Source of the DNA: Mycolicibacterium goodii | GTDB lineage: Bacteria; Actinomycetota; Actinomycetes; Mycobacteriales; Mycobacteriaceae | Length of the DNA: 64,000 nt | Assembly: GCF_001187505.1 (NCBI RefSeq) | Contig: NZ_CP012150.1 | Span: 6,172,048 to 6,236,047 of the forward strand | Reading direction: 5' to 3' | Part shown: positions 1 to 64,000 of the stretch, piece after piece | How positions within the stretch are numbered: position 1 is the stretch's first letter | Layout of the letters: each line of letters starts with the position of its first letter | Translations under genes and position numbers: made by a program | Notes under the pieces: generated by a model | Told to the model about the DNA's origin: nothing | The model's database searches: none | Seen by the model: the letters and a program-made list of their open reading frames with translations, nothing else

Positions 1-1
1 C

Positions 2-742
2 TGCCTGCAGTTGTTCCCCGACGCGTCAACCTACTTCCGCCCCGTGGTGATCACGCTGGCCGCGATCGGGATCGTCTACGGCGCGGTGCTGGCCATCGGG
101 CAGACCGACGTGATGAGGCTCATCGCCTACACGTCCATATCGCATTTCGGGTTCATCATCCTGGGCATCTTCGTGATGACCAGCCAGGGTCAGTCCGGGT
201 CGACGCTGTACATGATCAACCACGGGATCTCCACGGCCGCCTTGTTCCTCATCGCCGGGTTCCTGGTGTCGCGGCGCGGCAGCAGGCTCATCGACTCCTA
301 CGGCGGCGTCCAGAAGGTCGCACCCGTGCTGGCGGGCACGTTCCTGGTCGCCGGCCTTGCCACCCTGTCGCTTCCCGGCCTGGCCCCGTTCATCAGCGAA
401 TTCCTGGTGCTCATCGGCACATTCACCCGGTACCCGGCGGTGGCGGTGTTCGCCGCGACCGCGCTGGTGCTGTCCGCGGTCTACATCCTGTGGACGTATC
501 AGCGGATGATGACCGGACCGGTGCGCGACGGCGTGGCCGACGGTGAGGGCGCCGTGCGCGACCTCGTGCCACGCGAGCTCGCGGTGGTGGCACCGCTCAT
601 CGCGTTGCTGCTGGTTCTCGGCATCTACCCGAAACCCGCACTCGACGTGATCAACCCGGCGGTCGAGCACACGCTGACCACGATCGGACAGACCGATCCG
701 GAACCGGCTGTGCCGCCGACGATTGCAGAGGGGGCCCGCTGA
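2..742 (+). CDS. nuoM: NADH-quinone oxidoreductase subunit M, C-terminal part
   Basis: The reading frame is open from the window edge, so the N-terminus lies outside. NuoM is one of the three antiporter-like membrane subunits of respiratory complex I and helps pump protons while NADH is oxidised with menaquinone. The visible 246 residues contain several hydrophobic helices and the family stretch DVMRLIAYTSISHFGF, with the conserved histidine of the proton channel. The hydrophilic C-terminus is short. The stop (740-742) lies one base before the ATG of nuoN, so the two are translationally linked. Identity is sure from sequence and from the nuoN neighbour. Confidence 0.96.
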   Translation, partial: CLQLFPDASTYFRPVVITLAAIGIVYGAVLAIGQTDVMRLIAYTSISHFGFIILGIFVMTSQGQSGSTLYMINHGISTAALFLIAGFLVSRRGSRLIDSYGGVQKVAPVLAGTFLVAGLATLSLPGLAPFISEFLVLIGTFTRYPAVAVFAATALVLSAVYILWTYQRMMTGPVRDGVADGEGAVRDLVPRELAVVAPLIALLLVLGIYPKPALDVINPAVEHTLTTIGQTDPEPAVPPTIAEGAR

Positions 743-743
743 C

Positions 744-2309
744 ATGGTCACACCCAGCGTCGAATACGGCCTGCTGTCGCCGATGCTCATCGTGTTCGGC
801 GTGGCGATCCTCGGTGTGCTGATCGAGGCGTTCGCACCACGGCCCAGTCGCTACCCGCTGCAGGTCACCCTCGCGCTCGGCGGGCTCGTCGCCGCCGTCG
901 TCGCGGCGGTGTTCGTCGCACGCGACCTGCGCGGCACCCCGGGACGGCCCGCGGTGCTCGGCGCCGTCGCACTCGACGCGCCCGCGGTGTTCCTGCAGGC
1001 CACGATCGCGTTGGTGGGCATCCTCGGCATCATGCTCATCGCCGAGCGCCAGAAGGCCACCGTATCCGTCGGCGAGCCAAGGGGTCTGGAGGGTTTCACC
1101 CCGCAGGCATCGGCGGTGGCGGGCAGTGTCGCCGAGCAGTTGGCCACCAGGTCCGGTGTCATGCAGACCGAGGTCTTCCCGCTGACGATGTTCGCCATCG
1201 GCGGCATGCTGTTGTTCCCCGCCGCCGACGACCTGCTCACCATGTTCGTGGCGCTGGAGGTGCTGTCGCTGCCGCTGTACCTGCTGTGCGGGCTCGCGCG
1301 GCGACGGCGCCTGCTGTCGCAGGAGGCCGCGCTGAAGTACTTCCTACTGGGCGCGTTCTCGTCGGCGTTCTTCCTGTACGGCGCGGCCATGCTGTACGGC
1401 GCGGCCGGAACACTGGCCCTGTCAGGTATCGCCGAGGCCGTCTCGGCGGGCCGCGGCAGCACCTCGCTGGCGCTGCTCGGCGTCGCACTGCTGCTCGTCG
1501 GCGTGCTGTTCAAAGTCGGTGCGGTGCCGTTCCATTCGTGGATCCCGGACGTCTACCAGGGCGCGCCGACGGCGATCACCGCGTTCATGGCGGCCGCCAC
1601 CAAGATCGCGGCGTTCGGCGCGATGCTGCGGATCTTCTACGTCGCGGTGCCCGCTCTGCGCGACGACTGGCGACCGGTGCTGTGGGCGATCGCGATCCTG
1701 ACCATGGTGGTCGGCACCGTCACCGCCGTCACGCAGACCGATGTCAAACGCATGCTCGCCTACTCGGCCGTGGCGCATTCGGGTTTCATCCTCACCGGTG
1801 TGATCGCCGCCAACCCGGCCGGGGTGTCGTCGACGCTGTTCTATCTGTTCGCCTACGGGTTCAGCACGCTCGGCGCGTTCGCGGTCGTGGGGTTGATCCG
1901 CAACGCCGCGGGCGACGAGGAGACGTCGATGGCGCAGTGGGCCGGCCTGGGACGGCGCTATCCCATTGTGGGCGTGGTGTTCTCACTGTTTCTTCTGGCA
2001 TTTGCCGGTATCCCGTTGACCAGTGGGTTCGTCAGCAAGTTCGCGGTGTTCCAGGCCGCCGGTGAGGGTGGTGCGATCCCGCTGGTGATCGTCGGTGTGA
2101 TCGCCAGCGCCGTCGCCGCGTACTTCTACGTGCGCGTCATCGTGCTGATGTTCTTCACCGAACCGCCCGCCGATGCGCCCGAACTCGTGGTGCCCAGCGC
2201 CCTGTCGACCGCGGTGGTCGCCGTGACCGCGGCCGTCACCTTCGCGCTCGGCGCACTCCCGCAGCCGCTGCTCGATCTGGCCCACAGCGCCGAGACCTTC
2301 CTGCACTAA
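744..2309 (+). CDS. nuoN: NADH-quinone oxidoreductase subunit N
   Basis: This encodes 521 residues, close to the usual length of mycobacterial NuoN. It is the last antiporter-like subunit of complex I, with about 14 hydrophobic segments. Typical features are KVGAVPFHSWIPDVYQGAP near residue 260-280 and DVKRMLAYSAVAHSGF near residue 340, with the lysines and histidines of the proton path. The ATG at 744 is chosen because it follows the nuoM stop by one base; a TTG at 723 would extend the protein into nuoM. It is the last gene of the nuo operon: a long inverted repeat and a convergent gene follow. Confidence 0.97.
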   Translation: MVTPSVEYGLLSPMLIVFGVAILGVLIEAFAPRPSRYPLQVTLALGGLVAAVVAAVFVARDLRGTPGRPAVLGAVALDAPAVFLQATIALVGILGIMLIAERQKATVSVGEPRGLEGFTPQASAVAGSVAEQLATRSGVMQTEVFPLTMFAIGGMLLFPAADDLLTMFVALEVLSLPLYLLCGLARRRRLLSQEAALKYFLLGAFSSAFFLYGAAMLYGAAGTLALSGIAEAVSAGRGSTSLALLGVALLLVGVLFKVGAVPFHSWIPDVYQGAPTAITAFMAAATKIAAFGAMLRIFYVAVPALRDDWRPVLWAIAILTMVVGTVTAVTQTDVKRMLAYSAVAHSGFILTGVIAANPAGVSSTLFYLFAYGFSTLGAFAVVGLIRNAAGDEETSMAQWAGLGRRYPIVGVVFSLFLLAFAGIPLTSGFVSKFAVFQAAGEGGAIPLVIVGVIASAVAAYFYVRVIVLMFFTEPPADAPELVVPSALSTAVVAVTAAVTFALGALPQPLLDLAHSAETFLH

Positions 2310-2318
2310 CTTCCCTTG

Positions 2319-2380
2319 CGCGAGCAGACGCGAAAGTACCCATTTTGGCGCGCTAACAGGCACTTTCGCGTCTGCTCGCG
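2319..2380. repeat. Long inverted repeat at the end of the nuo operon
   Basis: Two 19-base arms (2319-2337 and 2362-2380) are perfect reverse complements around a 24-base loop. The arm begins CGCGAGCAGACGCG. It fills the gap between the convergent stop codons of nuoN (TAA) and the alcohol dehydrogenase (TAA on the minus strand). There is no U-tract, but the position suggests a bidirectional transcription barrier. The outer arm sequence GCGAGCAGACGC recurs in the repeat at 9263-9320, so this is probably a dispersed element. Confidence 0.85.
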
Positions 2381-2386
2381 AAGGAA

Positions 2387-3421
2387 TTAGGGTTCGATGA
2401 TCGTCATGCCCGAGCCCGCGAAACTGTCCATGCCCGCCAGCGCGCCCGGCGCGTCGTCGAGGCCGATGCGGCGGGTCACCAACCGCTCCGGTTGCAGCGC
2501 TTGGCCGGCGAGCAGATCCAGCATCGCCTGATAATCGGCGGCGGGCATGCCGTGGGAGCCCAGGATCGCGAGTTCCTGCGCGATCACCCGGTCCATCGGA
2601 AAGGCCGGAGAAACGTCGCCGCCGAACAGCAGGCCCACCTGCACGTGGCGACCCCGGCGGCGCAGCGACGCCACCGATGTCACGGCCGAGGTGGGATTGC
2701 CGACGGCGTCGACACCGATGTGCGCTCCACCGTCGGTGCGTCGCACGATCTCGGTTGCCACATCGTCGATTTCGGTGCTGTTGACAGTCTCGTCGGCACC
2801 CAGTCGCTGCGCGGCCGCCAACGCGTCGGCGGTGACGTCGACCGCGACGACCTTGGCGCCGAACGCTTTTGCGATCATCACCGCCGACAGTCCCACGCCG
2901 CCGCAACCGTGCACCGCGACCCACTGGCCCGCCTGTACCGCACCGTGGGTGACCAGCGCCCGGAACGCGGTCGCGAACCGGCAACCGAGCGATGCGGCCG
3001 CGACGAACGACACGGCGTCGGGCAGCCGGATCAGGTTGGTGGCCGCACGCGGCACCGCGACCAGCTGCGCGAACGACCCGGGCAGCGTGAAACCGGGTTG
3101 CTCCTGGTGCGGGCACACCTGCGCCTGGCCTGCCGCGCAGAACTCGCAGCGGCCGCACCCGAGCACGAACGGCGTCGTCACCCGGTCCCCCACCTGCCAG
3201 CCGGTGACGTCAGCACCGACCGCGGCGATGACGCCGGCGAACTCGTGACCGGGGATGATCGGCAACCGGACCGGGTCGTGGCCACGCCAGGCGTGCCAAT
3301 CCGACCGGCACAGCCCGGTCGCGGCGACCGCGACGAGCACACCATCCGCGGGGCACTCAGGGTCGGCCACCTCCGTCACCTGAGGCAGGACACCGACAGC
3401 GGAATAGACAACAGCGCGCAC
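2387..3421 (-). CDS. Zinc-dependent alcohol dehydrogenase (MDR family)
   Basis: This is a 344-residue medium-chain dehydrogenase that oxidises an alcohol with NAD(P)+. The catalytic zinc site is seen in GLCRSDWHAW and GHEFAG. The structural zinc site is the four-cysteine loop CGRCEFCAAGQAQVC, and the Rossmann fold has HGCGGVGLSA. The GTG at 3421 gives the usual MRAVV-type N-terminus. However, coding-like sequence continues upstream, and an ATG at 3478 with AGGTCG ahead of it would add 19 residues, so the start is not certain. It is the last gene of the minus-strand MFS/monooxygenase operon, 157 bases after the monooxygenase. The substrate is unknown. Confidence 0.88.
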   Translation of the reverse strand: MRAVVYSAVGVLPQVTEVADPECPADGVLVAVAATGLCRSDWHAWRGHDPVRLPIIPGHEFAGVIAAVGADVTGWQVGDRVTTPFVLGCGRCEFCAAGQAQVCPHQEQPGFTLPGSFAQLVAVPRAATNLIRLPDAVSFVAAASLGCRFATAFRALVTHGAVQAGQWVAVHGCGGVGLSAVMIAKAFGAKVVAVDVTADALAAAQRLGADETVNSTEIDDVATEIVRRTDGGAHIGVDAVGNPTSAVTSVASLRRRGRHVQVGLLFGGDVSPAFPMDRVIAQELAILGSHGMPAADYQAMLDLLAGQALQPERLVTRRIGLDDAPGALAGMDSFAGSGMTIIEP

Positions 3422-3578
3422 GGGCCCATCGTAGGCGGGCTCAGCGCCGCCGAGGTCCTCGCGCACGGGTGTGGCCATCTCGACCTGTTTGCGGGCCTGT
3501 TCGACGACGGGGGTGTCCGGGTCGAGCACCGACAGGTAAACCTCGTGAGCGGCAAGCGAATCGACGGCACAGTCTGGC

Positions 3579-4943
3579 TCAGTACCACCCCGGTGGCCGG
3601 TAGGCCGCGCCGGGATGGTCGGCGGCCAGGAGCGGCCCGGCGCCGCCGAGCCGCTCGCGCAACGTGACCCGCTCACCGTGCTCGGGCACCCGGCCGCGGC
3701 GGCGCAGTTCGGGCACCACGAGGCGGGCAAAGTCCTCGAAGGTTCCCGGCGTCGTGACATAGGCCAGGTTGAACCCGTCGATGTCGGCCTCCTCGACCCA
3801 CCGCTCGAGCTCGTCGGCCACCTCGGTCGCCGAGCCCACCAGCACCGGGCCGCGGCCACCGAGACCGATCTCCTGCGCCAACTCCCGTGCCGTCCAGGGA
3901 CGCTCGGCCGTGGTGAACGACGCCAGCGCCGACCGATTCGCCTCGGTCTGCACGTACTTGAGCGGTTCATCGGGGCCGAGTTCGGCCAGGTCCACACCGG
4001 TCCAGCCGCCGAACAGCGCGAGCGCACCCTCGGGACTGACGTACTTCCGGTATTCGTTCAGCTTGGCCACGGCCTCGTCGTGCGTTTCGGCGACGATCGG
4101 CGTGACCATCGTGAAGACTTTGATGGAGCGGGGATCTCGGCCCTGCTCGGCAGCGGCGGCGCGCAGCGCCTTGACGGGTTTGGCAACGACCTCGGGTGTC
4201 GGACCCGAGACGAACACCGCCTCGGCGTGCCCCGCGGCGAACCGCACACCGCGCGGCGAGGCCCCGGCCTGGAACAGCACCGGGGTGCGCTGCGGCGACG
4301 GTTCGCACAAAAACGGCCCGGGAACGCTGAAGTAGCGCCCCTTGTGCTCGATGTCGTGCACCTTCGCCGGATCGGTGAACACGCCGCGGTCCGCGTCGCG
4401 GACCACGGCGCCGGGTTCCCATGACGCCTCCCACAGCTTGTAGCAGACCTCGAGGTACTCCTCGGCGATCTCGTAGCGCTCGTCGTGCGGGATCTGGGCA
4501 TCCAGGCCGAGGTTGCGCGCCGCGCTGTCCAGATACGACGTGACGATGTTCCACGCCACGCGGCCCTCGGTGAGGTGATCGAGCGTCGCGAACCGGCGCG
4601 CCAGTGCGTAGGGCTGCTCGTAGGTCAGTGACACCGTGACACCGAAGCCGAGGGTCTCGGTGACCGCGGCCATGGCCGAGACCGCCAGCGTCGGATCGTT
4701 GACCGGGAACTGCGCGGCGTCGACCACCGCCGCATCCCGCGAACCGCCGTAGACGTCGTAGACGCCCAGGATGTCGGCGAGGAACAGCGCGTCGAACCCA
4801 CCGGCCTCCAGCGTGCGGGCCAGCTCGGTCCAGTAGCCGAGCTCGCGGTAGCGGTAACCCTGATCTTCCGGATGACGCCACAGGCCCGCGGACTGGTGCC
4901 CGACACAGGCCATGTCGAAGGCGTTCAGGTAGATCCTGGTCAT
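3579..4943 (-). CDS. NtaA/SnaA/DszA-family flavin-dependent monooxygenase
   Basis: The protein is 454 residues, the usual size for this branch of the bacterial luciferase-like superfamily. Members take reduced FMN from a partner reductase and oxygenate substrates such as nitrilotriacetate, EDTA or dibenzothiophene sulfone. Family features include the N-terminal IYLNAFDMACVGHQSAGLW, EGRVAWNIVTSY near residue 140, and PVLFQAGASPRG near residue 240. The ATG at 4943 overlaps the stop of the upstream MFS gene by one base (ATGA), which fixes the start and couples the genes. No reductase gene lies alongside. The transporter context suggests uptake and oxidation of one sulfur- or nitrogen-containing compound; that is inference. 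Confidence 0.88.
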   Translation of the reverse strand: MTRIYLNAFDMACVGHQSAGLWRHPEDQGYRYRELGYWTELARTLEAGGFDALFLADILGVYDVYGGSRDAAVVDAAQFPVNDPTLAVSAMAAVTETLGFGVTVSLTYEQPYALARRFATLDHLTEGRVAWNIVTSYLDSAARNLGLDAQIPHDERYEIAEEYLEVCYKLWEASWEPGAVVRDADRGVFTDPAKVHDIEHKGRYFSVPGPFLCEPSPQRTPVLFQAGASPRGVRFAAGHAEAVFVSGPTPEVVAKPVKALRAAAAEQGRDPRSIKVFTMVTPIVAETHDEAVAKLNEYRKYVSPEGALALFGGWTGVDLAELGPDEPLKYVQTEANRSALASFTTAERPWTARELAQEIGLGGRGPVLVGSATEVADELERWVEEADIDGFNLAYVTTPGTFEDFARLVVPELRRRGRVPEHGERVTLRERLGGAGPLLAADHPGAAYRPPGWY

Positions 4944-6256
4944 CACTCGTCCCCGATCTCGTCCTTGTGTGTCTCGCGCGCGAAATAGGCGGCCGCGACG
5001 GTGATCACGGTGAGCACGACGAAGTACCCGACGATCAGCCACGGGCTGCCGTCGCCGGCGACCAACAGGGACGCCGCGATGAGCGGCGCGAACCCGCCGG
5101 AGAGCACGGCGCCGATCGAGTATCCCAGTGACGCGCCGCTGTAGCGCACGCGGGTGTCGAACAGTTCACCGAACCAGGCGGCCTGCGGGCCGTACATGGC
5201 GTCGTGCGCGATGTTCACGCCGAACACGATCGCCAGGACGATCGCGACGTGCGAACCGGAGTCGGCGGCGAGGAAGAACAGCACGAGCGCCAGCACGCCG
5301 GCGATCGCACCGAAGAGGTACGGCGGGCGCCTGCCGATCCGGTCGGACAGCATCGCCCAGGCCGGCGTGGTGATCAGCCCGATCGCCGACGCGATGAGGA
5401 CCGCCGCCAGGCCGACCCCGCCACCGGCGGATGACGAATCCTGCAGATAGGTCAGCGAATACGTCGTGAGCAGCACGAACAGGGCGATCTGCGAGATCCG
5501 CAGCCCGGTGGTGATCACCACTCCGCGCGGCTGGGTGCGCAGCACCTCCAACACCGGCATCCGCGCAACCTCGCCGGCTTCCTTGACCCGGGTGAACACC
5601 TCGGCATCGGTGAGCCGCAGCCGGATCACCAGGCCGATGACGACGAGAACGGCGCTGAGCAGGAACGGGATTCGCCAGCCGTACGCGAGGAAAGCGTCAG
5701 GACCGGTGACGGTCCTGGTCACGTAGAAAACGCCGGTCGACAGCAACATGCCCGCGGGTGATCCCAGCTGGGTGAAGCTGCCGAACAACCCGCGCCGCCC
5801 CGGCGGAGCATGTTCCACCGACAGCAGTGCCGCACCGCCCCATTCCGCGCCGACCGCGAGCCCCTGCAGCAGCCGCAGGACGACCAGCAGCGCGGGAGCC
5901 AGCAGCCCGACCTGCGCGTAGGTGGGCAGCAGCCCGATCGCGAAGGTGCTCACCCCCATGCCCACCAGCGCGGCGACCAGAACCGTCTTGCGGCCAAGCC
6001 GGTCGCCGTAGTGGCCGGATATCAGCGCACCCAGCGGCCTGGCCCCGAAGCCCGCCGCATAGGTCGCGAACGCGGCCAACGTCCCGGCCGTCGACGAGAC
6101 ATTCGGGAAGAACAATGGTTTGAAGACGAGCGCCGCAGCCGTGGCGTACAGGTAGAAGTCGTACCACTCGATGGTGGTTCCGACCGCACTACCCAGCGCG
6201 ACGGTGCGCGCACTCGGCTTGGCAGCAGACGCTGAGCGTTGGTCAGCAAGAGTCAC
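4943..6256 (-). CDS. MFS transporter, metabolite:H+ symporter type
   Basis: This 437-residue membrane protein has about 12 predicted helices. It resembles the metabolite:H+ symporter group (ProP, ShiA, KgtP): GSAVGTTIEWYDFYLYATA opens helix 1, GDRLGRKTVLV lies between helices 2 and 3, and LLQGLAVGAEWGGA is in helix 4. The GTG at 6256 is preferred because it begins at the family boundary; the frame upstream to 6316 has no support. It is the first gene of the operon with the monooxygenase and alcohol dehydrogenase, and probably imports their substrate. A gap of 72 bases separates it from the TetR gene, which is transcribed in the same direction from upstream. Confidence 0.88.
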   Translation of the reverse strand: MTLADQRSASAAKPSARTVALGSAVGTTIEWYDFYLYATAAALVFKPLFFPNVSSTAGTLAAFATYAAGFGARPLGALISGHYGDRLGRKTVLVAALVGMGVSTFAIGLLPTYAQVGLLAPALLVVLRLLQGLAVGAEWGGAALLSVEHAPPGRRGLFGSFTQLGSPAGMLLSTGVFYVTRTVTGPDAFLAYGWRIPFLLSAVLVVIGLVIRLRLTDAEVFTRVKEAGEVARMPVLEVLRTQPRGVVITTGLRISQIALFVLLTTYSLTYLQDSSSAGGGVGLAAVLIASAIGLITTPAWAMLSDRIGRRPPYLFGAIAGVLALVLFFLAADSGSHVAIVLAIVFGVNIAHDAMYGPQAAWFGELFDTRVRYSGASLGYSIGAVLSGGFAPLIAASLLVAGDGSPWLIVGYFVVLTVITVAAAYFARETHKDEIGDE

Positions 6257-6328
6257 GTGCGGGCAGTCTATGCAGTTTCGCGACGTTTGAAGAGACTTAA
6301 CTTCATCGCGAGGCAAAAGCTGTTCAGC

Positions 6329-8119
<1,791 letters not shown>

Positions 8120-8120
8120 C

Positions 8121-9236
8121 ATGCTCGGCCCGATGGACGAGTTCCCGGTACACCAACTGCCACAACCGATCGCGTGGCCCGGATCCTCGGACCGCAACTT
8201 CTACGACCGCTCGTACTTCAACGCCCACGACCGCACCGGCGACATCTTCGTCATCACCGGCATCGGCTACTACCCCAATCTCGGGGTGAAGGACGCGTTC
8301 CTGCTAGTGTCCCGCCGCGGCGCCCAGACCGCGGTGCACCTGTCCGACGCCATCGACCAGGACCGGCTCAACCAGCACGTCATGGGATACCGCGTCGAGG
8401 TCACCGAACCACTGCACAAACTGCGGATCGTCCTCGACGACACCCACGGCATCGAGGCGGACCTCACCTGGAACGGTTTGTTCGACGTCGTGCAGGAACA
8501 ACCGCACATCCTGCGCGCCGGGAACCGGGTCACCCTCGACGCGCAGCGCTTCGCCCAGTTGGGCTCCTGGAGTGGACATCTCACCATCGACGGCGAACAC
8601 ATCGACGTCGACCCCGCCACCTGGATCGGCTCGCGCGACCGGTCCTGGGGTATCCGGCCCATCGGCGAGGCCGAGCCACCGGGGCGGCCCGCCGACCCGC
8701 CGTTCGAGGGCATGTGGTGGCTGTATGTGCCGATGGCGTTCGACGAGTTCTCGATCGTGCTCATCATCCAGGAGGAGCCCAACGGGTTCCGCTCCCTCAA
8801 CGACTGCACGCGCATCTGGAAAGACGGCCGCATCGAACAACTCGGCTGGCCGCGGGTCAAGATCCACTACCGCTCGGGCACCCGCATCCCCACCGGCGCC
8901 ACCATCGACGCGACCGCGGCCGACGGATCCCCCGTGCGCTTCGACGTGGAATCCAAACTGCCGGTTCCCATTCACGTCGGCGGCGGCTACGGCGGCGACC
9001 CGGACTGGCTGCACGGCGTGTGGAAAGGCGAGAAGTTCACCGAACGACTCACCTACGACATGACGGATCCGGCGATCATCGGCCGGGCCGGGTTCGGCGT
9101 GATCGACCACGTCGGCCGCGCGGTGTGCACCGAAGGCGACGCGGCGCCCGCCGAGGGATGGGGCCTGTTCGAGCACGGCGCGCTCGGCCGACACGATCCG
9201 TCCGGTTTCACCGACTGGCTGACCGTCGCGCCCTGA
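8121..9236 (+). CDS. Conserved protein of unknown function
   Basis: The protein is 371 residues, soluble, and rich in Trp, Gly and Asp. It has no signal peptide and no motif that I can tie to catalysis. Its character (repeated beta-rich segments, MWWLYVPMAFDEFSIVLI near the middle) suggests a lipocalin/tocopherol-cyclase-like beta barrel, and I recall such proteins being annotated with DUF7065/DUF7064 domains; this is not firm. It starts one base after the kinase stop, so it is co-expressed with the APH-like enzyme. The final codons and stop are part of a 16-base tandem repeat (see 9231-9346). Confidence 0.75.
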   Translation: MLGPMDEFPVHQLPQPIAWPGSSDRNFYDRSYFNAHDRTGDIFVITGIGYYPNLGVKDAFLLVSRRGAQTAVHLSDAIDQDRLNQHVMGYRVEVTEPLHKLRIVLDDTHGIEADLTWNGLFDVVQEQPHILRAGNRVTLDAQRFAQLGSWSGHLTIDGEHIDVDPATWIGSRDRSWGIRPIGEAEPPGRPADPPFEGMWWLYVPMAFDEFSIVLIIQEEPNGFRSLNDCTRIWKDGRIEQLGWPRVKIHYRSGTRIPTGATIDATAADGSPVRFDVESKLPVPIHVGGGYGGDPDWLHGVWKGEKFTERLTYDMTDPAIIGRAGFGVIDHVGRAVCTEGDAAPAEGWGLFEHGALGRHDPSGFTDWLTVAP

Positions 9237-9346
9237 TTTTCTCCCGCCCTGATTTTCTCCCGCGAGCAGACGCAAAACTGCCGTTTTTCACGCCAAAACA
9301 GGCAGTTTTGCGTCTGCTCGGCGGGGAAAAACTCAGGCCGGGGAAC
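9231..9346. repeat. Nested tandem and inverted repeat between convergent genes
   Basis: The core is a perfect 20-base inverted repeat (9263-9282 and 9301-9320, arm starting CGAGCAGACGCAAAACTG) around an 18-base loop. To its left, CCCTGATTTTCTCCCG occurs twice in tandem (9231-9246 and 9247-9262), the first copy holding the TGA of the upstream gene. To its right, AACTCAGGCCG also occurs twice, the second copy holding the stop of the minus-strand gene. The left tandem unit and the right flank are themselves imperfect reverse complements, so the full palindrome is about 35 bases per arm. Confidence 0.82.
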
Positions 9347-9721
9347 TCAGGCCGCCCAGAACAGGACAGCGGCACCGATCGCCTCGACCAGGAAGTAGAA
9401 CCAGTTGGGGTAGAAGGGTGTTCGCTCGTCGAACACCGCCGAGAGCGCCCGGCTCACCGCCATCCCCGCCAACGCGGCGCCGACCGTGAGCAGCACACCG
9501 GTTCGTACCAGCTGCGGCGCAAAGGCGGCGTACGTCAGCACCGCGGCGGTGGCCACGCCGAAACCGCCGTACACCCCGCGCACCTCCGCGCGCGACGAGG
9601 CCGACGTGAGCACATGGTCGAACGGTCGCATGATCGCCTGCGGTGCGGCCAGCGCGTAGACCCCCATGCCGAGGAAGAACACTCCGACAACCACGATGAC
9701 TGCTGTGACTCCGGCGCTCAA
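9347..9721 (-). CDS. Small membrane protein, DUF4345-like
   Basis: The protein is 124 residues with four hydrophobic segments and the pattern of DUF4345 proteins (a GMGVYALAAPQAI segment, then RAEVRGVYGGFGVA). The function is unknown. The start is decided by the ribosome site: AGGAGG (plus-strand 9727-9732) lies five bases before TTG 9721, whereas the ATG at 9757 would put that site inside the gene and run into the divergent AraC gene. Only 34 bases separate it from the AraC-family gene, so that regulator probably controls it. Confidence 0.8.
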   Translation of the reverse strand: MSAGVTAVIVVVGVFFLGMGVYALAAPQAIMRPFDHVLTSASSRAEVRGVYGGFGVATAAVLTYAAFAPQLVRTGVLLTVGAALAGMAVSRALSAVFDERTPFYPNWFYFLVEAIGAAVLFWAA

Positions 9722-9755
9722 GGTAACCTCCTGCTCAGGTGATGAGGAGGCCAGC

Positions 9756-10511
9756 ATGCCGACCCAGATACCCGCGCCGCTTCCACAAACCTGCTATCCG
9801 GCGCTGTGGCTGTGGCCCGGCCAGTGTCTGTACTCCGGTCCGGCCCTGGGCCTGCAACCGCATTCGGGTTCGGTGTGGTGCCTGGCGGTCGGGGTCGACG
9901 CTCCGCTGACGGTCGACGTGGGTGGGCATCAGATCCGAACGCGCACGGCGCTCATTCCACCGCGGGTGACTCACCATCTGGTGATGACGGGTCCACTGGT
10001 TTCCTGCTACTTGGATCCGGCGTCACACCGGACAGCGTCGTGCCGCGGGCAGTTCGGCGAGATCGTCCACGGCGTCGGTATCCGGCACCACCGCGAGGAT
10101 CGGTTGCTCACCCCACCGGATGACGATCTTTCGGCCTTGCGCTGGCTGGACACCGCGGCGCCGTCGGCGATCCACCCAATCGATCCGCGGATCGAATTGG
10201 CGGCCAAGCAGATCCGCGACGACCCCGTCACAGTGGTGCCTGCCGCCGATCTGGCCGCCGCGGCCGGGTTGTCCGAATCCCGCTTCCTGCACCTCTTCCG
10301 CGCCGAACTGGGCACAAGCCTGCGGCGCTACCGGATGTGGTGCAGGCTGCTGCGCGCCGGAGCGCTGCTGGCGGCGGGCCACGACCTGACCACGGCAGCC
10401 GTCGACTCGGGGTTCGCCAGCCCGTCCCATCTCGCCGACCGGTTCAGGTCCATGTTCGGGCTGTCGGCGTCCCGGTTGCTGGCGACGGGACTGCAGATCC
10501 GGGTTCCCTGA
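9756..10511 (+). CDS. AraC-family transcriptional regulator
   Basis: The protein is 251 residues. The C-terminal double helix-turn-helix is clear: DLAAAAGLSESRFLHLFRAE, then TTAAVDSGFASPSHLADRFR and MFGLSASRL. The N-terminal part looks like a cupin-type sensor (SGSVWCLAVGVDAPLTV; LIPPRVTHHLVM). ATG 9756 follows GAGGAGG at a normal distance. It is divergent from the DUF4345-like gene with only 34 bases between starts, so the two promoters must overlap; regulation of that neighbour is inferred. Confidence 0.88.
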   Translation: MPTQIPAPLPQTCYPALWLWPGQCLYSGPALGLQPHSGSVWCLAVGVDAPLTVDVGGHQIRTRTALIPPRVTHHLVMTGPLVSCYLDPASHRTASCRGQFGEIVHGVGIRHHREDRLLTPPDDDLSALRWLDTAAPSAIHPIDPRIELAAKQIRDDPVTVVPAADLAAAAGLSESRFLHLFRAELGTSLRRYRMWCRLLRAGALLAAGHDLTTAAVDSGFASPSHLADRFRSMFGLSASRLLATGLQIRVP

Positions 10512-10514
10512 CCC

Positions 10515-10581
10515 GCGCGAGCGTGCGCCGACTGCTGCTAATTCGCGGCGTGTTCTGCAGCAGACACGCCCGCTCGCGGTG
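10515..10581. repeat. Imperfect inverted repeat overlapping a gene end
   Basis: The left arm (about 10515-10538, starting CGCGAGCGTGCG) and the right arm (about 10556-10578, ending CGCTCGCGG) are imperfect reverse complements sharing CGCGAGCG and CTGCTGC. It lies at the convergent junction of the AraC and EthA-like genes. The right arm encodes the last residues of the EthA-like protein. The arm end GCGAGC links it to the repeats at 2319, 9263 and 17304. Confidence 0.6.
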
Positions 10582-12064
10582 CTGAGGAGGAAGACGCGGG
10601 GGCGCGGCCGAAGACCATCGACTCGTCGATGCGGTCGAACCGGTGGTCGATGGCGTCGAGCAGATAGTTGTGCCGGACGTGCCACGGTCGCTTTGTACCC
10701 GAGCGTGGCAGGGCATGCGCGGAGCGCTGGATGTAGCCGGCCTCCAGATCCCAGATGCGCTTCTCGGCGATCGACATCGAACCCTTGTGCGGGTATGCGT
10801 GGGTGTATCCGTGGGATCCCATGTAGGCCAACAACTTCGCGACGGCCCTGGCCGTCATGTCGGCACGCAAAGTCCACGAGGCGTTGGTGTAGCCGATGCA
10901 CCACGCCATGTTCGGCACGTCCTCGAGCAGGAACTCCTTGTAGACGAACCGCTCGGTAGGCTTGACCTCGTCGCCGTCGACCCGCAGCGTGATCCCGCCG
11001 AGCGCCTGCAGTTGCAGGCCGGTCGCGGTGACGATCACGTCGGCGTCGATCCGGTTGCCGGACTTCAGCACGATGCCGTCGGCGTCGAAATGGTCGATGT
11101 GGTCGGTGACCACCTCCACCCGTCCCCGTCCGATCTCCTCGAAGATGTCCTTGTCGAGCACGAGACACATCCGCTGATCCCACGGGTCGTACTTCGGGTT
11201 GAAATGCACGTCGACGGGATAACCCTCGGGCAGCACACTCATGGTGACCTTGCGGATCACCCGCCGGCCGAGCCTGGGCGCCGCGCGGAAGAAGTTGTAC
11301 GCGGTGTACTGCACCATGGCGTTGCGGACCCGCACCACCTGGTGGGCCGCCCTGCGCGGCAACGCCTTCCGGATCGCCTGCACCGACGGGTTGATCCGCG
11401 GTGAGGACATCATGTACGTCGGCGACCGCTGCAGCATCGTCACGTGACCCGCGGTACGCGCCAGGGCAGGCACCAGGCTGATCGCGGTGGCACCGCTGCC
11501 GATCACGACGACGCGTCTACCGGTGTGATCGAGCGATTCGGGCCAGAACTGCGGATGCACGACCTCGCCGCGGAATTCCGAGATGCCGGGGAAATCGGGC
11601 GTGTAGGGCTCGTCGTAGTTGTAATAACCGGTACCGAAGAACACGAACCTGGCGCGGTACCGCATGGGCTGCCCGTTGTGCTCGGTGTGCAGCGTCCAGG
11701 TGTCGGTCGTCGAATCCCAATCCGCCGAACGCACATGGGTGTTGAACCGGATGTGGCGGTCGATGCCGTGCTTGCGCGCGGTCTCGGTGAGATAGGCGCG
11801 GATGTCACCGCCGTCGGCGACGTTCTCCGGACGTGTCCACGGCTCGTACGGGTAACTCAGCGTGAAGATGTCGCTGTCGGAGCGGATCCCGGGATACCGG
11901 AACAGATCCCAGGTTCCGCCGATGCGTTCGCGCCGTTCCAGCAGCGCGTAGGTCAGCCCGGGGCACTTCTCGTGGATGCGGTACGCCGCGTTGATCCCCG
12001 AGATGCCCGCGCCGATGATGAGCACGTCGGAGTATTCCGGGTCGACGGACTCCGTGACACCCAT
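10538..12064 (-). CDS. EthA-like Baeyer-Villiger flavin monooxygenase
   Basis: The protein is 508 residues. It is a FAD- and NADPH-dependent monooxygenase that inserts oxygen next to a ketone or oxidises sulfur. The FAD fingerprint GAGISG is near residue 20, followed by GGTWDLFRYPGIRSDSD. The Baeyer-Villiger signature is FRGEVVHPQFWP, and the NADPH Rossmann site is VIGSGATAISLV. Overall it reads as a homologue of mycobacterial EthA (about 490 residues), the enzyme that activates ethionamide, but I cannot say it is the orthologue. AGGAGG precedes ATG 12064. It is a single gene with its own promoter, followed by the hairpin at 10515. Confidence 0.92.
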   Translation of the reverse strand: MGVTESVDPEYSDVLIIGAGISGINAAYRIHEKCPGLTYALLERRERIGGTWDLFRYPGIRSDSDIFTLSYPYEPWTRPENVADGGDIRAYLTETARKHGIDRHIRFNTHVRSADWDSTTDTWTLHTEHNGQPMRYRARFVFFGTGYYNYDEPYTPDFPGISEFRGEVVHPQFWPESLDHTGRRVVVIGSGATAISLVPALARTAGHVTMLQRSPTYMMSSPRINPSVQAIRKALPRRAAHQVVRVRNAMVQYTAYNFFRAAPRLGRRVIRKVTMSVLPEGYPVDVHFNPKYDPWDQRMCLVLDKDIFEEIGRGRVEVVTDHIDHFDADGIVLKSGNRIDADVIVTATGLQLQALGGITLRVDGDEVKPTERFVYKEFLLEDVPNMAWCIGYTNASWTLRADMTARAVAKLLAYMGSHGYTHAYPHKGSMSIAEKRIWDLEAGYIQRSAHALPRSGTKRPWHVRHNYLLDAIDHRFDRIDESMVFGRAPASSSSAPRAGVSAAEHAAN

Positions 12065-12108
12065 AGCGAACCTCCTGTGGTCCCGCCGCGTACCACCACA
12101 CTAGGGGT

Positions 12109-13098
12109 TCAGGTACGTAGTGCGTCAACGATCTGGGCGAGCGATTCCAACGAAATGGGAGTCGGCTGGTAGAGGCAGATGCGGTCGCTCACCCCGCCGA
12201 CCCGGTCGGCGATGTGGGCGGCGATCTCGGCGGGACTTCCGCACGCCGCGATGGTGTGCAGGACATCGTCGTCGATCAGCGCGCTCATCTCCTGCCAGCG
12301 GCCCTGCTTGGACATCGCGTTGAGCTCGGGTTGCAGCTCACCCCACCCGTGCGCGTCGAGCACCGGCCGGTACGCCGGCGTCGACCCGTAGAACGCCAGC
12401 AGGCGCCGGGTGGCGTCGTGGTCCCGGTCGTCCTCGCCGATCGACACGATGATCTCCGGGACGACGGCGAAATCGGCCTCCGACCGGCCGGCGGCGGTCA
12501 ACCCGGCCCGCACGGCGGGCATGGTCACCTCGTGCAGGAACCGTTTCGACCCGAATGGCATCACCAGCAGCCCGTCGGCCAGCTCCGCGGTGGCCCGGGT
12601 CAGCTGCGGGCCGAGCGCGCCGACGTAGATCGGCGGCGGCCCGTACGGCGACGGGCCCGGGCTGAACGTCGGCGTCATGAGCGTGTGCCGGTAGAACTCG
12701 CCGCGGAATTCCAGCCTCCGGCCGGTCTGCCAGGCGTCGAAGATCGCCCGCAGCGCCCCGAGCAGCTCCCGCATCCGGGCGACCGGTCGGTCGAAATCCG
12801 CACCGAACCGCTTCTCGATCTGGGTGCGGATCTACGTGCCCAGACCCAGCGTGAAGCGTCCACCGGAGAGCAGCTGGTGGTCGATCGCCTGGTGGGCCAG
12901 ATGAATCGGGTTGCGGGGAAACGCGATTGCCACGTTGGTCATCAGGTCGAGACCTCCGACGGTCGACGCAAGCGTGAGCGGGGCGAACACGTCGTGCGGA
13001 CCTTCGAAGGTGAAGACGCCCGCGGCTCCGGCCTCGACCAGCGCCTGCGTACGTTCGATCGCATCGGTGGGACCGAACAAGGCCGTCATTATCTTCAC
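12109..13098 (-). pseudogene. F420-type LLM oxidoreductase broken by an in-frame TAG
   Basis: Read through, this is a luciferase-like F420-dependent oxidoreductase of about 329 residues. The first 88 residues (MKIMTALFGPTDAIERTQAL to GGRFTLGLGT) end at a TAG at 12834-12832. The same frame continues at once with IRTQIEKRFGADFDRPV and runs to 12109. Relatives read GLGTQIR here, so the expected CAG (Gln) has become TAG by one C-to-T change. The downstream part has an internal ATG (12774) but would lack the N-terminal part of the barrel, so it is unlikely to work alone. It may be a real nonsense mutation or a sequence error. It is divergent from the amine oxidase, 19 bases away. Confidence 0.85.
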
Positions 13099-13117
13099 GG
13101 CGTGAGAGCCTAGTCAC

Positions 13118-14485
13118 ATGAGCATCCCGACGAACGCCGACGTTGTGGTGGTGGGGGCCGGCTTCGCCGGGCTGACGGCGGCGCGCAGGTTGGTGCAGCT
13201 GGGGTACGACGTCGTGGTCCTGGAGGGCCGTGACCGGGTGGGAGGTCGTTCGTCGACCGCGACGATCGCCGGGGTCCCGGTGGATCTGGGCGGCACGTTC
13301 GTCGGGCCCACCCAGGACGCGGTGCTGGGCCTGGCGGCCGAACTCGGTTGCGCCACGATCCCCACGCACAACCGTGGCAAGAACCTGATCCGGTGGCACG
13401 GGCGGGTGCGGTCCTACCGCAGCACGATTCCGCGGCTGTCGATCATCGAACTGCTCGACGTGTCGCGCATCCAGTGGCGGTTCGAGCGATTGTTCCGCCA
13501 CGTCGACGTCGCCGAGCCGTGGAACGGCTCGCTCGCCCAGAAGCTCGACCAGTACAGCATGGAGCGGTGGTTGCGGTACGTGCACGCCAACGCCTCTACC
13601 CGCAATCTGATGGCGATCATGTCGCGGGTGACGTGGGGTGCCGAGCCCGACGGGGTGTCGATGCTGCACGCCGTGCGGTATGTGAAGGCCGCCGGTGGCC
13701 TGACCAAACTGCTCGACGTCCAAGGCGGTGCCCAGCAGGACCGGCTGGTCGAGGGCACCCAGCAGATCGCCCTGCGCATGGCCGACGAACTGGGTGACCG
13801 CGTCGCGCTCGACGCCGTCGTGCAACGCATCGAACGCCATGACGACGGCAGTATCGGTGTCACGTTCACCACGGGCCATGTACAGGCCCGCGCGGTGATC
13901 ATCGCGGTCGCGCCGCAGCATCGCGGTGGTATCGAGTTCGATCCGCCGCTACCGCCCGAGTACACCGAACTCGCCGCGCACTGGCCGCAGGGCCGGTTGA
14001 GCAAGGCGTACGCGGCGTACGACCGACCGTTCTGGCGGTCCAACGGGTGCTCGGGTGAGGCGTTGAGCGACGAGGGCCCGGTGTTCATCACGTTCGACGT
14101 GAGTCCCGGCGAGGACGGTCCCGGAATCCTGCTCGGCTTCACCGACGCTCGCACGTTCGACCCGCTGACACCCGAGCAGCGGCGCGAACGCGCACTCGCC
14201 GGGTTCGCAACGTTCTTCGGTGACGCCGCCCGCAACCCCATCGACTATCTCGATCACTGTTGGGGCACAGAGCCGTTCGCGCCGGGCGGTCCGACGGCTG
14301 CGGTGCCGCCGCACGCCTGGACCGCCTACGGGCGGTGGTTGCGCAAACCGATCGACGGAATCCACTGGGCCGGCACCGAAACCGCGGACGTGTGGACCGG
14401 ATTCCTCGACGGCGCAGTGCGATCCGGGCAGCGCGCCGCCATCGAGGTGGCCGAGGCGCTCAAGAGCTCAGCCGCTGCGGGGTGA
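13118..14485 (+). CDS. FAD-dependent amine oxidase
   Basis: The protein is 455 residues of the monoamine/putrescine oxidase family, which oxidise amines to aldehydes with release of H2O2 and ammonia. The dinucleotide-binding site [16 protein letters not shown] starts near residue 9, followed by [11 protein letters not shown]. The C-terminal FAD motif is seen in [20 protein letters not shown]. The region around [11 protein letters not shown] replaces the SGGC segment of mitochondrial enzymes, so FAD is probably not covalently held. It overlaps the convergent hydrolase by 26 bases. Substrate unknown. Confidence 0.9.
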
Positions 14486-15386
14486 TCACCGATTCGGCCA
14501 GCTTCCGCAGTTGGGTGTTGACCTCGTCGGGACGTTCGAGGATCGAGCAGTGCCCGCCACCGAGCTCGACGAACGCCGCGAGGTGGGGCACCGAGTCGGC
14601 GATGCGGCGGGAGGCGTTGATGGGCAGCAACCGGTCCTGGGTGCTGCCGATCACCAGCGTCGGCACGGTGAGATTGCGCAGCGGGATGTGCCGGGGGCCC
14701 AGGTTGTCGACGAGCACGCGGGCCCACGCGCCGCGGCCCGCCGGTGGCGTCATGACGAACAGTCTGTAGACGAAGTCGGCCACCCACGGGTCGGCGTCGC
14801 GACCCACCGCAAGGTGGGCGACGAAACGTCTGTTGGGGCGGTCGGCCAGCTTCGGCATCGGGGTGCCGCCGAACGCCTTGAGGATCGTGCCCGCGGTCCG
14901 GATGCGTGTGGTGCTCAACCGCGGGGGCACCTGCGCGAGTTGCACGTCGCGTAACAGGTCACCGGTGGTGGTGTTGATCAGGGCAACCCCGTCGGCGCAG
15001 CTCGGAACGCGGCTCGGGTAGCGCTGCGCCCAGGACGTGATCGCGATGCCGCCCATCGAATGCCCCGCGATGACGGCCCGCTCGCCGGGGCGCAGGGTCG
15101 CGTCGAGGACCGCGTCCAGATCGGCCGCGAGGTGGTTGAGGCTGAAGCGGTTGCGGCCGCGCGGCGTCTCGCTGCGCCCGTGGCCACGATGGTCGTAGGC
15201 GATGACGCGGTAGTCGCGGGCGAGGTCGGCGATCTGGTGCGCCCACACCTCGATGGCGCACGTGATGCCGTGCGCGAACACGATCGGGTAACCGTCCTCG
15301 GGCCCGAAGGTCTGCGCGTGCAGTCGCACACCGTCGACCGCGCGGACCTCGACGGTACGGCCTTGAGGTAGCTGGGGAAGGGGCAT
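14460..15386 (-). CDS. Alpha/beta hydrolase
   Basis: The protein is about 308 residues. The nucleophile elbow is GHSMGG, the oxyanion region is [12 protein letters not shown], and [15 protein letters not shown] precedes the elbow. The acid is probably the Asp in [10 protein letters not shown] and the base the His in [12 protein letters not shown], so the catalytic triad is complete. ATG 15386 is preferred because AAGGA lies seven bases upstream; ATG 15431 would add 15 residues and lacks a ribosome site. It is divergent from the quinone oxidoreductase gene. The natural ester or ether substrate is not evident. Confidence 0.85.
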
Positions 15387-15536
15387 GCCGTTTCCTTCGA
15401 CGTCGTTCACCGCGGCGCGCACATCGAGCATTGGGCGATCGTAAACGACAAACTTGACACGTGTCACGCACGGGTCTCGCGACGGCTGCGTTGGCCGTGG
15501 GCGCAGAATTGGGCCGACAACGACAGAGAGGTCTCC

Positions 15537-16508
15537 ATGCGCGCAGCACAGATAACCCGTCTCGACGGTCCCGACGCGGTGCAAGTGGTCGAGGTCGAGG
15601 AACCGTCCGGTGACGACGCGGTCCTGATCGATGTCCACGCCGCCGGGGTGGCCTTTCCCGACGCGCTGCTGACGCGGGGGCTCTACCAGTACAAGCCGGA
15701 TCTGCCGTTCGCTCCCGGAGCCGAGGTCGCCGGTGTCGTCCGCAGCGCACCGGCGGGCTCGTCGATCGCGGCGGGCGACCGAGTGCTCGGTCTGACGATG
15801 TTGTCCGGCGGTATGGCGGAAGTCGTTGCGCTGCCGGAGGATCGGGTGTTCAAGCTGCCCGATGCGGTGCCGTTCGATGCCGGTGCGGGCATCCTGTTCA
15901 ACGACATGACGGTGCACTTCGTGCTGCGCACCCGCGGCAGGCTCGCCGAGGGCGAGACGGTTCTGGTGCACGGCGCGGCGGGCGGCATCGGGACCTCGGT
16001 GCTGCGCCTGGCGCCCGCGCTGGGCGCGGCCCGCACCATCGCGGTGGTGTCCACCGAACAGAAGGCCGAGATCGCCCGGGCCGCAGGCGCGTCCGATGTG
16101 GTGCTGGCCGACGGATTCCGCGACGCGGTCAAAGAGTTGACCGATGGCCGGGGCGTGGACATGGTCGTCGACCCGGTCGGCGGCGACCGTTTCACCGATT
16201 CGCTGCGTTCTCTCGCGGTGGGTGGGCGCGTGCTGGTGGTCGGTTTCACCGGTGGCGAGATCCCTCAGGTGAAGGTGAACCGGTTGCTGCTCAACAACAT
16301 CGAGGTGATCGGGGCAGGCTGGGGCGCATGGACGTTCTCCCATCCGGGTTACCTGCAGCAGCAGTGGGCCGAACTCGAACCGCTGCTGGCCTCCGGTGCG
16401 GTCGCCCCGCCGCAGGTCGAGGTGTACCCGTTGGAGCAGGCCGCACAGGCCATCGCGTCGCTGGAGAACCGCAGCGCCAAGGGCAAGGTGGTGCTCAAGC
16501 TGCGCTGA
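15537..16508 (+). CDS. NADPH:quinone oxidoreductase-like protein (zinc-free MDR)
   Basis: The protein is 323 residues of the medium-chain reductase family. It lacks the zinc-binding cysteines, as quinone oxidoreductases do. The nucleotide-binding motif is VHGAAGGIGTSVLRLA near residue 145. The segment VDPVGGDRFTDSLR follows, and GKVVLKL is typical at the C-terminus. It most likely reduces quinones or other enones with NADPH. It ends two bases before the stop of the convergent yggS gene. Confidence 0.9.
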   Translation: MRAAQITRLDGPDAVQVVEVEEPSGDDAVLIDVHAAGVAFPDALLTRGLYQYKPDLPFAPGAEVAGVVRSAPAGSSIAAGDRVLGLTMLSGGMAEVVALPEDRVFKLPDAVPFDAGAGILFNDMTVHFVLRTRGRLAEGETVLVHGAAGGIGTSVLRLAPALGAARTIAVVSTEQKAEIARAAGASDVVLADGFRDAVKELTDGRGVDMVVDPVGGDRFTDSLRSLAVGGRVLVVGFTGGEIPQVKVNRLLLNNIEVIGAGWGAWTFSHPGYLQQQWAELEPLLASGAVAPPQVEVYPLEQAAQAIASLENRSAKGKVVLKLR

Positions 16509-16510
16509 CG

Positions 16511-17269
16511 TCAGCTTGCGGGCCAGTAGTGGGTGTCCGGTGTCGCGCGGGCACCGAAGATGGCCTGGCCCACCCGCACACAGGTGGCGCCCTCGGCGAT
16601 CGCGAGCTCGTAGTCGCCGGACATGCCCATCGACAGCTCGCCGGGGCCGATCAGGTCCAGCTCGCGGGCCTGATCGCGCAGGTCGCGCAGCAGCCGGAAG
16701 CAGGGGCGGACGCGTTCGGGATCGGTACTGAACACCGCGATGGTCATCAGCCCGCGCACCCGCAGCGCGGTGTAGGCGGGCAGGGTCTTCAGGAACGGTA
16801 TGACGTCGTCGGGCGCCAGGCCGTACTTGGACTCCTCGCCTGAGGTGTTGACCTGCACGTAGACGTCGAGCGGGCGGCCGACGGTCTGCAGCCTGCGGTC
16901 CAGCGCCGCGGCGGCCCGCGGATTGTCCAGTGCCTGGAACTCGGTGGCGAACTCGGCGACGTCCTTGGCCTTGTTGGTCTGCAGGTGGCCGATCACCGAC
17001 CACTTCACATCGAGGTCAGAGAGGTTGCGCCACTTGCGAATTGCCTCCTGCACCTTGTTCTCGCCGAACGTCGTGCAGCCCGCGGCGACCGCGAGCCGCA
17101 GCCGGTCCTCGTCGACGGTCTTGCTCACCGGCAGCAGCCTCACCTCACCGGGTGCGCGGCCGGCCCGCTGCAGTGCGGCCTCGATCCGCGCGTTGACGGC
17201 CTGCAGGTTGTGGGTGAAGTCCGCGACGGTGCGGGCGGTGGAGTAAGCGGTCGCGTCGCTGCCGGTCAT
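16511..17269 (-). CDS. yggS: YggS/PROSC-family PLP homeostasis protein
   Basis: The protein is 252 residues, with the family length and motifs. LLPVSKTVDEDRLRLAV carries the lysine that binds pyridoxal phosphate, FGENKVQEAIRKW follows, then WSVIGHLQTNKAKDV, and LSMGMSGDYELAIAEGATCVRVG near the C-terminus. These proteins keep the cellular pool of free PLP and amino acids in balance; they show no known catalysis. In most actinobacteria a copy sits in the ftsZ cluster. This copy is outside such a cluster, so it could be a second copy. Confidence 0.92.
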   Translation of the reverse strand: MTGSDATAYSTARTVADFTHNLQAVNARIEAALQRAGRAPGEVRLLPVSKTVDEDRLRLAVAAGCTTFGENKVQEAIRKWRNLSDLDVKWSVIGHLQTNKAKDVAEFATEFQALDNPRAAAALDRRLQTVGRPLDVYVQVNTSGEESKYGLAPDDVIPFLKTLPAYTALRVRGLMTIAVFSTDPERVRPCFRLLRDLRDQARELDLIGPGELSMGMSGDYELAIAEGATCVRVGQAIFGARATPDTHYWPAS

Positions 17270-17303
17270 GAGTCAATTGTCTCTCGCCGTCGCGATCGCC
17301 CGT

Positions 17304-17401
17304 CGCGAGCGTGCGTGGAGTGCTGGTGCTGCACGGCGTGTCTAGGAGCAGCCGCGCACGCTCGCGGTGCAAGGGGAGAGTGCAAGGCGGTGCAAGGGGA
17401 G
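17304..17401. repeat. Inverted repeat followed by a tandem repeat
   Basis: A perfect 12-base inverted repeat (CGCGAGCGTGCG at 17304-17315 and its complement at 17355-17366) encloses a 39-base loop. It is followed by GGTGCAAGGGGAG at 17366-17378 and again at 17389-17401. The element lies between two minus-strand genes, the TetR gene upstream and yggS downstream. Its arm matches the repeat at 10515. It may end transcription of the TetR gene. Confidence 0.75.
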
Positions 17402-17408
17402 GGTGTTG

Positions 17409-18005
17409 TTACGGGGGCGGGGGCCAGGCCCGCAGCGCTATCGACGCCACCTGTTCGAGTCGCGCGCGGGGAATGCGGTCGCGCGCGGCCTGCGCGATGC
17501 CGCTCAACGTCGACATGACATATTGGGCGAGCGCGGTTGCATCGGTGTCGGCGGCCAGTTCGCCCGCGGCGATGTCGGCCCGGATCTTGGCGGCGATCGC
17601 CTCGGTCTTCTTCTCCCGCATGCCGCGTAACGCGGCGCCGACGGTCTCGTCGGCGGAACCGTCGTCACCGCTGACGATCAGGCATCCGTTGGGCAGGCCG
17701 CGGCGCGTGTAGCGGCCCGGTGCCTGCGCGAGGATGCGGGCCACCGCCGCACCTGCCGTGGGCTCTTCGGCCAGCGCCGCGTCGATGAACCCACCGTATC
17801 GGGCGTCGTAGACCTCGACCGCCTCGGTGAACAGTTGCCGCTTGTCCCCGAAAGCCGCGTAGATGCTCGGCATCCCGATGCCGAGCGCGCTGCTGAGGTC
17901 GCGCGTCGAGGTCGCCTCGAATCCGCGCTCCCAGAACAGCCGGATCGCCTTGTCCAGCGCGGCGTCGCGATCGAACGAGCGGGGGCGACCACGGACCGTC
18001 GGCAT
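17409..18005 (-). CDS. TetR-family transcriptional regulator
   Basis: The protein is 198 residues. The DNA-binding domain reads FDRDAALDKAIRLFWERGFE, then TSTRDLSSALGIGMPSIYAAFGDKRQLF. The C-terminal domain contains RRGLPNGCLIVSG, as seen in TetR proteins of the YxaF/LmrA and AcrR-like groups. The ATG at 18005 gives MPTVRGRPRSFD, the usual start pattern; an upstream GTG at 18011 adds two residues. It is divergent from the SDR/MFS operon, 77 bases away, and most likely represses it. Confidence 0.9.
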   Translation of the reverse strand: MPTVRGRPRSFDRDAALDKAIRLFWERGFEATSTRDLSSALGIGMPSIYAAFGDKRQLFTEAVEVYDARYGGFIDAALAEEPTAGAAVARILAQAPGRYTRRGLPNGCLIVSGDDGSADETVGAALRGMREKKTEAIAAKIRADIAAGELAADTDATALAQYVMSTLSGIAQAARDRIPRARLEQVASIALRAWPPPP

Positions 18006-18013
18006 GCCCACAT

Positions 18014-18041
18014 TCTATAGCGGGTGCTAGATAATGTGCTA
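18014..18041. promoter_or_regulatory. Candidate TetR operator
   Basis: Between the TetR gene and the SDR gene lies TCTATAGCGGGTGCTAGA (18014-18031), with TAGC-N4-GCTA symmetry at 18018-18029 and TCTA/TAGA at the ends. The half-site GTGCTA (18024-18029) recurs exactly 12 bases on (18036-18041), which suits two TetR dimers side by side. The site is next to the TetR start codon. This is prediction from symmetry only. Confidence 0.5.
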
Positions 18042-18082
18042 CCGTCCAATTCTGTAACGACCGCTAAAGAAAGGGAAGGTTC

Positions 18083-18835
18083 GTGTCCACTCTCGACGGC
18101 AAGACGGCACTGGTCACCGGCGGCGGACGAGGAATCGGCCGCGCCATCGCGATCCGGCTGGCCGACGGCGGAGCACGCGTCGGCGTGCACTACGGCACCA
18201 ACGCCGACGCCGCCGCACAGACCGTGCAGCAGATCCGCGACAAGGGCGGCGACGCGTTCGCGGTTCGGGCGCGACTCGGAATTCCCGGGGACGCCGCCAC
18301 GCTGTGGGAAGCCTTCGACGAACACGCCGACGGCCTCGACATCCTGGTGAACAACGCCGGAATCCTCGGCGGACGGATCCCGTTCGCCGATCTCACGGAG
18401 TCGGTATATGACGAGGTGTTCGCGGTGAACACGCGCGCACCGTTGTTCATCACCCAGCACGGCCTGTCACGGCTGCGCGACCACGGCCGGATCATCAACC
18501 TGTCCACCCGCTTCACGCACGGCGCGCGGATACCCGAACTCATGGCGTACGCGATGTCAAAGGCCGCGATCGACTCCTTCACCGCGACACTGGCCAAAGC
18601 GGTTGCCCCGCGCGGCATCACGGTGAACGCCGTCGGCCCGGGCAGCACCGAGACGGACATGAACGCCGAGAGGCTGTCGACGCCCGAGGGGCGTGCCGCG
18701 ATCGCGGCCCAGTCACCGTTCAACCGTGTCGCCCAGGCCGACGACATCGCCGGCATCGTCGCGTTCCTCGCCTCTGAGGACGCCCGGTGGATCACCGGCC
18801 AGTGGCTCGATGCCAGCGGCGGGTCGATGCTCTGA
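18083..18835 (+). CDS. Short-chain dehydrogenase/reductase
   Basis: The protein is 250 residues of the classical SDR type. The cofactor motif TGGGRGIG is near residue 12 and NNAG near residue 87. The catalytic residues are Ser in INLST and the YAMSK pair. No acidic residue marks NAD preference clearly; the HYGTNADAA segment after strand 2 suggests NADP(H). GTG 18083 follows AAGGGAAGG. It shares its stop with the MFS start (TGATG), so the two are coupled. Together with TetR they look like an inducible detoxification or resistance unit. Confidence 0.9.
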   Translation: MSTLDGKTALVTGGGRGIGRAIAIRLADGGARVGVHYGTNADAAAQTVQQIRDKGGDAFAVRARLGIPGDAATLWEAFDEHADGLDILVNNAGILGGRIPFADLTESVYDEVFAVNTRAPLFITQHGLSRLRDHGRIINLSTRFTHGARIPELMAYAMSKAAIDSFTATLAKAVAPRGITVNAVGPGSTETDMNAERLSTPEGRAAIAAQSPFNRVAQADDIAGIVAFLASEDARWITGQWLDASGGSML

Positions 18836-20034
18836 TGCCGATCGCCATCTGGGTCCTCGGCTCGGCGATATTCGCCCAAGGGACAAGCGAACTCATGCTC
18901 GCCGGCCTACTCCCCGAGCTGTCCGCGGACTTTGCGATCAGCATCCCGCAGGCCGGCCTCTCGGTGTCGGTGTTCGCGCTCGGCATGCTCGTGGGCGCAC
19001 CGGTCCTCGCGATCCTGACGCTACGGTGGCCCCGACGGCGCACCCTGCTCGCGTTCCTGGGCGTGTTCGTGGCGGCCCACGGTGTCGGCGCAGTCACCGA
19101 CTCGTATGCGGTGCTGCTGGGCACGCGCTTCGTCGCGGCCATCGTCTACGCCGGCTTCTGGGCCGTCGGCGCGAGCACCGCGATGGCGCTCGTCTCCCCC
19201 GACCGGCGTGGCCGCGCGATGAGCGTCGTCGCCGGCGGCCTCACCACCGCCATGGTCGTCGGGTTGCCCGCGGGCACGTGGATCGGTCAACAAGTCGGTT
19301 GGCGCGCCGCGTTCTGGGCGGTCGCGGTGATGACGATCGTTGCCGCCTGCGCCGTGCTCGTGGTGATACCCGACGCCCGTGCGCACACCGTCGTGCGTTC
19401 GCGTGACGAGATCCGCGGCGTCGCCGTGCCCCGCCTCTGGCTGTCCTACGCGCTCACTGCGATCTCGACGGCGGCACTGCTGGGCACCTTCACGTATCTG
19501 GGGGCCATGCTGATCACCACCACCGGCGTGCAGGCCGAATGGGTGCCACTGGTGCTGTTCGGGTACGGACTCGGCGCACTCGTCGGAATGGCCGTCGGCG
19601 GGTACGCCGCCGACCGGTGGCCGCACGGCGTCCTCGCGGCGGGTTTCGGCGTCCTGACAGTGGTCCTGGCGCTCCTCGGCGCCGCCGTGCATGTCGCCCC
19701 GGCAGTGGTGGGCCTGGCCCTCGTGCTGGGGTTCGCCGGGTTCGGCAGCAACCCCGCGTTGAACTCGCGGGTGTTCGCCATCGCCCCAGACGCCCCGACC
19801 CTGGCCCCCGCCGTCAACGTCTCGGCGTTCAACGTCGGCATTGCCGTCGGCCCGTGGCTTTCCGGCGTGGCGCTGACCGCGGGTCTGGGCTATCCGTCAG
19901 TTCCGTGGATCGGCGCCGGTCTCGGCGTGGTTGCGGTGTTGTTGCTGGTCGTGGACATCCTGCTGAGCCGTTCACCGCGCCGCGTACCCGAGCCGGTCGG
20001 CACAGCCGAGGCCGAAGTGGCCGCGTGCCGATGA
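18835..20034 (+). CDS. MFS efflux transporter (DHA1 type)
   Basis: The protein is 399 residues with about 12 hydrophobic segments. It resembles the DHA1 drug/purine exporters (Cml/AraJ/PbuE types): FAQGTSELMLAGLLPEL in helix 1 and GAPVLAILTLRWPRR in the loop after helix 2. ATG 18835 overlaps the stop of the SDR gene. Its likely job is export of a toxic compound sensed by the divergent TetR protein; the substrate is not known. Confidence 0.88.
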   Translation: MPIAIWVLGSAIFAQGTSELMLAGLLPELSADFAISIPQAGLSVSVFALGMLVGAPVLAILTLRWPRRRTLLAFLGVFVAAHGVGAVTDSYAVLLGTRFVAAIVYAGFWAVGASTAMALVSPDRRGRAMSVVAGGLTTAMVVGLPAGTWIGQQVGWRAAFWAVAVMTIVAACAVLVVIPDARAHTVVRSRDEIRGVAVPRLWLSYALTAISTAALLGTFTYLGAMLITTTGVQAEWVPLVLFGYGLGALVGMAVGGYAADRWPHGVLAAGFGVLTVVLALLGAAVHVAPAVVGLALVLGFAGFGSNPALNSRVFAIAPDAPTLAPAVNVSAFNVGIAVGPWLSGVALTAGLGYPSVPWIGAGLGVVAVLLLVVDILLSRSPRRVPEPVGTAEAEVAACR

Positions 20035-20074
20035 CATCCGGAATAACCCCGATGCGGCGGGCGTTGGCCACAGC

Positions 20075-20497
20075 GTGACTGATGCCGAACTGAGCCCGAC
20101 TGAATGGGTACGCGAACAGACCCAACGCATTCTCGAACAGGGCACCACCGATGGTGTCCAGGTGCTGGACCGCCCGATCGTGCTGTTCACCACGACCGGC
20201 GCCAAGTCCGGCAAGAAGCGTTACGTCCCGCTGATGCGGGTGGAAGAAAACGGCAAGTACGCGATGGTCGCGTCGAAGGGTGGCGATCCCAAGCACCCGT
20301 CGTGGTACTTCAATGTCAAGGCCAATCCGACGGTCAGCGTCCAGGACGGCGACAAGGTTCTCCCCGACCGCACCGCCCGCGAACTCGAGGGCGAGGAGCG
20401 TGAGCACTGGTGGAAGCTCGCCGTCGAGGCCTACCCGCCGTACGCGGAGTACCAGACCAAGACCGACCGGCTCATCCCCGTGTTCATCGTCGAATAG
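20075..20497 (+). CDS. Ddn-family F420-dependent nitroreductase-like protein
   Basis: The protein is 140 residues of the deazaflavin-dependent nitroreductase (Ddn) family, in the flavin/deazaflavin oxidoreductase superfamily of split beta barrels. Motifs are LFTTTGAKSGKKRYVPLM near residue 40 and GDPKHPSWYFNVKANP near residue 70. Members bind F420H2 and reduce quinones or nitro compounds. GTG 20075 is the only reasonable start. It ends in front of a strong intrinsic terminator. Confidence 0.88.
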   Translation: MTDAELSPTEWVREQTQRILEQGTTDGVQVLDRPIVLFTTTGAKSGKKRYVPLMRVEENGKYAMVASKGGDPKHPSWYFNVKANPTVSVQDGDKVLPDRTARELEGEEREHWWKLAVEAYPPYAEYQTKTDRLIPVFIVE

Positions 20498-20538
20498 CAC
20501 CGTCGAATAACACGGTCGAATAAGACCGAAGACATGCG

Positions 20539-20570
20539 AAAAGTGGTCCGGACAGTCCGGACCACTTTTT
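20539..20570. terminator. Bidirectional intrinsic terminator
   Basis: Two 15-base arms (20539-20553 AAAAGTGGTCCGGAC and 20555-20569) are perfect reverse complements with almost no loop. A run of A on one side and T on the other gives a U-tract in both directions. It lies between the convergent Ddn-like and SDR genes and should end both transcripts. Confidence 0.9.
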
Positions 20571-20572
20571 CG

Positions 20573-21403
20573 TCAGGAGTCGAAATCGGTGCTGGTGGTG
20601 AGGTCTTCCCACTTGTCGATCTCCGCGGCACGTGCCTGCGCGACGCGGCGGTAGGCCGACAGCGCATCGGAACCGAGCAGCAGAAACGCAGGCGGCTCAG
20701 GCGATTCGACGGCCTTGAGGATCGCGGCGGCCGCCCTGACCGGATCCCCGGGCTGCGTGCCGTGCACCCGGTCGTGTTCCTTGCGACGCTTGCCCGCGGT
20801 GTCGGCGTAGTCGTCGATCACCGTGGTCGACTGGGTCAGCGACCGCCCGGCGAAGTCGGTGCGGAACCCGCCGGGCTCGACGACGGTGACCGAGATGCCC
20901 AGCGGGGCGAGTTCGGTGTGCAGGGACCCGCTGAGTCCCTCGACCGCGGCCTTGGCGGCCGCGTAGTACCCGGACCCGGGCGGGGTGATCTGCGCCCCGA
21001 TCGACGAGATGTTGACGATGGCACCGCGCCTGCGCGCTCGCATGCCCGGCAGCACTGCCTTGATGGTGGCGACCGTGCCGAAGATGTGGGTGTCGAAAAG
21101 CGTGCGGACGTCGGCGTCGTCGCCTTCCTCGACCGCCGCGCGGTAGCCGTAGCCGGCGTTGTTCACCAGCACGTCGACGCCACCGAACCGCTCCTCGGCC
21201 TGCTGCACGGCCGCGGTGACCTGCTCGGGCCGGGTGACGTCGAGCGCCGCCGCGACCACACGGTCCGGTGCGGACTCGGCGATGTCGCTCACCGCGGCGA
21301 CGTCACGGGCCGTGACCACCAGATTGTGGCCCGCCGCGGCCACTGCCTGGGCGAGCGTGCGCCCGATTCCTGTGGAGCATCCGGTGATCAGCCATGTGGT
21401 CAT
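20573..21403 (-). CDS. Short-chain dehydrogenase/reductase
   Basis: The protein is 276 residues. The cofactor site is ITGCSTGIGRTLA near residue 6, with NNAGYG near residue 80. The catalytic Ser is in VNISSIGAQ and the YYAAAK pair follows at residue 145. It has the extended C-terminus of the DltE/retinol-dehydrogenase-like SDR group. It lies 32 bases after the IclR gene and may be the last gene of the GntP-CoA-transferase-lyase operon. Its own substrate is unknown. Confidence 0.88.
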   Translation of the reverse strand: MTTWLITGCSTGIGRTLAQAVAAAGHNLVVTARDVAAVSDIAESAPDRVVAAALDVTRPEQVTAAVQQAEERFGGVDVLVNNAGYGYRAAVEEGDDADVRTLFDTHIFGTVATIKAVLPGMRARRRGAIVNISSIGAQITPPGSGYYAAAKAAVEGLSGSLHTELAPLGISVTVVEPGGFRTDFAGRSLTQSTTVIDDYADTAGKRRKEHDRVHGTQPGDPVRAAAAILKAVESPEPPAFLLLGSDALSAYRRVAQARAAEIDKWEDLTTSTDFDS

Positions 21404-21435
21404 GTCCTCACCCTAACGAATTCAGCCTCGCGGGA

Positions 21436-22218
21436 TCATTGCGGCGGGCGGCCGCCGAGACTTCTGGTGATCTGCTCGGCATAGCCGACGACGAGGTCGA
21501 CCCACTGCTCGCACTTCTCCAGCGGCATGCGGACCGTGGGGCCGCTGACCGTGAGTGCGCCGAGAATGTCACCGGCAGAATCGAATACGGGTGCCGAGAG
21601 CCCGGATGCCGAATCTTCACGCTCCCCGGTGGTGATCGCGTATCCGTCGGCCTTCGCCTTGGCGATCAGCCCCGCCAGTTCGTCGGCGCTGGTGACGGTG
21701 CCCTCGGTCATGGGTTCCAGCGGCGCGCCGAGGATGCGTTCTGCCAGCTCGGGATTCCACGCCAACAACACTCGTGAGGCCGAACCCACATGCAGCGGTA
21801 TGACTTTGCCGACGTACATGTGCCTGCGCAGGGCCTGGTGGGTCTCCGCGACCGCGACACATACGCGGAAGTTCTGTTCGACGGTGAAAAAGCATGCCGT
21901 CTCACCGATCTTGTCGCGGATCTCTTTGAGCACCGGGGTGACGATCGCGAGCACGTCGAGGTCCTTGCGTGCGGTGGCGGCCCAATAGGACATGCGGATG
22001 CCGACGCGGATCTGCTCGCCGACGCGGTCCAGCATGCCCTGAGCCACCATGTTGCTGACCAGTCGCTGCACGGTCGAGGTCGGCAGGCCGGTGGCCTGCT
22101 GGATCTCCCCGAGCGTCATCGCGGGGCGCGCCAGGGTGAACGCGTTGAGGATTTCGACGATCTTGGTCAGCACCAGCAGCGTCTGCTGCTTGCCGGAATC
22201 CCCGTCTCCCTTTGCCAT
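21436..22218 (-). CDS. IclR-family transcriptional regulator
   Basis: The protein is 260 residues. The winged helix has MTLGEIQQATGLPTSTVQRL near residue 35. The C-terminal effector domain has GSASRVLLAW and GEREDSASGLSAPVFD, the usual ligand-pocket segment. IclR proteins commonly sense small organic acids. The gene lies 16 bases after the lyase gene and belongs to the same operon, so it probably regulates its own operon in response to the imported acid. Confidence 0.92.
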   Translation of the reverse strand: MAKGDGDSGKQQTLLVLTKIVEILNAFTLARPAMTLGEIQQATGLPTSTVQRLVSNMVAQGMLDRVGEQIRVGIRMSYWAATARKDLDVLAIVTPVLKEIRDKIGETACFFTVEQNFRVCVAVAETHQALRRHMYVGKVIPLHVGSASRVLLAWNPELAERILGAPLEPMTEGTVTSADELAGLIAKAKADGYAITTGEREDSASGLSAPVFDSAGDILGALTVSGPTVRMPLEKCEQWVDLVVGYAEQITRSLGGRPPQ

Positions 22219-22234
22219 GGCGCAAATCTACCGG

Positions 22235-23179
22235 TCAGCTACCGATCACCCACCGGAATGCGTCGGCCTTGGACCGCGCGCCCTGCGCGGCCTTGGACCG
22301 GTTCGGCTCCCCCAACTCGGCCAGGATCTTCTCCGACAGGCGCACCAGCGATTCGAACGCCGTCGGGGTGAGCCAGTCCGGGCGCAGCGCGAACAACAGG
22401 TCCTCACTGGAGGTGTTGCCACTCGCGCCGGGTGCGAACGGGCAGCCGCCCAGGCCGCCGAGCGAGCCGTCGACCATCGTCGCGCCCGCGTCGATGGCCG
22501 CGAGCGTGTTGGCCACCCCGAGCCCCCACGTGTCGTGGCCGTGAAAGACGATGCGCCGCTCGGGGTTCACCGGATGCAGACCGTGGATGAGTTCACCGAC
22601 CTGCGTGGGGATCGCCTGGCCGATCGTGTCACACACCACCACGTCGACCGCTCCGGCGGTCCGCGGGTCGGCGGCGATCCCCCACACTCGCCGCGGATCG
22701 ACGAGCCCCTCGAACGGGCAGGTGAACGCCGTGGCGATGCACAGTTGGATGTCACCGCCCGCCTCGTCGGCGATCCGGATCGCGTCGGGCATCGCCGCGA
22801 CGCTGGTCTCGGTGTCGCGTCCGATGTTGGCCTTGTTGTGTGAGTCCGACGCCGACAGGCAGTACTGGAACTTGCGCGCGCCTGCCGCGGCGGCCTTCTC
22901 GACATGCCGCGGGGTGGCCACCCAGATCCAGCATCGCTGAAGCTCCTCGGGCGTCAGCGCGGCCACGACGTCGAGGGTGTCGGCGAGGGTGGGCACCAGA
23001 TCGGCGCGCGCCATCGACCCGATCTCCAGTGCGGGTACGCCGATGCGCAGCAGTTCGCGGACCACCTCGATCTTGAGCTCGGTCGGCAGTGTCTTGGCGG
23101 TCAGTTGCAACCCGTCGCGCAGGGTGACGTCGCGCAGTTCGGCGCGCGGGGTGTAGGGACTGGGTTCCCGAACGGTCAT
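22235..23179 (-). CDS. HMG-CoA lyase-like aldolase
   Basis: The protein is 314 residues of the DRE-TIM metallolyase family. RDVTLRDGLQ holds the DxxLRDG metal and catalytic site near residue 17. HGHDTWGLG gives the two metal histidines. GGLGGCPFAPGASGN is the lyase signature with the catalytic Cys near residue 250. Enzymes of this group cleave 3-hydroxy-3-methylglutaryl-CoA to acetyl-CoA and acetoacetate, or citramalyl-type CoA esters. The ATG overlaps the CoA-transferase stop (ATGA), so the CoA ester is probably made by that neighbour. Which hydroxy-acid is cleaved cannot be read from sequence. Confidence 0.88.
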   Translation of the reverse strand: MTVREPSPYTPRAELRDVTLRDGLQLTAKTLPTELKIEVVRELLRIGVPALEIGSMARADLVPTLADTLDVVAALTPEELQRCWIWVATPRHVEKAAAAGARKFQYCLSASDSHNKANIGRDTETSVAAMPDAIRIADEAGGDIQLCIATAFTCPFEGLVDPRRVWGIAADPRTAGAVDVVVCDTIGQAIPTQVGELIHGLHPVNPERRIVFHGHDTWGLGVANTLAAIDAGATMVDGSLGGLGGCPFAPGASGNTSSEDLLFALRPDWLTPTAFESLVRLSEKILAELGEPNRSKAAQGARSKADAFRWVIGS

Positions 23180-24384
23180 GTCAGATCCTCGATTTCGTCA
23201 TCGGCGAGGCCCAGCAGCGTCGACAGCACCTCGTGGGTGTGCTCACCGAGGTCGGGCCCCACGTTGCGGATCGGCAGCGACGCGCCGCCGATGACCGGGA
23301 CGATTCCCGGGAAGCCGACCGGTTGCGGTTCGTTCCCGCCGGTGTCGACGTCGAAGTGCTGGATCATGTTTCGCGCCTCGTACTGCTGGTCTTGGCAGAT
23401 GTCGGCCGCGGTGTAGATCGGCCCGGACGGCACACCCGCCTCGTCGAGCAGTTTGAGCGCCTCGTCGCGGGTGTGCCGACTCGTCCACGCCGAGATCGCC
23501 TCGTCGAGTTCGTCGCGGCGGGCCCAGCGTCCGGCGTTGGTCTGCAGGTCGGGATCGTCGGCGAGATCGGGCCGACCGATGATGCGCATGTAACGCTGGT
23601 AGATCGCATCGCCGTTGCCCGCGACGATGATGCTGGTGCCGTCGGCGCACGGATAGGCGTTGCTGGGCGCGATGCCTTCCATGCGGCCGCCGACCCGTCG
23701 GCGCTGCACGCCGTAGGCCAGGTAGTCGGGGATCAACGATTCCATCACCGACAGGATCGACTCGTTGAGTGCGACGTCGATGATGCGTTGCGGTAGTGGA
23801 ATTTTGGCGCGTTCACGTTGGAACAGCGCCATCACCGTGCCGAACGCCGCGTAGATGCCCGCGATCGAGTCGCCGATCGACACCCCGGTGCGTACCGGCG
23901 GGCGGTCGGGGTCGCCGACCAGTTCGCGTAGGCCGCCGTACGCCTCGGCGACCGCGGCGAACCCCGGCCGCTCCGACATCGGCCCGGTCTGGCCGAACGC
24001 CGAGATCCGCGTGATCACCAGGTTTGGGTTCGCCTCGTCGATGCGTTCCGGTCCCAGACCCCACTTCTCGAGGGTGCCCGGTCGGAAGTTCTCCAACAGC
24101 ACGTCGCAGTGCCGCAGCAGCTCGAGCACGATCTCGCGGCCGCGCTCGGTCTTCAGGTCGAGCACGATCGACTTCTTGTTGCGATTGATGGTGCGGTACA
24201 GCATCGAGGTGCTGCCCGCGTAGAGGCGCCAGTTGCGCAGTTCGTCGCCGGTGCCGGGGCGTTCGACCTTGATGACCTCGGCGCCGAAGTCGGCGAGCAT
24301 GCGGCCCGCGGTCGGGGCGGCGATGTAGTTGCCGAGTTCGAGTACACGCACCCCGGCCAGTGGACGAATCTGGTTGTCACTCAT
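23176..24384 (-). CDS. Class III CoA-transferase (CaiB/BaiF family)
   Basis: The protein is 402 residues. It begins with LAGVRVLELGNYIAAPTAGR and has DFGAEVIKVERP and LLENFRPGTLEKWGL. The catalytic Asp is in RIIDVALNE near residue 180. These enzymes move CoA from a donor such as succinyl-CoA onto a carboxylic acid. ATG 24384 has GAGGA six bases upstream. The order permease, CoA-transferase, HMG-CoA-lyase-like enzyme is a short complete route: import, activation, cleavage. Relatives act on 3-hydroxy-3-methylglutarate, glutarate, citramalate or itaconate; the choice here is open. Confidence 0.9.
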   Translation of the reverse strand: MSDNQIRPLAGVRVLELGNYIAAPTAGRMLADFGAEVIKVERPGTGDELRNWRLYAGSTSMLYRTINRNKKSIVLDLKTERGREIVLELLRHCDVLLENFRPGTLEKWGLGPERIDEANPNLVITRISAFGQTGPMSERPGFAAVAEAYGGLRELVGDPDRPPVRTGVSIGDSIAGIYAAFGTVMALFQRERAKIPLPQRIIDVALNESILSVMESLIPDYLAYGVQRRRVGGRMEGIAPSNAYPCADGTSIIVAGNGDAIYQRYMRIIGRPDLADDPDLQTNAGRWARRDELDEAISAWTSRHTRDEALKLLDEAGVPSGPIYTAADICQDQQYEARNMIQHFDVDTGGNEPQPVGFPGIVPVIGGASLPIRNVGPDLGEHTHEVLSTLLGLADDEIEDLT

Positions 24385-24397
24385 GTATTTCCTCGTA

Positions 24398-25861
24398 TCA
24401 GAAGAGCAGGCTTGCCGGCAGCAGGAGCAGGATCGCGACGACGGAGGCCACCGACACGCCCACGGTGACGGTCTTGAGGGCACCGCGGGTGGACTGCCCC
24501 ATCAGCGACTGCAGCAGCCAGAAGGTGTTGCTGGTGACGTGCACGGCGAACAGCGAACCGGCGCCTGCGGCCAGGGCGATCAGCACCGGGTCCAGCCCGA
24601 TGATCGGCGCGACCGGGGCGAGGATGCCCGCCGAGGTGATCGCCGAGATCGTGACCGATCCGACGGCCACATGCAGCGCCGCGGCGATGAGCCACACCAC
24701 GAGCAGCGGTGCCGCGGTGCTGGCGGTGAAGTACTCGCCGAGGATGTCGCCCAGGCCGGCGGCCTTGATCGTGGCGGCGAGGGATCCGCCGACCCCGGTC
24801 AGGATCAGGATCTGTCCGCTCTCCTTGAACCCCGTGGCGATGGCGGTCTCGATCGCCTTGGTGCCCTGGACCCGGCGGCCGACGAAGCTGGTGCCGATGA
24901 GGCCGATCAGCAAGGCGATCACCGGCGATGAGATGAATTTGACGACGGGGAGGTCGATTTCGGCCGCGTCGAGGATCGCGCCGGTGGCGATCAGCACCAG
25001 CGATGCCAGCATGGGGCCGAACAGGAGCAGCAGCGGCGCCTCGGTTGCGGTGTCGCTCTTGGGTTTCACGGTCGTCGTGGCGGTGGCCGACGCACCGGCG
25101 GGCGCCGCGGCCGCGGGCGCCGACCCGTCGGCGGGCGCACCCGTGACGTCGGACCCGTTGGTGCCGTCGGCGTCGCCGGCAGCGCCCGCCTCCACGGCGG
25201 GTTCGGCGCCGATGAACGGTTGTTCGTCACGTGCAGAATCCCAAAAGCCGTGGTTGAACAGGAACGACATGATGGCCACCGAGATCGCCACGGTCGGGAT
25301 CACCAGGCACAGCCCGAACAGCAGCATCTTGCCGAGCGGCACACCCAGCAGGCCTGCGAGCGCGAGCGCGCCCACGCCCGGCACGGTCAGCACGATGCCG
25401 CACTCCAGGCCGATCGCCATGGCCGCGGCCATTCGCGCGGTGCCGTTCTTCCCGATCCGGGCGGCGAGGTTGCGGGCCAGTGGCGCCGAAATGACAAGCA
25501 GCACATCGAGAAAGATCGATTGCAGGGCGGTGGCAATCGTCAACGACATCGCGTACGGCATCCGCTTGGCGCCGAACCACCGCAGCAGTGTCTCCACCAG
25601 TCGCTGGATCGCGCCGGTCTGCTGCAGGATCGCCCCCATCAGCACACCGAACGCGATCAACAACCCGACCTCGGCCATGATGTCGCCGAAACCCGTGGTG
25701 ATGGCCTCGATGGTCTTCTCGACACCCAATCCGACGGCCAGGCCGAGGTATGCGGACCCGACCACGAGCGAGACCACTGGGTTGAATCTGAACCTCACGA
25801 TCATCACGACCACCGCGAGGATTGCGACCGCAGTGTTGATCACTATGGCGGTTTCTGACAT
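24398..25861 (-). CDS. GntP-family permease
   Basis: The protein is 487 residues with about 12-14 hydrophobic segments, of the gluconate:H+ symporter (GntP) family. Family features include EKTIEAITTGFGDIMAEVGLL and the repeat near residue 350 (ETAIATGFKESGQILILTG). The central loop (about residues 215-280) is a long Ala/Gly/Thr-rich hydrophilic insert, longer than usual. ATG 25861 has AGGAG eight bases upstream. First gene of the operon, 13 bases from the CoA-transferase, so it probably imports the organic acid used by it. Confidence 0.88.
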   Translation of the reverse strand: MSETAIVINTAVAILAVVVMIVRFRFNPVVSLVVGSAYLGLAVGLGVEKTIEAITTGFGDIMAEVGLLIAFGVLMGAILQQTGAIQRLVETLLRWFGAKRMPYAMSLTIATALQSIFLDVLLVISAPLARNLAARIGKNGTARMAAAMAIGLECGIVLTVPGVGALALAGLLGVPLGKMLLFGLCLVIPTVAISVAIMSFLFNHGFWDSARDEQPFIGAEPAVEAGAAGDADGTNGSDVTGAPADGSAPAAAAPAGASATATTTVKPKSDTATEAPLLLLFGPMLASLVLIATGAILDAAEIDLPVVKFISSPVIALLIGLIGTSFVGRRVQGTKAIETAIATGFKESGQILILTGVGGSLAATIKAAGLGDILGEYFTASTAAPLLVVWLIAAALHVAVGSVTISAITSAGILAPVAPIIGLDPVLIALAAGAGSLFAVHVTSNTFWLLQSLMGQSTRGALKTVTVGVSVASVVAILLLLPASLLF

Positions 25862-25901
25862 GAGCGGAACTCCTAGGACAGCTGATGGCGGTCAGCGGGC
25901 T

Positions 25902-25966
25902 CGCACCTTTGTGGTGCGCGTCACGGCTACACCCACATTATGAGCATGAACCCACGATGTAAACAA
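25902..25966 (-). promoter_or_regulatory. Promoter and inverted repeat ahead of the GntP operon
   Basis: On the minus strand, TTGTTT (plus 25961-25966) and CATAAT (plus 25937-25942) are 18 bases apart and fit a housekeeping promoter. Between this -10 and the permease start lies a perfect six-base inverted repeat, CGCACC-N5-GGTGCG (25902-25918). It is a candidate IclR operator or a leader hairpin. No gene lies in 25862-26021. Confidence 0.45.
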
Positions 25967-26021
25967 GACCCTGGCCGCACAATGCCCCCGCGACCGCATC
26001 AGACCAGGTGACGCCGGTGAC

Positions 26022-26768
26022 TCAGCCGCGGCCGTAGAACGGCATCTCGCGGGCCATCACGGTCAGTGACGGCACCGCGACCTCCAGGGGCAGTTCCACG
26101 AGGTGGGCCACGGCATTGGCCACGTGCACCACATCGAAGGTGGGTTCGGCCGCCAGCGTTCCGTCGGCCTGCACGGTCTGGTGACCGAATCCCGCCGTCA
26201 TGGCGGTGGCGGCATTGCCGATGTCGATCTGCGTCACGCAGATGTCGACGCTGCGCAGGTCCAGCAACATCGACGCCGTCAGACCGCTGATGGCGTGCTT
26301 GGTGACGGTGTACGCCAGGCTCTTGGGACGCGGCCGGTGCGCCGAGAGCGAACCGTTGTTGATGATCCGGCCGCCCCGCGGCAGCTGTTCGGCCATGATG
26401 CGCGCGGCCTCGCGCGCGCAGAACACCGAACCGTCGACGTTGGTGCGCCAGGTGCGCTCCCATTCCGCGTCGTCGATTTCGGCGACCGACGCCGACGGCC
26501 CGAACACACCGGCGTTGTTGAACAGCACGTCGACGCGTCCGAAGGTCGCCACCGCATCGGCGAACAGGGCGCGCACCGAGGCCGGATCGGTCACGTCGAC
26601 CGGCATCACCCGCGCATTGAGGCGACCCTGCGCGGCGTCACGAAGCGCGTCCGGTCTCCGACCGGCGAGCACCACATGATGGCCCGCGTCCAACAACACC
26701 CGGGCGGTCGCCTGGCCGATCCCACTGCCGGCACCGGTGATGATCACGACTTTCTGCACGGGCGCCAT
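26022..26768 (-). CDS. Short-chain dehydrogenase/reductase
   Basis: The protein is 248 residues. TGAGSGIG is near residue 11, NNAG near residue 84, and the catalytic residues lie in INNGSLSAH and YTVTK. ATG 26768 (MAPVQKVVIITG) is preferred over an upstream in-frame start at 26825, which would add a non-conserved arginine-rich stretch. It stands divergent from the molybdate operon. In M. tuberculosis I recall an SDR (Rv1856c) beside modABC, so this is probably its orthologue; the function is unknown in both. Confidence 0.88.
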   Translation of the reverse strand: MAPVQKVVIITGAGSGIGQATARVLLDAGHHVVLAGRRPDALRDAAQGRLNARVMPVDVTDPASVRALFADAVATFGRVDVLFNNAGVFGPSASVAEIDDAEWERTWRTNVDGSVFCAREAARIMAEQLPRGGRIINNGSLSAHRPRPKSLAYTVTKHAISGLTASMLLDLRSVDICVTQIDIGNAATAMTAGFGHQTVQADGTLAAEPTFDVVHVANAVAHLVELPLEVAVPSLTVMAREMPFYGRG

Positions 26769-26866
26769 TGTCGCCCGTGGGCGCAGCCGGGGCGGTCCGA
26801 CCCGCACAAAACCACCGCGCCTCACAGCGTCGATGGCCTCACTGGAATGCCGACATATTGGGCGCT

Positions 26867-26923
26867 TTGTTCCGCAAATACCGATCTAGTACGCTCATAT
26901 TTCCGTAGACGCGGATTTTCCGC
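26867..26923 (+). promoter_or_regulatory. Candidate promoter and inverted repeat of the molybdate operon
   Basis: TTGTTC (26867-26872) and TACGCT (26890-26895) are 17 bases apart. About 16 bases further on is the perfect inverted repeat GCGGA-TTT-TCCGC (26911-26923), just before the coding start. It could be the operator of the HTH-Mop protein or a leader hairpin. Prediction only. Confidence 0.4.
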
Positions 26924-26941
26924 ATGAGCGAGGGGCCAGCT

Positions 26942-27346
26942 GTGTCGTTGATCCGCATCAAAGACGCCGCGGCACTGCTGGGCGTCAGCGACGACACGGT
27001 GCGCCGCTGGATCGAGGGCGGTGCGCTACCGGCGACCAAGGACGACGCGGGCCGCAAGGTCATCGCAGGCGACGTGCTCGCCGCGTTCGCGCAGGCTCAT
27101 GCCGCACCCCCACCCGACCCGACCGGCATCGCGAGTTCGGCCCGCAACCGGTTCGTCGGACTCGTCACGAAGGTGACCGCCGACGCGGTGATGGCCGAGG
27201 TGCAGATGCAGTGCGGACCATTCCAGGTCGTGTCGCTCATGAGCAGTGAGTCGGTGGCATCGCTGGGCCTCGAGCCGGGCAAGGTCGCGGTGGCGGTCGT
27301 GAAGGCGACGACGGTGATCGTCGAAACACCAGGAGGTAGTTCATGA
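26942..27346 (+). CDS. HTH-Mop molybdate-binding regulator
   Basis: The protein is 134 residues. The N-terminal half is an excisionase/MerR-like helix-turn-helix (IKDAAALLGVSDDTVRRWIEGG), followed by a short linker. Then comes a single Mop/TOBE domain: SARNRFVGLVTKVTADAVMAEVQMQCGP to KVAVAVVKATTVIVE, which binds molybdate or tungstate. GTG 26942 is chosen for AGGGG six bases upstream; ATG 26924 would add six residues and lies in an inverted repeat. Its end overlaps modA (ATGA). It is likely the molybdate sensor of this operon in place of ModE. Confidence 0.85.
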   Translation: MSLIRIKDAAALLGVSDDTVRRWIEGGALPATKDDAGRKVIAGDVLAAFAQAHAAPPPDPTGIASSARNRFVGLVTKVTADAVMAEVQMQCGPFQVVSLMSSESVASLGLEPGKVAVAVVKATTVIVETPGGSS

Positions 27347-28086
27347 TTCGGGCGGCGAGCGCACTGTTGGGCCTGCTACTGCTCGCCGGGTGTTCGTCGC
27401 CACCCGAAAACGACGCCCGCCTCACGGTCTTCGCGGCCGCGTCGCTCAAGTCGACGTTCACCGAGTTGGGCAAGCAATTCGAGCAAGCCAATCCGGGTAC
27501 CACGGTCGACTTCAACTTCGCCGGCTCGTCGGACCTCGTCACGCAGCTCACGCAGGGCGCGCCTGCCGATGTGTTCGCATCGGCCGACACCAAGAACATG
27601 ACCAAGGCGGTCGACGCGGGACTCGTCGACGGTGATCCCGTCGACTTCGCGACCAACACGCTGACGATCGTGACGGCACCGGGAAACCCCAAGGGCATCA
27701 CGTCTTTTGCCGACCTGACCAAACCGGGCGTCACGGTGGTCGTGTGTGCCCCGCAGGTGCCCTGTGGATCGGCCGCCGAGCAGGTCGAGAAGTCCACGGG
27801 CGTGACCCTGTCCCCGGTCAGCGAGGAATCCGCCGTCACTGACGTGCTGGGAAAGGTGACATCCGGTCAGGCCGACGCGGGCCTGGTGTACGTGACCGAC
27901 GCCAAAGGCGCGGGCGACGCCGTGACGGCCGTCGCGTTCCCGGAGGCCGCGGGTGCGGTGAACACCTATCCCGTCGCGACGCTGAAGAGTTCGACCGACG
28001 CCGAGATGGCTCAGCGGTTCGTCGATCTGGTGGTCAGCCCCGAGGGCCGCAAGGTGTTGTCCGAGGCGGGTTTCGCGACACCGTGA
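27343..28086 (+). CDS. modA: Molybdate ABC transporter, substrate-binding lipoprotein
   Basis: The protein is 247 residues. The lipobox LLAGC near residue 17 marks a lipoprotein anchored on the outer face of the membrane. The binding protein begins [20 protein letters not shown], and [11 protein letters not shown] and [11 protein letters not shown] hold the oxyanion-binding serines. It delivers molybdate to ModBC for cofactor synthesis. Start and stop overlap both neighbours by four bases. Confidence 0.96.
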
Positions 28087-28889
28087 GAACGCGGACCGGC
28101 GACCCGGTGCAGGTCGGGTTGCCGACTTGGATCTTCCTGCCCGCCACGATCGGCGCGCTGTTCGTCGTCATCCCGCTGGTCGCGATCCTGCTGAAGATCG
28201 ACTGGACGCAGTTCGTCTCGCTGATCACGTCGGCATCGTCACGCGCCGCGCTGTTGTTGAGCCTGAAGACCTCTGCTGCCAGCACCGCGGTGTGCGTGGT
28301 GCTCGGCGTCCCGATGGCGGTCGTGCTGGCGCGTGCGCGTTTCCGCGGCCGTTCCGTCCTGCGCGCCCTGGTCCTGCTGCCACTGGTGCTGCCTCCCGTG
28401 GTCGGCGGAATCGCGCTGCTCTACACGTTCGGCCGGATGGGTCTGGTGGGCCACTACCTCGACATGGCAGGCGTGCGGATCGCGTTCACGACAACCGCGG
28501 TGGTGCTGGCACAGTCGTTCGTGTCGCTGCCGTTTCTGGTCGTGAGCTTGGAAGGCGCGTTGCGCTCGGCGGGTGAGCGGTACGAGACGATCGCCGCGAC
28601 GCTCGGTGCCCGGCCCACGACCGTGCTGCGCACGGTGACCCTGCCGCTCGTGGTGCCCGGGATGCTGTCCGGCGCGGTGCTGGCGTTCGCCCGCTCGCTA
28701 GGCGAATTCGGTGCGACGCTCACCTTCGCCGGATCCCTGCAAGGAGTCACCCGTACGCTGCCGCTGGAGATCTATCTGCAGCGAGAAACCGATCCCGATG
28801 CGGCCGTGGCACTTTCGCTCGTGCTGATCGTGGTGGCCGCCGTCATCGTGATCGCATCGGCGTCGCGCAAACTGGCGGGTCCGCTATGA
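28083..28889 (+). CDS. modB: Molybdate ABC transporter, permease
   Basis: The protein is 268 residues with five or six hydrophobic helices. The ABC-permease coupling loop is visible as [22 protein letters not shown], and [15 protein letters not shown] is typical of ModB. GTG 28083 overlaps the modA stop (GTGA). It forms the membrane channel for molybdate with ModC. Confidence 0.96.
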
Positions 28890-29965
28890 CCGGTCTGCAC
28901 GTGCGCGCACGGGTCCATGCGCGCGACGTGGACGTCGACCTCACCGTCGACGAGGGCCAGGTGGTTGCGGTTCTGGGGCCCAACGGAGCTGGGAAGTCGA
29001 CGCTGCTGGCCCTGATCGCCGGCCTGTTGCGCCCCGACGAGGGCCGCATCGTCATCGGTGACACCACCGTCGCCGACACCTCCGCGGGCACCTTCGTGCC
29101 GCCCCACTCGCGGGGTGTGGCGATGCTCGCGCAGGACCCGTTGTTGTTCCCCCACATGACCGTGGCCGCGAACGTGGCCTACGCACCGCGCTGCAAGGGA
29201 CACGGCCGGTCCGGCGCCCGGTCGGTCGCTCAGCGCTGGTTACGCGCCGTGGGTGCCGAGGATCTCGCCGAGCGCAGACCGTCAGCGCTGTCGGGCGGTC
29301 AGGCGCAACGGATCGCGCTGGCCCGGGCGCTGGCCGCCGACCCCAAGGTGCTGCTGCTCGATGAACCGATGTCGGCACTCGACGTCAACGCCGCCCCGGC
29401 AATGCGTCGACTGCTGCGCGACATGCTCGCGGCCGAGCATCGGACCGCCGTCATCGTCACCCACGATCTGCTCGATGCGTTGGCGATCGCCAACTCGGTG
29501 ATCGTCGTCGAGAACGGCCGCATCGTTCAGAGCGGCCCGGTCCGAGAGGTGCTGGCCGCGCCGCGCAGCGCGTTCGCCGCCCGCATCGCCGGGACCAACC
29601 TGGTGTCGGGTACGGTCACCGCACCGGGTGTCCTCCAGACACTTTGGGACACCGTGATTTCGGGCACCGGCGACACACCGGTCGGCACCTCTGCGGTCGC
29701 GTTGTTCACCCCGGCGGCGGTGTCGGTGCACCTCGACGTACCGCATGCCAGTCCCCGCAACGTGATCGCCGTGACGATCGCCGAGATGGACGTCCACGGC
29801 AGCACGGTCCGTATCCGCGGTGCCGATCAACCCGACGGCAGCGCCGGACTGAGCGCCGACGTCACCGCGGCCGCCGCGGCCGATCTCGACCTCGCCCCCG
29901 GCCGCCGGGTGTATTTCGTGGTCAAGGCCCAGGAGGTCGCGATCCATCCGGCGCTCACACCGTAG
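28886..29965 (+). CDS. modC: Molybdate ABC transporter, ATP-binding protein
   Basis: The protein is 359 residues. Walker A is GPNGAGKST near residue 33, the signature is LSGGQAQR near 132, and Walker B is LLLLDEP near 152, with the H-loop in [11 protein letters not shown]. The C-terminal 120 residues form a Mop/TOBE domain that senses molybdate and can inhibit transport. ATG 28886 overlaps the modB stop. It ends the operon; the next gene is convergent. Confidence 0.96.
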
Positions 29966-29988
29966 TCACCGTCATAGTCATGCCATAG

Positions 29989-30771
29989 TCACCGGGCGAC
30001 CATGCCCGCGGACAGGTCGATGTCGGCCCCGCACAGCCCGGGCATGTGCAGCATGGCGATGGCGGCGGCGGCGACTTCCTCTTCGGTCACCATCCGGCGT
30101 AACGCCGCACGGCCGACGAAGGCGTCGCGTGCCTCGTCTTCGCTGATGCCAAGGGTTCTCGCCTCGAGGGCGAAGTTGCGGTCCATCCGTGGCCCCTCGA
30201 CCGGGCCGGGTGAAAGCGTGTTGACGTTGACTCCCTGCGGACCTACCTCGAACGCGAGTGTGCTGGTCAGTCCGATCACGGCCATCTTCGACGCGGTGTA
30301 GGGCGTACGCCGCGGCAATGGACGCTTACCGCTGACCGACGCGACGTTGATGATGTCGCCGCGACCCTGCGCGGTCATGGCGGGCAGGAACTCCCGACAC
30401 ATCAGGTACACGCCACGCACGTTCACGGCGAACACCTCATCCCACTCGTCGGGGTGGATATCGGTGAGCGCCGCCACCGGCCCGGCGACACCGGCGTTGT
30501 TGACGAGGATCGAAATGTCCTCGTCGGACAGGGTCACGCCGAGTTCCGCCACCGCTTCTGGATCGGAGGTGTCGCAGTCGACCCAGCGCGCCGCGACACC
30601 GATCTCCCCGGCGACCGTCGCCAGGGGTTCACGCCGACGTCCGACCAGGACCACGCGAGCACCGTTGCGGGCCAGTGCCAGAGCGATCGCCCTGCCCAGA
30701 CCGTTGCCCGCGCCGGTGATCAACGCGGTGCGTCCGGCGATGCGCGATGCCGCGGTTTCGGTCGGAATCAC
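29989..30771 (-). CDS. Short-chain dehydrogenase/reductase of the HisD-linked cluster
   Basis: The protein is 260 residues. ITGAGNGLGRAIA is near residue 16, NNAG near 90, and the catalytic residues are Ser in NVASVSG and the YTASK pair. The GTG at 30771 overlaps the stop of the HisD-like gene (GTGA), so the two are co-translated. In sulfopropanediol (hps) clusters a HisD-like enzyme works with SDRs that interconvert the enantiomers of the diol; this gene is in the matching position. Substrate is inferred, not shown. Confidence 0.88.
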   Translation of the reverse strand: MIPTETAASRIAGRTALITGAGNGLGRAIALALARNGARVVLVGRRREPLATVAGEIGVAARWVDCDTSDPEAVAELGVTLSDEDISILVNNAGVAGPVAALTDIHPDEWDEVFAVNVRGVYLMCREFLPAMTAQGRGDIINVASVSGKRPLPRRTPYTASKMAVIGLTSTLAFEVGPQGVNVNTLSPGPVEGPRMDRNFALEARTLGISEDEARDAFVGRAALRRMVTEEEVAAAAIAMLHMPGLCGADIDLSAGMVAR

Positions 30772-32087
30772 CGCGAAGCCGCCGCGTCGGCGGGCACCCA
30801 GCCAAATGTGTCGCCACCGAACTTCATCGCCCTGATGTCCCCGGATCGGGCATGGCCCTCGAACGATTCCACCCGCGCCGCTCGGCCACAGAGACGTCCG
30901 AGGGATGCGCTCGCCGCGGCACTGCGCACCTCCTGGTAGGTGACGGTCTTGAGGTACTTGCCGACCCACAGCCCGCCGGTGTAGCGGGCCGCACCCCGGG
31001 TGGGCAGGGTGTGGTTGGTGCCGATCACCTTGTCGCCGTACGAGACACAGGTGCCCTCGCCGAGGAAGAGCGCGCCGTAGTTGGTCATGCTGGTCAACGC
31101 GCGGCGCGGATCGGCCGTCAGGATCTGCACATGCTCGAACGCGTACCGGTCGCCCAGGGCGAACGCTTCCTCGATGTCGTCGACGACGGCGATCTCACCG
31201 TGGTTGCGCCAAGCGGGTTCGGCGAAGTCGCGTGTCGGCATGTCGGGCAGGAGCCGGTCGATCAGTTCGGCAACCCGCTCGGCGAGTGCGCGTGAGGTCG
31301 TGATGAGCACGGCGGGTGAGTCCGGTCCGTGTTCGGCCTGGCTCAGCAGATCGACGGCGACCACGAACGGATCGGCGGATTCGTCGGCGATGACCAGGAT
31401 CTCGGTGGGGCCGGCGAACAGGTCGATGCCCACCTGCCCGAAGAGCTGGCGCTTGGCCTCGGCGACATAGGCGTTGCCGGGACCGGCCAGCAGATCCACC
31501 TTGCCGATCGTCTCGGTGCCGATCGCCATCGCAGCCACAGCCTGGGTTCCGCCCAGAATGTTGATCTCGTCGGCGCCCGCGAGATGCAGGGCCGCGACCG
31601 TTGCCGCGGGAATCTGACCGTGGATCGGCGGTGTGCAGGCGGTCACCCGTTCGACGCCCGCCACCTTCGCGGTGACCACGGTCATGTGCGCCGACGCCAC
31701 CAGTGGATAGCGGCCGCCGGGTACGTAGGCTCCGGCCGCCGCGACGGGAATGTTGCGTTGCCCCAGGAAGACACCCGGTTCGGTCTCGGCCTCGAAGTCC
31801 AGGATCGAGTCGCGCTGACGCTGGGCGAAGTCGCGGACCCTCCCCTGGACCGCACGGATGTCGTCGAGCGCTTGCGCCGGGACACTCGCGACGATCCGCT
31901 CGATCTCTTCGGCGTCGAGGGCGAACGACTCGGGCGACCAGTTGTCGAATTTCGCCGAATATTCCCGGACGGCCTCGTCGCCGCGCGCGGTGACGTCGGA
32001 GATCACCTTCGCCACAATCTCTTTCACCGAAGCGTCGCGTTTCTCGTTGACTTCGGTGGGCGTGGCCCTCTTGAGGTAGTCGGTCAT
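30768..32087 (-). CDS. HisD-like dehydrogenase (HpsN-type candidate)
   Basis: The protein is 439 residues of the histidinol dehydrogenase family, zinc enzymes that oxidise a primary alcohol in two steps to an acid with two NAD+. The catalytic Glu-His pair is in RYAFEHVQI, zinc ligands Gln and His in LLSQAEHG, Asp in VSYGDKVIGTNHTLP, and a C-terminal His in FEGHARSGDIRA. It is not in a histidine operon. It neighbours two SDRs, a LacI regulator and a polyol-type permease, so it is a catabolic paralogue, most like sulfopropanediol 3-dehydrogenase (HpsN). Another polyol is possible. Confidence 0.85.
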   Translation of the reverse strand: MTDYLKRATPTEVNEKRDASVKEIVAKVISDVTARGDEAVREYSAKFDNWSPESFALDAEEIERIVASVPAQALDDIRAVQGRVRDFAQRQRDSILDFEAETEPGVFLGQRNIPVAAAGAYVPGGRYPLVASAHMTVVTAKVAGVERVTACTPPIHGQIPAATVAALHLAGADEINILGGTQAVAAMAIGTETIGKVDLLAGPGNAYVAEAKRQLFGQVGIDLFAGPTEILVIADESADPFVVAVDLLSQAEHGPDSPAVLITTSRALAERVAELIDRLLPDMPTRDFAEPAWRNHGEIAVVDDIEEAFALGDRYAFEHVQILTADPRRALTSMTNYGALFLGEGTCVSYGDKVIGTNHTLPTRGAARYTGGLWVGKYLKTVTYQEVRSAAASASLGRLCGRAARVESFEGHARSGDIRAMKFGGDTFGWVPADAAASR

Positions 32088-32123
32088 CTGGCACTCCTTC
32101 CTGTGCAGGCCCCACGGTGGGTC

Positions 32124-32135
32124 GCATACGTATAC
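32124..32135. promoter_or_regulatory. Candidate LacI-family operator
   Basis: The 82-base gap between the divergent HisD-like and lacI-type genes contains GCATACGTATAC, with the perfect palindrome ATACGTAT at 32126-32133. A central CG is typical of LacI-family operators. A site here could control both directions. Prediction from symmetry and position only. Confidence 0.45.
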
Positions 32136-32170
32136 TTGTCAACTGCGGGTTTGGCGAGCGGAGTCCTCAT

Positions 32171-33175
32171 ATGTCGCGTAGAGCTGTGACCAGCTTCGAT
32201 GTCGCGAAGTTGGCGGGAGTGTCTCAGCCGACGGTGTCACGCGCGTTGCGTAATCTGCCCGGCACGTCACCCGAGACCCGTGAGCGCGTGTTGGCCGCCG
32301 CGCTGGAGTTGAACTACATCCCGAGCGCGTCTGGACGCACGCTGTCGACCAGGACAACCCAGCGGGTGGCGATCGTCGCCGAGGAGCTGACCAATCCGTT
32401 CTATTCGGAACTGGTTGAGCCGCTCCGAAATACACTGAGTGAACACGGATACCGCGCAGTTCTGGTGACCGACCGCGCCGACGATCCGGTGACCGTCGAC
32501 GCACTGGCCGACGGGTCCTACGACGGCGTGCTGTTGTGCACCGTCACGCGGCGCTCGACGCTGCCACGCGATCTCACCGAGCGGGGCATCGCACATGTTC
32601 TGGTCAATCGGATTCTCGACGTGCCCGAGTCAGGCAGTTGCAGTTTCGACAATGTCGCCGGCGGACGCCTGGTGGGCGAGTTCCTCTGCCAACTCGGCCA
32701 CCAGCGGATCGGCGCGCTGCACGGCACCGTGGACAACTCAACCGCACGAGACCGCGCCCTGGGCCTGCGAAATGGGTTGCGCGCCCATGGGCTCCACGTA
32801 CGCCGGACCGATCTCCGTCGCGTGCCGTTCAGTTACGCCGCGGGGTATCAGGGGGCGCTCGAACTCCTGGACCGGCCAGACCGGCCGTCGGCGCTGTTCT
32901 GCGGCAACGACGTCATCGCCATCGGCGCGCTCTCGGCCGCAAAATCGTTGGGTATCAGGGTGCCCGAAGATCTGACCATCGTGGGATTCGACGACATCGG
33001 TGCCGCGGGCTGGGGAACCGTGGACCTGACGACCGTGAACTGCGACCGCGACGAACTGGCCCGCGAATCGGTGGAACTACTGTTGCGCGCGATCGGCGGA
33101 GCCGAGCCCGAGCAGCATGTCATCGCCCCCACCGGACTGGTCCGGCGCGGTACCCACGGCCGGCGGATACGTTGA
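32171..33175 (+). CDS. LacI-family transcriptional regulator
   Basis: The protein is 334 residues. The N-terminal helix-turn-helix with hinge is VTSFDVAKLAGVSQPTVSRA. The periplasmic-binding-like domain follows, with ERGIAHVLVNR, HQRIGALHG and PSALFCGNDVIAIGAL. The C-terminal VPEDLTIVGFDDIG is typical. It stands divergent from the HisD-like gene and convergent to the MFS gene. It should sense a polyol or a related ligand and control the HisD/SDR and SDR/MFS operons around it. Confidence 0.92.
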   Translation: MSRRAVTSFDVAKLAGVSQPTVSRALRNLPGTSPETRERVLAAALELNYIPSASGRTLSTRTTQRVAIVAEELTNPFYSELVEPLRNTLSEHGYRAVLVTDRADDPVTVDALADGSYDGVLLCTVTRRSTLPRDLTERGIAHVLVNRILDVPESGSCSFDNVAGGRLVGEFLCQLGHQRIGALHGTVDNSTARDRALGLRNGLRAHGLHVRRTDLRRVPFSYAAGYQGALELLDRPDRPSALFCGNDVIAIGALSAAKSLGIRVPEDLTIVGFDDIGAAGWGTVDLTTVNCDRDELARESVELLLRAIGGAEPEQHVIAPTGLVRRGTHGRRIR

Positions 33176-33194
33176 GTGGGCTCGACACCCACCC

Positions 33195-34475
33195 TCAGGG
33201 CTGGGATATCCGCGCGACCGCGGGGTCGGCACGAGTCGTCAGCCATCGCGAAGCAATGGCTGCCAGGACGTAGAGCGTGGCGAAAATCCATACCACGCCG
33301 GCGATTCCCACCAGTGGCCGGAATATGGCTACAACGGCCGGCCCGACAAAGGCAGCCAGTCCTGATCCGAGGTTCAGCATGGCCAATGCACTGCCGGTGT
33401 CCCCGCTGGGCGCCATGGCCGGCATAAGCGCCGACAAGGGAACGAATCCGGCGAGCGCCAATCCGTACAGGCAGCCACAGATCGCCGCGATCGAGAAGTT
33501 GCTGCCCGCTGTGAGTGGTCCGTAGTACATCAGAAGGGTTGCCGCGGCGCACCCGAGCGCCCCGACGTAGGTGACAGTGCGTCGCCACCCGAGACGGTGG
33601 GCGAGAAACCCGACTGCGACGTTGCCCACGAGGTTGGCCACGAAGATCAAGGTGTTGAGCAGAAGCCAGCGTGACGAACTGAAGCCGAGGCTTTCGAAGA
33701 AGAACGGCAGGAAGACGAAGAATCCGAACATCGCGGCGGCGTTGACGATCTTGACGCCGAGTCCGACGGCGATTTTCGGCTCGCGCCAGCAGATGGTGAG
33801 GCCATCGAGGAGATTTCTGGCACCCGCAGTCGCGGACAGCGGCCTCGAGCCGGTGCGCTCGCGCACGGCGAAAGAGCCCAGAGCGCCACCGATGATCACC
33901 AACGCCAGTGAGAGCCAGAGAGTTCCGTGGGCACCTATGAATGGGATGCTGAAGCTCGCGATGAGTGATCCCAGCGTGGGCAGACCTGCGACGAACACGA
34001 ACCAGAACCATCCGAGCGCCGGTGACAACCGGTCGGACGGCGTCGCGGCGACGACCCACACCAGAAATCCGTAGGCGAACAACGGGTAACCCAGACCACG
34101 GATCGAGTACAGCAGGATCATGGCGGCGGGACCAGTGGTGAGACCGACGGTGAGAAAGAGGATTTCGAAGACGATCCAGATCGCCGCGCCGGCACGCATC
34201 ACCGCACGCGGCCCGTACATCGTCGACAGCGTGCCCGAGAGCCAGGACCCGATTGCGACCGCGGCTCCGTAGATTGCGATCGCCGTTTCGGCGGTGCCGC
34301 GGGAGGATCCCGGTTGTTCACCGAGAAACGTTGCGATGTAGCCGGTCTCGATGCCGTCACCGATCATGAATACCAGCACGGCCAGGAATCCCCAGGCCAG
34401 TGGTCGAGGTATCCCGATGCGGGTGAGCCGTGACGACGGCACGGCCGGGTCGCTGACCGCGGCGATGATGTCCAT
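33195..34475 (-). CDS. MFS permease, polyol (RbtT/DalT/CsbX-like) type
   Basis: The protein is 426 residues with about 12 hydrophobic segments. Helix 1 contains FMIGDGIETGYIATFLGE, which I associate with the polyol permease group (ribitol, D-arabitol) of the MFS. RGLGYPLFAYGFLVWV in helix 4-5 and GWFWFVFVAGLPTLGS also fit this group. It lies 32 bases after an SDR gene on the same strand. Together with the HisD-like enzyme it suggests uptake and oxidation of a polyol or hydroxylated sulfonate. Confidence 0.82.
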   Translation of the reverse strand: MDIIAAVSDPAVPSSRLTRIGIPRPLAWGFLAVLVFMIGDGIETGYIATFLGEQPGSSRGTAETAIAIYGAAVAIGSWLSGTLSTMYGPRAVMRAGAAIWIVFEILFLTVGLTTGPAAMILLYSIRGLGYPLFAYGFLVWVVAATPSDRLSPALGWFWFVFVAGLPTLGSLIASFSIPFIGAHGTLWLSLALVIIGGALGSFAVRERTGSRPLSATAGARNLLDGLTICWREPKIAVGLGVKIVNAAAMFGFFVFLPFFFESLGFSSSRWLLLNTLIFVANLVGNVAVGFLAHRLGWRRTVTYVGALGCAAATLLMYYGPLTAGSNFSIAAICGCLYGLALAGFVPLSALMPAMAPSGDTGSALAMLNLGSGLAAFVGPAVVAIFRPLVGIAGVVWIFATLYVLAAIASRWLTTRADPAVARISQP

Positions 34476-34507
34476 TTGTATCTCCTTTGTTTCAAGGCGA
34501 GTGATGA

Positions 34508-35224
34508 TCAGATGGCGAGATAACCGCCGTCGATGACCAGTTCTGCGCCGGTCATGAAGCTCGATTCGTCGCAGGCCAGAAAGAGGGCACCGAACGCGAG
34601 CTCACGCGGATCGGCCGCGCGACCCATGGGTGTCGCGTCGAAGACCTTCTTGGTGACCGCAGGGTCTTGGCCGGCGATCAAAGGCGTGTCCACCAAACCG
34701 GGATGCAGCGAGTTGACCCGGATGTTGTCGGCGGCGTAGGTAACGGCAGCGTTCTTGCTCAAGGTCCGTACCGCGCCCTTGGCGGCCTGGTAGGCCGATA
34801 CGCCCACAGCGCCAACGTTGCCCCAGATGGACGACAGGTTGACGATGGATCCGCCGCCGCGTTCGCGCATGTGCGGGATGACCGCACGCATACCGTAAAA
34901 GGTTCCGGTGAGGTCCACGTCGAGTACCGTGCGCCAGGCGTCGAGACTGATCTCGGCGACACCGTCATAGGAGTGCACCACTCCGGCGTTGTTCACCAGG
35001 ACATCGATCGTGCCGTGCGCGGCGACGATCTCCGCCACCACCTGGTTCCACTCCCGCAGTTGTGTGACGTCGAGTCTGCGCCACCGAATGGTCTCTCCCA
35101 CCGGACTTTCAGTGATATCCGTGGCATAGACGACAGCCCCGTGCTCGGCGAACATGTCGGCAATGGCCCGCCCGATGCCTTGAGCGGCGCCGGTGACGAT
35201 GGCGATTTTTCCTTCCAGGCGCAT
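34508..35224 (-). CDS. Short-chain dehydrogenase/reductase, polyol dehydrogenase-like
   Basis: The protein is 238 residues of the classical SDR type. TGAAQGIG is near residue 11, NNAGVV near residue 79, and the catalytic residues are Ser in NLSSIWG and the YQAAK pair. The Asp in ATDI after strand 2 favours NAD(H). ATG 35224 follows AAGGAG; the frame extends further upstream without support. First gene of a two-gene operon with the polyol-type permease. It faces the GntR-type operator at 35395, 170 bases away, so either LacI or GntR could regulate it. Confidence 0.88.
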   Translation of the reverse strand: MRLEGKIAIVTGAAQGIGRAIADMFAEHGAVVYATDITESPVGETIRWRRLDVTQLREWNQVVAEIVAAHGTIDVLVNNAGVVHSYDGVAEISLDAWRTVLDVDLTGTFYGMRAVIPHMRERGGGSIVNLSSIWGNVGAVGVSAYQAAKGAVRTLSKNAAVTYAADNIRVNSLHPGLVDTPLIAGQDPAVTKKVFDATPMGRAADPRELAFGALFLACDESSFMTGAELVIDGGYLAI

Positions 35225-35394
35225 GGTCCTTGACTCCTTTGTCGGTAGGCGCGCCGCATCACCGCTCGGTGCGGCGGGCAACAAGCGCGAGCGTGAGACT
35301 TTCCGGTGCCGCTGAGACATCGCATCGGCGTGCCGGTGCCTAAGTTCTACGACGGTGAGTTCGAAGTGTCAATGACTATTCGTATATTCGCTTA

Positions 35395-35404
35395 TTTTCG
35401 AAAA
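35395..35404. promoter_or_regulatory. Predicted GntR operator, copy 1
   Basis: TTTTCGAAAA, a perfect ten-base palindrome, lies 20 bases ahead of the small ORF at 35425 and upstream of the Dabb/hydrolase genes. The same sequence occurs at 37613 and, with one changed base, at 40532, all next to genes of the 35-42 kb catabolic region. The surrounding 35380-35410 stretch is AT-rich against the high-GC background. Confidence 0.6.
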
Positions 35405-35424
35405 AAATGGGCTATGGTGCTGAT

Positions 35425-35505
35425 ATGACCGCAATCCGCCACATCCGGGTTCATGCAGACGATCTGGCCCCTCACGAATCACGCTGCGGGACGTACCGCG
35501 CATGA
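35425..35505 (+). CDS. Possible 26-residue leader ORF
   Basis: ATG 35425 opens a 26-codon frame (MTAIRHIRVHADDLAPHESR...) that ends at TGA 35503-35505, overlapping the ATG of the Dabb gene (ATGA). The overlap and the position just after the predicted operator suggest translational coupling. The start resembles the first strand of an enolase-superfamily protein, so it may be a remnant. There is no clear ribosome site, so confidence is low. Confidence 0.3.
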   Translation: MTAIRHIRVHADDLAPHESRCGTYRA

Positions 35506-35816
35506 TCGTGCACTCGGTGAGCTTTCGGTGGCACGCGGGCATCACGGCCGAGCAGATCGCGGCATTGACGGTCGCCCTGACAGCACTCCCGAGCCAGATT
35601 CCCGTGTTGTTGTCCTACCGTTTCGGACCCGATCTCGGCCTGCGCGAGGGAAACGCCGACTACGCGGTGGTCGCATTGCTGCGGAACCCACGAGACGTCG
35701 ACACCTACCTGGACCATCCCGCTCACATCGAAGTCATGCGGCAGTACACGCGGGTGATGGCGGCAGAGCGGTCCGCGGTGCAGTTCACCGTTCACGAGGA
35801 GGATCTCGATCGATGA
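35502..35816 (+). CDS. Dabb (stress-responsive A/B barrel) domain protein
   Basis: The protein is 104 residues, the usual size of a single-domain Dabb protein. It begins MIVHSVSFRW and ends in the DHPAHIEVMRQYTRVMA segment with the family His. The fold is a small dimeric ferredoxin-like barrel. Some relatives are polyketide cyclases or degradation helpers in aromatic or terpenoid catabolism; most are unassigned. Its stop overlaps the hydrolase start (ATGA), so it is in that operon. Confidence 0.85.
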   Translation: MIVHSVSFRWHAGITAEQIAALTVALTALPSQIPVLLSYRFGPDLGLREGNADYAVVALLRNPRDVDTYLDHPAHIEVMRQYTRVMAAERSAVQFTVHEEDLDR

Positions 35817-36590
35817 CCGAAGCTGATATGCAATACTTCGCCACCCAAATCCGGGGCAGCGGACCGGGATTGCTGCTGTCACACGGCGGTGGCGGCGGCA
35901 TCGATCTCAACTTCGGTCCGATCCTGCCGGTTCTGGCCGACCACTTCACCGTTGTGGGACCGGATTTTCCGGGTTCAGGAACCACACCGCGCAGTACGAG
36001 CCCGCTGACGCTCGACGGGCTCGCCGACGGATTGGTCGCCAGCGCGAACTCAGCAGGTCTCGACCGGTTCTCATTGGTCGGATATTCGATGGGCACGTCG
36101 GTCGCCATCCGCACCGCTGCGCGCCACCCAGACCGCGTGGACAAGATGGTGCTCATCGCCGGGTTCGCACGGCCCGACAGCTATCTGCGGCTCGCACTCG
36201 ACCTGTGGGAGGAGATGCTCGCCAGCAGACCGGAAGTCCTCGCGAAGTTTCCTTCTGACCCTTGGCGGCGGTGATCAGATGGTGTGCGGACTCGACAGTG
36301 CAGAGGTCGACGAACTCGTGACAACGATGGCCGAGAGCGTCCCGGCAGGCACAGCCGATCACGTCGCCTTGGCGAAGACGATCGATGTGCGGGCAGACCT
36401 ACCGCGGATCGAGACGTCGACGCTGGTGATCAAGACGACCCTGGACCGCCTTGCGACGCCGGCACATTCCGATGAGCTGGCCGCCGCCATACCGCGCGCT
36501 CGAATGGTCGAGCTGGACTGTGGTCATTCGGTCGCCGCCGAGCGCCCGGGACGGCTTGCGCAGCTGATCCTCGATCATCTCACCGATTAG
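35813..36590 (+). pseudogene. Alpha/beta hydrolase split by a one-base frameshift
   Basis: The first frame (35813-36274) gives MTEADMQYFATQIRG, the oxyanion segment SHGGGGG and the nucleophile elbow GYSMGTS, then stops after AKFPSDPWRR. The missing half is in the next frame up to 36590: SFLLTLGGGDQMVCGLD, the acid in TTLDRLATP and the base in LDCGHSVAAERP. Removing one T from the TTT at 36248-36250 restores AKFLLTLGGGDQM and a protein of about 258 residues with a full triad. So the gene is either newly broken or misread. It resembles enol-lactonase-type hydrolases. Confidence 0.88.
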
Positions 36591-36612
36591 CGCCAGCGCC
36601 CGACCGACGGAA

Positions 36613-36645
36613 AACTCCTGCGAGTCAATGTGACTCGCAGGAGTT
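36613..36645. terminator. Bidirectional intrinsic terminator
   Basis: Two perfect 15-base arms (36613-36627 AACTCCTGCGAGTCA and 36631-36645) flank a three-base loop. It sits between the convergent hydrolase and TIM-barrel genes. The stem is strong; only short A/T runs flank it. Confidence 0.85.
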
Positions 36646-36651
36646 CGTGCA

Positions 36652-37515
36652 TCAGGCGCCGGCGGCCTCGGTTGAAACCTTGTGTATCGCGTCAGCCAGA
36701 AGCGCTCCCACATCGTCGGGATCGAGTTGGTCAAGGTGATCGGAGAACACCTCGGGACCGACCGATCGAGGCGCCTGGTTCGACAGTATGGCGGCCATGA
36801 TGCCGACGACGTCCAACTGCCCTTGGCCGGGCAGATCCCGCAGGTGCGTCGTCTCATAGGTGGGATCGTGATTCAGGGATCGGGCCGACCCGTCGGCGAC
36901 CTGGATACCGAGGGGAAACGATTGAGCTGCAGCCGTGAGCGCCCCGAAGTCTGGCAGCCCTCGGGCGAAATGCCAAGTGTCCACCATGATTCCAGTGTTT
37001 TCACACCCTGCCTCTGCCACGACGGCGCGTGCGGTGTGGATGTCCGGGATACCCCAGAACGGCATGAATTCAAGGTCGACGTGCGCACCATGGGCCTGCG
37101 CACGCCTGGCCAATGCACCGAAGCCCTCGACCATTTCACCGAAACTCACTGCACCGCCGTCGAATACGCCAACGGCAAGGATCGAGGTGATCTCGAACTG
37201 CTCGACGAGGGCAAAACAGTCGTCCATCGAGTAATCGAAGCGTGCGCGAAGCGCGGCGTCAGCGGTGCGAGGAACCCGGATGGGCACCCAACCGGTGACG
37301 GTGTCGAGGTAGTCGAGACGCACACCGTGATCGGCGGCCATGCTGCGGGCCGCCGCAACTCCCCCGCACTGTTCGGCCGCAGACAGAAGCGCCGCCGGGG
37401 TGAGACCCAGATGGCCGAATCCGCCGGCCACGGCGGCGCGCAGTTGCCCCGGGAAGTCGTGCGTGCGCACGTTTGCCTCCCATAGGACCAGGTCACATCC
37501 GTCCAGAACTGCCAC
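36652..37515 (-). CDS. TIM-barrel sugar isomerase/epimerase-like protein (AP endonuclease 2 family)
   Basis: The protein is 287 residues. The metal site of the family can be traced: Glu in VDLEFMPFWG, Asp and His in IMVDTWHFARGLPDF, and Glu in VGPEVFSD near the end. Such enzymes isomerise sugars, inososes or hydroxy-keto acids. GTG 37515 is chosen because AAGGAG lies nine bases upstream; an in-frame GTG at 37584 would add 23 residues. It is divergent from the symporter gene with a predicted GntR operator between them. Confidence 0.82.
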   Translation of the reverse strand: MAVLDGCDLVLWEANVRTHDFPGQLRAAVAGGFGHLGLTPAALLSAAEQCGGVAAARSMAADHGVRLDYLDTVTGWVPIRVPRTADAALRARFDYSMDDCFALVEQFEITSILAVGVFDGGAVSFGEMVEGFGALARRAQAHGAHVDLEFMPFWGIPDIHTARAVVAEAGCENTGIMVDTWHFARGLPDFGALTAAAQSFPLGIQVADGSARSLNHDPTYETTHLRDLPGQGQLDVVGIMAAILSNQAPRSVGPEVFSDHLDQLDPDDVGALLADAIHKVSTEAAGA

Positions 37516-37612
37516 AGCCGTCCACTCCTTTTGCGCCGAATCATGGTCGAAGTACAAGCGCGGCCCATCCACGTCGGGCCGCACCGCGAATCATATGCGA
37601 GACAGTAGCAGT

Positions 37613-37657
37613 TTTTCGAAAATTTGTTGACAGATCGAAACTATCGCTGTTATACCT
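37613..37657 (+). promoter_or_regulatory. Symporter promoter with predicted GntR operator, copy 2
   Basis: TTTTCGAAAA at 37613-37622 is directly followed by TTGACA (37627-37632) and, 18 bases on, TATACC (37651-37656), a near-consensus sigma-A promoter for the symporter gene. A regulator bound to the palindrome would cover the -35 box. The segment TTTTCGAAAATTTGTTGAC is nearly identical to the site at 40533-40550. The site can also act on the TIM-barrel gene on the other strand. Confidence 0.65.
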
Positions 37658-37756
37658 ATGACGTGGCTCACGCCACTTCGCCTCCCGGAATGTGAGCCGT
37701 GGCAACCCATCTGAAGTTGCCGCCGCCGGGCCGAACAACACTGCGACTGGAGTGCC

Positions 37757-39425
37757 GTGTCTGTACGCCTTGATCTTGATCTGGCCGACTACCTGATCCT
37801 CTCTCTGTTCCTGATCACAACCGTCATCGTCGGCATCGCAAGTCGCCGCAGGGTCACAACGAGCGTCGACCAATTGCTGGCGGGGCGCGCCATGCCGGCG
37901 TGGATAGCCGGAATCGCCTTCATCGCAGCCGATCTCGGCGCCGTCGAAATTCTCGGCATGGCGGCCAACGGTGCGGAGTACGGAATGATGACCGTGCACT
38001 ACTACTGGCTGGCCGGCGTTCCCGCAATGGTCTTCCTCGGCATCATGATGATGCCCTTCTACTACCGCTCGAAGGCGCGATCGGTGCCCGAGTTCCTGCG
38101 GTTACGATTCAACAAGCCGACCCAGGGACTCAACGCGGTGATCTTCTCGATCGCTCAGGTTCTGATCGCCGGGGTGAATCTCTATGCTCTTGCGCTCATC
38201 ATGCGCGCGCTGCTCGGATGGGACCTCACCGCCTCGATCTTGGTATCGAGCCTGTTCGTGTTGACCTATCTCACGGTGGGAGGGCTCACGGCAGCCATCT
38301 ACAACGAAGTGCTGCAGTTCTTCATCATCCTGGCGGGGCTCGTCCCGATCACCGTCATCGGGCTGCTGTCGGTCGGTGGCCTCGACGGGTTGTTCGCCAG
38401 AGTGCGTGATTCCACGCATCTGGGCACCGCCGGCACCACAACATGGTCAGGAGTCGGACTGGGCGCGGCCGAGAACAACTCCATGCATACCAACGTCATC
38501 GCACTCGTATTCGGGCTCGGCTTCGTCGCCTCTTTCGGCTACTTCACCACCAATTTCCCGCAGGTGCAACGTGCGATGGCCGCACGGAACACGACCGCCG
38601 CTCGACGGGCACCCATCATCGGGGCCTTCCCCAAACTTCTCTTTCCGTTCTTGACCGTCATCCCCGGCTTGATCGCGCTTGTACTCATTCCGCAACTAGG
38701 CGTTGCAGGTGGCAGTGATTACAACAACGCTCTGCCGGCGTTGATGCAGAAGTTTCTGCCGAACGGCGTACTCGGGATCGCCGTGACCGGCCTCCTCGCG
38801 TCGTTCATGGCCGGAATGGCAGCCAACATCAGCAGTTTCTGCACGGTCATCACCTACGACATCACGCAGACCTACCTGGTCAAGAACAGACCGGACCACT
38901 TCTACCTCACCGTCGCACGCATCGCCCCGGTGGGCGGCGTCGCCTTGGCGATCGGTACCGCGTTCATCGCGGCCAGCTACAGCAACATCATGAACTATCT
39001 GCAGAACCTGTTCGCGGTGTTCAAACGCACCGCTGTTCGCGACCTTCATCATTGCGTTGTTCTGGCGTCGGATGACACCGTGGGCGGGATTCTGGAGCCT
39101 GCTCAGCGGCTCACTCGCGGCCGGCAGCGCCTACTTGCTGTACACGTTCGGCGTTCTTGATTTCGGTACTCCCATCAATGCGTCCTTCTGGAATGCCGCC
39201 ATCGCCTTCATCGCGTCAGCCGTAGCCGCCGTTGCTGTGTCAGTGGTGACCCGACCGAAACCGGCAGCAGAGCTGGAAGGGCTCGTGTGGCGAAAAGGTA
39301 TGTCGCTCAGTGACGGTGCGCCAGGCGAACAGGTGTACGCGTCGGATGCCTCGAAACTGTTCACCCCGGTGGCGCTCGGTGCCGCTGCGCTCGCCGGATG
39401 CGTCGGTCTCTACCTGGTGATGTGA
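37757..39425 (+). pseudogene. Sodium:solute symporter (SSS family) split by a one-base frameshift
   Basis: The first frame from GTG 37757 (GGAG upstream) gives a membrane protein with ADYLILSLFLITTVIVG, SVPEFLRLRFNKPTQG and FGYFTTNFPQVQRAM, typical of the SSS family, then reads nonsense after LFAVFK. The true continuation, NAPLFATFIIALFWRRMTPW, lies in the next frame and ends at 39425. Removing one A from the AAA at 39023-39025 joins them into about 555 residues. As written the protein loses its last helices. The solute is unknown; the locus suggests the substrate of the FAH/VOC pathway. Confidence 0.9.
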
Positions 39426-39434
39426 GGAACAACA

Positions 39435-39710
39435 ATGACGACAACAGATTCAGCACCTTCGGCGTCGACCACGAAACAACGCGGCTTCTGGCAGCACGCG
39501 GCCGATATCCGTTCTGTCACTGGCGTTCTCTTCGCCTGCTACGGTGCGATACTCACGATTCGCGGCGCGCTGGCGACCGATGCCGCGATCGCTCAGGCCG
39601 AGGGCGTCAACATCAACCTCTGGACGGGACTTGCGATGCTCGTGTTCGCGACGGTGTGCTTGTACTTCGCCTTCGCCCGAGAACAGCACACACCATTGTC
39701 ATCCGAGTAG
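39435..39710 (+). CDS. Small two-helix partner of the symporter
   Basis: The protein is 91 residues with two hydrophobic segments (TGVLFACYGAILTIRG and INLWTGLAMLVFATVCLYFAF). It begins nine bases after the symporter stop. Small two-helix proteins beside SSS transporters are common and probably help assembly or activity. It is not named here. ATG 39435 is the only good start. Confidence 0.75.
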   Translation: MTTTDSAPSASTTKQRGFWQHAADIRSVTGVLFACYGAILTIRGALATDAAIAQAEGVNINLWTGLAMLVFATVCLYFAFAREQHTPLSSE

Positions 39711-39724
39711 TCAGATCTGCCCCG

Positions 39725-39749
39725 GCGGATCGGGAGATTGCCGATCCGC
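39725..39749. terminator. Terminator-like hairpin
   Basis: Perfect nine-base arms (39725-39733 GCGGATCGG and 39741-39749) surround a seven-base loop, between the convergent small membrane protein and GntR genes. There is no U-tract. Confidence 0.6.
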
Positions 39750-39787
39750 ACGACTACCGGACCGGACATGCCCGGCGGCGACGGATA

Positions 39788-40468
39788 TCAAGCGGGAGAG
39801 GACAGCAGCACGTTGGTGGTGCGCTCGATGTGGGCGGTCAACAGATCGCACGCGAGGTCGGGATCCCGACCGACCGCAGCGTCGAGAATCGCCCGATGTT
39901 CTGCAGCGATGTCACGCTTGCGGTCGTGTCGGGGGGCCGACCACTGCCGATAGAGCTCGGCGGAATCACGCAATGCGCTGGCAGTGGCCAGGATTCGCCG
40001 GTTCGGACAGCCATCGAGCAGTGCCTGGTGAAACGCCGCATGCGCAAGCACCCAGTCATCGTTGAAGCGGTCCGGATCGGCGGTCGCATACATCGGTGTG
40101 CGTTCCATGCGGTGATGCGCTGCCACCACCTTCGACTCCCACGCGAGGTCCCCCCGATTGACCGCGTAACGCAGTGCGAGCACTTCGATCTCACAGCGCG
40201 CCTCGGTCAGATCGCTCAGATCTTCCGACGAGATCGCCACGACGCGGAATCCCCGCTTCGGTTCGGCGACCACCAGTTCCTGTTCGCTGAGCCGCTGCAA
40301 CGCCTCTCTGATCGCGCCGATGCTGCAGTCGTACCGATCCACCAAGGCCGCAAAACCCAGGCGCGACCCGGGGGCAAGCCGGCCCGCCAGGATGTCAGCC
40401 CGCAACGCCTGGTAGACCCGCGCCGTAGGGCCCATGCCATCCAAGACCTCACCGGTGGTCGCCGTCAT
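39788..40468 (-). CDS. GntR-family regulator (FadR/FCD type)
   Basis: The protein is 226 residues. The winged helix reads VYQALRADILAGRLAPGSRL, then CSIGAIREALQRLSEQELVV. The FCD ligand domain has EARCEIEVLALRYAV and FHQALLDGCPNRRIL, with the histidines that usually bind a metal and an acid. ATG 40468 has GAGGGG five bases upstream. The predicted operator TTTTCGAAAA (or its one-base variant) lies in its own promoter region and at two more promoters in the same cluster, so it probably represses the whole set until a pathway acid appears. Confidence 0.9.
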   Translation of the reverse strand: MTATTGEVLDGMGPTARVYQALRADILAGRLAPGSRLGFAALVDRYDCSIGAIREALQRLSEQELVVAEPKRGFRVVAISSEDLSDLTEARCEIEVLALRYAVNRGDLAWESKVVAAHHRMERTPMYATADPDRFNDDWVLAHAAFHQALLDGCPNRRILATASALRDSAELYRQWSAPRHDRKRDIAAEHRAILDAAVGRDPDLACDLLTAHIERTTNVLLSSPA

Positions 40469-40532
40469 CGCCGCCCCTCGTTCAACGTTTGCAGCACACC
40501 GCCATGGTACCCGAAACGAAAGAACTGCGAAC

Positions 40533-40551
40533 TTTCGAAAATTGGTTGACT
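40533..40551. promoter_or_regulatory. Predicted GntR operator, copy 3
   Basis: TTTCGAAAATTGGTTGAC lies between the divergent GntR and FAH genes. It keeps nine of ten bases of the palindrome seen at 35395 and 37613. The TTGACT at 40546-40551 could be the -35 box of the FAH/VOC operon; I see no good -10 box after it. Confidence 0.58.
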
Positions 40552-40638
40552 TTTCATTCTGTCGATGTGATCGTCGTAGGCGGGCCGTCCGGCCCCTGCC
40601 TCTCTCACAACACCACACGATCAGGAAGAACTGGTGTC

Positions 40639-41517
40639 ATGCGCTTGATCAATCTCGACGGTCGGATCCACCTCGTCACCGGCGACGGCGTGGTCGACAT
40701 AGCCAAAGCGTCAGAACAACGCTTTGGCCCCGATCCGCAGGATGTGTACGCGCAGTGGGAGGCATTTCGCGAATGGGCGCGCACCGCGACACCGCTCGAA
40801 CCGTCCGCACGCGTCGGGACCATCGGGTCCCCGGCACCGCTGCCGCGGCAGGTCTTCGCCGTCGGCCTCAACTACGACGACCACGCCACCGAGGCCGGGC
40901 TCACCAAGCCCGAGCATCCGGTGATCTTCACGAAGTTCGTCTCGTCGATCACCGGGCCGTCCGAAACCGTCCGGCTGCCGGCGGGTTCGGTGGACTGGGA
41001 GGTCGAGTTGGTCGTGGTGATGGGTCGCGGCGGCCGGAACATCCCGCAGGACCGTGCGTGGGACTTCGTCGCAGGGGTGTCGGTGGGTCAGGACCTCTCC
41101 GAGCGTGATCTGCAGCTCGCGGGCCCCGCCCCGCAGTTCAGCCTCGCCAAGTCGCACGCCGGGTTCTCCCCGATCGGACCCGAGTTGGTGACGCTCGACG
41201 AACTGCCCGACCCCGACGATCTGGAACTGGGCGCCGAGATCAACGGTGAGACCGTCCAGCACGCCCGCACCTCGCAGCTGATCTTCCCGGTGCCGGTGCT
41301 CATCGCCTACCTGTCGGCCACCGTCGAGCTCTATCCGGGCGACGTCATCTTCACCGGAACACCGTCCGGCGTCGGTATGGGACGGACCCCGCAGCGATTC
41401 CTGACCCCCGGCGACGAACTCCGCACCTACATCACCGGCGTCGGCGAGTTCACCCAGCGGTTCAAGGCGGGCCCGGACCGCGACGACGTGTCCACGGCGG
41501 CAGCGGCACGGAGCTGA
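40639..41517 (+). CDS. Fumarylacetoacetate hydrolase (FAH) family protein
   Basis: The protein is 292 residues. The catalytic fold is clear: VFAVGLNYDDHATEAGL near residue 75, the metal ligands Glu-x-Glu in DWEVELVVVMGRGG, Asp in SVGQDLSERDLQ, and IFTGTPSGVGMGR near the C-terminus. Members hydrolyse or isomerise ring-cleavage products such as fumarylpyruvate, acylpyruvates or homoprotocatechuate derivatives. ATG 40639 with AGGAAG upstream gives MRLINLDG, the usual beginning. It is followed after two bases by the VOC gene. Confidence 0.9.
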   Translation: MRLINLDGRIHLVTGDGVVDIAKASEQRFGPDPQDVYAQWEAFREWARTATPLEPSARVGTIGSPAPLPRQVFAVGLNYDDHATEAGLTKPEHPVIFTKFVSSITGPSETVRLPAGSVDWEVELVVVMGRGGRNIPQDRAWDFVAGVSVGQDLSERDLQLAGPAPQFSLAKSHAGFSPIGPELVTLDELPDPDDLELGAEINGETVQHARTSQLIFPVPVLIAYLSATVELYPGDVIFTGTPSGVGMGRTPQRFLTPGDELRTYITGVGEFTQRFKAGPDRDDVSTAAAARS

Positions 41518-41519
41518 AA

Positions 41520-42443
41520 GTGGCTCTGCACCGACTCGACTCAATCGTGCTTGGGGTACCGGATCTGGCGTCGGCCAGTAGCTTCTACGAGGACTTCGGG
41601 CTGATCCCCCACGACGGACACCGCTTCGCCAGCACCGAGGGCGGCGTCCAACTCGAACTGGTGGTCTCCGCGCGGCGCCGGCTCGTCTCGGCACGGTTCG
41701 CGGTCGACGATGACGACGACCTACTTCGGGTGGCGCACGAACTCAGCCGACTGGAGTTCACGGCCACACTGCCAGAACCCGGAAGGTTGCGCACCGTCGA
41801 GCCGACGACGGGCGCCGAGATCGAATTGATCACCGCTCCGCGCCTACACCAAACTCCTTACCCCGCACCGCCGGTGAACGCACCAGGACGCTTCGACCGC
41901 GTCGACGCCCGCGCCGAGGGCATCATGGTCACCGACCGGGTACGGCCCCGACGACTCGGCCACATCGTGATCGGATCCCCCGACTACGACACCGCATTCG
42001 CGTTCTTCGTCAGTGGACTCGGCTTCAAGGTCAGCGATCTGGCGAAGGGTCACGGCGCATTCCTCCGGTGCTCTACCGATCACCACAACGTCCTCATCCA
42101 ACGCGCTCCTGTGCCGTTCCTGCACCACAGCAGTTGGCAGGTCGACGATGTCGATGCAATCGGTCGAGGCGCAATGGCGCTGCTGGAGGATCACCCCGAA
42201 CGCCACGTCTGGGGACTCGGTCGCCACTACGCCGGCTCGAACTTCTTCTGGTACTTCAAAGACCCGGCCAACAATTTCGCCGAGTACCACAGCGACATGG
42301 ATTGCATCGTCGACGACGCCTTGTGGACGCCCGAGGAACTCGAAGGCGCCAAGGGGCTCTACGAGTGGGGGCCGCCCCCGCCGGCCTCCTTCATCCACCC
42401 GGAGGACCTGGCCGAGCACATGATCAGCGAACACAGCGGCTGA
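41520..42443 (+). CDS. Two-domain VOC protein, extradiol dioxygenase-like
   Basis: The protein is 307 residues with two vicinal-oxygen-chelate modules. The C-terminal module keeps the extradiol metal triad: His148 in RLGHIVIG, His203 in LHHSSWQV and Glu255 in FAEYHSD. These bind Fe(II) in catechol 2,3-dioxygenase and BphC-type enzymes. GTG 41520 follows GGAG. It starts two bases after the FAH gene, so a diphenol cleaved here could feed the FAH enzyme. The substrate is not known, and non-oxygenase VOC functions cannot be excluded. Confidence 0.88.
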   Translation: MALHRLDSIVLGVPDLASASSFYEDFGLIPHDGHRFASTEGGVQLELVVSARRRLVSARFAVDDDDDLLRVAHELSRLEFTATLPEPGRLRTVEPTTGAEIELITAPRLHQTPYPAPPVNAPGRFDRVDARAEGIMVTDRVRPRRLGHIVIGSPDYDTAFAFFVSGLGFKVSDLAKGHGAFLRCSTDHHNVLIQRAPVPFLHHSSWQVDDVDAIGRGAMALLEDHPERHVWGLGRHYAGSNFFWYFKDPANNFAEYHSDMDCIVDDALWTPEELEGAKGLYEWGPPPPASFIHPEDLAEHMISEHSG

Positions 42444-42752
42444 CGCTTCTTCCCCTTGCGTCGATTTCTGCGCGAGGGTCGTGACTGTCGTGAAATCACG
42501 ACCCTCATGCAGAAATCGCGCGCACGCGAGCCAACGGTGATCCCACACCATTTCTACCGTCAATGTGACGGCGCACACTTTAATTTGCCGGAATCTGTAC
42601 GGCTGTATTCAACCTCACACCGAAAAATTTGCGTTACACAGAATTAACAAGCAGGATTGAGGCGTTCCACTAAACGGGTGATCCCCGACCTGTGGACGCC
42701 AGACAAACCAAAAGTCCCCGCAATCCGGGGCACTTGACGAGGAGTGAGAGAA
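42444..42752. other. 309-base intergenic region with two hairpins
   Basis: This gap holds the long inverted repeat at 42462-42518. An unusually AT-rich stretch follows (about 42545-42665). Further on is a small hairpin CCCCG-N5-CGGGG (42716-42730) just ahead of the ribosome site of the 47-residue gene. The AT-rich part probably holds that gene's promoter, but I cannot choose -35 and -10 boxes with confidence. No convincing gene lies on either strand. Confidence 0.5.
42462..42518. repeat. Long inverted repeat after the FAH-VOC operon
   Basis: Arms of 23 bases (42462-42484 and 42496-42518; arm CGATTTCTGC-nn-GAGGGTCGTGA) pair with two mismatches around an 11-base loop. It probably ends transcription of the VOC gene. 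The architecture is like the repeats at 2319 and 9263, but the arm sequence differs. Confidence 0.78.
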
Positions 42753-42896
42753 ATGGCCTTCGCGCAGTTCCGCGCCAACCTGAAGCGCGCCAACAGCCGG
42801 CGGCGTTTGTACGCAAAGATCAACGCGCTCCCCGATTCGACCGTGCGCGAAGAGTTGCTTGCGATTGCTCAGCGCCACGAATCCGAGGACCGCTGA
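42753..42896 (+). CDS. Small basic protein, 47 residues
   Basis: The ATG at 42753 follows GAGGAG at a good distance and opens a 47-codon frame ending at TGA 42894. The protein begins MAFAQFRANLKRANSRRRLY and ends RHESEDR; it is strongly basic in the first half and acidic at the end. Third codon positions are mostly G or C, as in real genes here. A U-rich terminator follows at once. So it is a stand-alone, probably expressed small gene. I do not recognise a family; the basic helix could bind RNA, DNA or ribosomes. Confidence 0.72.
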   Translation: MAFAQFRANLKRANSRRRLYAKINALPDSTVREELLAIAQRHESEDR

Positions 42897-42918
42897 CAAA
42901 ACGGATCCGAATTCCAGA

Positions 42919-42950
42919 GCGGGTGCCTGACAGGCCCGGCTTTGTTGTTA
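42919..42950 (+). terminator. Intrinsic terminator after the small protein gene
   Basis: A short GC-rich stem with a bulge (GCGGGTGCCT paired with AGGCCCGGC) around a three-base loop is followed by TTTGTTGTTA. This is a fair rho-independent terminator, 22 bases after the stop codon. Confidence 0.65.
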
Positions 42951-42972
42951 TTTCGGCGAATTCAATCGCCGC

Positions 42973-43803
42973 TCATCCGCGATACCGCTGCACCAGGTTC
43001 GCGTAGTCGTCGAGCTTGCGCAGCGATTCGTCGGTGGGCAGCGTCGGCAGCAGCACCGCGATCTGACCGAACCCGAGTTCGTCGACCGCGCTCCAGTACT
43101 GCGGGTCCGCCGGCGTGCCGAACTGGGCGAGCGGCACGTCGTGACCGGCCCCGTCGCGCATCTGCGTGACGAGGTTGCCCAAGAAATCGACCGGCAGCGG
43201 GTTGGAGATCCAACCCGCGTCATGGCGGATCACCCGCTTGACGGTGGCCGCGGACGCACCGCCGATATAGATCGGTGGGTGCGGCTTCTGCACCGGCTTG
43301 GGTCGCATATACGACGACTCGATGTCGACGTACTTGCCGTGATACTCGGCAGGCTCGTCGGTCCACAACGCCTTGATCGCCTCGATCTGTTCGTCGAGCA
43401 GGCGGCCGCGCGTCTTCGGGTCGGTCCCGTGGTTGCGCATCTCCTCCAGATTCCAGCCGGCGCCGACGCCGAACACGAACCGCCCGTTGGAGATCAGGTC
43501 GACGCTCGCACCTTCCTTGGCGGTGTGCACGACATCGCGCTGGATCAGCAGGGCCACACCGGTGAACAACTCGATGGTGCTGGTCACCGCAGCGGCCGCG
43601 GCCAGCGTGACGAACGGGTCGAGGGTGCGGTAATACATCGCGGGCAACTCGCCCCCACCCGGGTAGGCCGACTCGCGGCTGGTCGGGATGTGCGAGTGTT
43701 CAGCGATCACCAGTGAGTCAAAGCCGCGTTCCTCGATCGCGCGCGCAAGCGTCACCGGGTCGATGGTGTCATCGTTGACGAAGGTCGAGATGCCGATTTT
43801 CAT
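42973..43803 (-). CDS. LLM-class F420-dependent oxidoreductase
   Basis: The protein is 276 residues of the luciferase-like family. It begins MKIGISTFVNDDTIDP and has GFDSLVIAEHSHIPTSR, GRFVFGVGAGWNLEEMRNHG and PPIYIGGASAATVKRV. The pattern is that of mycobacterial F420 enzymes. ATG 43803 has GGGGA upstream; the frame to 43827 is not supported. Single gene; substrate unknown. Confidence 0.9.
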   Translation of the reverse strand: MKIGISTFVNDDTIDPVTLARAIEERGFDSLVIAEHSHIPTSRESAYPGGGELPAMYYRTLDPFVTLAAAAAVTSTIELFTGVALLIQRDVVHTAKEGASVDLISNGRFVFGVGAGWNLEEMRNHGTDPKTRGRLLDEQIEAIKALWTDEPAEYHGKYVDIESSYMRPKPVQKPHPPIYIGGASAATVKRVIRHDAGWISNPLPVDFLGNLVTQMRDGAGHDVPLAQFGTPADPQYWSAVDELGFGQIAVLLPTLPTDESLRKLDDYANLVQRYRG

Positions 43804-43953
43804 GCGTATCCCCTGCCAGTTGAGCACTGATGAGTCGCCCGCTCACCACAGGCTATTACCCCTACCTGGATTCTCGGGGCTCGTCGGCGTCGGCTACACC
43901 AATGGGGCGGTCATCGGGCAGGTAACCTCCGGGTCGATGCACACCACGAGACG

Positions 43954-46900
43954 ATGACGACGACGACGGATCGGCGCGGCACGCGGCCGGCACGGACCAC
44001 CGGTGTTCCCACCGACCCCGACCGCACCGTTGATCTACGCCGGCTGAGGGGGCTGGGCGCGGTCGTCGCGCTGACCGCGATGGTGATCGCGGCGGTGCTG
44101 CAGTCCCTGGGCACGGTGGTCATCGGCCGCCTCGCCGCCAACCCGGTCGGGACCACCGTGGCGGTCCTCGCCGGCTGTCTGCTGGGCTACGCGGTGCTCG
44201 ACACGGCCGGCCGCACCATCTGGGCGAGTGTCTCCGACCGCGCCGAGGGAAAACTGCGACGCGATCTGCTGTCGGTTGCGCTGAACCAACCGCTGCACCG
44301 GCTTTCGGAACAGGCCGTCGGCGAAATCCTCGACCGCGTCGACGACGACACGCATGAGGTCGGCGCATTGGTGCGTGGGCAGTTGTGGGATTCGATGCGG
44401 ACCGTCGTCTCGATCGTGCCGATGTGGATCGTCGCGGGTCTCACGTGGTGGCCGGCGTGGATCGTCTTCCCGGTCGTCGCACCGGTGACCGTGTTCGCCA
44501 TCCGCCCCCTGCTGCGCGAGTTGAGCGAACGCAAGGTCGCCGAAGAACGCGCGTGGACCGATCACGCCGCGGCCATGGAGGAGGGCATCGCGGCGCGCGA
44601 CGATCTGCGCACCAGCCTCGGCCAGGCTTATCTGCTGCGGCGGTGCGCCGAACTGTCGCGTGAGATCCAGCGGCGTTTCGGTGCCGTGGTGGCAATCGAA
44701 TCGCGGGTCACGACCCGTGCGGGCGGACTGTTGCACGCCTTCCTCGGTGGCGTCGTCATCGCGGGTGTCGCGCTGGTGAGCGGCGGCGGACTCGGCGTCG
44801 CGCAGTTGGTCACGCTGTTTCTGGTCAGCGCGACCCTGGTCAACGAAATCGCCCAGCTGGCACGCCAATTGCCCGAGCTGCAGGCCGGAATGGGGGCGGT
44901 CATCCGGCTGCGACAGCTCGCGGCCGGCGAGGCCGAGGCCACGGGCGGGCAACCGGTGCCGCACGGACCTGTCGACATCGAGTTCCGGAATCTTCATTTC
45001 ACCTACGCCGAAAGCGGTTTCACGCTCGACGGCATCGATCTGCGTGTGCCTGCCGGTGCCACGTGTGCCTTCGTGGGACGAACCGGATCAGGCAAATCGA
45101 CGCTGGCGTCGCTGGTCTCGCGGGCGGTCGACCCGCAGCGCGGCTCGGTGTTCCTGGGCGGGGTCGATGTCGTCGACATCGACCTGCACCAGTTGCGGGC
45201 CGCCGTCGGGGTGCTCACCCAACGCACCGAGATCCTGGCGGGCACGCTCGCCGAGAACATCGCGCTGTTCGCCGATCTGCCGCGTGAGCGCGTGCGGGAC
45301 GCGGTCGCCGAACTGGAGCTCACCGACTGGGTGGACAGCCTGCCCGCCGGTCTGGACACCCTGCTCGGCCCCGGCGGAACCACCCTGTCGGCCGGCGAAG
45401 AGCAGCTTGTCGCGTTCGCGCGACTGCTCGTGCGGAATGTGCGCGTGGTCGTGCTCGACGAGGCCACCGCGCGCATGGATCCGCACACCGAGGCGCGCGT
45501 GGTGCGGGCCGCGGACCGGTTGCTCACCGGACGCACCGGAATCCTCATCGCGCACCGGCTTTCGACGGTCGCCCGCGCCGATCAGATCGTGGTCCTGGAC
45601 CGCGGACACATCGTGGAGCAGGGTCCGCGCAGCGAACTGCAGGCCCGGCCAGGACCGTTCCGTCGGCTTCTCGACTCCGCGGGGGTGCACCACGGCGCCA
45701 CCGCGACGCCCGAACCCGACGGTGCGGTCGGCGGCGCCCGACGGCAGGGCCCGCCACCGGAGCAACCCGACATCGACGGCGGCCCTGGCCTGTTGCGCGG
45801 TATCGCCCACATGGTGCGGACGTACCCCACCTGGGGTCTGCTCGGCGCGTCGCTGTTCATGCTGACCGGCCTGATCGGTGCGACGGGTGCGCTCAGCAGC
45901 TTCCTGTGGGGACACGTCGTGCAAGAGCTGACCGACGGCCACACGCCGGTGGTGTTCGCCGTCGCGGTCGTCGTGAGCATCGTCTCGGAGCCGTTCATGC
46001 TGGCGTGGGCGGTGCGCCGGTTCCTGCCGTGGTGGTCGGCGTGCTCGCTGCGCATCCGCATGACGGTGCTCGACGCGCAGACACGTCAACATCGTCTCCC
46101 CCGCACGCCGCCAGGCGAGGTGATGTCGCGCGTCCTCGATTCCGACCGGTTCCTGCGGTACGCCGACCGCTGCAACGACGTCGTGGCCGGTCTGGTCATC
46201 GTGGTGATCGCGTCGTTGTTGGGCGGCACGGTGATCGCGGGTGTCATCCTGCTGGCGGTGATGGTCGCCGCGGCGACGACGTCGGTGGCGGGCCGGCCGC
46301 TGGCGGGACGATCGGCGGCCGCCGCGTCGGCCACGCGTGCCGACTTCGGCCGCGCACTGGTGTCGGCGCTGGAGTGTGTGCGGACGGTCAAACTGGCCGC
46401 CGCCACCGGTGACGTGCACGCCCACCTCGACCGGGTCGACGGTGACCGAGTCGGCGCCGCGGTGCGCGAGCATCGTGTGCAGTCGGTGCTTTTCGGCGTT
46501 CCCGTGGTGATGGTGCAGTTGGGCGTGGTCGCGGCGTGGCTGGTGTATCTGCTGCACGGTTGGAACCTCGCGACGGCGCTGCTGGTTTCCGGCGCGGTCG
46601 CCGGATTCGACTACTTCGGCAGCGTGGCCGGCGCGGTGATCACCGAAGCGCCCGGTACCCGCGCGTGGCAGCAGGCCACGAGCCGTTTCGCAGGCGGTGC
46701 AGACCTGATGGACGTGCCTGCCGGGGTCGATGTGGTGACCGGGGCGGCTCCCCCACCGCCCCCGCCGTCGCGAACACCGTTGCAACGCCTGGAACTTCGT
46801 GACCTGACGGCGGTGCACGACGACGGGACGCGCGGCGTGGGCGGCGTCGACCTCACCCTGCAGGCCGGTGAACTGGTGCTCCTGCTCGGCCAGGTCGGGT

Positions 46901-47460
46901 CGGGCAAGTCGAGCCTGCTCTCGGCGCTGTGCGGCCTGGTCGGCCACACCGGGCAGATCCGGTGGAACGGTGTCGAAGTCGACGATCCCCAGATCTTCCT
47001 GCGTCCCGGCCGGGTGGCCCACGTGGCGCAGGTGCCTCGGGTGCTGTCGGGTTCGTTCGCCGACAACATCCGGCTCGACCACCGCCGCGAGATCGATCGG
47101 GCCATCGCCGATGCGCGCCTGGATCAGGACATCGCCGAGGCGGGCGGTGCCGACGCCCTCGTCGGCCACCGCGGAGTGCGGCTGTCCGGCGGGCAGGTGC
47201 AGCGGCTCGCGCTCGCGCGGGCCCTGGCGGTCGAACCGGAATTGCTTCTCGCCGATGATATTTCCAGCGCCGTGGACGCCACCACCGAGGTCGAGCTGTG
47301 GGCGCGGCTGCGTGCACGCGGGGTCACCGTGCTCGGGGCCTCGTCGAAGCGGGCCGCGCTGGCGCAAGCCGACCGTGTTGTCGTCCTCGTCGACGGTGAG
47401 ATCGCCGCTTCCGGAACGTGGGCCGATCTCGCACCGACGTGGAGTCACCTGGCCGGTTGA
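43954..47460 (+). CDS. Fused ABC exporter (TMD-NBD-TMD-NBD) with one degenerate site
   Basis: The protein is 1168 residues, two ABC exporter halves in one chain. NBD1: Walker A GRTGSGKS at 375-382, signature degenerate (LSAGE, 478-482), Walker B with Asp502-Glu503, and an H-loop in IAHRLS. NBD2: Walker A GQVGSGKS at 979-986, good signature LSGGQ (1077-1081), but Walker B is Asp-Asp (1101-1102) in place of Asp-Glu, and the H-loop His is missing (GASSKRA). So one ATP site (NBD1 Walker with NBD2 signature) is complete and the other is dead, as in heterodimeric exporters. Each TMD has about six helices. The cargo is unknown. Confidence 0.9.
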   Translation: MTTTTDRRGTRPARTTGVPTDPDRTVDLRRLRGLGAVVALTAMVIAAVLQSLGTVVIGRLAANPVGTTVAVLAGCLLGYAVLDTAGRTIWASVSDRAEGKLRRDLLSVALNQPLHRLSEQAVGEILDRVDDDTHEVGALVRGQLWDSMRTVVSIVPMWIVAGLTWWPAWIVFPVVAPVTVFAIRPLLRELSERKVAEERAWTDHAAAMEEGIAARDDLRTSLGQAYLLRRCAELSREIQRRFGAVVAIESRVTTRAGGLLHAFLGGVVIAGVALVSGGGLGVAQLVTLFLVSATLVNEIAQLARQLPELQAGMGAVIRLRQLAAGEAEATGGQPVPHGPVDIEFRNLHFTYAESGFTLDGIDLRVPAGATCAFVGRTGSGKSTLASLVSRAVDPQRGSVFLGGVDVVDIDLHQLRAAVGVLTQRTEILAGTLAENIALFADLPRERVRDAVAELELTDWVDSLPAGLDTLLGPGGTTLSAGEEQLVAFARLLVRNVRVVVLDEATARMDPHTEARVVRAADRLLTGRTGILIAHRLSTVARADQIVVLDRGHIVEQGPRSELQARPGPFRRLLDSAGVHHGATATPEPDGAVGGARRQGPPPEQPDIDGGPGLLRGIAHMVRTYPTWGLLGASLFMLTGLIGATGALSSFLWGHVVQELTDGHTPVVFAVAVVVSIVSEPFMLAWAVRRFLPWWSACSLRIRMTVLDAQTRQHRLPRTPPGEVMSRVLDSDRFLRYADRCNDVVAGLVIVVIASLLGGTVIAGVILLAVMVAAATTSVAGRPLAGRSAAAASATRADFGRALVSALECVRTVKLAAATGDVHAHLDRVDGDRVGAAVREHRVQSVLFGVPVVMVQLGVVAAWLVYLLHGWNLATALLVSGAVAGFDYFGSVAGAVITEAPGTRAWQQATSRFAGGADLMDVPAGVDVVTGAAPPPPPPSRTPLQRLELRDLTAVHDDGTRGVGGVDLTLQAGELVLLLGQVGSGKSSLLSALCGLVGHTGQIRWNGVEVDDPQIFLRPGRVAHVAQVPRVLSGSFADNIRLDHRREIDRAIADARLDQDIAEAGGADALVGHRGVRLSGGQVQRLALARALAVEPELLLADDISSAVDATTEVELWARLRARGVTVLGASSKRAALAQADRVVVLVDGEIAASGTWADLAPTWSHLAG

Positions 47461-47470
47461 CACAGGTTCT

Positions 47471-47489
47471 ACAGAAAATTGTCTATATT
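47471..47489 (+). promoter_or_regulatory. GntR gene promoter and predicted operator
   Basis: ACAGAA-AATT-GTCTAT (47471-47486) matches the inverted repeat at 49376-49391 ahead of the acyl-CoA dehydrogenase. It overlaps TATATT (47484-47489), a good -10 box only six bases ahead of GTG 47496. That spacing would put transcription start at the start codon, so the mRNA may be leaderless. A TTGACA lies at 47457-47462 but is 21 bases from the -10. Confidence 0.55.
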
Positions 47490-47495
47490 CGAACC

Positions 47496-48173
47496 GTGAA
47501 ACCGACGGCCGACCGCAAGCGCACCCCACCGCTTCGGCTCAGCGACCTCGCGGCTGCCCACGTGCGTGAGCTCATCGTGTCGGGTCAGCTCCGCGCCGGT
47601 GAGTTCATCCGGCCTGAGACGGTGGCCGACGAACTCGGCATCAGCGCCACCCCGGCGCGTGAGGGGCTTCTGCTCCTGCAGACCGAGGGTTTCCTCACCG
47701 TCGAGCCTCGGCGCGGCTTCTCGGTGACCGCCTTGTCCAGCGAGGACATTCGCGACGTCTATGACGCGCAGGCCCTGCTGGGCGGCGAGCTGACGGCACG
47801 CGCCGCGGACCTGATCACGCCTGAATTGGTGGCAGAGCTCGAACGGGTTCAGTCCGACCTGGAACAGGCAGCTGCGGCAAAGGATTACGACGCCGTCGAA
47901 CGCCTCAACCACCATTTCCACCAGACGATCTACCGGCTGGCCGGATCCCGGAAGATCCGGTGGTTGATCAAGGCAACGTTGCCCTATGCCCCGCGGAAGT
48001 TCTTCGCCGCGGTCGAAGGGTGGCCAGAGGCGTCGGCGCACGATCACCGCGCGATCATCGAGCATCTGCGCTCCGGCGACGCCGAGGCCGCCAGAGAGGC
48101 CATGGCGCAACACATCCGGCGCGCGGGTACCCTGCTGGCCGAGCACCTCGCCGCGAGCGGAACACTGGGCTGA
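47496..48173 (+). CDS. GntR-family regulator (FCD type)
   Basis: The protein is 225 residues. The winged helix is clear (LAAAHVRELIVSGQLRAGEF; ELGISATPAREGLLLLQTEG). The FCD domain has LGGELTARAADLI and HHFHQTIYRLAG with the metal histidines, and a further His in HDHRAIIEHL. GTG 47496 is chosen because of the adjacent -10 box. It is convergent to the acyl-CoA dehydrogenase gene, whose promoter carries the same predicted operator, so the ligand may be an acyl-CoA or acid handled by that enzyme. Confidence 0.9.
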   Translation: MKPTADRKRTPPLRLSDLAAAHVRELIVSGQLRAGEFIRPETVADELGISATPAREGLLLLQTEGFLTVEPRRGFSVTALSSEDIRDVYDAQALLGGELTARAADLITPELVAELERVQSDLEQAAAAKDYDAVERLNHHFHQTIYRLAGSRKIRWLIKATLPYAPRKFFAAVEGWPEASAHDHRAIIEHLRSGDAEAAREAMAQHIRRAGTLLAEHLAASGTLG

Positions 48174-48202
48174 ACCGCTTGGTCCGGTGAGTCCGACGGC
48201 GT

Positions 48203-49357
48203 TCAGATGTCGAGACCCCCGCGCGCGACGAGTTGTTTGGCGATCACGTTGCGCTGGATCTCGTTGGTGCCCTCCCCGACGATCATCAGCGGTGCGTCAC
48301 GGAAATACCGTTCGACGTCGTACTCGGTGGAATAGCCGTACCCGCCGTGTACGCGAACGGCATCGAGAGCGATCTGCATCGCCGTCTCGGACGCGAACAA
48401 CTTGGCCATGCCGGCCTCCATGTCGCAGCGCTGTCCCGAGTCGAACTTCTCGGCCGCACTGAGCAACAGCGACCGCGCCGCGAAGAGCTTGGTTCCCATG
48501 TCGGCCAACATGTTTCCGACGGACTGATGTTGCCAGATCGGCTTGCCGAAGCTCTCCCGCTCCTGGGAGTACCGCAGCGCGTCCTCGAACGCCGCACGGG
48601 CCACGCCGGTGGCTCGGGCCGCGACCTGCAACCGGCCCACCTCAAGGCCTTTCATCATCTGCGCGAACCCGCGCCCCTCCTCGTCACCGAGCAGCGAGGA
48701 GACCGGAACCCGGGCGTCGGTGAAGTTGAGCTCGCAGCTCTCCACACCCTTGTAGCCGAGCTTCGGCAGATCCCTGGACACGTCGAAACCAGGAACCTTC
48801 TCCACCAGCAGAATCGACACGCCCTTGTGTGCCGGTTGCGCCTGCGGATCGGTCTTGCACAGAAGCGCCACCAGGTCTGAGCGCCGCGCGTTCGAGATCC
48901 AGGTCTTGCTTCCGTTGATCACGTACTCGTCGCCGTCCCGACGCGCCACGGTGCGCATGGCCTGCAGGTCGGATCCACCGCCCGGTTCGGTGAGCGCCAT
49001 CGTGGCCCGCAGTTCGCCGGTGGCCATGCGTGGCAGATACTTCTGTTTCTGCTCCTCGGTGCCGAACAGCAACAGCAATTTGGACACCACCGTGTGGCCG
49101 CCCATGGCGCCGGCCAGGCTCATCCAGCCCCGGGCCAGTTCCTCGGCCACCTGGACATAACAGGGCATCGACACCGCCCCGAACCCGTACGGCTCCGGGA
49201 TCGCGAGCCCGAAGACGCCGATCTCCTTCATCGTCTCGATCAGTTCTTCGGGATAGGTGTTGGCGTGCTCCAACTCCCGGACCACCGGCTTGACCTGCTT
49301 CTCGACGAACTCGTGAACCGTCTTGACGATGGTTTCCTCTTCGGCAGTCAGCGCCAT
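48203..49357 (-). CDS. Acyl-CoA dehydrogenase
   Basis: The protein is 384 residues, the normal length. It oxidises an acyl-CoA to the 2-enoyl-CoA with FAD. ALTEPGGGSDLQAM binds FAD near residue 125, and WISNARRSD follows. The C-terminal ACAD signature is seen in HGGYGYSTEYDVERYFRDA, and the catalytic Glu is in IVGEGTNEIQRNVIAK. The chain-length or branch specificity cannot be read. Control by the neighbouring GntR protein is predicted from the shared operator at 49376. Confidence 0.93.
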   Translation of the reverse strand: MALTAEEETIVKTVHEFVEKQVKPVVRELEHANTYPEELIETMKEIGVFGLAIPEPYGFGAVSMPCYVQVAEELARGWMSLAGAMGGHTVVSKLLLLFGTEEQKQKYLPRMATGELRATMALTEPGGGSDLQAMRTVARRDGDEYVINGSKTWISNARRSDLVALLCKTDPQAQPAHKGVSILLVEKVPGFDVSRDLPKLGYKGVESCELNFTDARVPVSSLLGDEEGRGFAQMMKGLEVGRLQVAARATGVARAAFEDALRYSQERESFGKPIWQHQSVGNMLADMGTKLFAARSLLLSAAEKFDSGQRCDMEAGMAKLFASETAMQIALDAVRVHGGYGYSTEYDVERYFRDAPLMIVGEGTNEIQRNVIAKQLVARGGLDI

Positions 49358-49375
49358 GTCCTCGCTCCGTTCTCT

Positions 49376-49391
49376 ATAGAAAATATTCTAT
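49376..49391. promoter_or_regulatory. Predicted operator of the FCD-type GntR regulator
   Basis: ATAGAA-AATA-TTCTAT is a perfect inverted repeat 18 bases ahead of the acyl-CoA dehydrogenase start on the minus strand. It matches ACAGAA-N4-GTCTAT ahead of the GntR gene at 47471. The AT-rich half-sites could also overlap the -10 box. Confidence 0.6.
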
Positions 49392-49526
49392 GGATGAGTT
49401 TGATCGGAATGCAACGCCTCGACGTACCGATGCCTTCGGCCACGCACCCGCCGCGGCGGCCACGACCCGAGGACTACGGATTTTCCGTGGTCCCTGGCCA
49501 CTCCCCTAGGTGCCATCGTCTTGCAC

Positions 49527-49922
49527 ATGAAGGACGTCTTGATACTCGGTGGAGGATTCGCCGGCGTCTGGAGCGCGGCGGGCGCGGTCCGACTGACTCG
49601 GTCCGTGGGTGACACGGACCTGCGCGTGCGACTGATCAGCAACGGCAACGACTTGGTGGTCCGCCCGCGACTCTACGAGCCCAATCCCGACAAGATGCGC
49701 ATCGGCCTCGACCGCCTGCTCGGCCCCATCGGCGTCAACCGCATCAATGCTCGCGTCGAGTCCATCGACGTCGATGCCCGGCGCGTCACCGCGATCGTCG
49801 AGAAAGGCGGTCCGGAAGCGAAAGCGATGAAGCAGGCCATCAACACCCAGTGGATCTACCCACCCGCCGATTCCGCTGAGCAGCTGCTGGCCGAGGCCGG
49901 CCAGTTCAGCAACGGCGCCTGA
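49527..49922 (+). pseudogene. NAD(P)H dehydrogenase-like flavoprotein with an internal deletion
   Basis: The 131-residue frame joins two ends of a much longer protein. Residues 1-95 look like the N-terminus of a pyridine-nucleotide-disulphide/NDH-like flavoprotein (VLILGGGFAGVWSAAGAVRL; VVRPRLYEPNPDKMRI). The last 35 residues (AKAMKQAINTQWIYPPAD) look like the far C-terminus of the same family. The NADH-binding domain between them, roughly 250 residues, is missing without loss of frame. It cannot be a working oxidoreductase. An intact paralogue follows 15 bases downstream. Confidence 0.7.
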
Positions 49923-49936
49923 CCGAGGAGAAACAG

Positions 49937-51103
49937 GTGAGCACCACCACCCGCGTCGTGGTCGTCGGCGGCGGATACGCCGGGGTCCTGGCCGCCAACC
50001 GGCTGTGCCAACGCGCCGACATCGACGTCACCATGGTGAACCCGCGGCCGCAGTTCGTCGAACGAATCCGCCTGCACCAGTTGGTCGCCGGCAACGACGA
50101 CGCCATCGAGGACTATTCGGCGGTACTGGCCGACTCGGTGAAACTCGCGGTCGACTGCGCCGTACGTATCGACGCCGGTGTGCGGAAGCTGCGCCTGGCA
50201 TCCGGCAGCAGCCTCGACTACGACTACCTGATCTATGCCGTCGGCAGCACCGCCCCGGTGCCGGCATCGGTGCCCGGCGCCGCTGAGTTCGCCTACCCGT
50301 TGGGCGAATTCGAGTCCGCGAATCGCCTGGCCGCACGACTGGCCGACGTTCCGCTGCAAGCGCCGATCGTCGTGGTCGGTGGCGGTCTGACGGGCATCGA
50401 GGCCGCCGCCGAATTCGCCGAGGCGGGCCGTAGCGTCACCCTGGTCACCGGCGCCCTCGGCCCGTCATTGGCCAAGGGTGGACGCAGATCGGTGGCCAAC
50501 CGCCTGACGAAGTTGGGCGTCACCGTGCTCGACAACGCCACGGTCACACGCGTCGAAAAGGACGGAATCCTCCTGCGCGACGGCACGAGAATACCGAGTA
50601 CAGCCACGGTGTGGACCGCCGGCTTCGGCGTGCCTACGCTGGCCGCTGACAGCGGTCTGCGTACCGACCGGCTCGGCCGGCTACTCACCGACGAAACCCT
50701 CACCAGCGTCGACGATCCGACGATCATCGCCGCCGGCGATGCGGCATCTCCCTCGGGGGTTCCGTTGCGAATGAGCTGCCAGCTCGCCATGCCCCTGGGA
50801 TCCCACGCCGCCGACACCCTCCTGGCGCGCCTCGACGGCAGGAAGCCGAAGGACCTCAATCCGGCCTCGGTTGGTCAGTGCATCAGCCTGGGCCGCCATG
50901 CCGGCACCATCCAGATGGCGCACTTCAATGACGAGGCCCTGCCGATGCATATCGGCGGTCGCCTCGCCGCCACGATCAAGGAATCGGTGTGCAAGGGCAC
51001 GGTGTCGTTCCTGGCCAAGGAAGCCCGCAAACCGGGCAGCTACTTCTGGCCCAGAGGCGGTCAGCGACAGAAGAATTTGACGAAAGGGAATTTCAGTGTC
51101 TGA
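49937..51103 (+). CDS. FAD-dependent NDH-2-like oxidoreductase
   Basis: The protein is 388 residues. The FAD site is VVVVGGGYAGVLAANRL, and the NAD(P)H site is IVVVGGGLTGIEAAAEFA near residue 140. The second FAD contact is TIIAAGDAA near residue 260. It resembles type II NADH dehydrogenase/AIF-like flavoproteins. There is no clear C-terminal membrane helix. GTG 49937 follows GAGGAG. It overlaps the cupin gene by eight bases, so they form an operon. The electron acceptor is unknown. Confidence 0.88.
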   Translation: MSTTTRVVVVGGGYAGVLAANRLCQRADIDVTMVNPRPQFVERIRLHQLVAGNDDAIEDYSAVLADSVKLAVDCAVRIDAGVRKLRLASGSSLDYDYLIYAVGSTAPVPASVPGAAEFAYPLGEFESANRLAARLADVPLQAPIVVVGGGLTGIEAAAEFAEAGRSVTLVTGALGPSLAKGGRRSVANRLTKLGVTVLDNATVTRVEKDGILLRDGTRIPSTATVWTAGFGVPTLAADSGLRTDRLGRLLTDETLTSVDDPTIIAAGDAASPSGVPLRMSCQLAMPLGSHAADTLLARLDGRKPKDLNPASVGQCISLGRHAGTIQMAHFNDEALPMHIGGRLAATIKESVCKGTVSFLAKEARKPGSYFWPRGGQRQKNLTKGNFSV

Positions 51104-51509
51104 TGTAATGGAAAAACTGATGTCGGCGATGACCGTCATCCAGTCGGTCAAGCCGCCCCACGTTCCCGAGGGCGCGGACGCGATGACCGCGATCATCGAA
51201 TGGGGCCCCGGCGACAAAGGCGCGCCGCCGCATCGTCATCCCGGCGGTCCGTGTTTCGGTTACGTCCTCGAAGGCGAGATGCTCTTCGAGCTCGAAGGCG
51301 AAGCGCCGCGGGTCATCAAGGCCGGTGAAGCGTTCTGGGAGCCGGGCGGTGACGTCATCCACTACTCCGACGGCAACAACCGCGACGACATCCCGCTGCG
51401 GTTTTTGGTGACCATGCTCTGCCAGCCGGGTGTGGACATGTTCGTCCTCGTCGACGACGCAGAACTCGAAGCCCGCAAAGACCGCCGCTTCCAACAGGGA
51501 CAGCGATGA
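51096..51509 (+). CDS. Cupin-domain protein
   Basis: The protein is 137 residues with one cupin barrel. The metal-binding motif 1 is seen in PPHRHPGGPCFGYVLEGEM and motif 2 in EPGGDVIHYSDGN, so histidines for a metal are present. The start (GTG 51096) lies inside the end of the NDH-like gene. Function unknown; cupins next to flavoproteins may be dioxygenases or sensors. Confidence 0.85.
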   Translation: MSDVMEKLMSAMTVIQSVKPPHVPEGADAMTAIIEWGPGDKGAPPHRHPGGPCFGYVLEGEMLFELEGEAPRVIKAGEAFWEPGGDVIHYSDGNNRDDIPLRFLVTMLCQPGVDMFVLVDDAELEARKDRRFQQGQR

Positions 51510-51640
51510 AGATCACCGTGGTTGGCGCCACCGGCCAGATCGGCGCGCAAGTCGTCGAGTTGCTCACGGCCGCAGGACATCACGTGATCGCGGCGTCCCG
51601 GTCCCCTGGCGTGGATGCCGTCGTGCTCCGGTCGCGCTGA
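51506..51640 (+). pseudogene. Truncated NmrA/SDR-like protein, 44 residues
   Basis: ATG 51506 overlaps the cupin stop (ATGA). The peptide begins MKITVVGATGQIGAQVVELL and AAGHHVIAASRSPGVDAVV, a perfect Rossmann N-terminus of an atypical SDR, but stops at residue 44. The last residues (GVDAVVLRSR) look like a jump to a later strand, so an internal deletion is likely here as well. It is followed by a hairpin. Confidence 0.7.
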
Positions 51641-51720
51641 GGTGCGAGTGCGCCTCGGAGAACCTGCATCGGGAAGACGCGCCTGACGTTCGGCGGCGCG
51701 TCTCTCCCGGTGCTCGCACC
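51641..51720. terminator. Large nested hairpin between convergent genes
   Basis: The outer arms GGTGCGAG (51641-51648) and CTCGCACC (51713-51720) are perfect. The inner arms CGGGAAGACGCGCC (51670-51683) and GGCGCGTCTCTCCCG (51695-51709) pair with one bulge. It begins directly after the stop of the truncated gene and lies ahead of the convergent acyl-CoA synthetase. The GTGCGAG arm end resembles the other hairpins in this window. Confidence 0.7.
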
Positions 51721-51733
51721 GCCCCGGGACGGC

Positions 51734-53281
51734 TCAGTGCGCCTTGTGCTGCCCGGCGCGGGCGCGCAGCACGTTCTTCTGGATCTTTCCCGTCGAGGTC
51801 TTCGGCAGCCGGTCGAACACCATCGTGCGCGGAACCTTGAAACCGGCGAGATGCTCCCGCAGGAACCAAGTCAGCTCATCGAACGTCACGTCGGACCCGT
51901 CACGCGGCGTGATGAACGCGACCGGCACCTCGCCCCACTTCTCGTCCGGCACACCGACAACCGCCGATTCCACCACCTCGGGGTGGCTGTCGATGACCTT
52001 CTCGATCTCGACCGACGCGATGTTCTCACCGCCGGAGATGATGATGTCCTTTGCCCTGTCCATGATTTCGACATAACCGTCGGGATGCATGACGGCGAGG
52101 TCACCGGTCAGGAAGTACCCGTTTCGGGTGGCGGCCGCCGTGGCGGCGTCGTCGTTGTAGTAACCGAGCATGACGTCGTTGCCGCGGGCCGCGATCTCCC
52201 CGATCGTGGAACCGTCGCGCGGCACGTCGGCACCGTCGGTGTCCATCACCCGCAACGGGTTGGCGATGATGTTGCCCACGCCTTGTCTGGCCCGCAGCTT
52301 CGCCACTTCGTCCGGCGGCAACTCGTCCCACTGCGGCTGCCACACATTCACCGCGACGGGCCCGTACGTCTCGGTCAATCCGTAGAGATGGGTGACGTCG
52401 AAACCCAGTGGCGTGAGACGAGCGAGCAGCGCCGGCGACGGCGGCGCACCGCCGGTGTCGACATGCACCCGCGCGGCCAGTGGTTGTGCCGAGGGGTCCT
52501 CGGCGATCATCGTCAACACCGTTGGCGCCGCGCTGAAATGGGTGATTCCGCCGGCGCGCAGCAACCGCCAGATCTCGGCCGAGTCGATCTGGCGCAGACA
52601 CACGTGGGTGCCCCCTGCCGCGCCGACCGCCCAGGTGAAACACCAACCGTTGCAGTGGAACATCGGCAACGTCCACAGATAGCCGGTCGAGGGGTCGAGG
52701 CGGGTGTGGTAGGCCATCGCGACTGCCTGCAGATAGGCACCGCGATGGTGGTACATCACCCCTTTGGGTCGGCCGGTGGTCCCCGAGGTGTAGTTGATGG
52801 CGAGCAGCTCGCGTTCGTCGACCTCGAGCCGATCCCGCGCCGACGCCACATCTGGCAGCCACGCATCGAATTCGTCGCCCTCGATCACCACATCGATCCC
52901 GGCATCGGCGGCCAGTTCACGGGCGCGATCCCCGAATTCGCGGGTGGCCACCAGCAGCCGGGCGTCGGAATGCCCGATGATGTACTGCATCTCCTCGAAT
53001 GCCAACCGGGTGTTGAGCGGAACCAACACCGCCGCACGGGCCGGCACCGCGTGATGTAGCGCCAACATGATGTGGCTGTTGGTGCACAGCGCGGCCACCC
53101 GGTCCCCGCGCTGCACTCCCGAGGAAGCCAAGGCCGAGGTGAGGAGATCACATCGATGGGCAAACTCCGCGTAGGTCAGTCTCAGCTCACCGTCGATGAC
53201 GGCGAGACGATCGGGAAATGCCTGGGCAGACCGCTGCAGGAGGCTGGTCGGCGACAACGCGGCGAAGGTGAAATCGGCCAT
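51734..53281 (-). CDS. Acyl-CoA synthetase (AMP-forming)
   Basis: The protein is 515 residues of the ANL superfamily. The P-loop is INYTSGTTGRPKGVMYHH near residue 160. Further motifs are LYGLTETYGP near residue 300, GYFLTGDLAV near 400 and DRAKDIIISGGENIASVEIE, with the catalytic Lys in PKTSTGKIQKNVLR near the end. It activates a carboxylic acid to its CoA thioester via an acyl-AMP. ATG 53281 gives MADFTFAAL; upstream frame is not supported. The acid is unknown, but medium or aromatic acids are common for this type. Confidence 0.92.
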   Translation of the reverse strand: MADFTFAALSPTSLLQRSAQAFPDRLAVIDGELRLTYAEFAHRCDLLTSALASSGVQRGDRVAALCTNSHIMLALHHAVPARAAVLVPLNTRLAFEEMQYIIGHSDARLLVATREFGDRARELAADAGIDVVIEGDEFDAWLPDVASARDRLEVDERELLAINYTSGTTGRPKGVMYHHRGAYLQAVAMAYHTRLDPSTGYLWTLPMFHCNGWCFTWAVGAAGGTHVCLRQIDSAEIWRLLRAGGITHFSAAPTVLTMIAEDPSAQPLAARVHVDTGGAPPSPALLARLTPLGFDVTHLYGLTETYGPVAVNVWQPQWDELPPDEVAKLRARQGVGNIIANPLRVMDTDGADVPRDGSTIGEIAARGNDVMLGYYNDDAATAAATRNGYFLTGDLAVMHPDGYVEIMDRAKDIIISGGENIASVEIEKVIDSHPEVVESAVVGVPDEKWGEVPVAFITPRDGSDVTFDELTWFLREHLAGFKVPRTMVFDRLPKTSTGKIQKNVLRARAGQHKAH

Positions 53282-53507
53282 CCTTGGACCGTACCGCTGT
53301 CGGTGAACGGCGTGGTCACGATCACGTGACGCATCCGCACAGCCGCGGCCGCGCACAATCCGGCCGCTGCAGGAGACATCGCGAATTTCTCGGTGCTGCA
53401 ACCGTTTTCACACACCTGTCGGTATCTTGCCTGCCGGGTGTCTTTCTCGTCGTCGTTTCACTAAGCTCGACCCTGTCGTCCGATCAGCGCATGAAAGGAC
53501 TCATGAC

Positions 53508-53996
53508 GTGAGAATCGTCAAACGCGTGCAACCACCCGCGGGGTTGAGCCGGTTGCTGTTCCGGGCACCGATCGCGATGTTCCGGGCCAATCTCGGGTGG
53601 TTGTTCGGCAACCGAATCCTGCTGCTGCACCACATCGGCCGGGTGACCGGCAAAAACCGCGAAGTGGTGCTCGAAGTCGTCGAACACGACCCACAGACCG
53701 GTGCATACACCGTCGCCTCGGGATGGGGTTCCGCAGCCGCCTGGTACCGCAACGTGCTCGCCAAACCCCAAGTCACGATCGAGGCCGGGCGGCGCACCAT
53801 CGCGGTGACGGCCGTGCCCCTGAGCCAGGCCGAAGGCGCCGACATCTTCGCCCGCTACGCCATGCGCCACCGGATCCTCGCGCGCTACCTGCTGCCCCGG
53901 TTGATGGGGTTCTCCGTCGACGGATCTCTCGACGACTTCCGCGCCGCCGGCGAGCAGATACCGTTCATCCGGTTCATTCCCCGGGTGCCGGGATGA
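53508..53996 (+). CDS. Ddn-family nitroreductase-like protein
   Basis: The protein is 162 residues of the F420-dependent Ddn/nitroreductase group. LLLHHIGRVTGKNREVVLEVVE and GWGSAAAWYRNVLAKPQV are the F420-binding parts. The N-terminal arm (residues 1-35) is arginine-rich and hydrophobic, as in membrane-associated Ddn proteins. GTG 53508 has AAAGGA upstream. Its stop overlaps the next gene's ATG, so they are coupled. Confidence 0.85.
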   Translation: MRIVKRVQPPAGLSRLLFRAPIAMFRANLGWLFGNRILLLHHIGRVTGKNREVVLEVVEHDPQTGAYTVASGWGSAAAWYRNVLAKPQVTIEAGRRTIAVTAVPLSQAEGADIFARYAMRHRILARYLLPRLMGFSVDGSLDDFRAAGEQIPFIRFIPRVPG

Positions 53997-55177
53997 AAAT
54001 CGCCATCAGCGGCGCCGGCATCGCCGGCCCCTGCCTGGCGTATTGGCTGACCCGCGCGGGCCACGAACCTACGCTGATCGAAGCGGCCCCGCACCTGCGG
54101 ACCGGCGGGTACGTCGTCGACTTCTGGGGTCTCGGCTACCAGGTCGCCTGCCGCATGGGGATCGAGTCGACCATCCGGGATCTCGGGTATGACGTCCGCT
54201 CGATCCGTTCGGCCACGTCTGGCAGTCGGATCCGCGCGAACCTGGACACCGCGGGGATACGCCGCGCCACCCAGGACAAGTTCACCAGCCTGCCGCGCGG
54301 CGACCTCGCCGCGGTCATCTACTCCACCATCGCAGATGACGTGGAAACGGTGTTCAGCGACAGCATCTGCACGATCACCGAGCATGACAGCGGAGTCTCG
54401 GTCGGTCTGCTCAGCGGGGCACAGCGCGATTTCGACCTGGTCGTCGGGGCCGACGGACTGCATTCCCAGGTGCGTCGTCTGGTGTTCGACGACGACGCCG
54501 ACGCCGAGCACCACCTGGGTTGCCTGGTCGCCGCTGCGGTCGTCAAGGGCTATCGGCCTCGCGACGAGCTGGTCTACATGACCTACAGCACACCGGGACA
54601 CAGCGTGGGCAGATTCACCCTGCGGGGCGACCGGACCCTCTTCCTATTCGTGCTGCGCAGCGACCACACCACGGTGCCCGAATCGACCGAAGCACGAATT
54701 GCACTGTTGGATACCGAGTTCAGCGGTGCCGGCTGGGAATGCGCGCGCATCATCGAAGCACTGGGTGAGGTCGAGGACCTGTATCTCGATGTGGTCAGCC
54801 AGATCCGTATCGACCGCTGGTCACAGGGCAGGACGGTGCTCGTCGGGGACGCCGCGGCATGCATATCCCTGCTCGGCGGCGAAGGCACCGGACTGGCGAT
54901 GACCGAGGCCTACGTTCTCGCCGGGGAACTGGCCACCCACACCGATCACCGGGACGCGTTCGCCGCCTACGAATCCGCATTGCGGCCACTCGTCGCCGAC
55001 AAGCAGGCGGCCGCTCGCAGGTACCTGTCGGTGTTCGTCCCGAACTCGAAGCCGGGCATCATCTTCCGCGACCTCTGCATGCGCGCCATGAACACCGCGC
55101 CAAAAAGCGAGCGCCTGCTGGCGCGTGCCTTCTCAGATGACTTCGAACTCCCCGGGTACTCCTTTGATTGTGCCTGA
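53993..55177 (+). CDS. FAD-dependent aromatic-type monooxygenase
   Basis: The protein is 394 residues of the PHBH/UbiH/TetX class A flavoprotein family. The FAD motif is ISGAGIAGPCLAYWL. The DG motif is VGADGLHSQVRRLV near residue 155, and the GD motif is VLVGDAAACISLLGGEGTGLAM near residue 285. Such enzymes hydroxylate aromatic or polyketide compounds, some inactivating drugs; nothing here shows which. ATG 53993 overlaps the Ddn-like stop (ATGA), so an F420 enzyme and a flavin monooxygenase may act in sequence. Confidence 0.9.
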   Translation: MKIAISGAGIAGPCLAYWLTRAGHEPTLIEAAPHLRTGGYVVDFWGLGYQVACRMGIESTIRDLGYDVRSIRSATSGSRIRANLDTAGIRRATQDKFTSLPRGDLAAVIYSTIADDVETVFSDSICTITEHDSGVSVGLLSGAQRDFDLVVGADGLHSQVRRLVFDDDADAEHHLGCLVAAAVVKGYRPRDELVYMTYSTPGHSVGRFTLRGDRTLFLFVLRSDHTTVPESTEARIALLDTEFSGAGWECARIIEALGEVEDLYLDVVSQIRIDRWSQGRTVLVGDAAACISLLGGEGTGLAMTEAYVLAGELATHTDHRDAFAAYESALRPLVADKQAAARRYLSVFVPNSKPGIIFRDLCMRAMNTAPKSERLLARAFSDDFELPGYSFDCA

Positions 55178-55199
55178 GGAAGACTCCCGTCGAATCACC

Positions 55200-55236
55200 G
55201 AAAGCGGCTTGCGCAGCCGCTGTCGGGACCGCTTTC
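55200..55236. terminator. Bidirectional terminator-like hairpin
   Basis: GAAAGCGG (55200-55207) pairs with CCGCTTTC (55229-55236), or alternatively AGCGGCT (55203-55209) with AGCCGCT (55215-55221). It lies between the convergent FAD monooxygenase and groEL-type genes, so it can end both the operon from the left and the mim operon from the right. Confidence 0.6.
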
Positions 55237-55345
55237 GATCTCGGCGGTGATGTCCACTGAACGCTTCAGCGCGGTGCGCCCGTCCTTTCGGGACTTGACG
55301 ACGGCCGGAACGACAGTCACCCCGAACCTGTTGCTCCAGTGACCT

Positions 55346-58045
<2,700 letters not shown>

Positions 58046-58049
<4 letters not shown>

Positions 58050-58792
58050 CGCCTGCTCCTTCTGGTTCTGATGTTGGTCACGACGGGCACAGCGCCCGCG
58101 GGTTCGTCGTCGGAGTACCGTGTGGCCAGCAGGCCCCGGCAGAAATGCGCGTTGCCTTCCATCGAGATCCGTACCGACCGAGCGAAACGCAGCCGCAGCG
58201 GAACCGCCTCGGGCCCAATGGGCTTACCGTCGTCGTCGACGAGAACCTTGCTGTTGGGGCAACTGCTCAAGCCGATGGTGAACCGGCGCCGCAGCAGCGC
58301 GGCCTTCGCTTTGCCCTCGGGCAGATCACGCAACAGCAGATGGCCGATCTGCTCGACGTCCATCGGTGTCTGGCGCAGCAGTGACGCGATCGCGCGTTCC
58401 ATCGCGGCCGCATGTGCCTTGCGCCAGAACACCTCTCGGAGTTCGTCGAGGCTGTCTTCGGCTTCCACACCGAAGGTGCCGACATAGCCTGCGTCGGCGG
58501 CGAGGCCGGCGTTGATCTTGTCACTGTCGTGATGGTCGTCCAGCAGCACCCGCACCTGCCCTACGTCGTCGAGTTCGCGTAACGCATCCAGAGCGTCCGA
58601 CGCCATCAGATAGGCGAAGTTCGGGGAGCAGAACGCCGTCGGCAACCGCAGATGCACGGTGATCCCCTCATCATCGACGACCACCGAGCGCACGAATCCG
58701 AGATCGGTGATCGGTTCGTCGAGCTCGGGATCGGTCACCGTCGCCAGCGCGTCGAGGATCTCCGTCTCGACGGAGATCACAGCGGCACTCAT
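58046..58792 (-). CDS. DUF59 (MIP18/SufT-like) protein of the mim operon
   Basis: The protein is 248 residues. The N-terminal 110 residues are a DUF59 domain: LATVTDPELDEPITDLGFV, then LRLPTAFCSPNFAYLMA with a conserved Cys. The C-terminal half is less known, with SSCPNSKVLVDD and MEGNAHFCRG containing further cysteines. DUF59 proteins serve in Fe-S or iron centre assembly. In this operon it may help load the diiron site of MimA or the Fe-S cluster of MimB; that is inference. It overlaps both neighbours by four bases. Confidence 0.85.
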
Positions 58793-59832
58793 ATCGACAC
58801 GCTCTCCTTGGCACCGGCGGCCACCTCCACCGTGTCCTGCCCGGGTGTCGGCAACTGCAGTTCGGCGGGCACGTCGATGTTGTACAGCGATGCGGCGTTG
58901 AGGCCCAGGATCTTTCGCTTCTGCTCCGTGGTGATCTGGGTGTACTCGCCGAGCATGTCCTCAGGAATCTGGAAGTCGACGAACTTCTCGATGAGCCACT
59001 TCGGCGTCCACAGCGCGTAGTCGCTGGAGAACAGGATCTTGTCCTCGCCGATCCAGTACAAGAGTTCGCCGATGATCTGGGCGAAGTAGCGCGGCCTTGT
59101 GTGGATGAACGGGATGGCAACGGCCAGACCGCCATAGACGTTGGACTCCTGGGTGGCGATCCAGCAGAAGTCCTCCAGCCGAGGCAGCCCGACGTGTTCG
59201 ACGACGAAGTTCAGCTCCAGGTAGTCGGTGGCCACCTTGTCGATGTCGGCCACGTCGAACGCGTCACGGTCCAATGGCCGGATGGTGGGGCCCTTGTGAA
59301 CGTGAATGTTCTTGATACCCAGTTCGATTGCCTCTTCCAGGTATCGCCGCGACCACGGCTCGTCGAGCTTGTAGCCGCGCGAGTCACCGTGCCATTCAGC
59401 GGTGTAGAGTTTGACGCCCTGCAGGCCCATCCGTTCCGCGTCACGACGCAGTTGCTCCAGGCCGGTCTCGCCGTGGCGGGGGTCGTAGGCGTGGTTGTAG
59501 GTGAGTTTTCCGGGGTGGCGTTGCGTGAGTGCGAACGCCTCCTCGGTCTGGCCGAACCCGGTGACGTAGAAGTCGCTGAGCAGCGTGGCCTGGAAGATCG
59601 CATGGTCGACGTAACCGTCGACGAACAGGTCCTTCATCAGCCGGTCGGCGCCGTAGTAGGTGTAGGTGTCGTAGTCCCACACCTCGTCTTCGGGGCTGAG
59701 GTTGCGGTGATAGTCGTAGAAGCAGTCGATGAACTGCCTGCCGTGCACGTTCTTGTGGTTGGAGGCGCGTCCGTCCCACAGGTGAACATGCCCGTCCACG
59801 ATGAAGTACTGCTGGCCGTCTTTTTCGTACAT
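58789..59832 (-). CDS. Amidohydrolase-family protein of the mim operon
   Basis: The protein is 347 residues of the amidohydrolase 2 (decarboxylase/hydrolase TIM-barrel) family. The metal ligands are seen in VDGHVHLWD (His-x-His), NIHVHKG, FVVEHVGLP and the Asp in FSSDYALW. ATG 59832 has AAGGA upstream. It keeps company with mimABCD in mycobacteria and with prmABCD in other actinomycetes, but its reaction is not established as far as I know. It may act on an intermediate or in maturation. Confidence 0.88.
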   Translation of the reverse strand: MYEKDGQQYFIVDGHVHLWDGRASNHKNVHGRQFIDCFYDYHRNLSPEDEVWDYDTYTYYGADRLMKDLFVDGYVDHAIFQATLLSDFYVTGFGQTEEAFALTQRHPGKLTYNHAYDPRHGETGLEQLRRDAERMGLQGVKLYTAEWHGDSRGYKLDEPWSRRYLEEAIELGIKNIHVHKGPTIRPLDRDAFDVADIDKVATDYLELNFVVEHVGLPRLEDFCWIATQESNVYGGLAVAIPFIHTRPRYFAQIIGELLYWIGEDKILFSSDYALWTPKWLIEKFVDFQIPEDMLGEYTQITTEQKRKILGLNAASLYNIDVPAELQLPTPGQDTVEVAAGAKESVSI

Positions 59833-59880
59833 CACGAAGTCCTTGCTGGGGTTGGGCTGGTTGGCTGTTCGAGGTGCGAG

Positions 59881-60225
59881 CTACTGGGCGGTGAGGTCGA
59901 AGCCGATGTACTCGGCGGCATCCTCGGGGCTGGCGAACAGCATCGTCTTGTCGTCGAGATGAACCATGCGGCCGTAGTGGGTCGAACTGATCTCCTCGAA
60001 GATCGAACCGTCGAACTCCTCGCCGAGGGCCTCGGTGAGTTCGTCGTAGTCGAAGCTCAGCAGTTTGACGCCGTCGACGCGGATCATCGATGGGTACTCG
60101 GTGAGTTCAACACCTTCCTTGGCACCCATCACCTCGGCGACGACGCGACCGATGGGGGTGTTCATCAGGGTGACGCCGCACTTGTTGGAAAACTCGGTGG
60201 CCGCGCCGAATTGCATACTGCTCAT
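59881..60225 (-). CDS. mimD: Binuclear iron monooxygenase coupling protein
   Basis: The protein is 114 residues of the MmoB/DmpM effector family: small, without cofactor, and needed to couple electron flow to substrate oxidation in the hydroxylase. It begins [20 protein letters not shown] and has [18 protein letters not shown] 60225 overlaps the mimC stop (ATGA), which fixes the start. Confidence 0.93.
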
Positions 60226-61328
60226 TTGTTCAACTCCTCGGGGACGTCGAGATCGATTTCTGCCAGCAGGGCTGAGAACTTCTCCTTCGCCGCCTCCAGG
60301 CTGGAGGCGAAGGTGACGGCTTTGTCGGCGGGAGCCGACCAGATCGGTTGCAGCGCATGTGCGGCGTCGAGGCAACGTGGCACCCAGACACCCAGCCACT
60401 CGGCGAACAGCGCCTTGTTCGCCTCCCCGTGCTCAGGGTCACGGGTCAGCAGCCGGAACAGGTTGCGGGTGTAGTTGAGGTCGCGGTCGTAGTCGTGCTC
60501 GCCGGTGCCCACTATCGTCGGCGTGATGTAGTCGCCGTTGCGCGCGGCGATCTGCATGATCAGTTCGGTGCGGAACAGCGAACCGACCAGCTGTTCGAAC
60601 ACGATGTTGGTGGCGAACAGCAGCTGACACCAATCCCCCACCGCCGTCAGTTCTTCCACGACCCTACGGGTCGGCTGCCATTCCGGCGCCTCCTGCCAGA
60701 CGGCCCTGTGGGCACTGCCGTCGAATGCGTCGGCGGCCTCGGAAAGGTCGAGGTTGAACAGCGCGAGGTCCTGGGCGAACCGCATCTTGTGCGCGGCGTT
60801 CACCGCGACCGCGGTGTTGATCATGTTGGTCGGTCCCGACCGCTGGATGGACGTGAAAACGTGCAGCGCCAGACCGTTCTCGGCGTGCATCCACGCTCCG
60901 ACATGGCGTTCGATGAAGGTCAACCACGCCGAATTCCAGCCGTCGTAGACGCGGGCGCGTTTGGCGTTCTTCAGGCACAACTCGACCTGACGCACGACCG
61001 CGGCGTTGTTGCGGTAGATGGTCTGGTTCCACTCCTCGTTGGGGTCGAGGAAGGCATGCCAATTCGACGACTTGGCCGTGGTCCAGTCTTTCGGGTAACC
61101 GCCAGGTCCGTTTCCGAACCCGTAGATCCAGCCCTGTGTCAGGTGACGCTCGGGATCGGGTTGGACGTCGACGGTGACGTCTTCGTACATCGTCGCGCGC
61201 AGCTTGGCCGGCGTGAAGTACGAGTAACTGCGGCTCTTGGAACTCGGAAACACCTTGGCCCCGGCTTCGGAGTCGGTGAACTCGATCTTGGGAAAGCTGC
61301 GTTCTCTTGGCTTTTCAGGGGCTGACAT
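60222..61328 (-). CDS. mimC: Binuclear iron monooxygenase hydroxylase, small subunit
   Basis: The protein is 368 residues, the beta subunit of the hydroxylase. It has the ferritin-like fold without iron ligands. Typical segments are [14 protein letters not shown] near residue 70, [20 protein letters not shown] near 130, and [16 protein letters not shown] near 185. With MimA it forms the (alpha-beta)2 hydroxylase. ATG 61328 lies 24 bases after mimB. Confidence 0.94.
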
Positions 61329-61352
61329 CGGACGTTCCTTTCGGGTGGGCTG

Positions 61353-62399
61353 CTACTGGTCGAAGATCGGGCTGGTGAAGCTGTCGTAGAACACCTGGTC
61401 TTTGGGTACGGAGTTGGCGTCGAGGAACGTCAACGCGGCGTCGACCATCGGTGGCGGGCCACACAGGTACACCTCGGTCTTGGCGACGGCGGTCTCGTAC
61501 CGCGCCACGACGTCGGTGACCATGCCCTCCTCCACCGTGACCGTGCCGGGCACCTCCCCCTCCGCAGACTCCGAGAGGCACGCGACGAACTGGAAGTCCT
61601 TGATCCCCTTGCCCAGTTCGACGATCTCGTCGAGGTAGAACAGGTCGGCCGCGGTGCGTGCCCCGTAGTAGAACCTCGCAGGCCTGCTGTTCTCGGTCTC
61701 GTTCATGTGCCGAAGCAGGCTCAGGATCGGCGCCATACCCGCGCCGCCCCCGATGCACACGACGGGCAGCACGTGTCCGTCCTTGAGGGTGAACGATCCG
61801 TAGGGGCCCGTGAGCGCGATCTCGTCGCCGACCTGGATGTGGCCGTCGAGCAGGGCCGAGAACTTCCCGCCGGGATACTTCTTGATGAGGAATTCGACCT
61901 CGTCGCCACACGACTGCGTGGTCGCCATGGAGAACGACCGATGCTCCTCGGTGCCGGGGATGTGAAGGTCGGCGTACTGGCCGGGCTTGAAATCGAACTT
62001 GCCCGGCTCGATCGGCTTCAGCCGCAGCGACACGATGTCACGGGTCTTGGGTTCGACCGCCAGCACTTCGGTGCGCACGTCCTGGATCGGGATGCCGCCG
62101 AGAAGCTCGTCCTCATCGAAATTGAGCAGCTCGATGGTGCAGTCGCTGAACGCATGTGACCGGCACAGCAGGACGAAGCCCTCATCCACTTCGGCGTCGT
62201 TGCACGCGAAGGTGGAGTAGCTCTCCATCTGGATCTCGCCGTCGAGCACGTAGGACTTGCAAGCCGAGCACCGACCCTCCCGGCAGCCGTGCATCAGGTG
62301 GATGCCCTGGCGAAAGGCGGCATCGAGAATGTTCTCGTCCTCGCGGACATCCATTTCGATGTCCACGGGTTCGAAGTTGATCTTGTGGGAATCCGCCAT
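61353..62399 (-). CDS. mimB: Binuclear iron monooxygenase reductase
   Basis: The protein is 348 residues with three parts. First is a plant-type [2Fe-2S] ferredoxin domain (cysteines in HGCREGRCSACKSY and FVLLCRSH). Second is a FAD domain (RSFSMATTQ). Third is an NADH domain (VVCIGGGAGMAPILSL and VYLCGPPPMVD). It takes electrons from NADH and passes them to the diiron centre of MimA. Confidence 0.95.
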   Translation of the reverse strand: MADSHKINFEPVDIEMDVREDENILDAAFRQGIHLMHGCREGRCSACKSYVLDGEIQMESYSTFACNDAEVDEGFVLLCRSHAFSDCTIELLNFDEDELLGGIPIQDVRTEVLAVEPKTRDIVSLRLKPIEPGKFDFKPGQYADLHIPGTEEHRSFSMATTQSCGDEVEFLIKKYPGGKFSALLDGHIQVGDEIALTGPYGSFTLKDGHVLPVVCIGGGAGMAPILSLLRHMNETENSRPARFYYGARTAADLFYLDEIVELGKGIKDFQFVACLSESAEGEVPGTVTVEEGMVTDVVARYETAVAKTEVYLCGPPPMVDAALTFLDANSVPKDQVFYDSFTSPIFDQ

Positions 62400-62482
62400 G
62401 GCGGTGCCTCCTGACTGCGATGTGAACAGGGTTGATCACGGTGGGCGGCACCGGAGAGACAGGTGCCGCCCACCGTGGGTTC

Positions 62483-64000
62483 TCAGGCCGGAACCCCGCC
62501 GGCGCGGTACGCCGCGACGTGTGCGTTGCGCTCGTCGTCGGTCATCTGGTTCAGCAGCACGTTGGGGCTGTTGAAGGTGTTGCCGCGCACGTCGTCGAGA
62601 GTCCACATCTTCTGCGGATCCAGATCCAGGTGCGGTTGCCCGACGAGGGTCTTCCCGTCGTCGCGGACGTAGCCGAGATCGGTCACGATATCGGCAAGGT
62701 CCTTGCCGTGGTGCAGGGTCTCCCACTCGCGGAAACCGGTGAGCCGTCCCATGTTCGGGGTCTCTCTGCCCTCGTATTCACCCCGGAACGCGACCGCGTC
62801 GGTCCAGTAGCACGTTTCGGAGCAGTACGTCCTCCACTGGCCGTCGACCTTTTCGACGATCATGTCCTCGCGGATCAACGCGGGCACCATGCAGGTCCAG
62901 CACCGGTGCGGGTACTGGTACCCGACCTCTTCGAATGCGATCGGCTTGTTGCGGCCCGGATAGGCGAGCCGGTTGTAGTTCTCCCACCACTTGCCGAACT
63001 TGTTGTACCAGCCCGGGTACTTGTGCTCGAACCACTCGAAGTCGGTGTCGGTCATGGTGTCGATGCGCCAGTAGTTCACCGGCCAACCGGTGGCGAAGAA
63101 TCGGGCCACCTCGTGCACGTAGCCCTTCTCGACGATGCGCTTCCACGCCTCCTCCACCAGGTCGTGCGGAATCGTCAAACCGTACTTCTCCAGCGGCAGA
63201 AGGTAACTGCGGTAGTAGTCGTCGTAGATCCACCGGCGCCACATCTCGGCGTAGCTCTCCCGGTCCTTGCGGCGGTCCTTGGTGCCGTACTCGATGAACG
63301 TTCCGATCGCGGCGTCGACCACGCAGTGGTTGTTCCACCAGGCGTAACGCAGGTCGCGTTCGAGCAGCGGCCGGTTGCGTTCGTCGGCGAGCGCCATCAG
63401 CAGGATCGAGTAGCCGTTGGAGATGTGCCGGGACTCGTCGGACTGCACCGAGTGGAACACCGTCGGCAGCAGGTAGTCACCGTTGGCGGCCGCCTCGTCG
63501 GGCATCGCCACGAAAAGGGTGTTGGTGAAAGCGGTCTCGGCGACCACGGTGAGGTAGATGTTCGCGGCGGTGATCGCGTCACCGGTGATGAAGCCCTCGC
63601 CGAACTGCCGTCCGATTGTGCCCGCGTAGTTGTTCGCGAACGCCTTCTCCGTCATGTCGAAGCCGGCCGGGTCGATGTAGTTGTTCATGTAGAGCTTCTT
63701 GAGGTTCATCTGGATCGTCGAGTGCCGGACCTCGTCGATCATCTGCACGGCCAGGCCGTTGTGGATCTCGGGGTTCGGCACGGCGTCGATGGCCATCGGC
63801 ATCGCGCGGGCCGCAGAGATCTCGGGGAACGGAATGATCGACAGGAACAACTTCTGCCACTCCAGCCAGCGCTGCTGGACCTGGCGGAACATGTTCCCGC
63901 GGATGGCGCCGTCCATCGCGCCGTAAACGCGGTTGTCCTTCTCCTCTTCCATGGAGAAGTAGGAGCGCATGATCTGCTTGAGCGGATCCTTCTTCGGCGC
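62483..64000 (-). CDS. mimA: Binuclear iron monooxygenase hydroxylase, large subunit (5-prime part outside)
   Basis: The frame is open to the window edge; 505 residues are visible and perhaps the first 40 are missing. It is the diiron alpha subunit of a propane/phenol-type soluble monooxygenase. Ligand motifs are [10 protein letters not shown] and [10 protein letters not shown] (Glu-x-x-His pairs), with further Glu residues in the four-helix core. The late part has [10 protein letters not shown] and YCSETCYW. MimABCD enzymes oxidise propane, acetone and phenol. It heads the operon mimA-B-C-D-amidohydrolase-DUF59-alcohol dehydrogenase-GroEL. The promoter lies outside. Confidence 0.95.

Follow-up and report, generated by a model that had tools for sequence, protein, structure and literature searches.

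In quinate and shikimate catabolism, the 3-dehydroshikimate dehydratase QuiC/AsbF makes protocatechuate, and the known route for hydroxyquinol (1,2,4-trihydroxybenzene) uses an intradiol dioxygenase and maleylacetate reductase. TIM barrels of the sugar isomerase superfamily act on keto-sugars and some on glycosides, and GntR regulators of the FCD (FadR) subfamily have operators of the GT-N(0-1)-AC type. In C. glutamicum, the inositol transporter IolT2 is paired with an intradiol dioxygenase and maleylacetate reductase, controlled by a repressor that 1,2,4-trihydroxybenzene releases (PMC7764795). In the lower pathway of 2,4-dinitrotoluene (DntD/DntG), a trihydroxytoluene oxygenase is followed by an isomerase/hydrolase, and the pathway ends in pyruvate and an acyl-CoA (PMC10602510).

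Here, we describe a mycobacterial gene cluster within a 64-kb window, the whole stretch of DNA that was analysed. Our preferred reading, to which we give a probability of about one half, is a GntR regulon in which a cyclitol-like polyol is made aromatic and then broken down by extradiol cleavage and FAH-type hydrolysis. The cluster differs from quinate/shikimate catabolism, as it holds no quinate dehydrogenase, its TIM-barrel protein reaches only 29.1 bits against QuiC (NF042435, cut-off 1200), and ring fission would fall to a VOC extradiol enzyme and an FAH-family hydrolase. It resembles the hydroxyquinol pathway in that relatives of its SDR and TIM proteins adjoin hydroxyquinol-pathway genes, but extradiol and FAH chemistry is proposed in place of the intradiol and maleylacetate reductase steps, and neither of those two enzymes has a match in the 64-kb window. 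The order of trihydroxylated ring, ring-cleaving oxygenase and hydrolase recalls that described for DntD and DntG (the latter FAH-like); the cluster lacks dinitrotoluene dioxygenase and nitrocatechol steps and has another upper pathway and regulator. Of the homoprotocatechuate (Hpa) pathway, NCBIfam ranks the extradiol enzyme HpaD first for the VOC protein and the FAH-fold HpaG among the better matches of the FAH protein, but both scores fall far under the equivalog cut-offs (49.7 versus 321 bits for HpaD, TIGR02295, so that the VOC protein was rejected as HpaD, and 151.5 versus 276 for HpaG), and the other scanned cluster proteins have no Hpa family match. The regulator shares a winged helix-turn-helix, an FCD domain and a promoter divergent with its own gene with FadR-type regulators; unlike theirs, its candidate operator has the core TTTCGAAA, and the full candidate TTTTCGAAAA does not conform to the GT-N(0-1)-AC pattern.

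Gene content of the cluster

Pfam assigns Dabb, alpha/beta hydrolase, TIM-barrel, SSF, GntR with FCD, FAH and Glyoxalase families in the cluster, in agreement with the original prediction, which had missed that two of the genes look disrupted. We added the SDR-MFS pair left of the first operator site (33195-35227). The SDR dehydrogenase (34508..35227, minus strand, PF13561) is followed 32 nt downstream by the ORF of an MFS transporter (33195..34475, minus strand, PF07690, 102 bits), and the two probably form one operon under that site. On the other side, a 26-codon leader ORF read from the sequence (35425..35505, plus strand) ends in a TGA overlapping the ATG of the Dabb-domain gene (ATGA), which itself spans 35502..35816 (plus strand, PF07876, E 3.8e-12).

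The alpha/beta hydrolase and the SSF sodium:solute symporter each appear, from their reading frames, to be split in two. The N-terminal hydrolase piece (35813..36274) matches PF00561 positions 3-129 and the C-terminal piece, in a different frame (36279..36590), positions 175-244 in separate Pfam searches, both on the plus strand. The symporter has an N-terminal piece (37757..39160, plus strand, PF00474) and a C-terminal ORF in a different frame (39057..39425, plus strand), assigned by position and translation; undisrupted relatives from M. wolinskyi have 554 aa. These breaks may mean that the route is impaired in this strain, or may be sequencing errors. A small symporter partner of 91 aa follows (39435..39710, plus strand), with no family match.

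The TIM-barrel protein (36652..37500, minus strand) belongs to the sugar isomerase/3-dehydroshikimate dehydratase superfamily, and homologues place its start probably near 37500. It has the IolI/IolE/QuiC-like fold, a barrel with acidic metal ligands, with Gln228 at one usual ligand position, and its structural model comes closest to lmo2234, IolI and the QuiC type; its identification as QuiC itself was rejected, the score being far under the cut-off. At E 1e-40, it was found in one of 346 genus genomes (our own), and it also occurs among proteins named M. goodii, M. wolinskyi and M. smegmatis.

The regulator (39788..40468, minus strand, with its start at 40468 read from the sequence) scores 57.5 bits for PF00392 and 76.5 bits for PF07729, both above the cut-off, which places it in the FCD (FadR) subfamily. 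The FAH-family hydrolase (40639..41517, plus strand) carries the FAA_hydrolase domain (PF01557, E 2.5e-62, 210.8 bits) and has 6v77 as its best PDB relative (568 bits); assignment as a 2,4-didehydro-3-deoxy-L-rhamnonate hydrolase was rejected at 197 bits against the NF053535 cut-off of 500. In the VOC protein (41520..42443, plus strand, PF00903), the predicted metal ligands are present as H148, H203 and E255, and H189, H236 and Y245 align with residues of BphC (1han) that we take to be catalytic. It thus keeps all six active-site positions of a type I (VOC) extradiol dioxygenase. A luciferase-like monooxygenase gene (42973-43827) adjoins it.

Candidate operators

Three candidate operators, with no strand assigned, were located where the original prediction had put them, each in a divergent promoter region. 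TTTTCGAAAA occurs at 35395-35404, between the SDR-MFS and Dabb-hydrolase genes (site 1), and at 37613-37622, between the TIM gene and the symporter (site 2). The one-base variant CTTTCGAAAA occurs at 40532-40541 (site 3), with the start of GntR about 64 nt away and that of FAH 98 nt away, a position kept in the closest relatives. Read from the sequence, a promoter-like TTGACA-N17-TTATAC for the symporter (37627..37655, plus strand) begins 4 nt after site 2, and a -35-like TTGACT for FAH-VOC (40546..40551, plus strand) 4 nt after site 3. The longer match claimed for these two sites was recovered as TTTCGAAAATTNGTTGAC, exact at window positions 37614 and 40533 and nowhere else in the genome, where the remaining five matches carry three mismatches each.

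In the 64-kb window, sites 1-3 are the sole matches with at most one mismatch, against 0.35 expected, and three matches were reached in one of 100 shuffles. The exact 10-mer TTTTCGAAAA occurs twice in the 7,105,933-base genome, both times inside the cluster (zero-order expectation, 0.47), which argues against a random genome-wide scatter. The 8-mer core has 25 copies genome-wide, compared with 10 of its reversed-sequence control: three in the window, two at a second GntR-FAH-VOC locus (4.35 Mb) and 20 elsewhere. The scattered copies were placed within ORFs in 16 cases and between them in four by our own ORF caller, which was applied to the 22 sites outside the window and is rough, as two of three promoter sites known in relatives also fell within ORFs that it had called too long.

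Regulator and operator among relatives

The GntR recognition helix, CSIGAIREAL, resembles those of the nearest operator-bearing relatives, and the operator recurs at GntR-FAH promoters of the closest relatives. All four closest relatives have the core near GntR, as do 10 of the 36 relatives overall; with our own locus excluded, it was found upstream in 7 of the 11 closest GntR relatives versus 3 of 25 others (p 0.003), and its presence followed GntR similarity in a cut-free rank test (p 0.0006). Three relatives at 58% (L059), 57% (L159) and 55% (L061) are without it, and it is largely missing among less similar ones, which we counted against the preferred reading. Across 396 genus genomes, the operator-plus-TTGAC pattern was present in 5/5 with a close GntR, our own included, versus 41/391 others (p 1.7e-5), and in 4/4 versus 41/391 without our own (p 1.5e-4). 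FAH and VOC recur beside this GntR.

Additional operators stand upstream of sugar-type ABC importers in two relatives (75 nt in G1051, 160 nt in G899), and in G899 a cupin, a small protein, a Gfo/Idh oxidoreductase and an aldo-keto reductase also lie behind an operator. With the exact operator private to the cluster, recurring in relatives and preceding these importers, the predicted control of uptake and ring cleavage by one GntR regulon is well supported at the sequence level. Among 27 GntR stretches, FAH was present in 20 and FAH together with VOC in 14. Because of this pairing and the intact extradiol active site, VOC and FAH would act in series, as originally predicted, and ring cleavage by the cluster is likely. 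The nearest orthologue, G590, has GntR-FAH-VOC with no upper genes within its 19 kb, another point counted against our reading; in G715, a TIM relative (42%) is linked with VOC (80%).

Relatives of the SDR and TIM proteins

By tblastn of plasmids, SDR relatives of 56-60% identity were found in TIM/hydroxyquinol clusters of Rhizobium, Agrobacterium and Rhodococcus, where SDR and TIM relatives adjoin hydroxyquinol-type intradiol dioxygenases and sugar-type ABC transporters. A TIM relative lay within 25 kb in 18 of 20 plasmid records with an SDR of at least 50% identity (17 by tables, plus R. opacus by annotation and its RHA1 match), a count that overstates independence as 12 of the 20 are one Rhizobium group; in the next 40 records listed, judged on best places only, it was 1/40. 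R. opacus and R. jostii RHA1 share the order TIM-SDR-intradiol dioxygenase-maleylacetate reductase-NTF2-SDR-sugar ABC-SDR; the annotation of the 24.7-kb R. opacus stretch shows no ring hydroxylase. A Dabb-annotated protein is present in the R. leguminosarum hydroxyquinol cluster, a dioxygenase stands beside TIM in Paraburkholderia, and the A. tumefaciens cluster also has an LLM flavin oxidoreductase and an FMN reductase.

Several observations were counted against the preferred reading. Identity of our TIM protein to those of hydroxyquinol clusters is low (28-33% for the nearer, 24-26% for the second), and its QuiC score and Gln228 weigh likewise, as does the Rhizobium group among the plasmid records. 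Near the closest plasmid TIM relative, from R. qingshengii (41%), there are SDR and MFS genes, but the annotation within 8 kb shows neither an FAH nor an intradiol gene. Our own genome carries a separate hydroxyquinol-type intradiol locus, with both intradiol dioxygenase and maleylacetate reductase, at 1.15 Mb. In other genomes, the FAH-VOC cassette is hydroxylase-fed: R. koreensis and Rhodococcus BH4 have FAD monooxygenases and acetoacetate-CoA ligase alongside the pair, and Pseudonocardia has the same ligase there together with a flavin reductase and an acyl-CoA-dehydrogenase-like protein.

Proposed pathway

A GntR/FCD repressor would sit on TTTTCGAAAA at the three divergent promoters until released by a pathway compound. 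Derepression would supply the SSF symporter, its partner and the MFS transporter for uptake, the SDR, the TIM barrel, Dabb and the alpha/beta hydrolase as an upper pathway, and VOC and FAH for ring fission. Because of the SDR and TIM relatives, we infer that an alicyclic polyol is first made aromatic: the SDR would oxidise a deoxyinositol- or quercitol-like polyol to a ketone, and the TIM barrel, assisted by Dabb, would dehydrate it as far as an aromatic ring, a trihydroxybenzene of which hydroxyquinol is one example. Extradiol cleavage by VOC would then give a 2,4-dioxo acid, an acylpyruvate that FAH would split into pyruvate and a small acid, which in the case of hydroxyquinol would be malonate semialdehyde. 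We likewise infer the repression, the substrate, the order of the steps and the roles of Dabb and the hydrolase. A hydroxylation step might still take part, given the A. tumefaciens flavin enzymes and the luciferase-like gene beside VOC.

More tentatively, and at somewhat under even odds, this may be a new catabolic strategy in which oxidation and dehydration turn a plant or soil cyclitol into a trihydroxybenzene, with no need for oxygenase-type hydroxylation, and the ring then leaves by one of two exits, intradiol/maleylacetate reductase in Rhodococcus, Rhizobium and Agrobacterium, or VOC/FAH acylpyruvase under a TTTCGAAA-type GntR subfamily. In line with the original prediction of an undescribed pathway, the literature searched contained no paper joining GntR with TTTTCGAAAA or hydroxyquinol with inosose, and none of the papers listed for hydroxyquinol and cyclitol is, judged by title, a catabolic study of cyclitols. 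If true, sugar-type and aromatic catabolism would be joined, an aromatic ring being built from a sugar-like compound and then broken. The hydroxyquinol-type dioxygenase clusters with sugar transporters in rhizobia and Rhodococcus would gain a function, and orphan families (the TIM group, Dabb, SDR) a substrate class. The regulator-operator pair would become a tool for finding more clusters.

Alternative explanations

The original prediction named a hydroxylated ring or a sugar-linked aromatic compound as substrate; an alicyclic polyol made aromatic fits the SDR and TIM relatives better, and the sugar-linked compound stays as a rival. The same regulon would then serve an aromatic glycoside, the SDR oxidising the sugar, TIM removing the 3-keto sugar, and VOC and FAH cleaving a di- or trihydroxylated aglycone. 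Keto-sugar and glycoside activity in the TIM superfamily, the sugar-type importers of related clusters and the operator-linked genes of G899 speak for this, but no glycosidase was found among the cluster proteins scanned, among folds with a known role, IolI and the QuiC-type dehydratase come closest, and the stretches seen of the annotated R. opacus and R. leguminosarum hydroxyquinol clusters, which bear TIM and SDR, show no glycoside hydrolase; we consider it unlikely. An ordinary phenolic or resorcinol-type substrate, with its hydroxylase encoded elsewhere and SDR, TIM and Dabb used for side-chain or unrelated steps, would suit the adjoining luciferase-like gene and the FAH-VOC neighbours in R. 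koreensis, Rhodococcus BH4 and Pseudonocardia, which fit orcinol-type chemistry. It is nevertheless rather doubtful, as none of the three operators has a hydroxylase under it and the linkage of SDR and TIM to clusters without an annotated hydroxylase would go unexplained.

That the cluster is decaying, a relic of a horizontally gained pathway out of use, is suggested by its two disrupted genes, the patchy spread of TIM and a GC content of 0.633 versus 0.666 for the window; with the remaining genes open, two operators exact and the two breaks, in a single assembly, possibly sequencing errors, we regard it as distinctly improbable. AT-rich palindromes are common in promoters, and the longer pattern is also present in 41 of the 391 genus genomes that lack a close GntR, one intergenic form recurring among these 41, so the TTTTCGAAAA sites could be chance or belong to another regulator. 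This is by far the least credible explanation: the sole two exact genome copies are both in the cluster, 22 of 26 inspected matches from genomes without a close GntR lie inside ORFs by the rough caller, and the core tracks GntR similarity.

Regulator, candidate operator and cluster organization

The ten genes between 33195 and 42443, in the 6.17- to 6.24-Mb window of a single-contig 7.1-Mb genome that its closest named proteins place near Mycolicibacterium goodii, M. wolinskyi and M. smegmatis, form three divergent pairs: the MFS and SDR genes opposite the Dabb and alpha/beta hydrolase genes, the TIM barrel gene opposite the SSF symporter and its small partner, and the GntR gene opposite the FAH and VOC genes. 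The region between the divergent genes of each pair contains one TTTTCGAAAA-type site (35395 to 35404, 37613 to 37622 and 40532 to 40541). A TTGAC box resembling a -35 element lies 4 nt past the end of the second and third sites, and TTGACA-N17-TTATAC follows downstream of the second. It is very probable (about 0.9) that one GntR regulon extends across the three candidate operators, which is the firmest part of the interpretation. Taking the sequence as given, the alpha/beta hydrolase and symporter genes are each split over two reading frames, which may represent real disruption or sequencing errors; intact 554-aa symporters are present in M. wolinskyi. A 26-codon leader ORF at 35425 to 35505, whose terminal ATGA overlaps the Dabb start codon, may indicate translational coupling or be a remnant.

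Rather than being scattered at random through the genome, the exact 10-mer of the original prediction is confined to the cluster, with 2 copies in 7,105,933 bases by whole-genome count. The 8-mer core within it, TTTCGAAA, occurs 25 times, 3 of these being the window sites. The other 22 were assigned to ORFs (16) or intergenic regions (6) by a rough ORF caller that extended overlong ORFs over two of three promoter sites known from relatives. Two of the six intergenic copies border a paralogous GntR-FAH-VOC locus, the second in this genome, at 4.35 Mb. On the genome-wide counts and the ORF placement of the copies, a chance origin of the motif was rejected.

Motif and regulator across related genomes

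The cluster GntR is rare, being found in 14 of the 396 genus genomes at an E value of 1e-45 or better and at 59% identity or more, a line chosen after the list was inspected, in only 5, our own included. This rarity rules out a regulon general to mycobacteria. The phylum draw contained the regulator in 2 of 396 genomes, again including our own, a search of phages gave two distant matches, and a scan of genome contigs found only two loci, both from Subtercola.

The pattern TTTCGAAAR-N4-5-TTGAC was found in 46 of the same 396 genus genomes: all five with a close GntR (our own, G590, G922, G899 and G1051) but also 41 of the 391 others (p = 1.7e-5; 1.5e-4 without our own genome), a comparison that tests the background and is no blind prediction, since the pattern was derived from sites of the same five genomes. 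Among 26 inspected matches from genomes lacking a close GntR, 22 fell inside ORFs by the rough caller, often as repeats of one gene, and the remaining 4 were intergenic with one common sequence. The sequence TTTCGAAAAAGCCCTTGAC recurs intergenically at position 1501 of four stretches (L095, L103, L105 and L109) from genus genomes without a close GntR, as a conserved element.

Furthermore, 36 other GntR loci in long stretches were compared, leaving out our own, and the core was sought within 400 nt upstream; this table had grown from 29 loci by the addition of 8, and its weaker statistics are those used here. The core was present at 10 loci and absent from 26. It accompanies the four closest loci (L056, L057, L058 and L060; 60 to 86% identical) as well as L003, L004, L025, L029, L069 and L161, and is missing from the fairly close L059, L061 and L159, the last an Embleya locus with a 57% identical GntR. 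Although the loci are not independent, the core was commoner near closer regulators (rank test, p = 0.0006), with 7 of the 11 closest loci bearing it versus 3 of the 25 others (p = 0.003). The closest operator-bearing regulators have the recognition helix S-[IV]-G-A-I-REAL in common, which varies in more distant ones.

Further TTTTCGAAA sites occur in G590, G922, G899 and G1051, and five regions were inspected. A second site in G1051 lies 75 nt upstream of an ABC importer operon. In G899, further sites lie 160 nt upstream of an ABC importer, which the inspected TTTTCGAAA site at C20:14825 precedes, and ahead of a cupin/Gfo-Idh/aldo-keto reductase operon. The regions around the G922 sites at 3472660 and 5750839 and the G899 sites on C67 and C45 had no match to the window's proteins.

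Probable ring cleavage and the proposed upper route

Relatives of the FAH protein (at least 45% identity) were found in 20 of 27 stretches with this type of GntR, one of which (L060) ends within FAH, and FAH occurred together with VOC (at least 50% identity) in 14 of the 27. The VOC protein aligned with BphC at H148, H189, H203, H236, Y245 and E255, whose BphC counterparts we take to be metal binding or catalytic. The FAH-VOC pair stands beside an FAD monooxygenase and an acetoacetate-CoA ligase in R. koreensis and Rhodococcus BH4, and in Pseudonocardia its neighbors are a flavin reductase, an acyl-CoA-dehydrogenase-like protein and an acetoacetate-CoA ligase. This company is consistent with a trihydroxylated ring being opened by extradiol cleavage to give an acylpyruvate, which FAH would split into pyruvate and a keto acid, following the chemistry of the orcinol and trihydroxytoluene pathways. 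Judged from sequence, ring cleavage by VOC and FAH is likely, being second in firmness to the regulon. A VOC relative on one S. clavuligerus plasmid had no FAH annotated in its stretch. On the Rhizobiaceae plasmids NZ_CP118261 (L164) and NZ_CP119569 (L168 and L170), FAH, VOC and SDR genes cluster with that of a related FCD regulator; both plasmids carry a HisD gene, the latter also sugar-type binding proteins. The cassette appears to be the same one, present in a different phylum.

An orcinol-type substrate, suggested by the FAH-VOC gene company in R. koreensis and Pseudonocardia, was considered and retained as a rival reading. PMC10602510 names DntD and DntG for the trihydroxytoluene pathway. 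A family search of the cluster genes placed no ring hydroxylase under the three candidate operators; a luciferase-like monooxygenase gene (42973 to 43827) adjoins VOC on the opposite strand. Homoprotocatechuate, rhamnonate and quinate pathways, sought by name, scored far below curated cutoffs. In the route that we propose, a cyclitol-like polyol would be imported, oxidized by the SDR and dehydrated by the TIM barrel protein with Dabb to a trihydroxybenzene, which VOC would open by extradiol cleavage, leaving an acylpyruvate for hydrolysis by FAH. Arithmetically, deoxyinositol minus 2 H and 2 H2O gives C6H6O3, the formula of a trihydroxybenzene.

This aromatizing SDR-TIM route is the least firm part and is offered tentatively. 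SDR relatives at 50.6 to 59.9% identity came from 20 plasmid records (best 60 of 256 matching records), with a TIM relative within 25 kb in 17 by match tables; R. opacus, where a TIM lies near the SDR by annotation and is 99% identical to that of RHA1, brings the linkage to 18 of 20. The two records without a nearby TIM are Shinella PSBB067 and Phyllobacterium zundukense, whose SDR (50.6%) has VOC and quinol-monooxygenase-type genes nearby. Among the next 40 SDRs listed (42.9 to 47.4%; best places only, best 60 of 256), a TIM lay within 25 kb in one, Rhodococcus WAY2. The resulting p value of 3.7e-12 (18/20 versus 1/40) is overstated because 12 of the 20 records belong to one Rhizobium group. 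An intradiol dioxygenase lay within 7 kb in at least 9 of the 20 (best 60 of 405 dioxygenase records); it is near the SDR by annotation in R. leguminosarum CP049732 and 111 kb away in Shinella. Annotation showed neither an FAH gene nor an intradiol ring-cleavage gene near the TIM relatives on R. qingshengii, Microvirga and Deinococcus plasmids. The weak points of the proposed route are the low TIM identity to the TIMs of hydroxyquinol clusters (28 to 33% for the nearer ones and 24 to 26% for the second ones), Gln in place of one of the barrel's usual metal ligands, and the luciferase-like gene beside VOC. A literature search outside which most subscription journals fell found nothing joining the GntR with the operator, or hydroxyquinol with inosose. 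Among the matches listed, hydroxyquinol with cyclitol gave no catabolic study of cyclitols by title, and hydroxyquinol with sugar phosphate isomerase matched only a study of protocatechuate in Vibrio.

Neighboring and paralogous loci

The HisD-SDR operon at 29989 to 32087 was left out of the regulon because it has no candidate site and a LacI gene faces it. In G899 and A. vitis, HisD homologues (75% and 59%, respectively) do lie within FAH-VOC clusters. The best match of the HisD-family enzyme is sulfopropanediol (DHPS) dehydrogenase (398 bits versus 274 for histidinol dehydrogenase), and the region at 29989 to 33175, next to the cluster, in which it and an SDR face the LacI regulator, is possibly a sulfonate-diol operon. 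An ABC importer (SBP_bac_11 and BPD_transp_1; molybdate type by eye) lies at 26924 to 29965 behind a small helix-turn-helix ORF, and another catabolic operon at 20573 to 25861 comprises an SDR, an IclR regulator, an HMGL-like lyase, a GntP permease and, by eye, a CaiB-type CoA-transferase. Elsewhere in the genome, two TTTCGAAA sites belong to the paralogous GntR-FAH-VOC locus (L029, C1:4342000-4361000), which also encodes two amidohydrolases, a cupin, an alpha/beta hydrolase and a sugar-type ABC importer. The locus at C1:1144500-1164000 (L179) combines a hydroxyquinol-type intradiol dioxygenase and a maleylacetate reductase with genes for a TIM barrel protein, an SDR and a shikimate-dehydrogenase-like protein, adjoining a PcaR-like IclR regulator.
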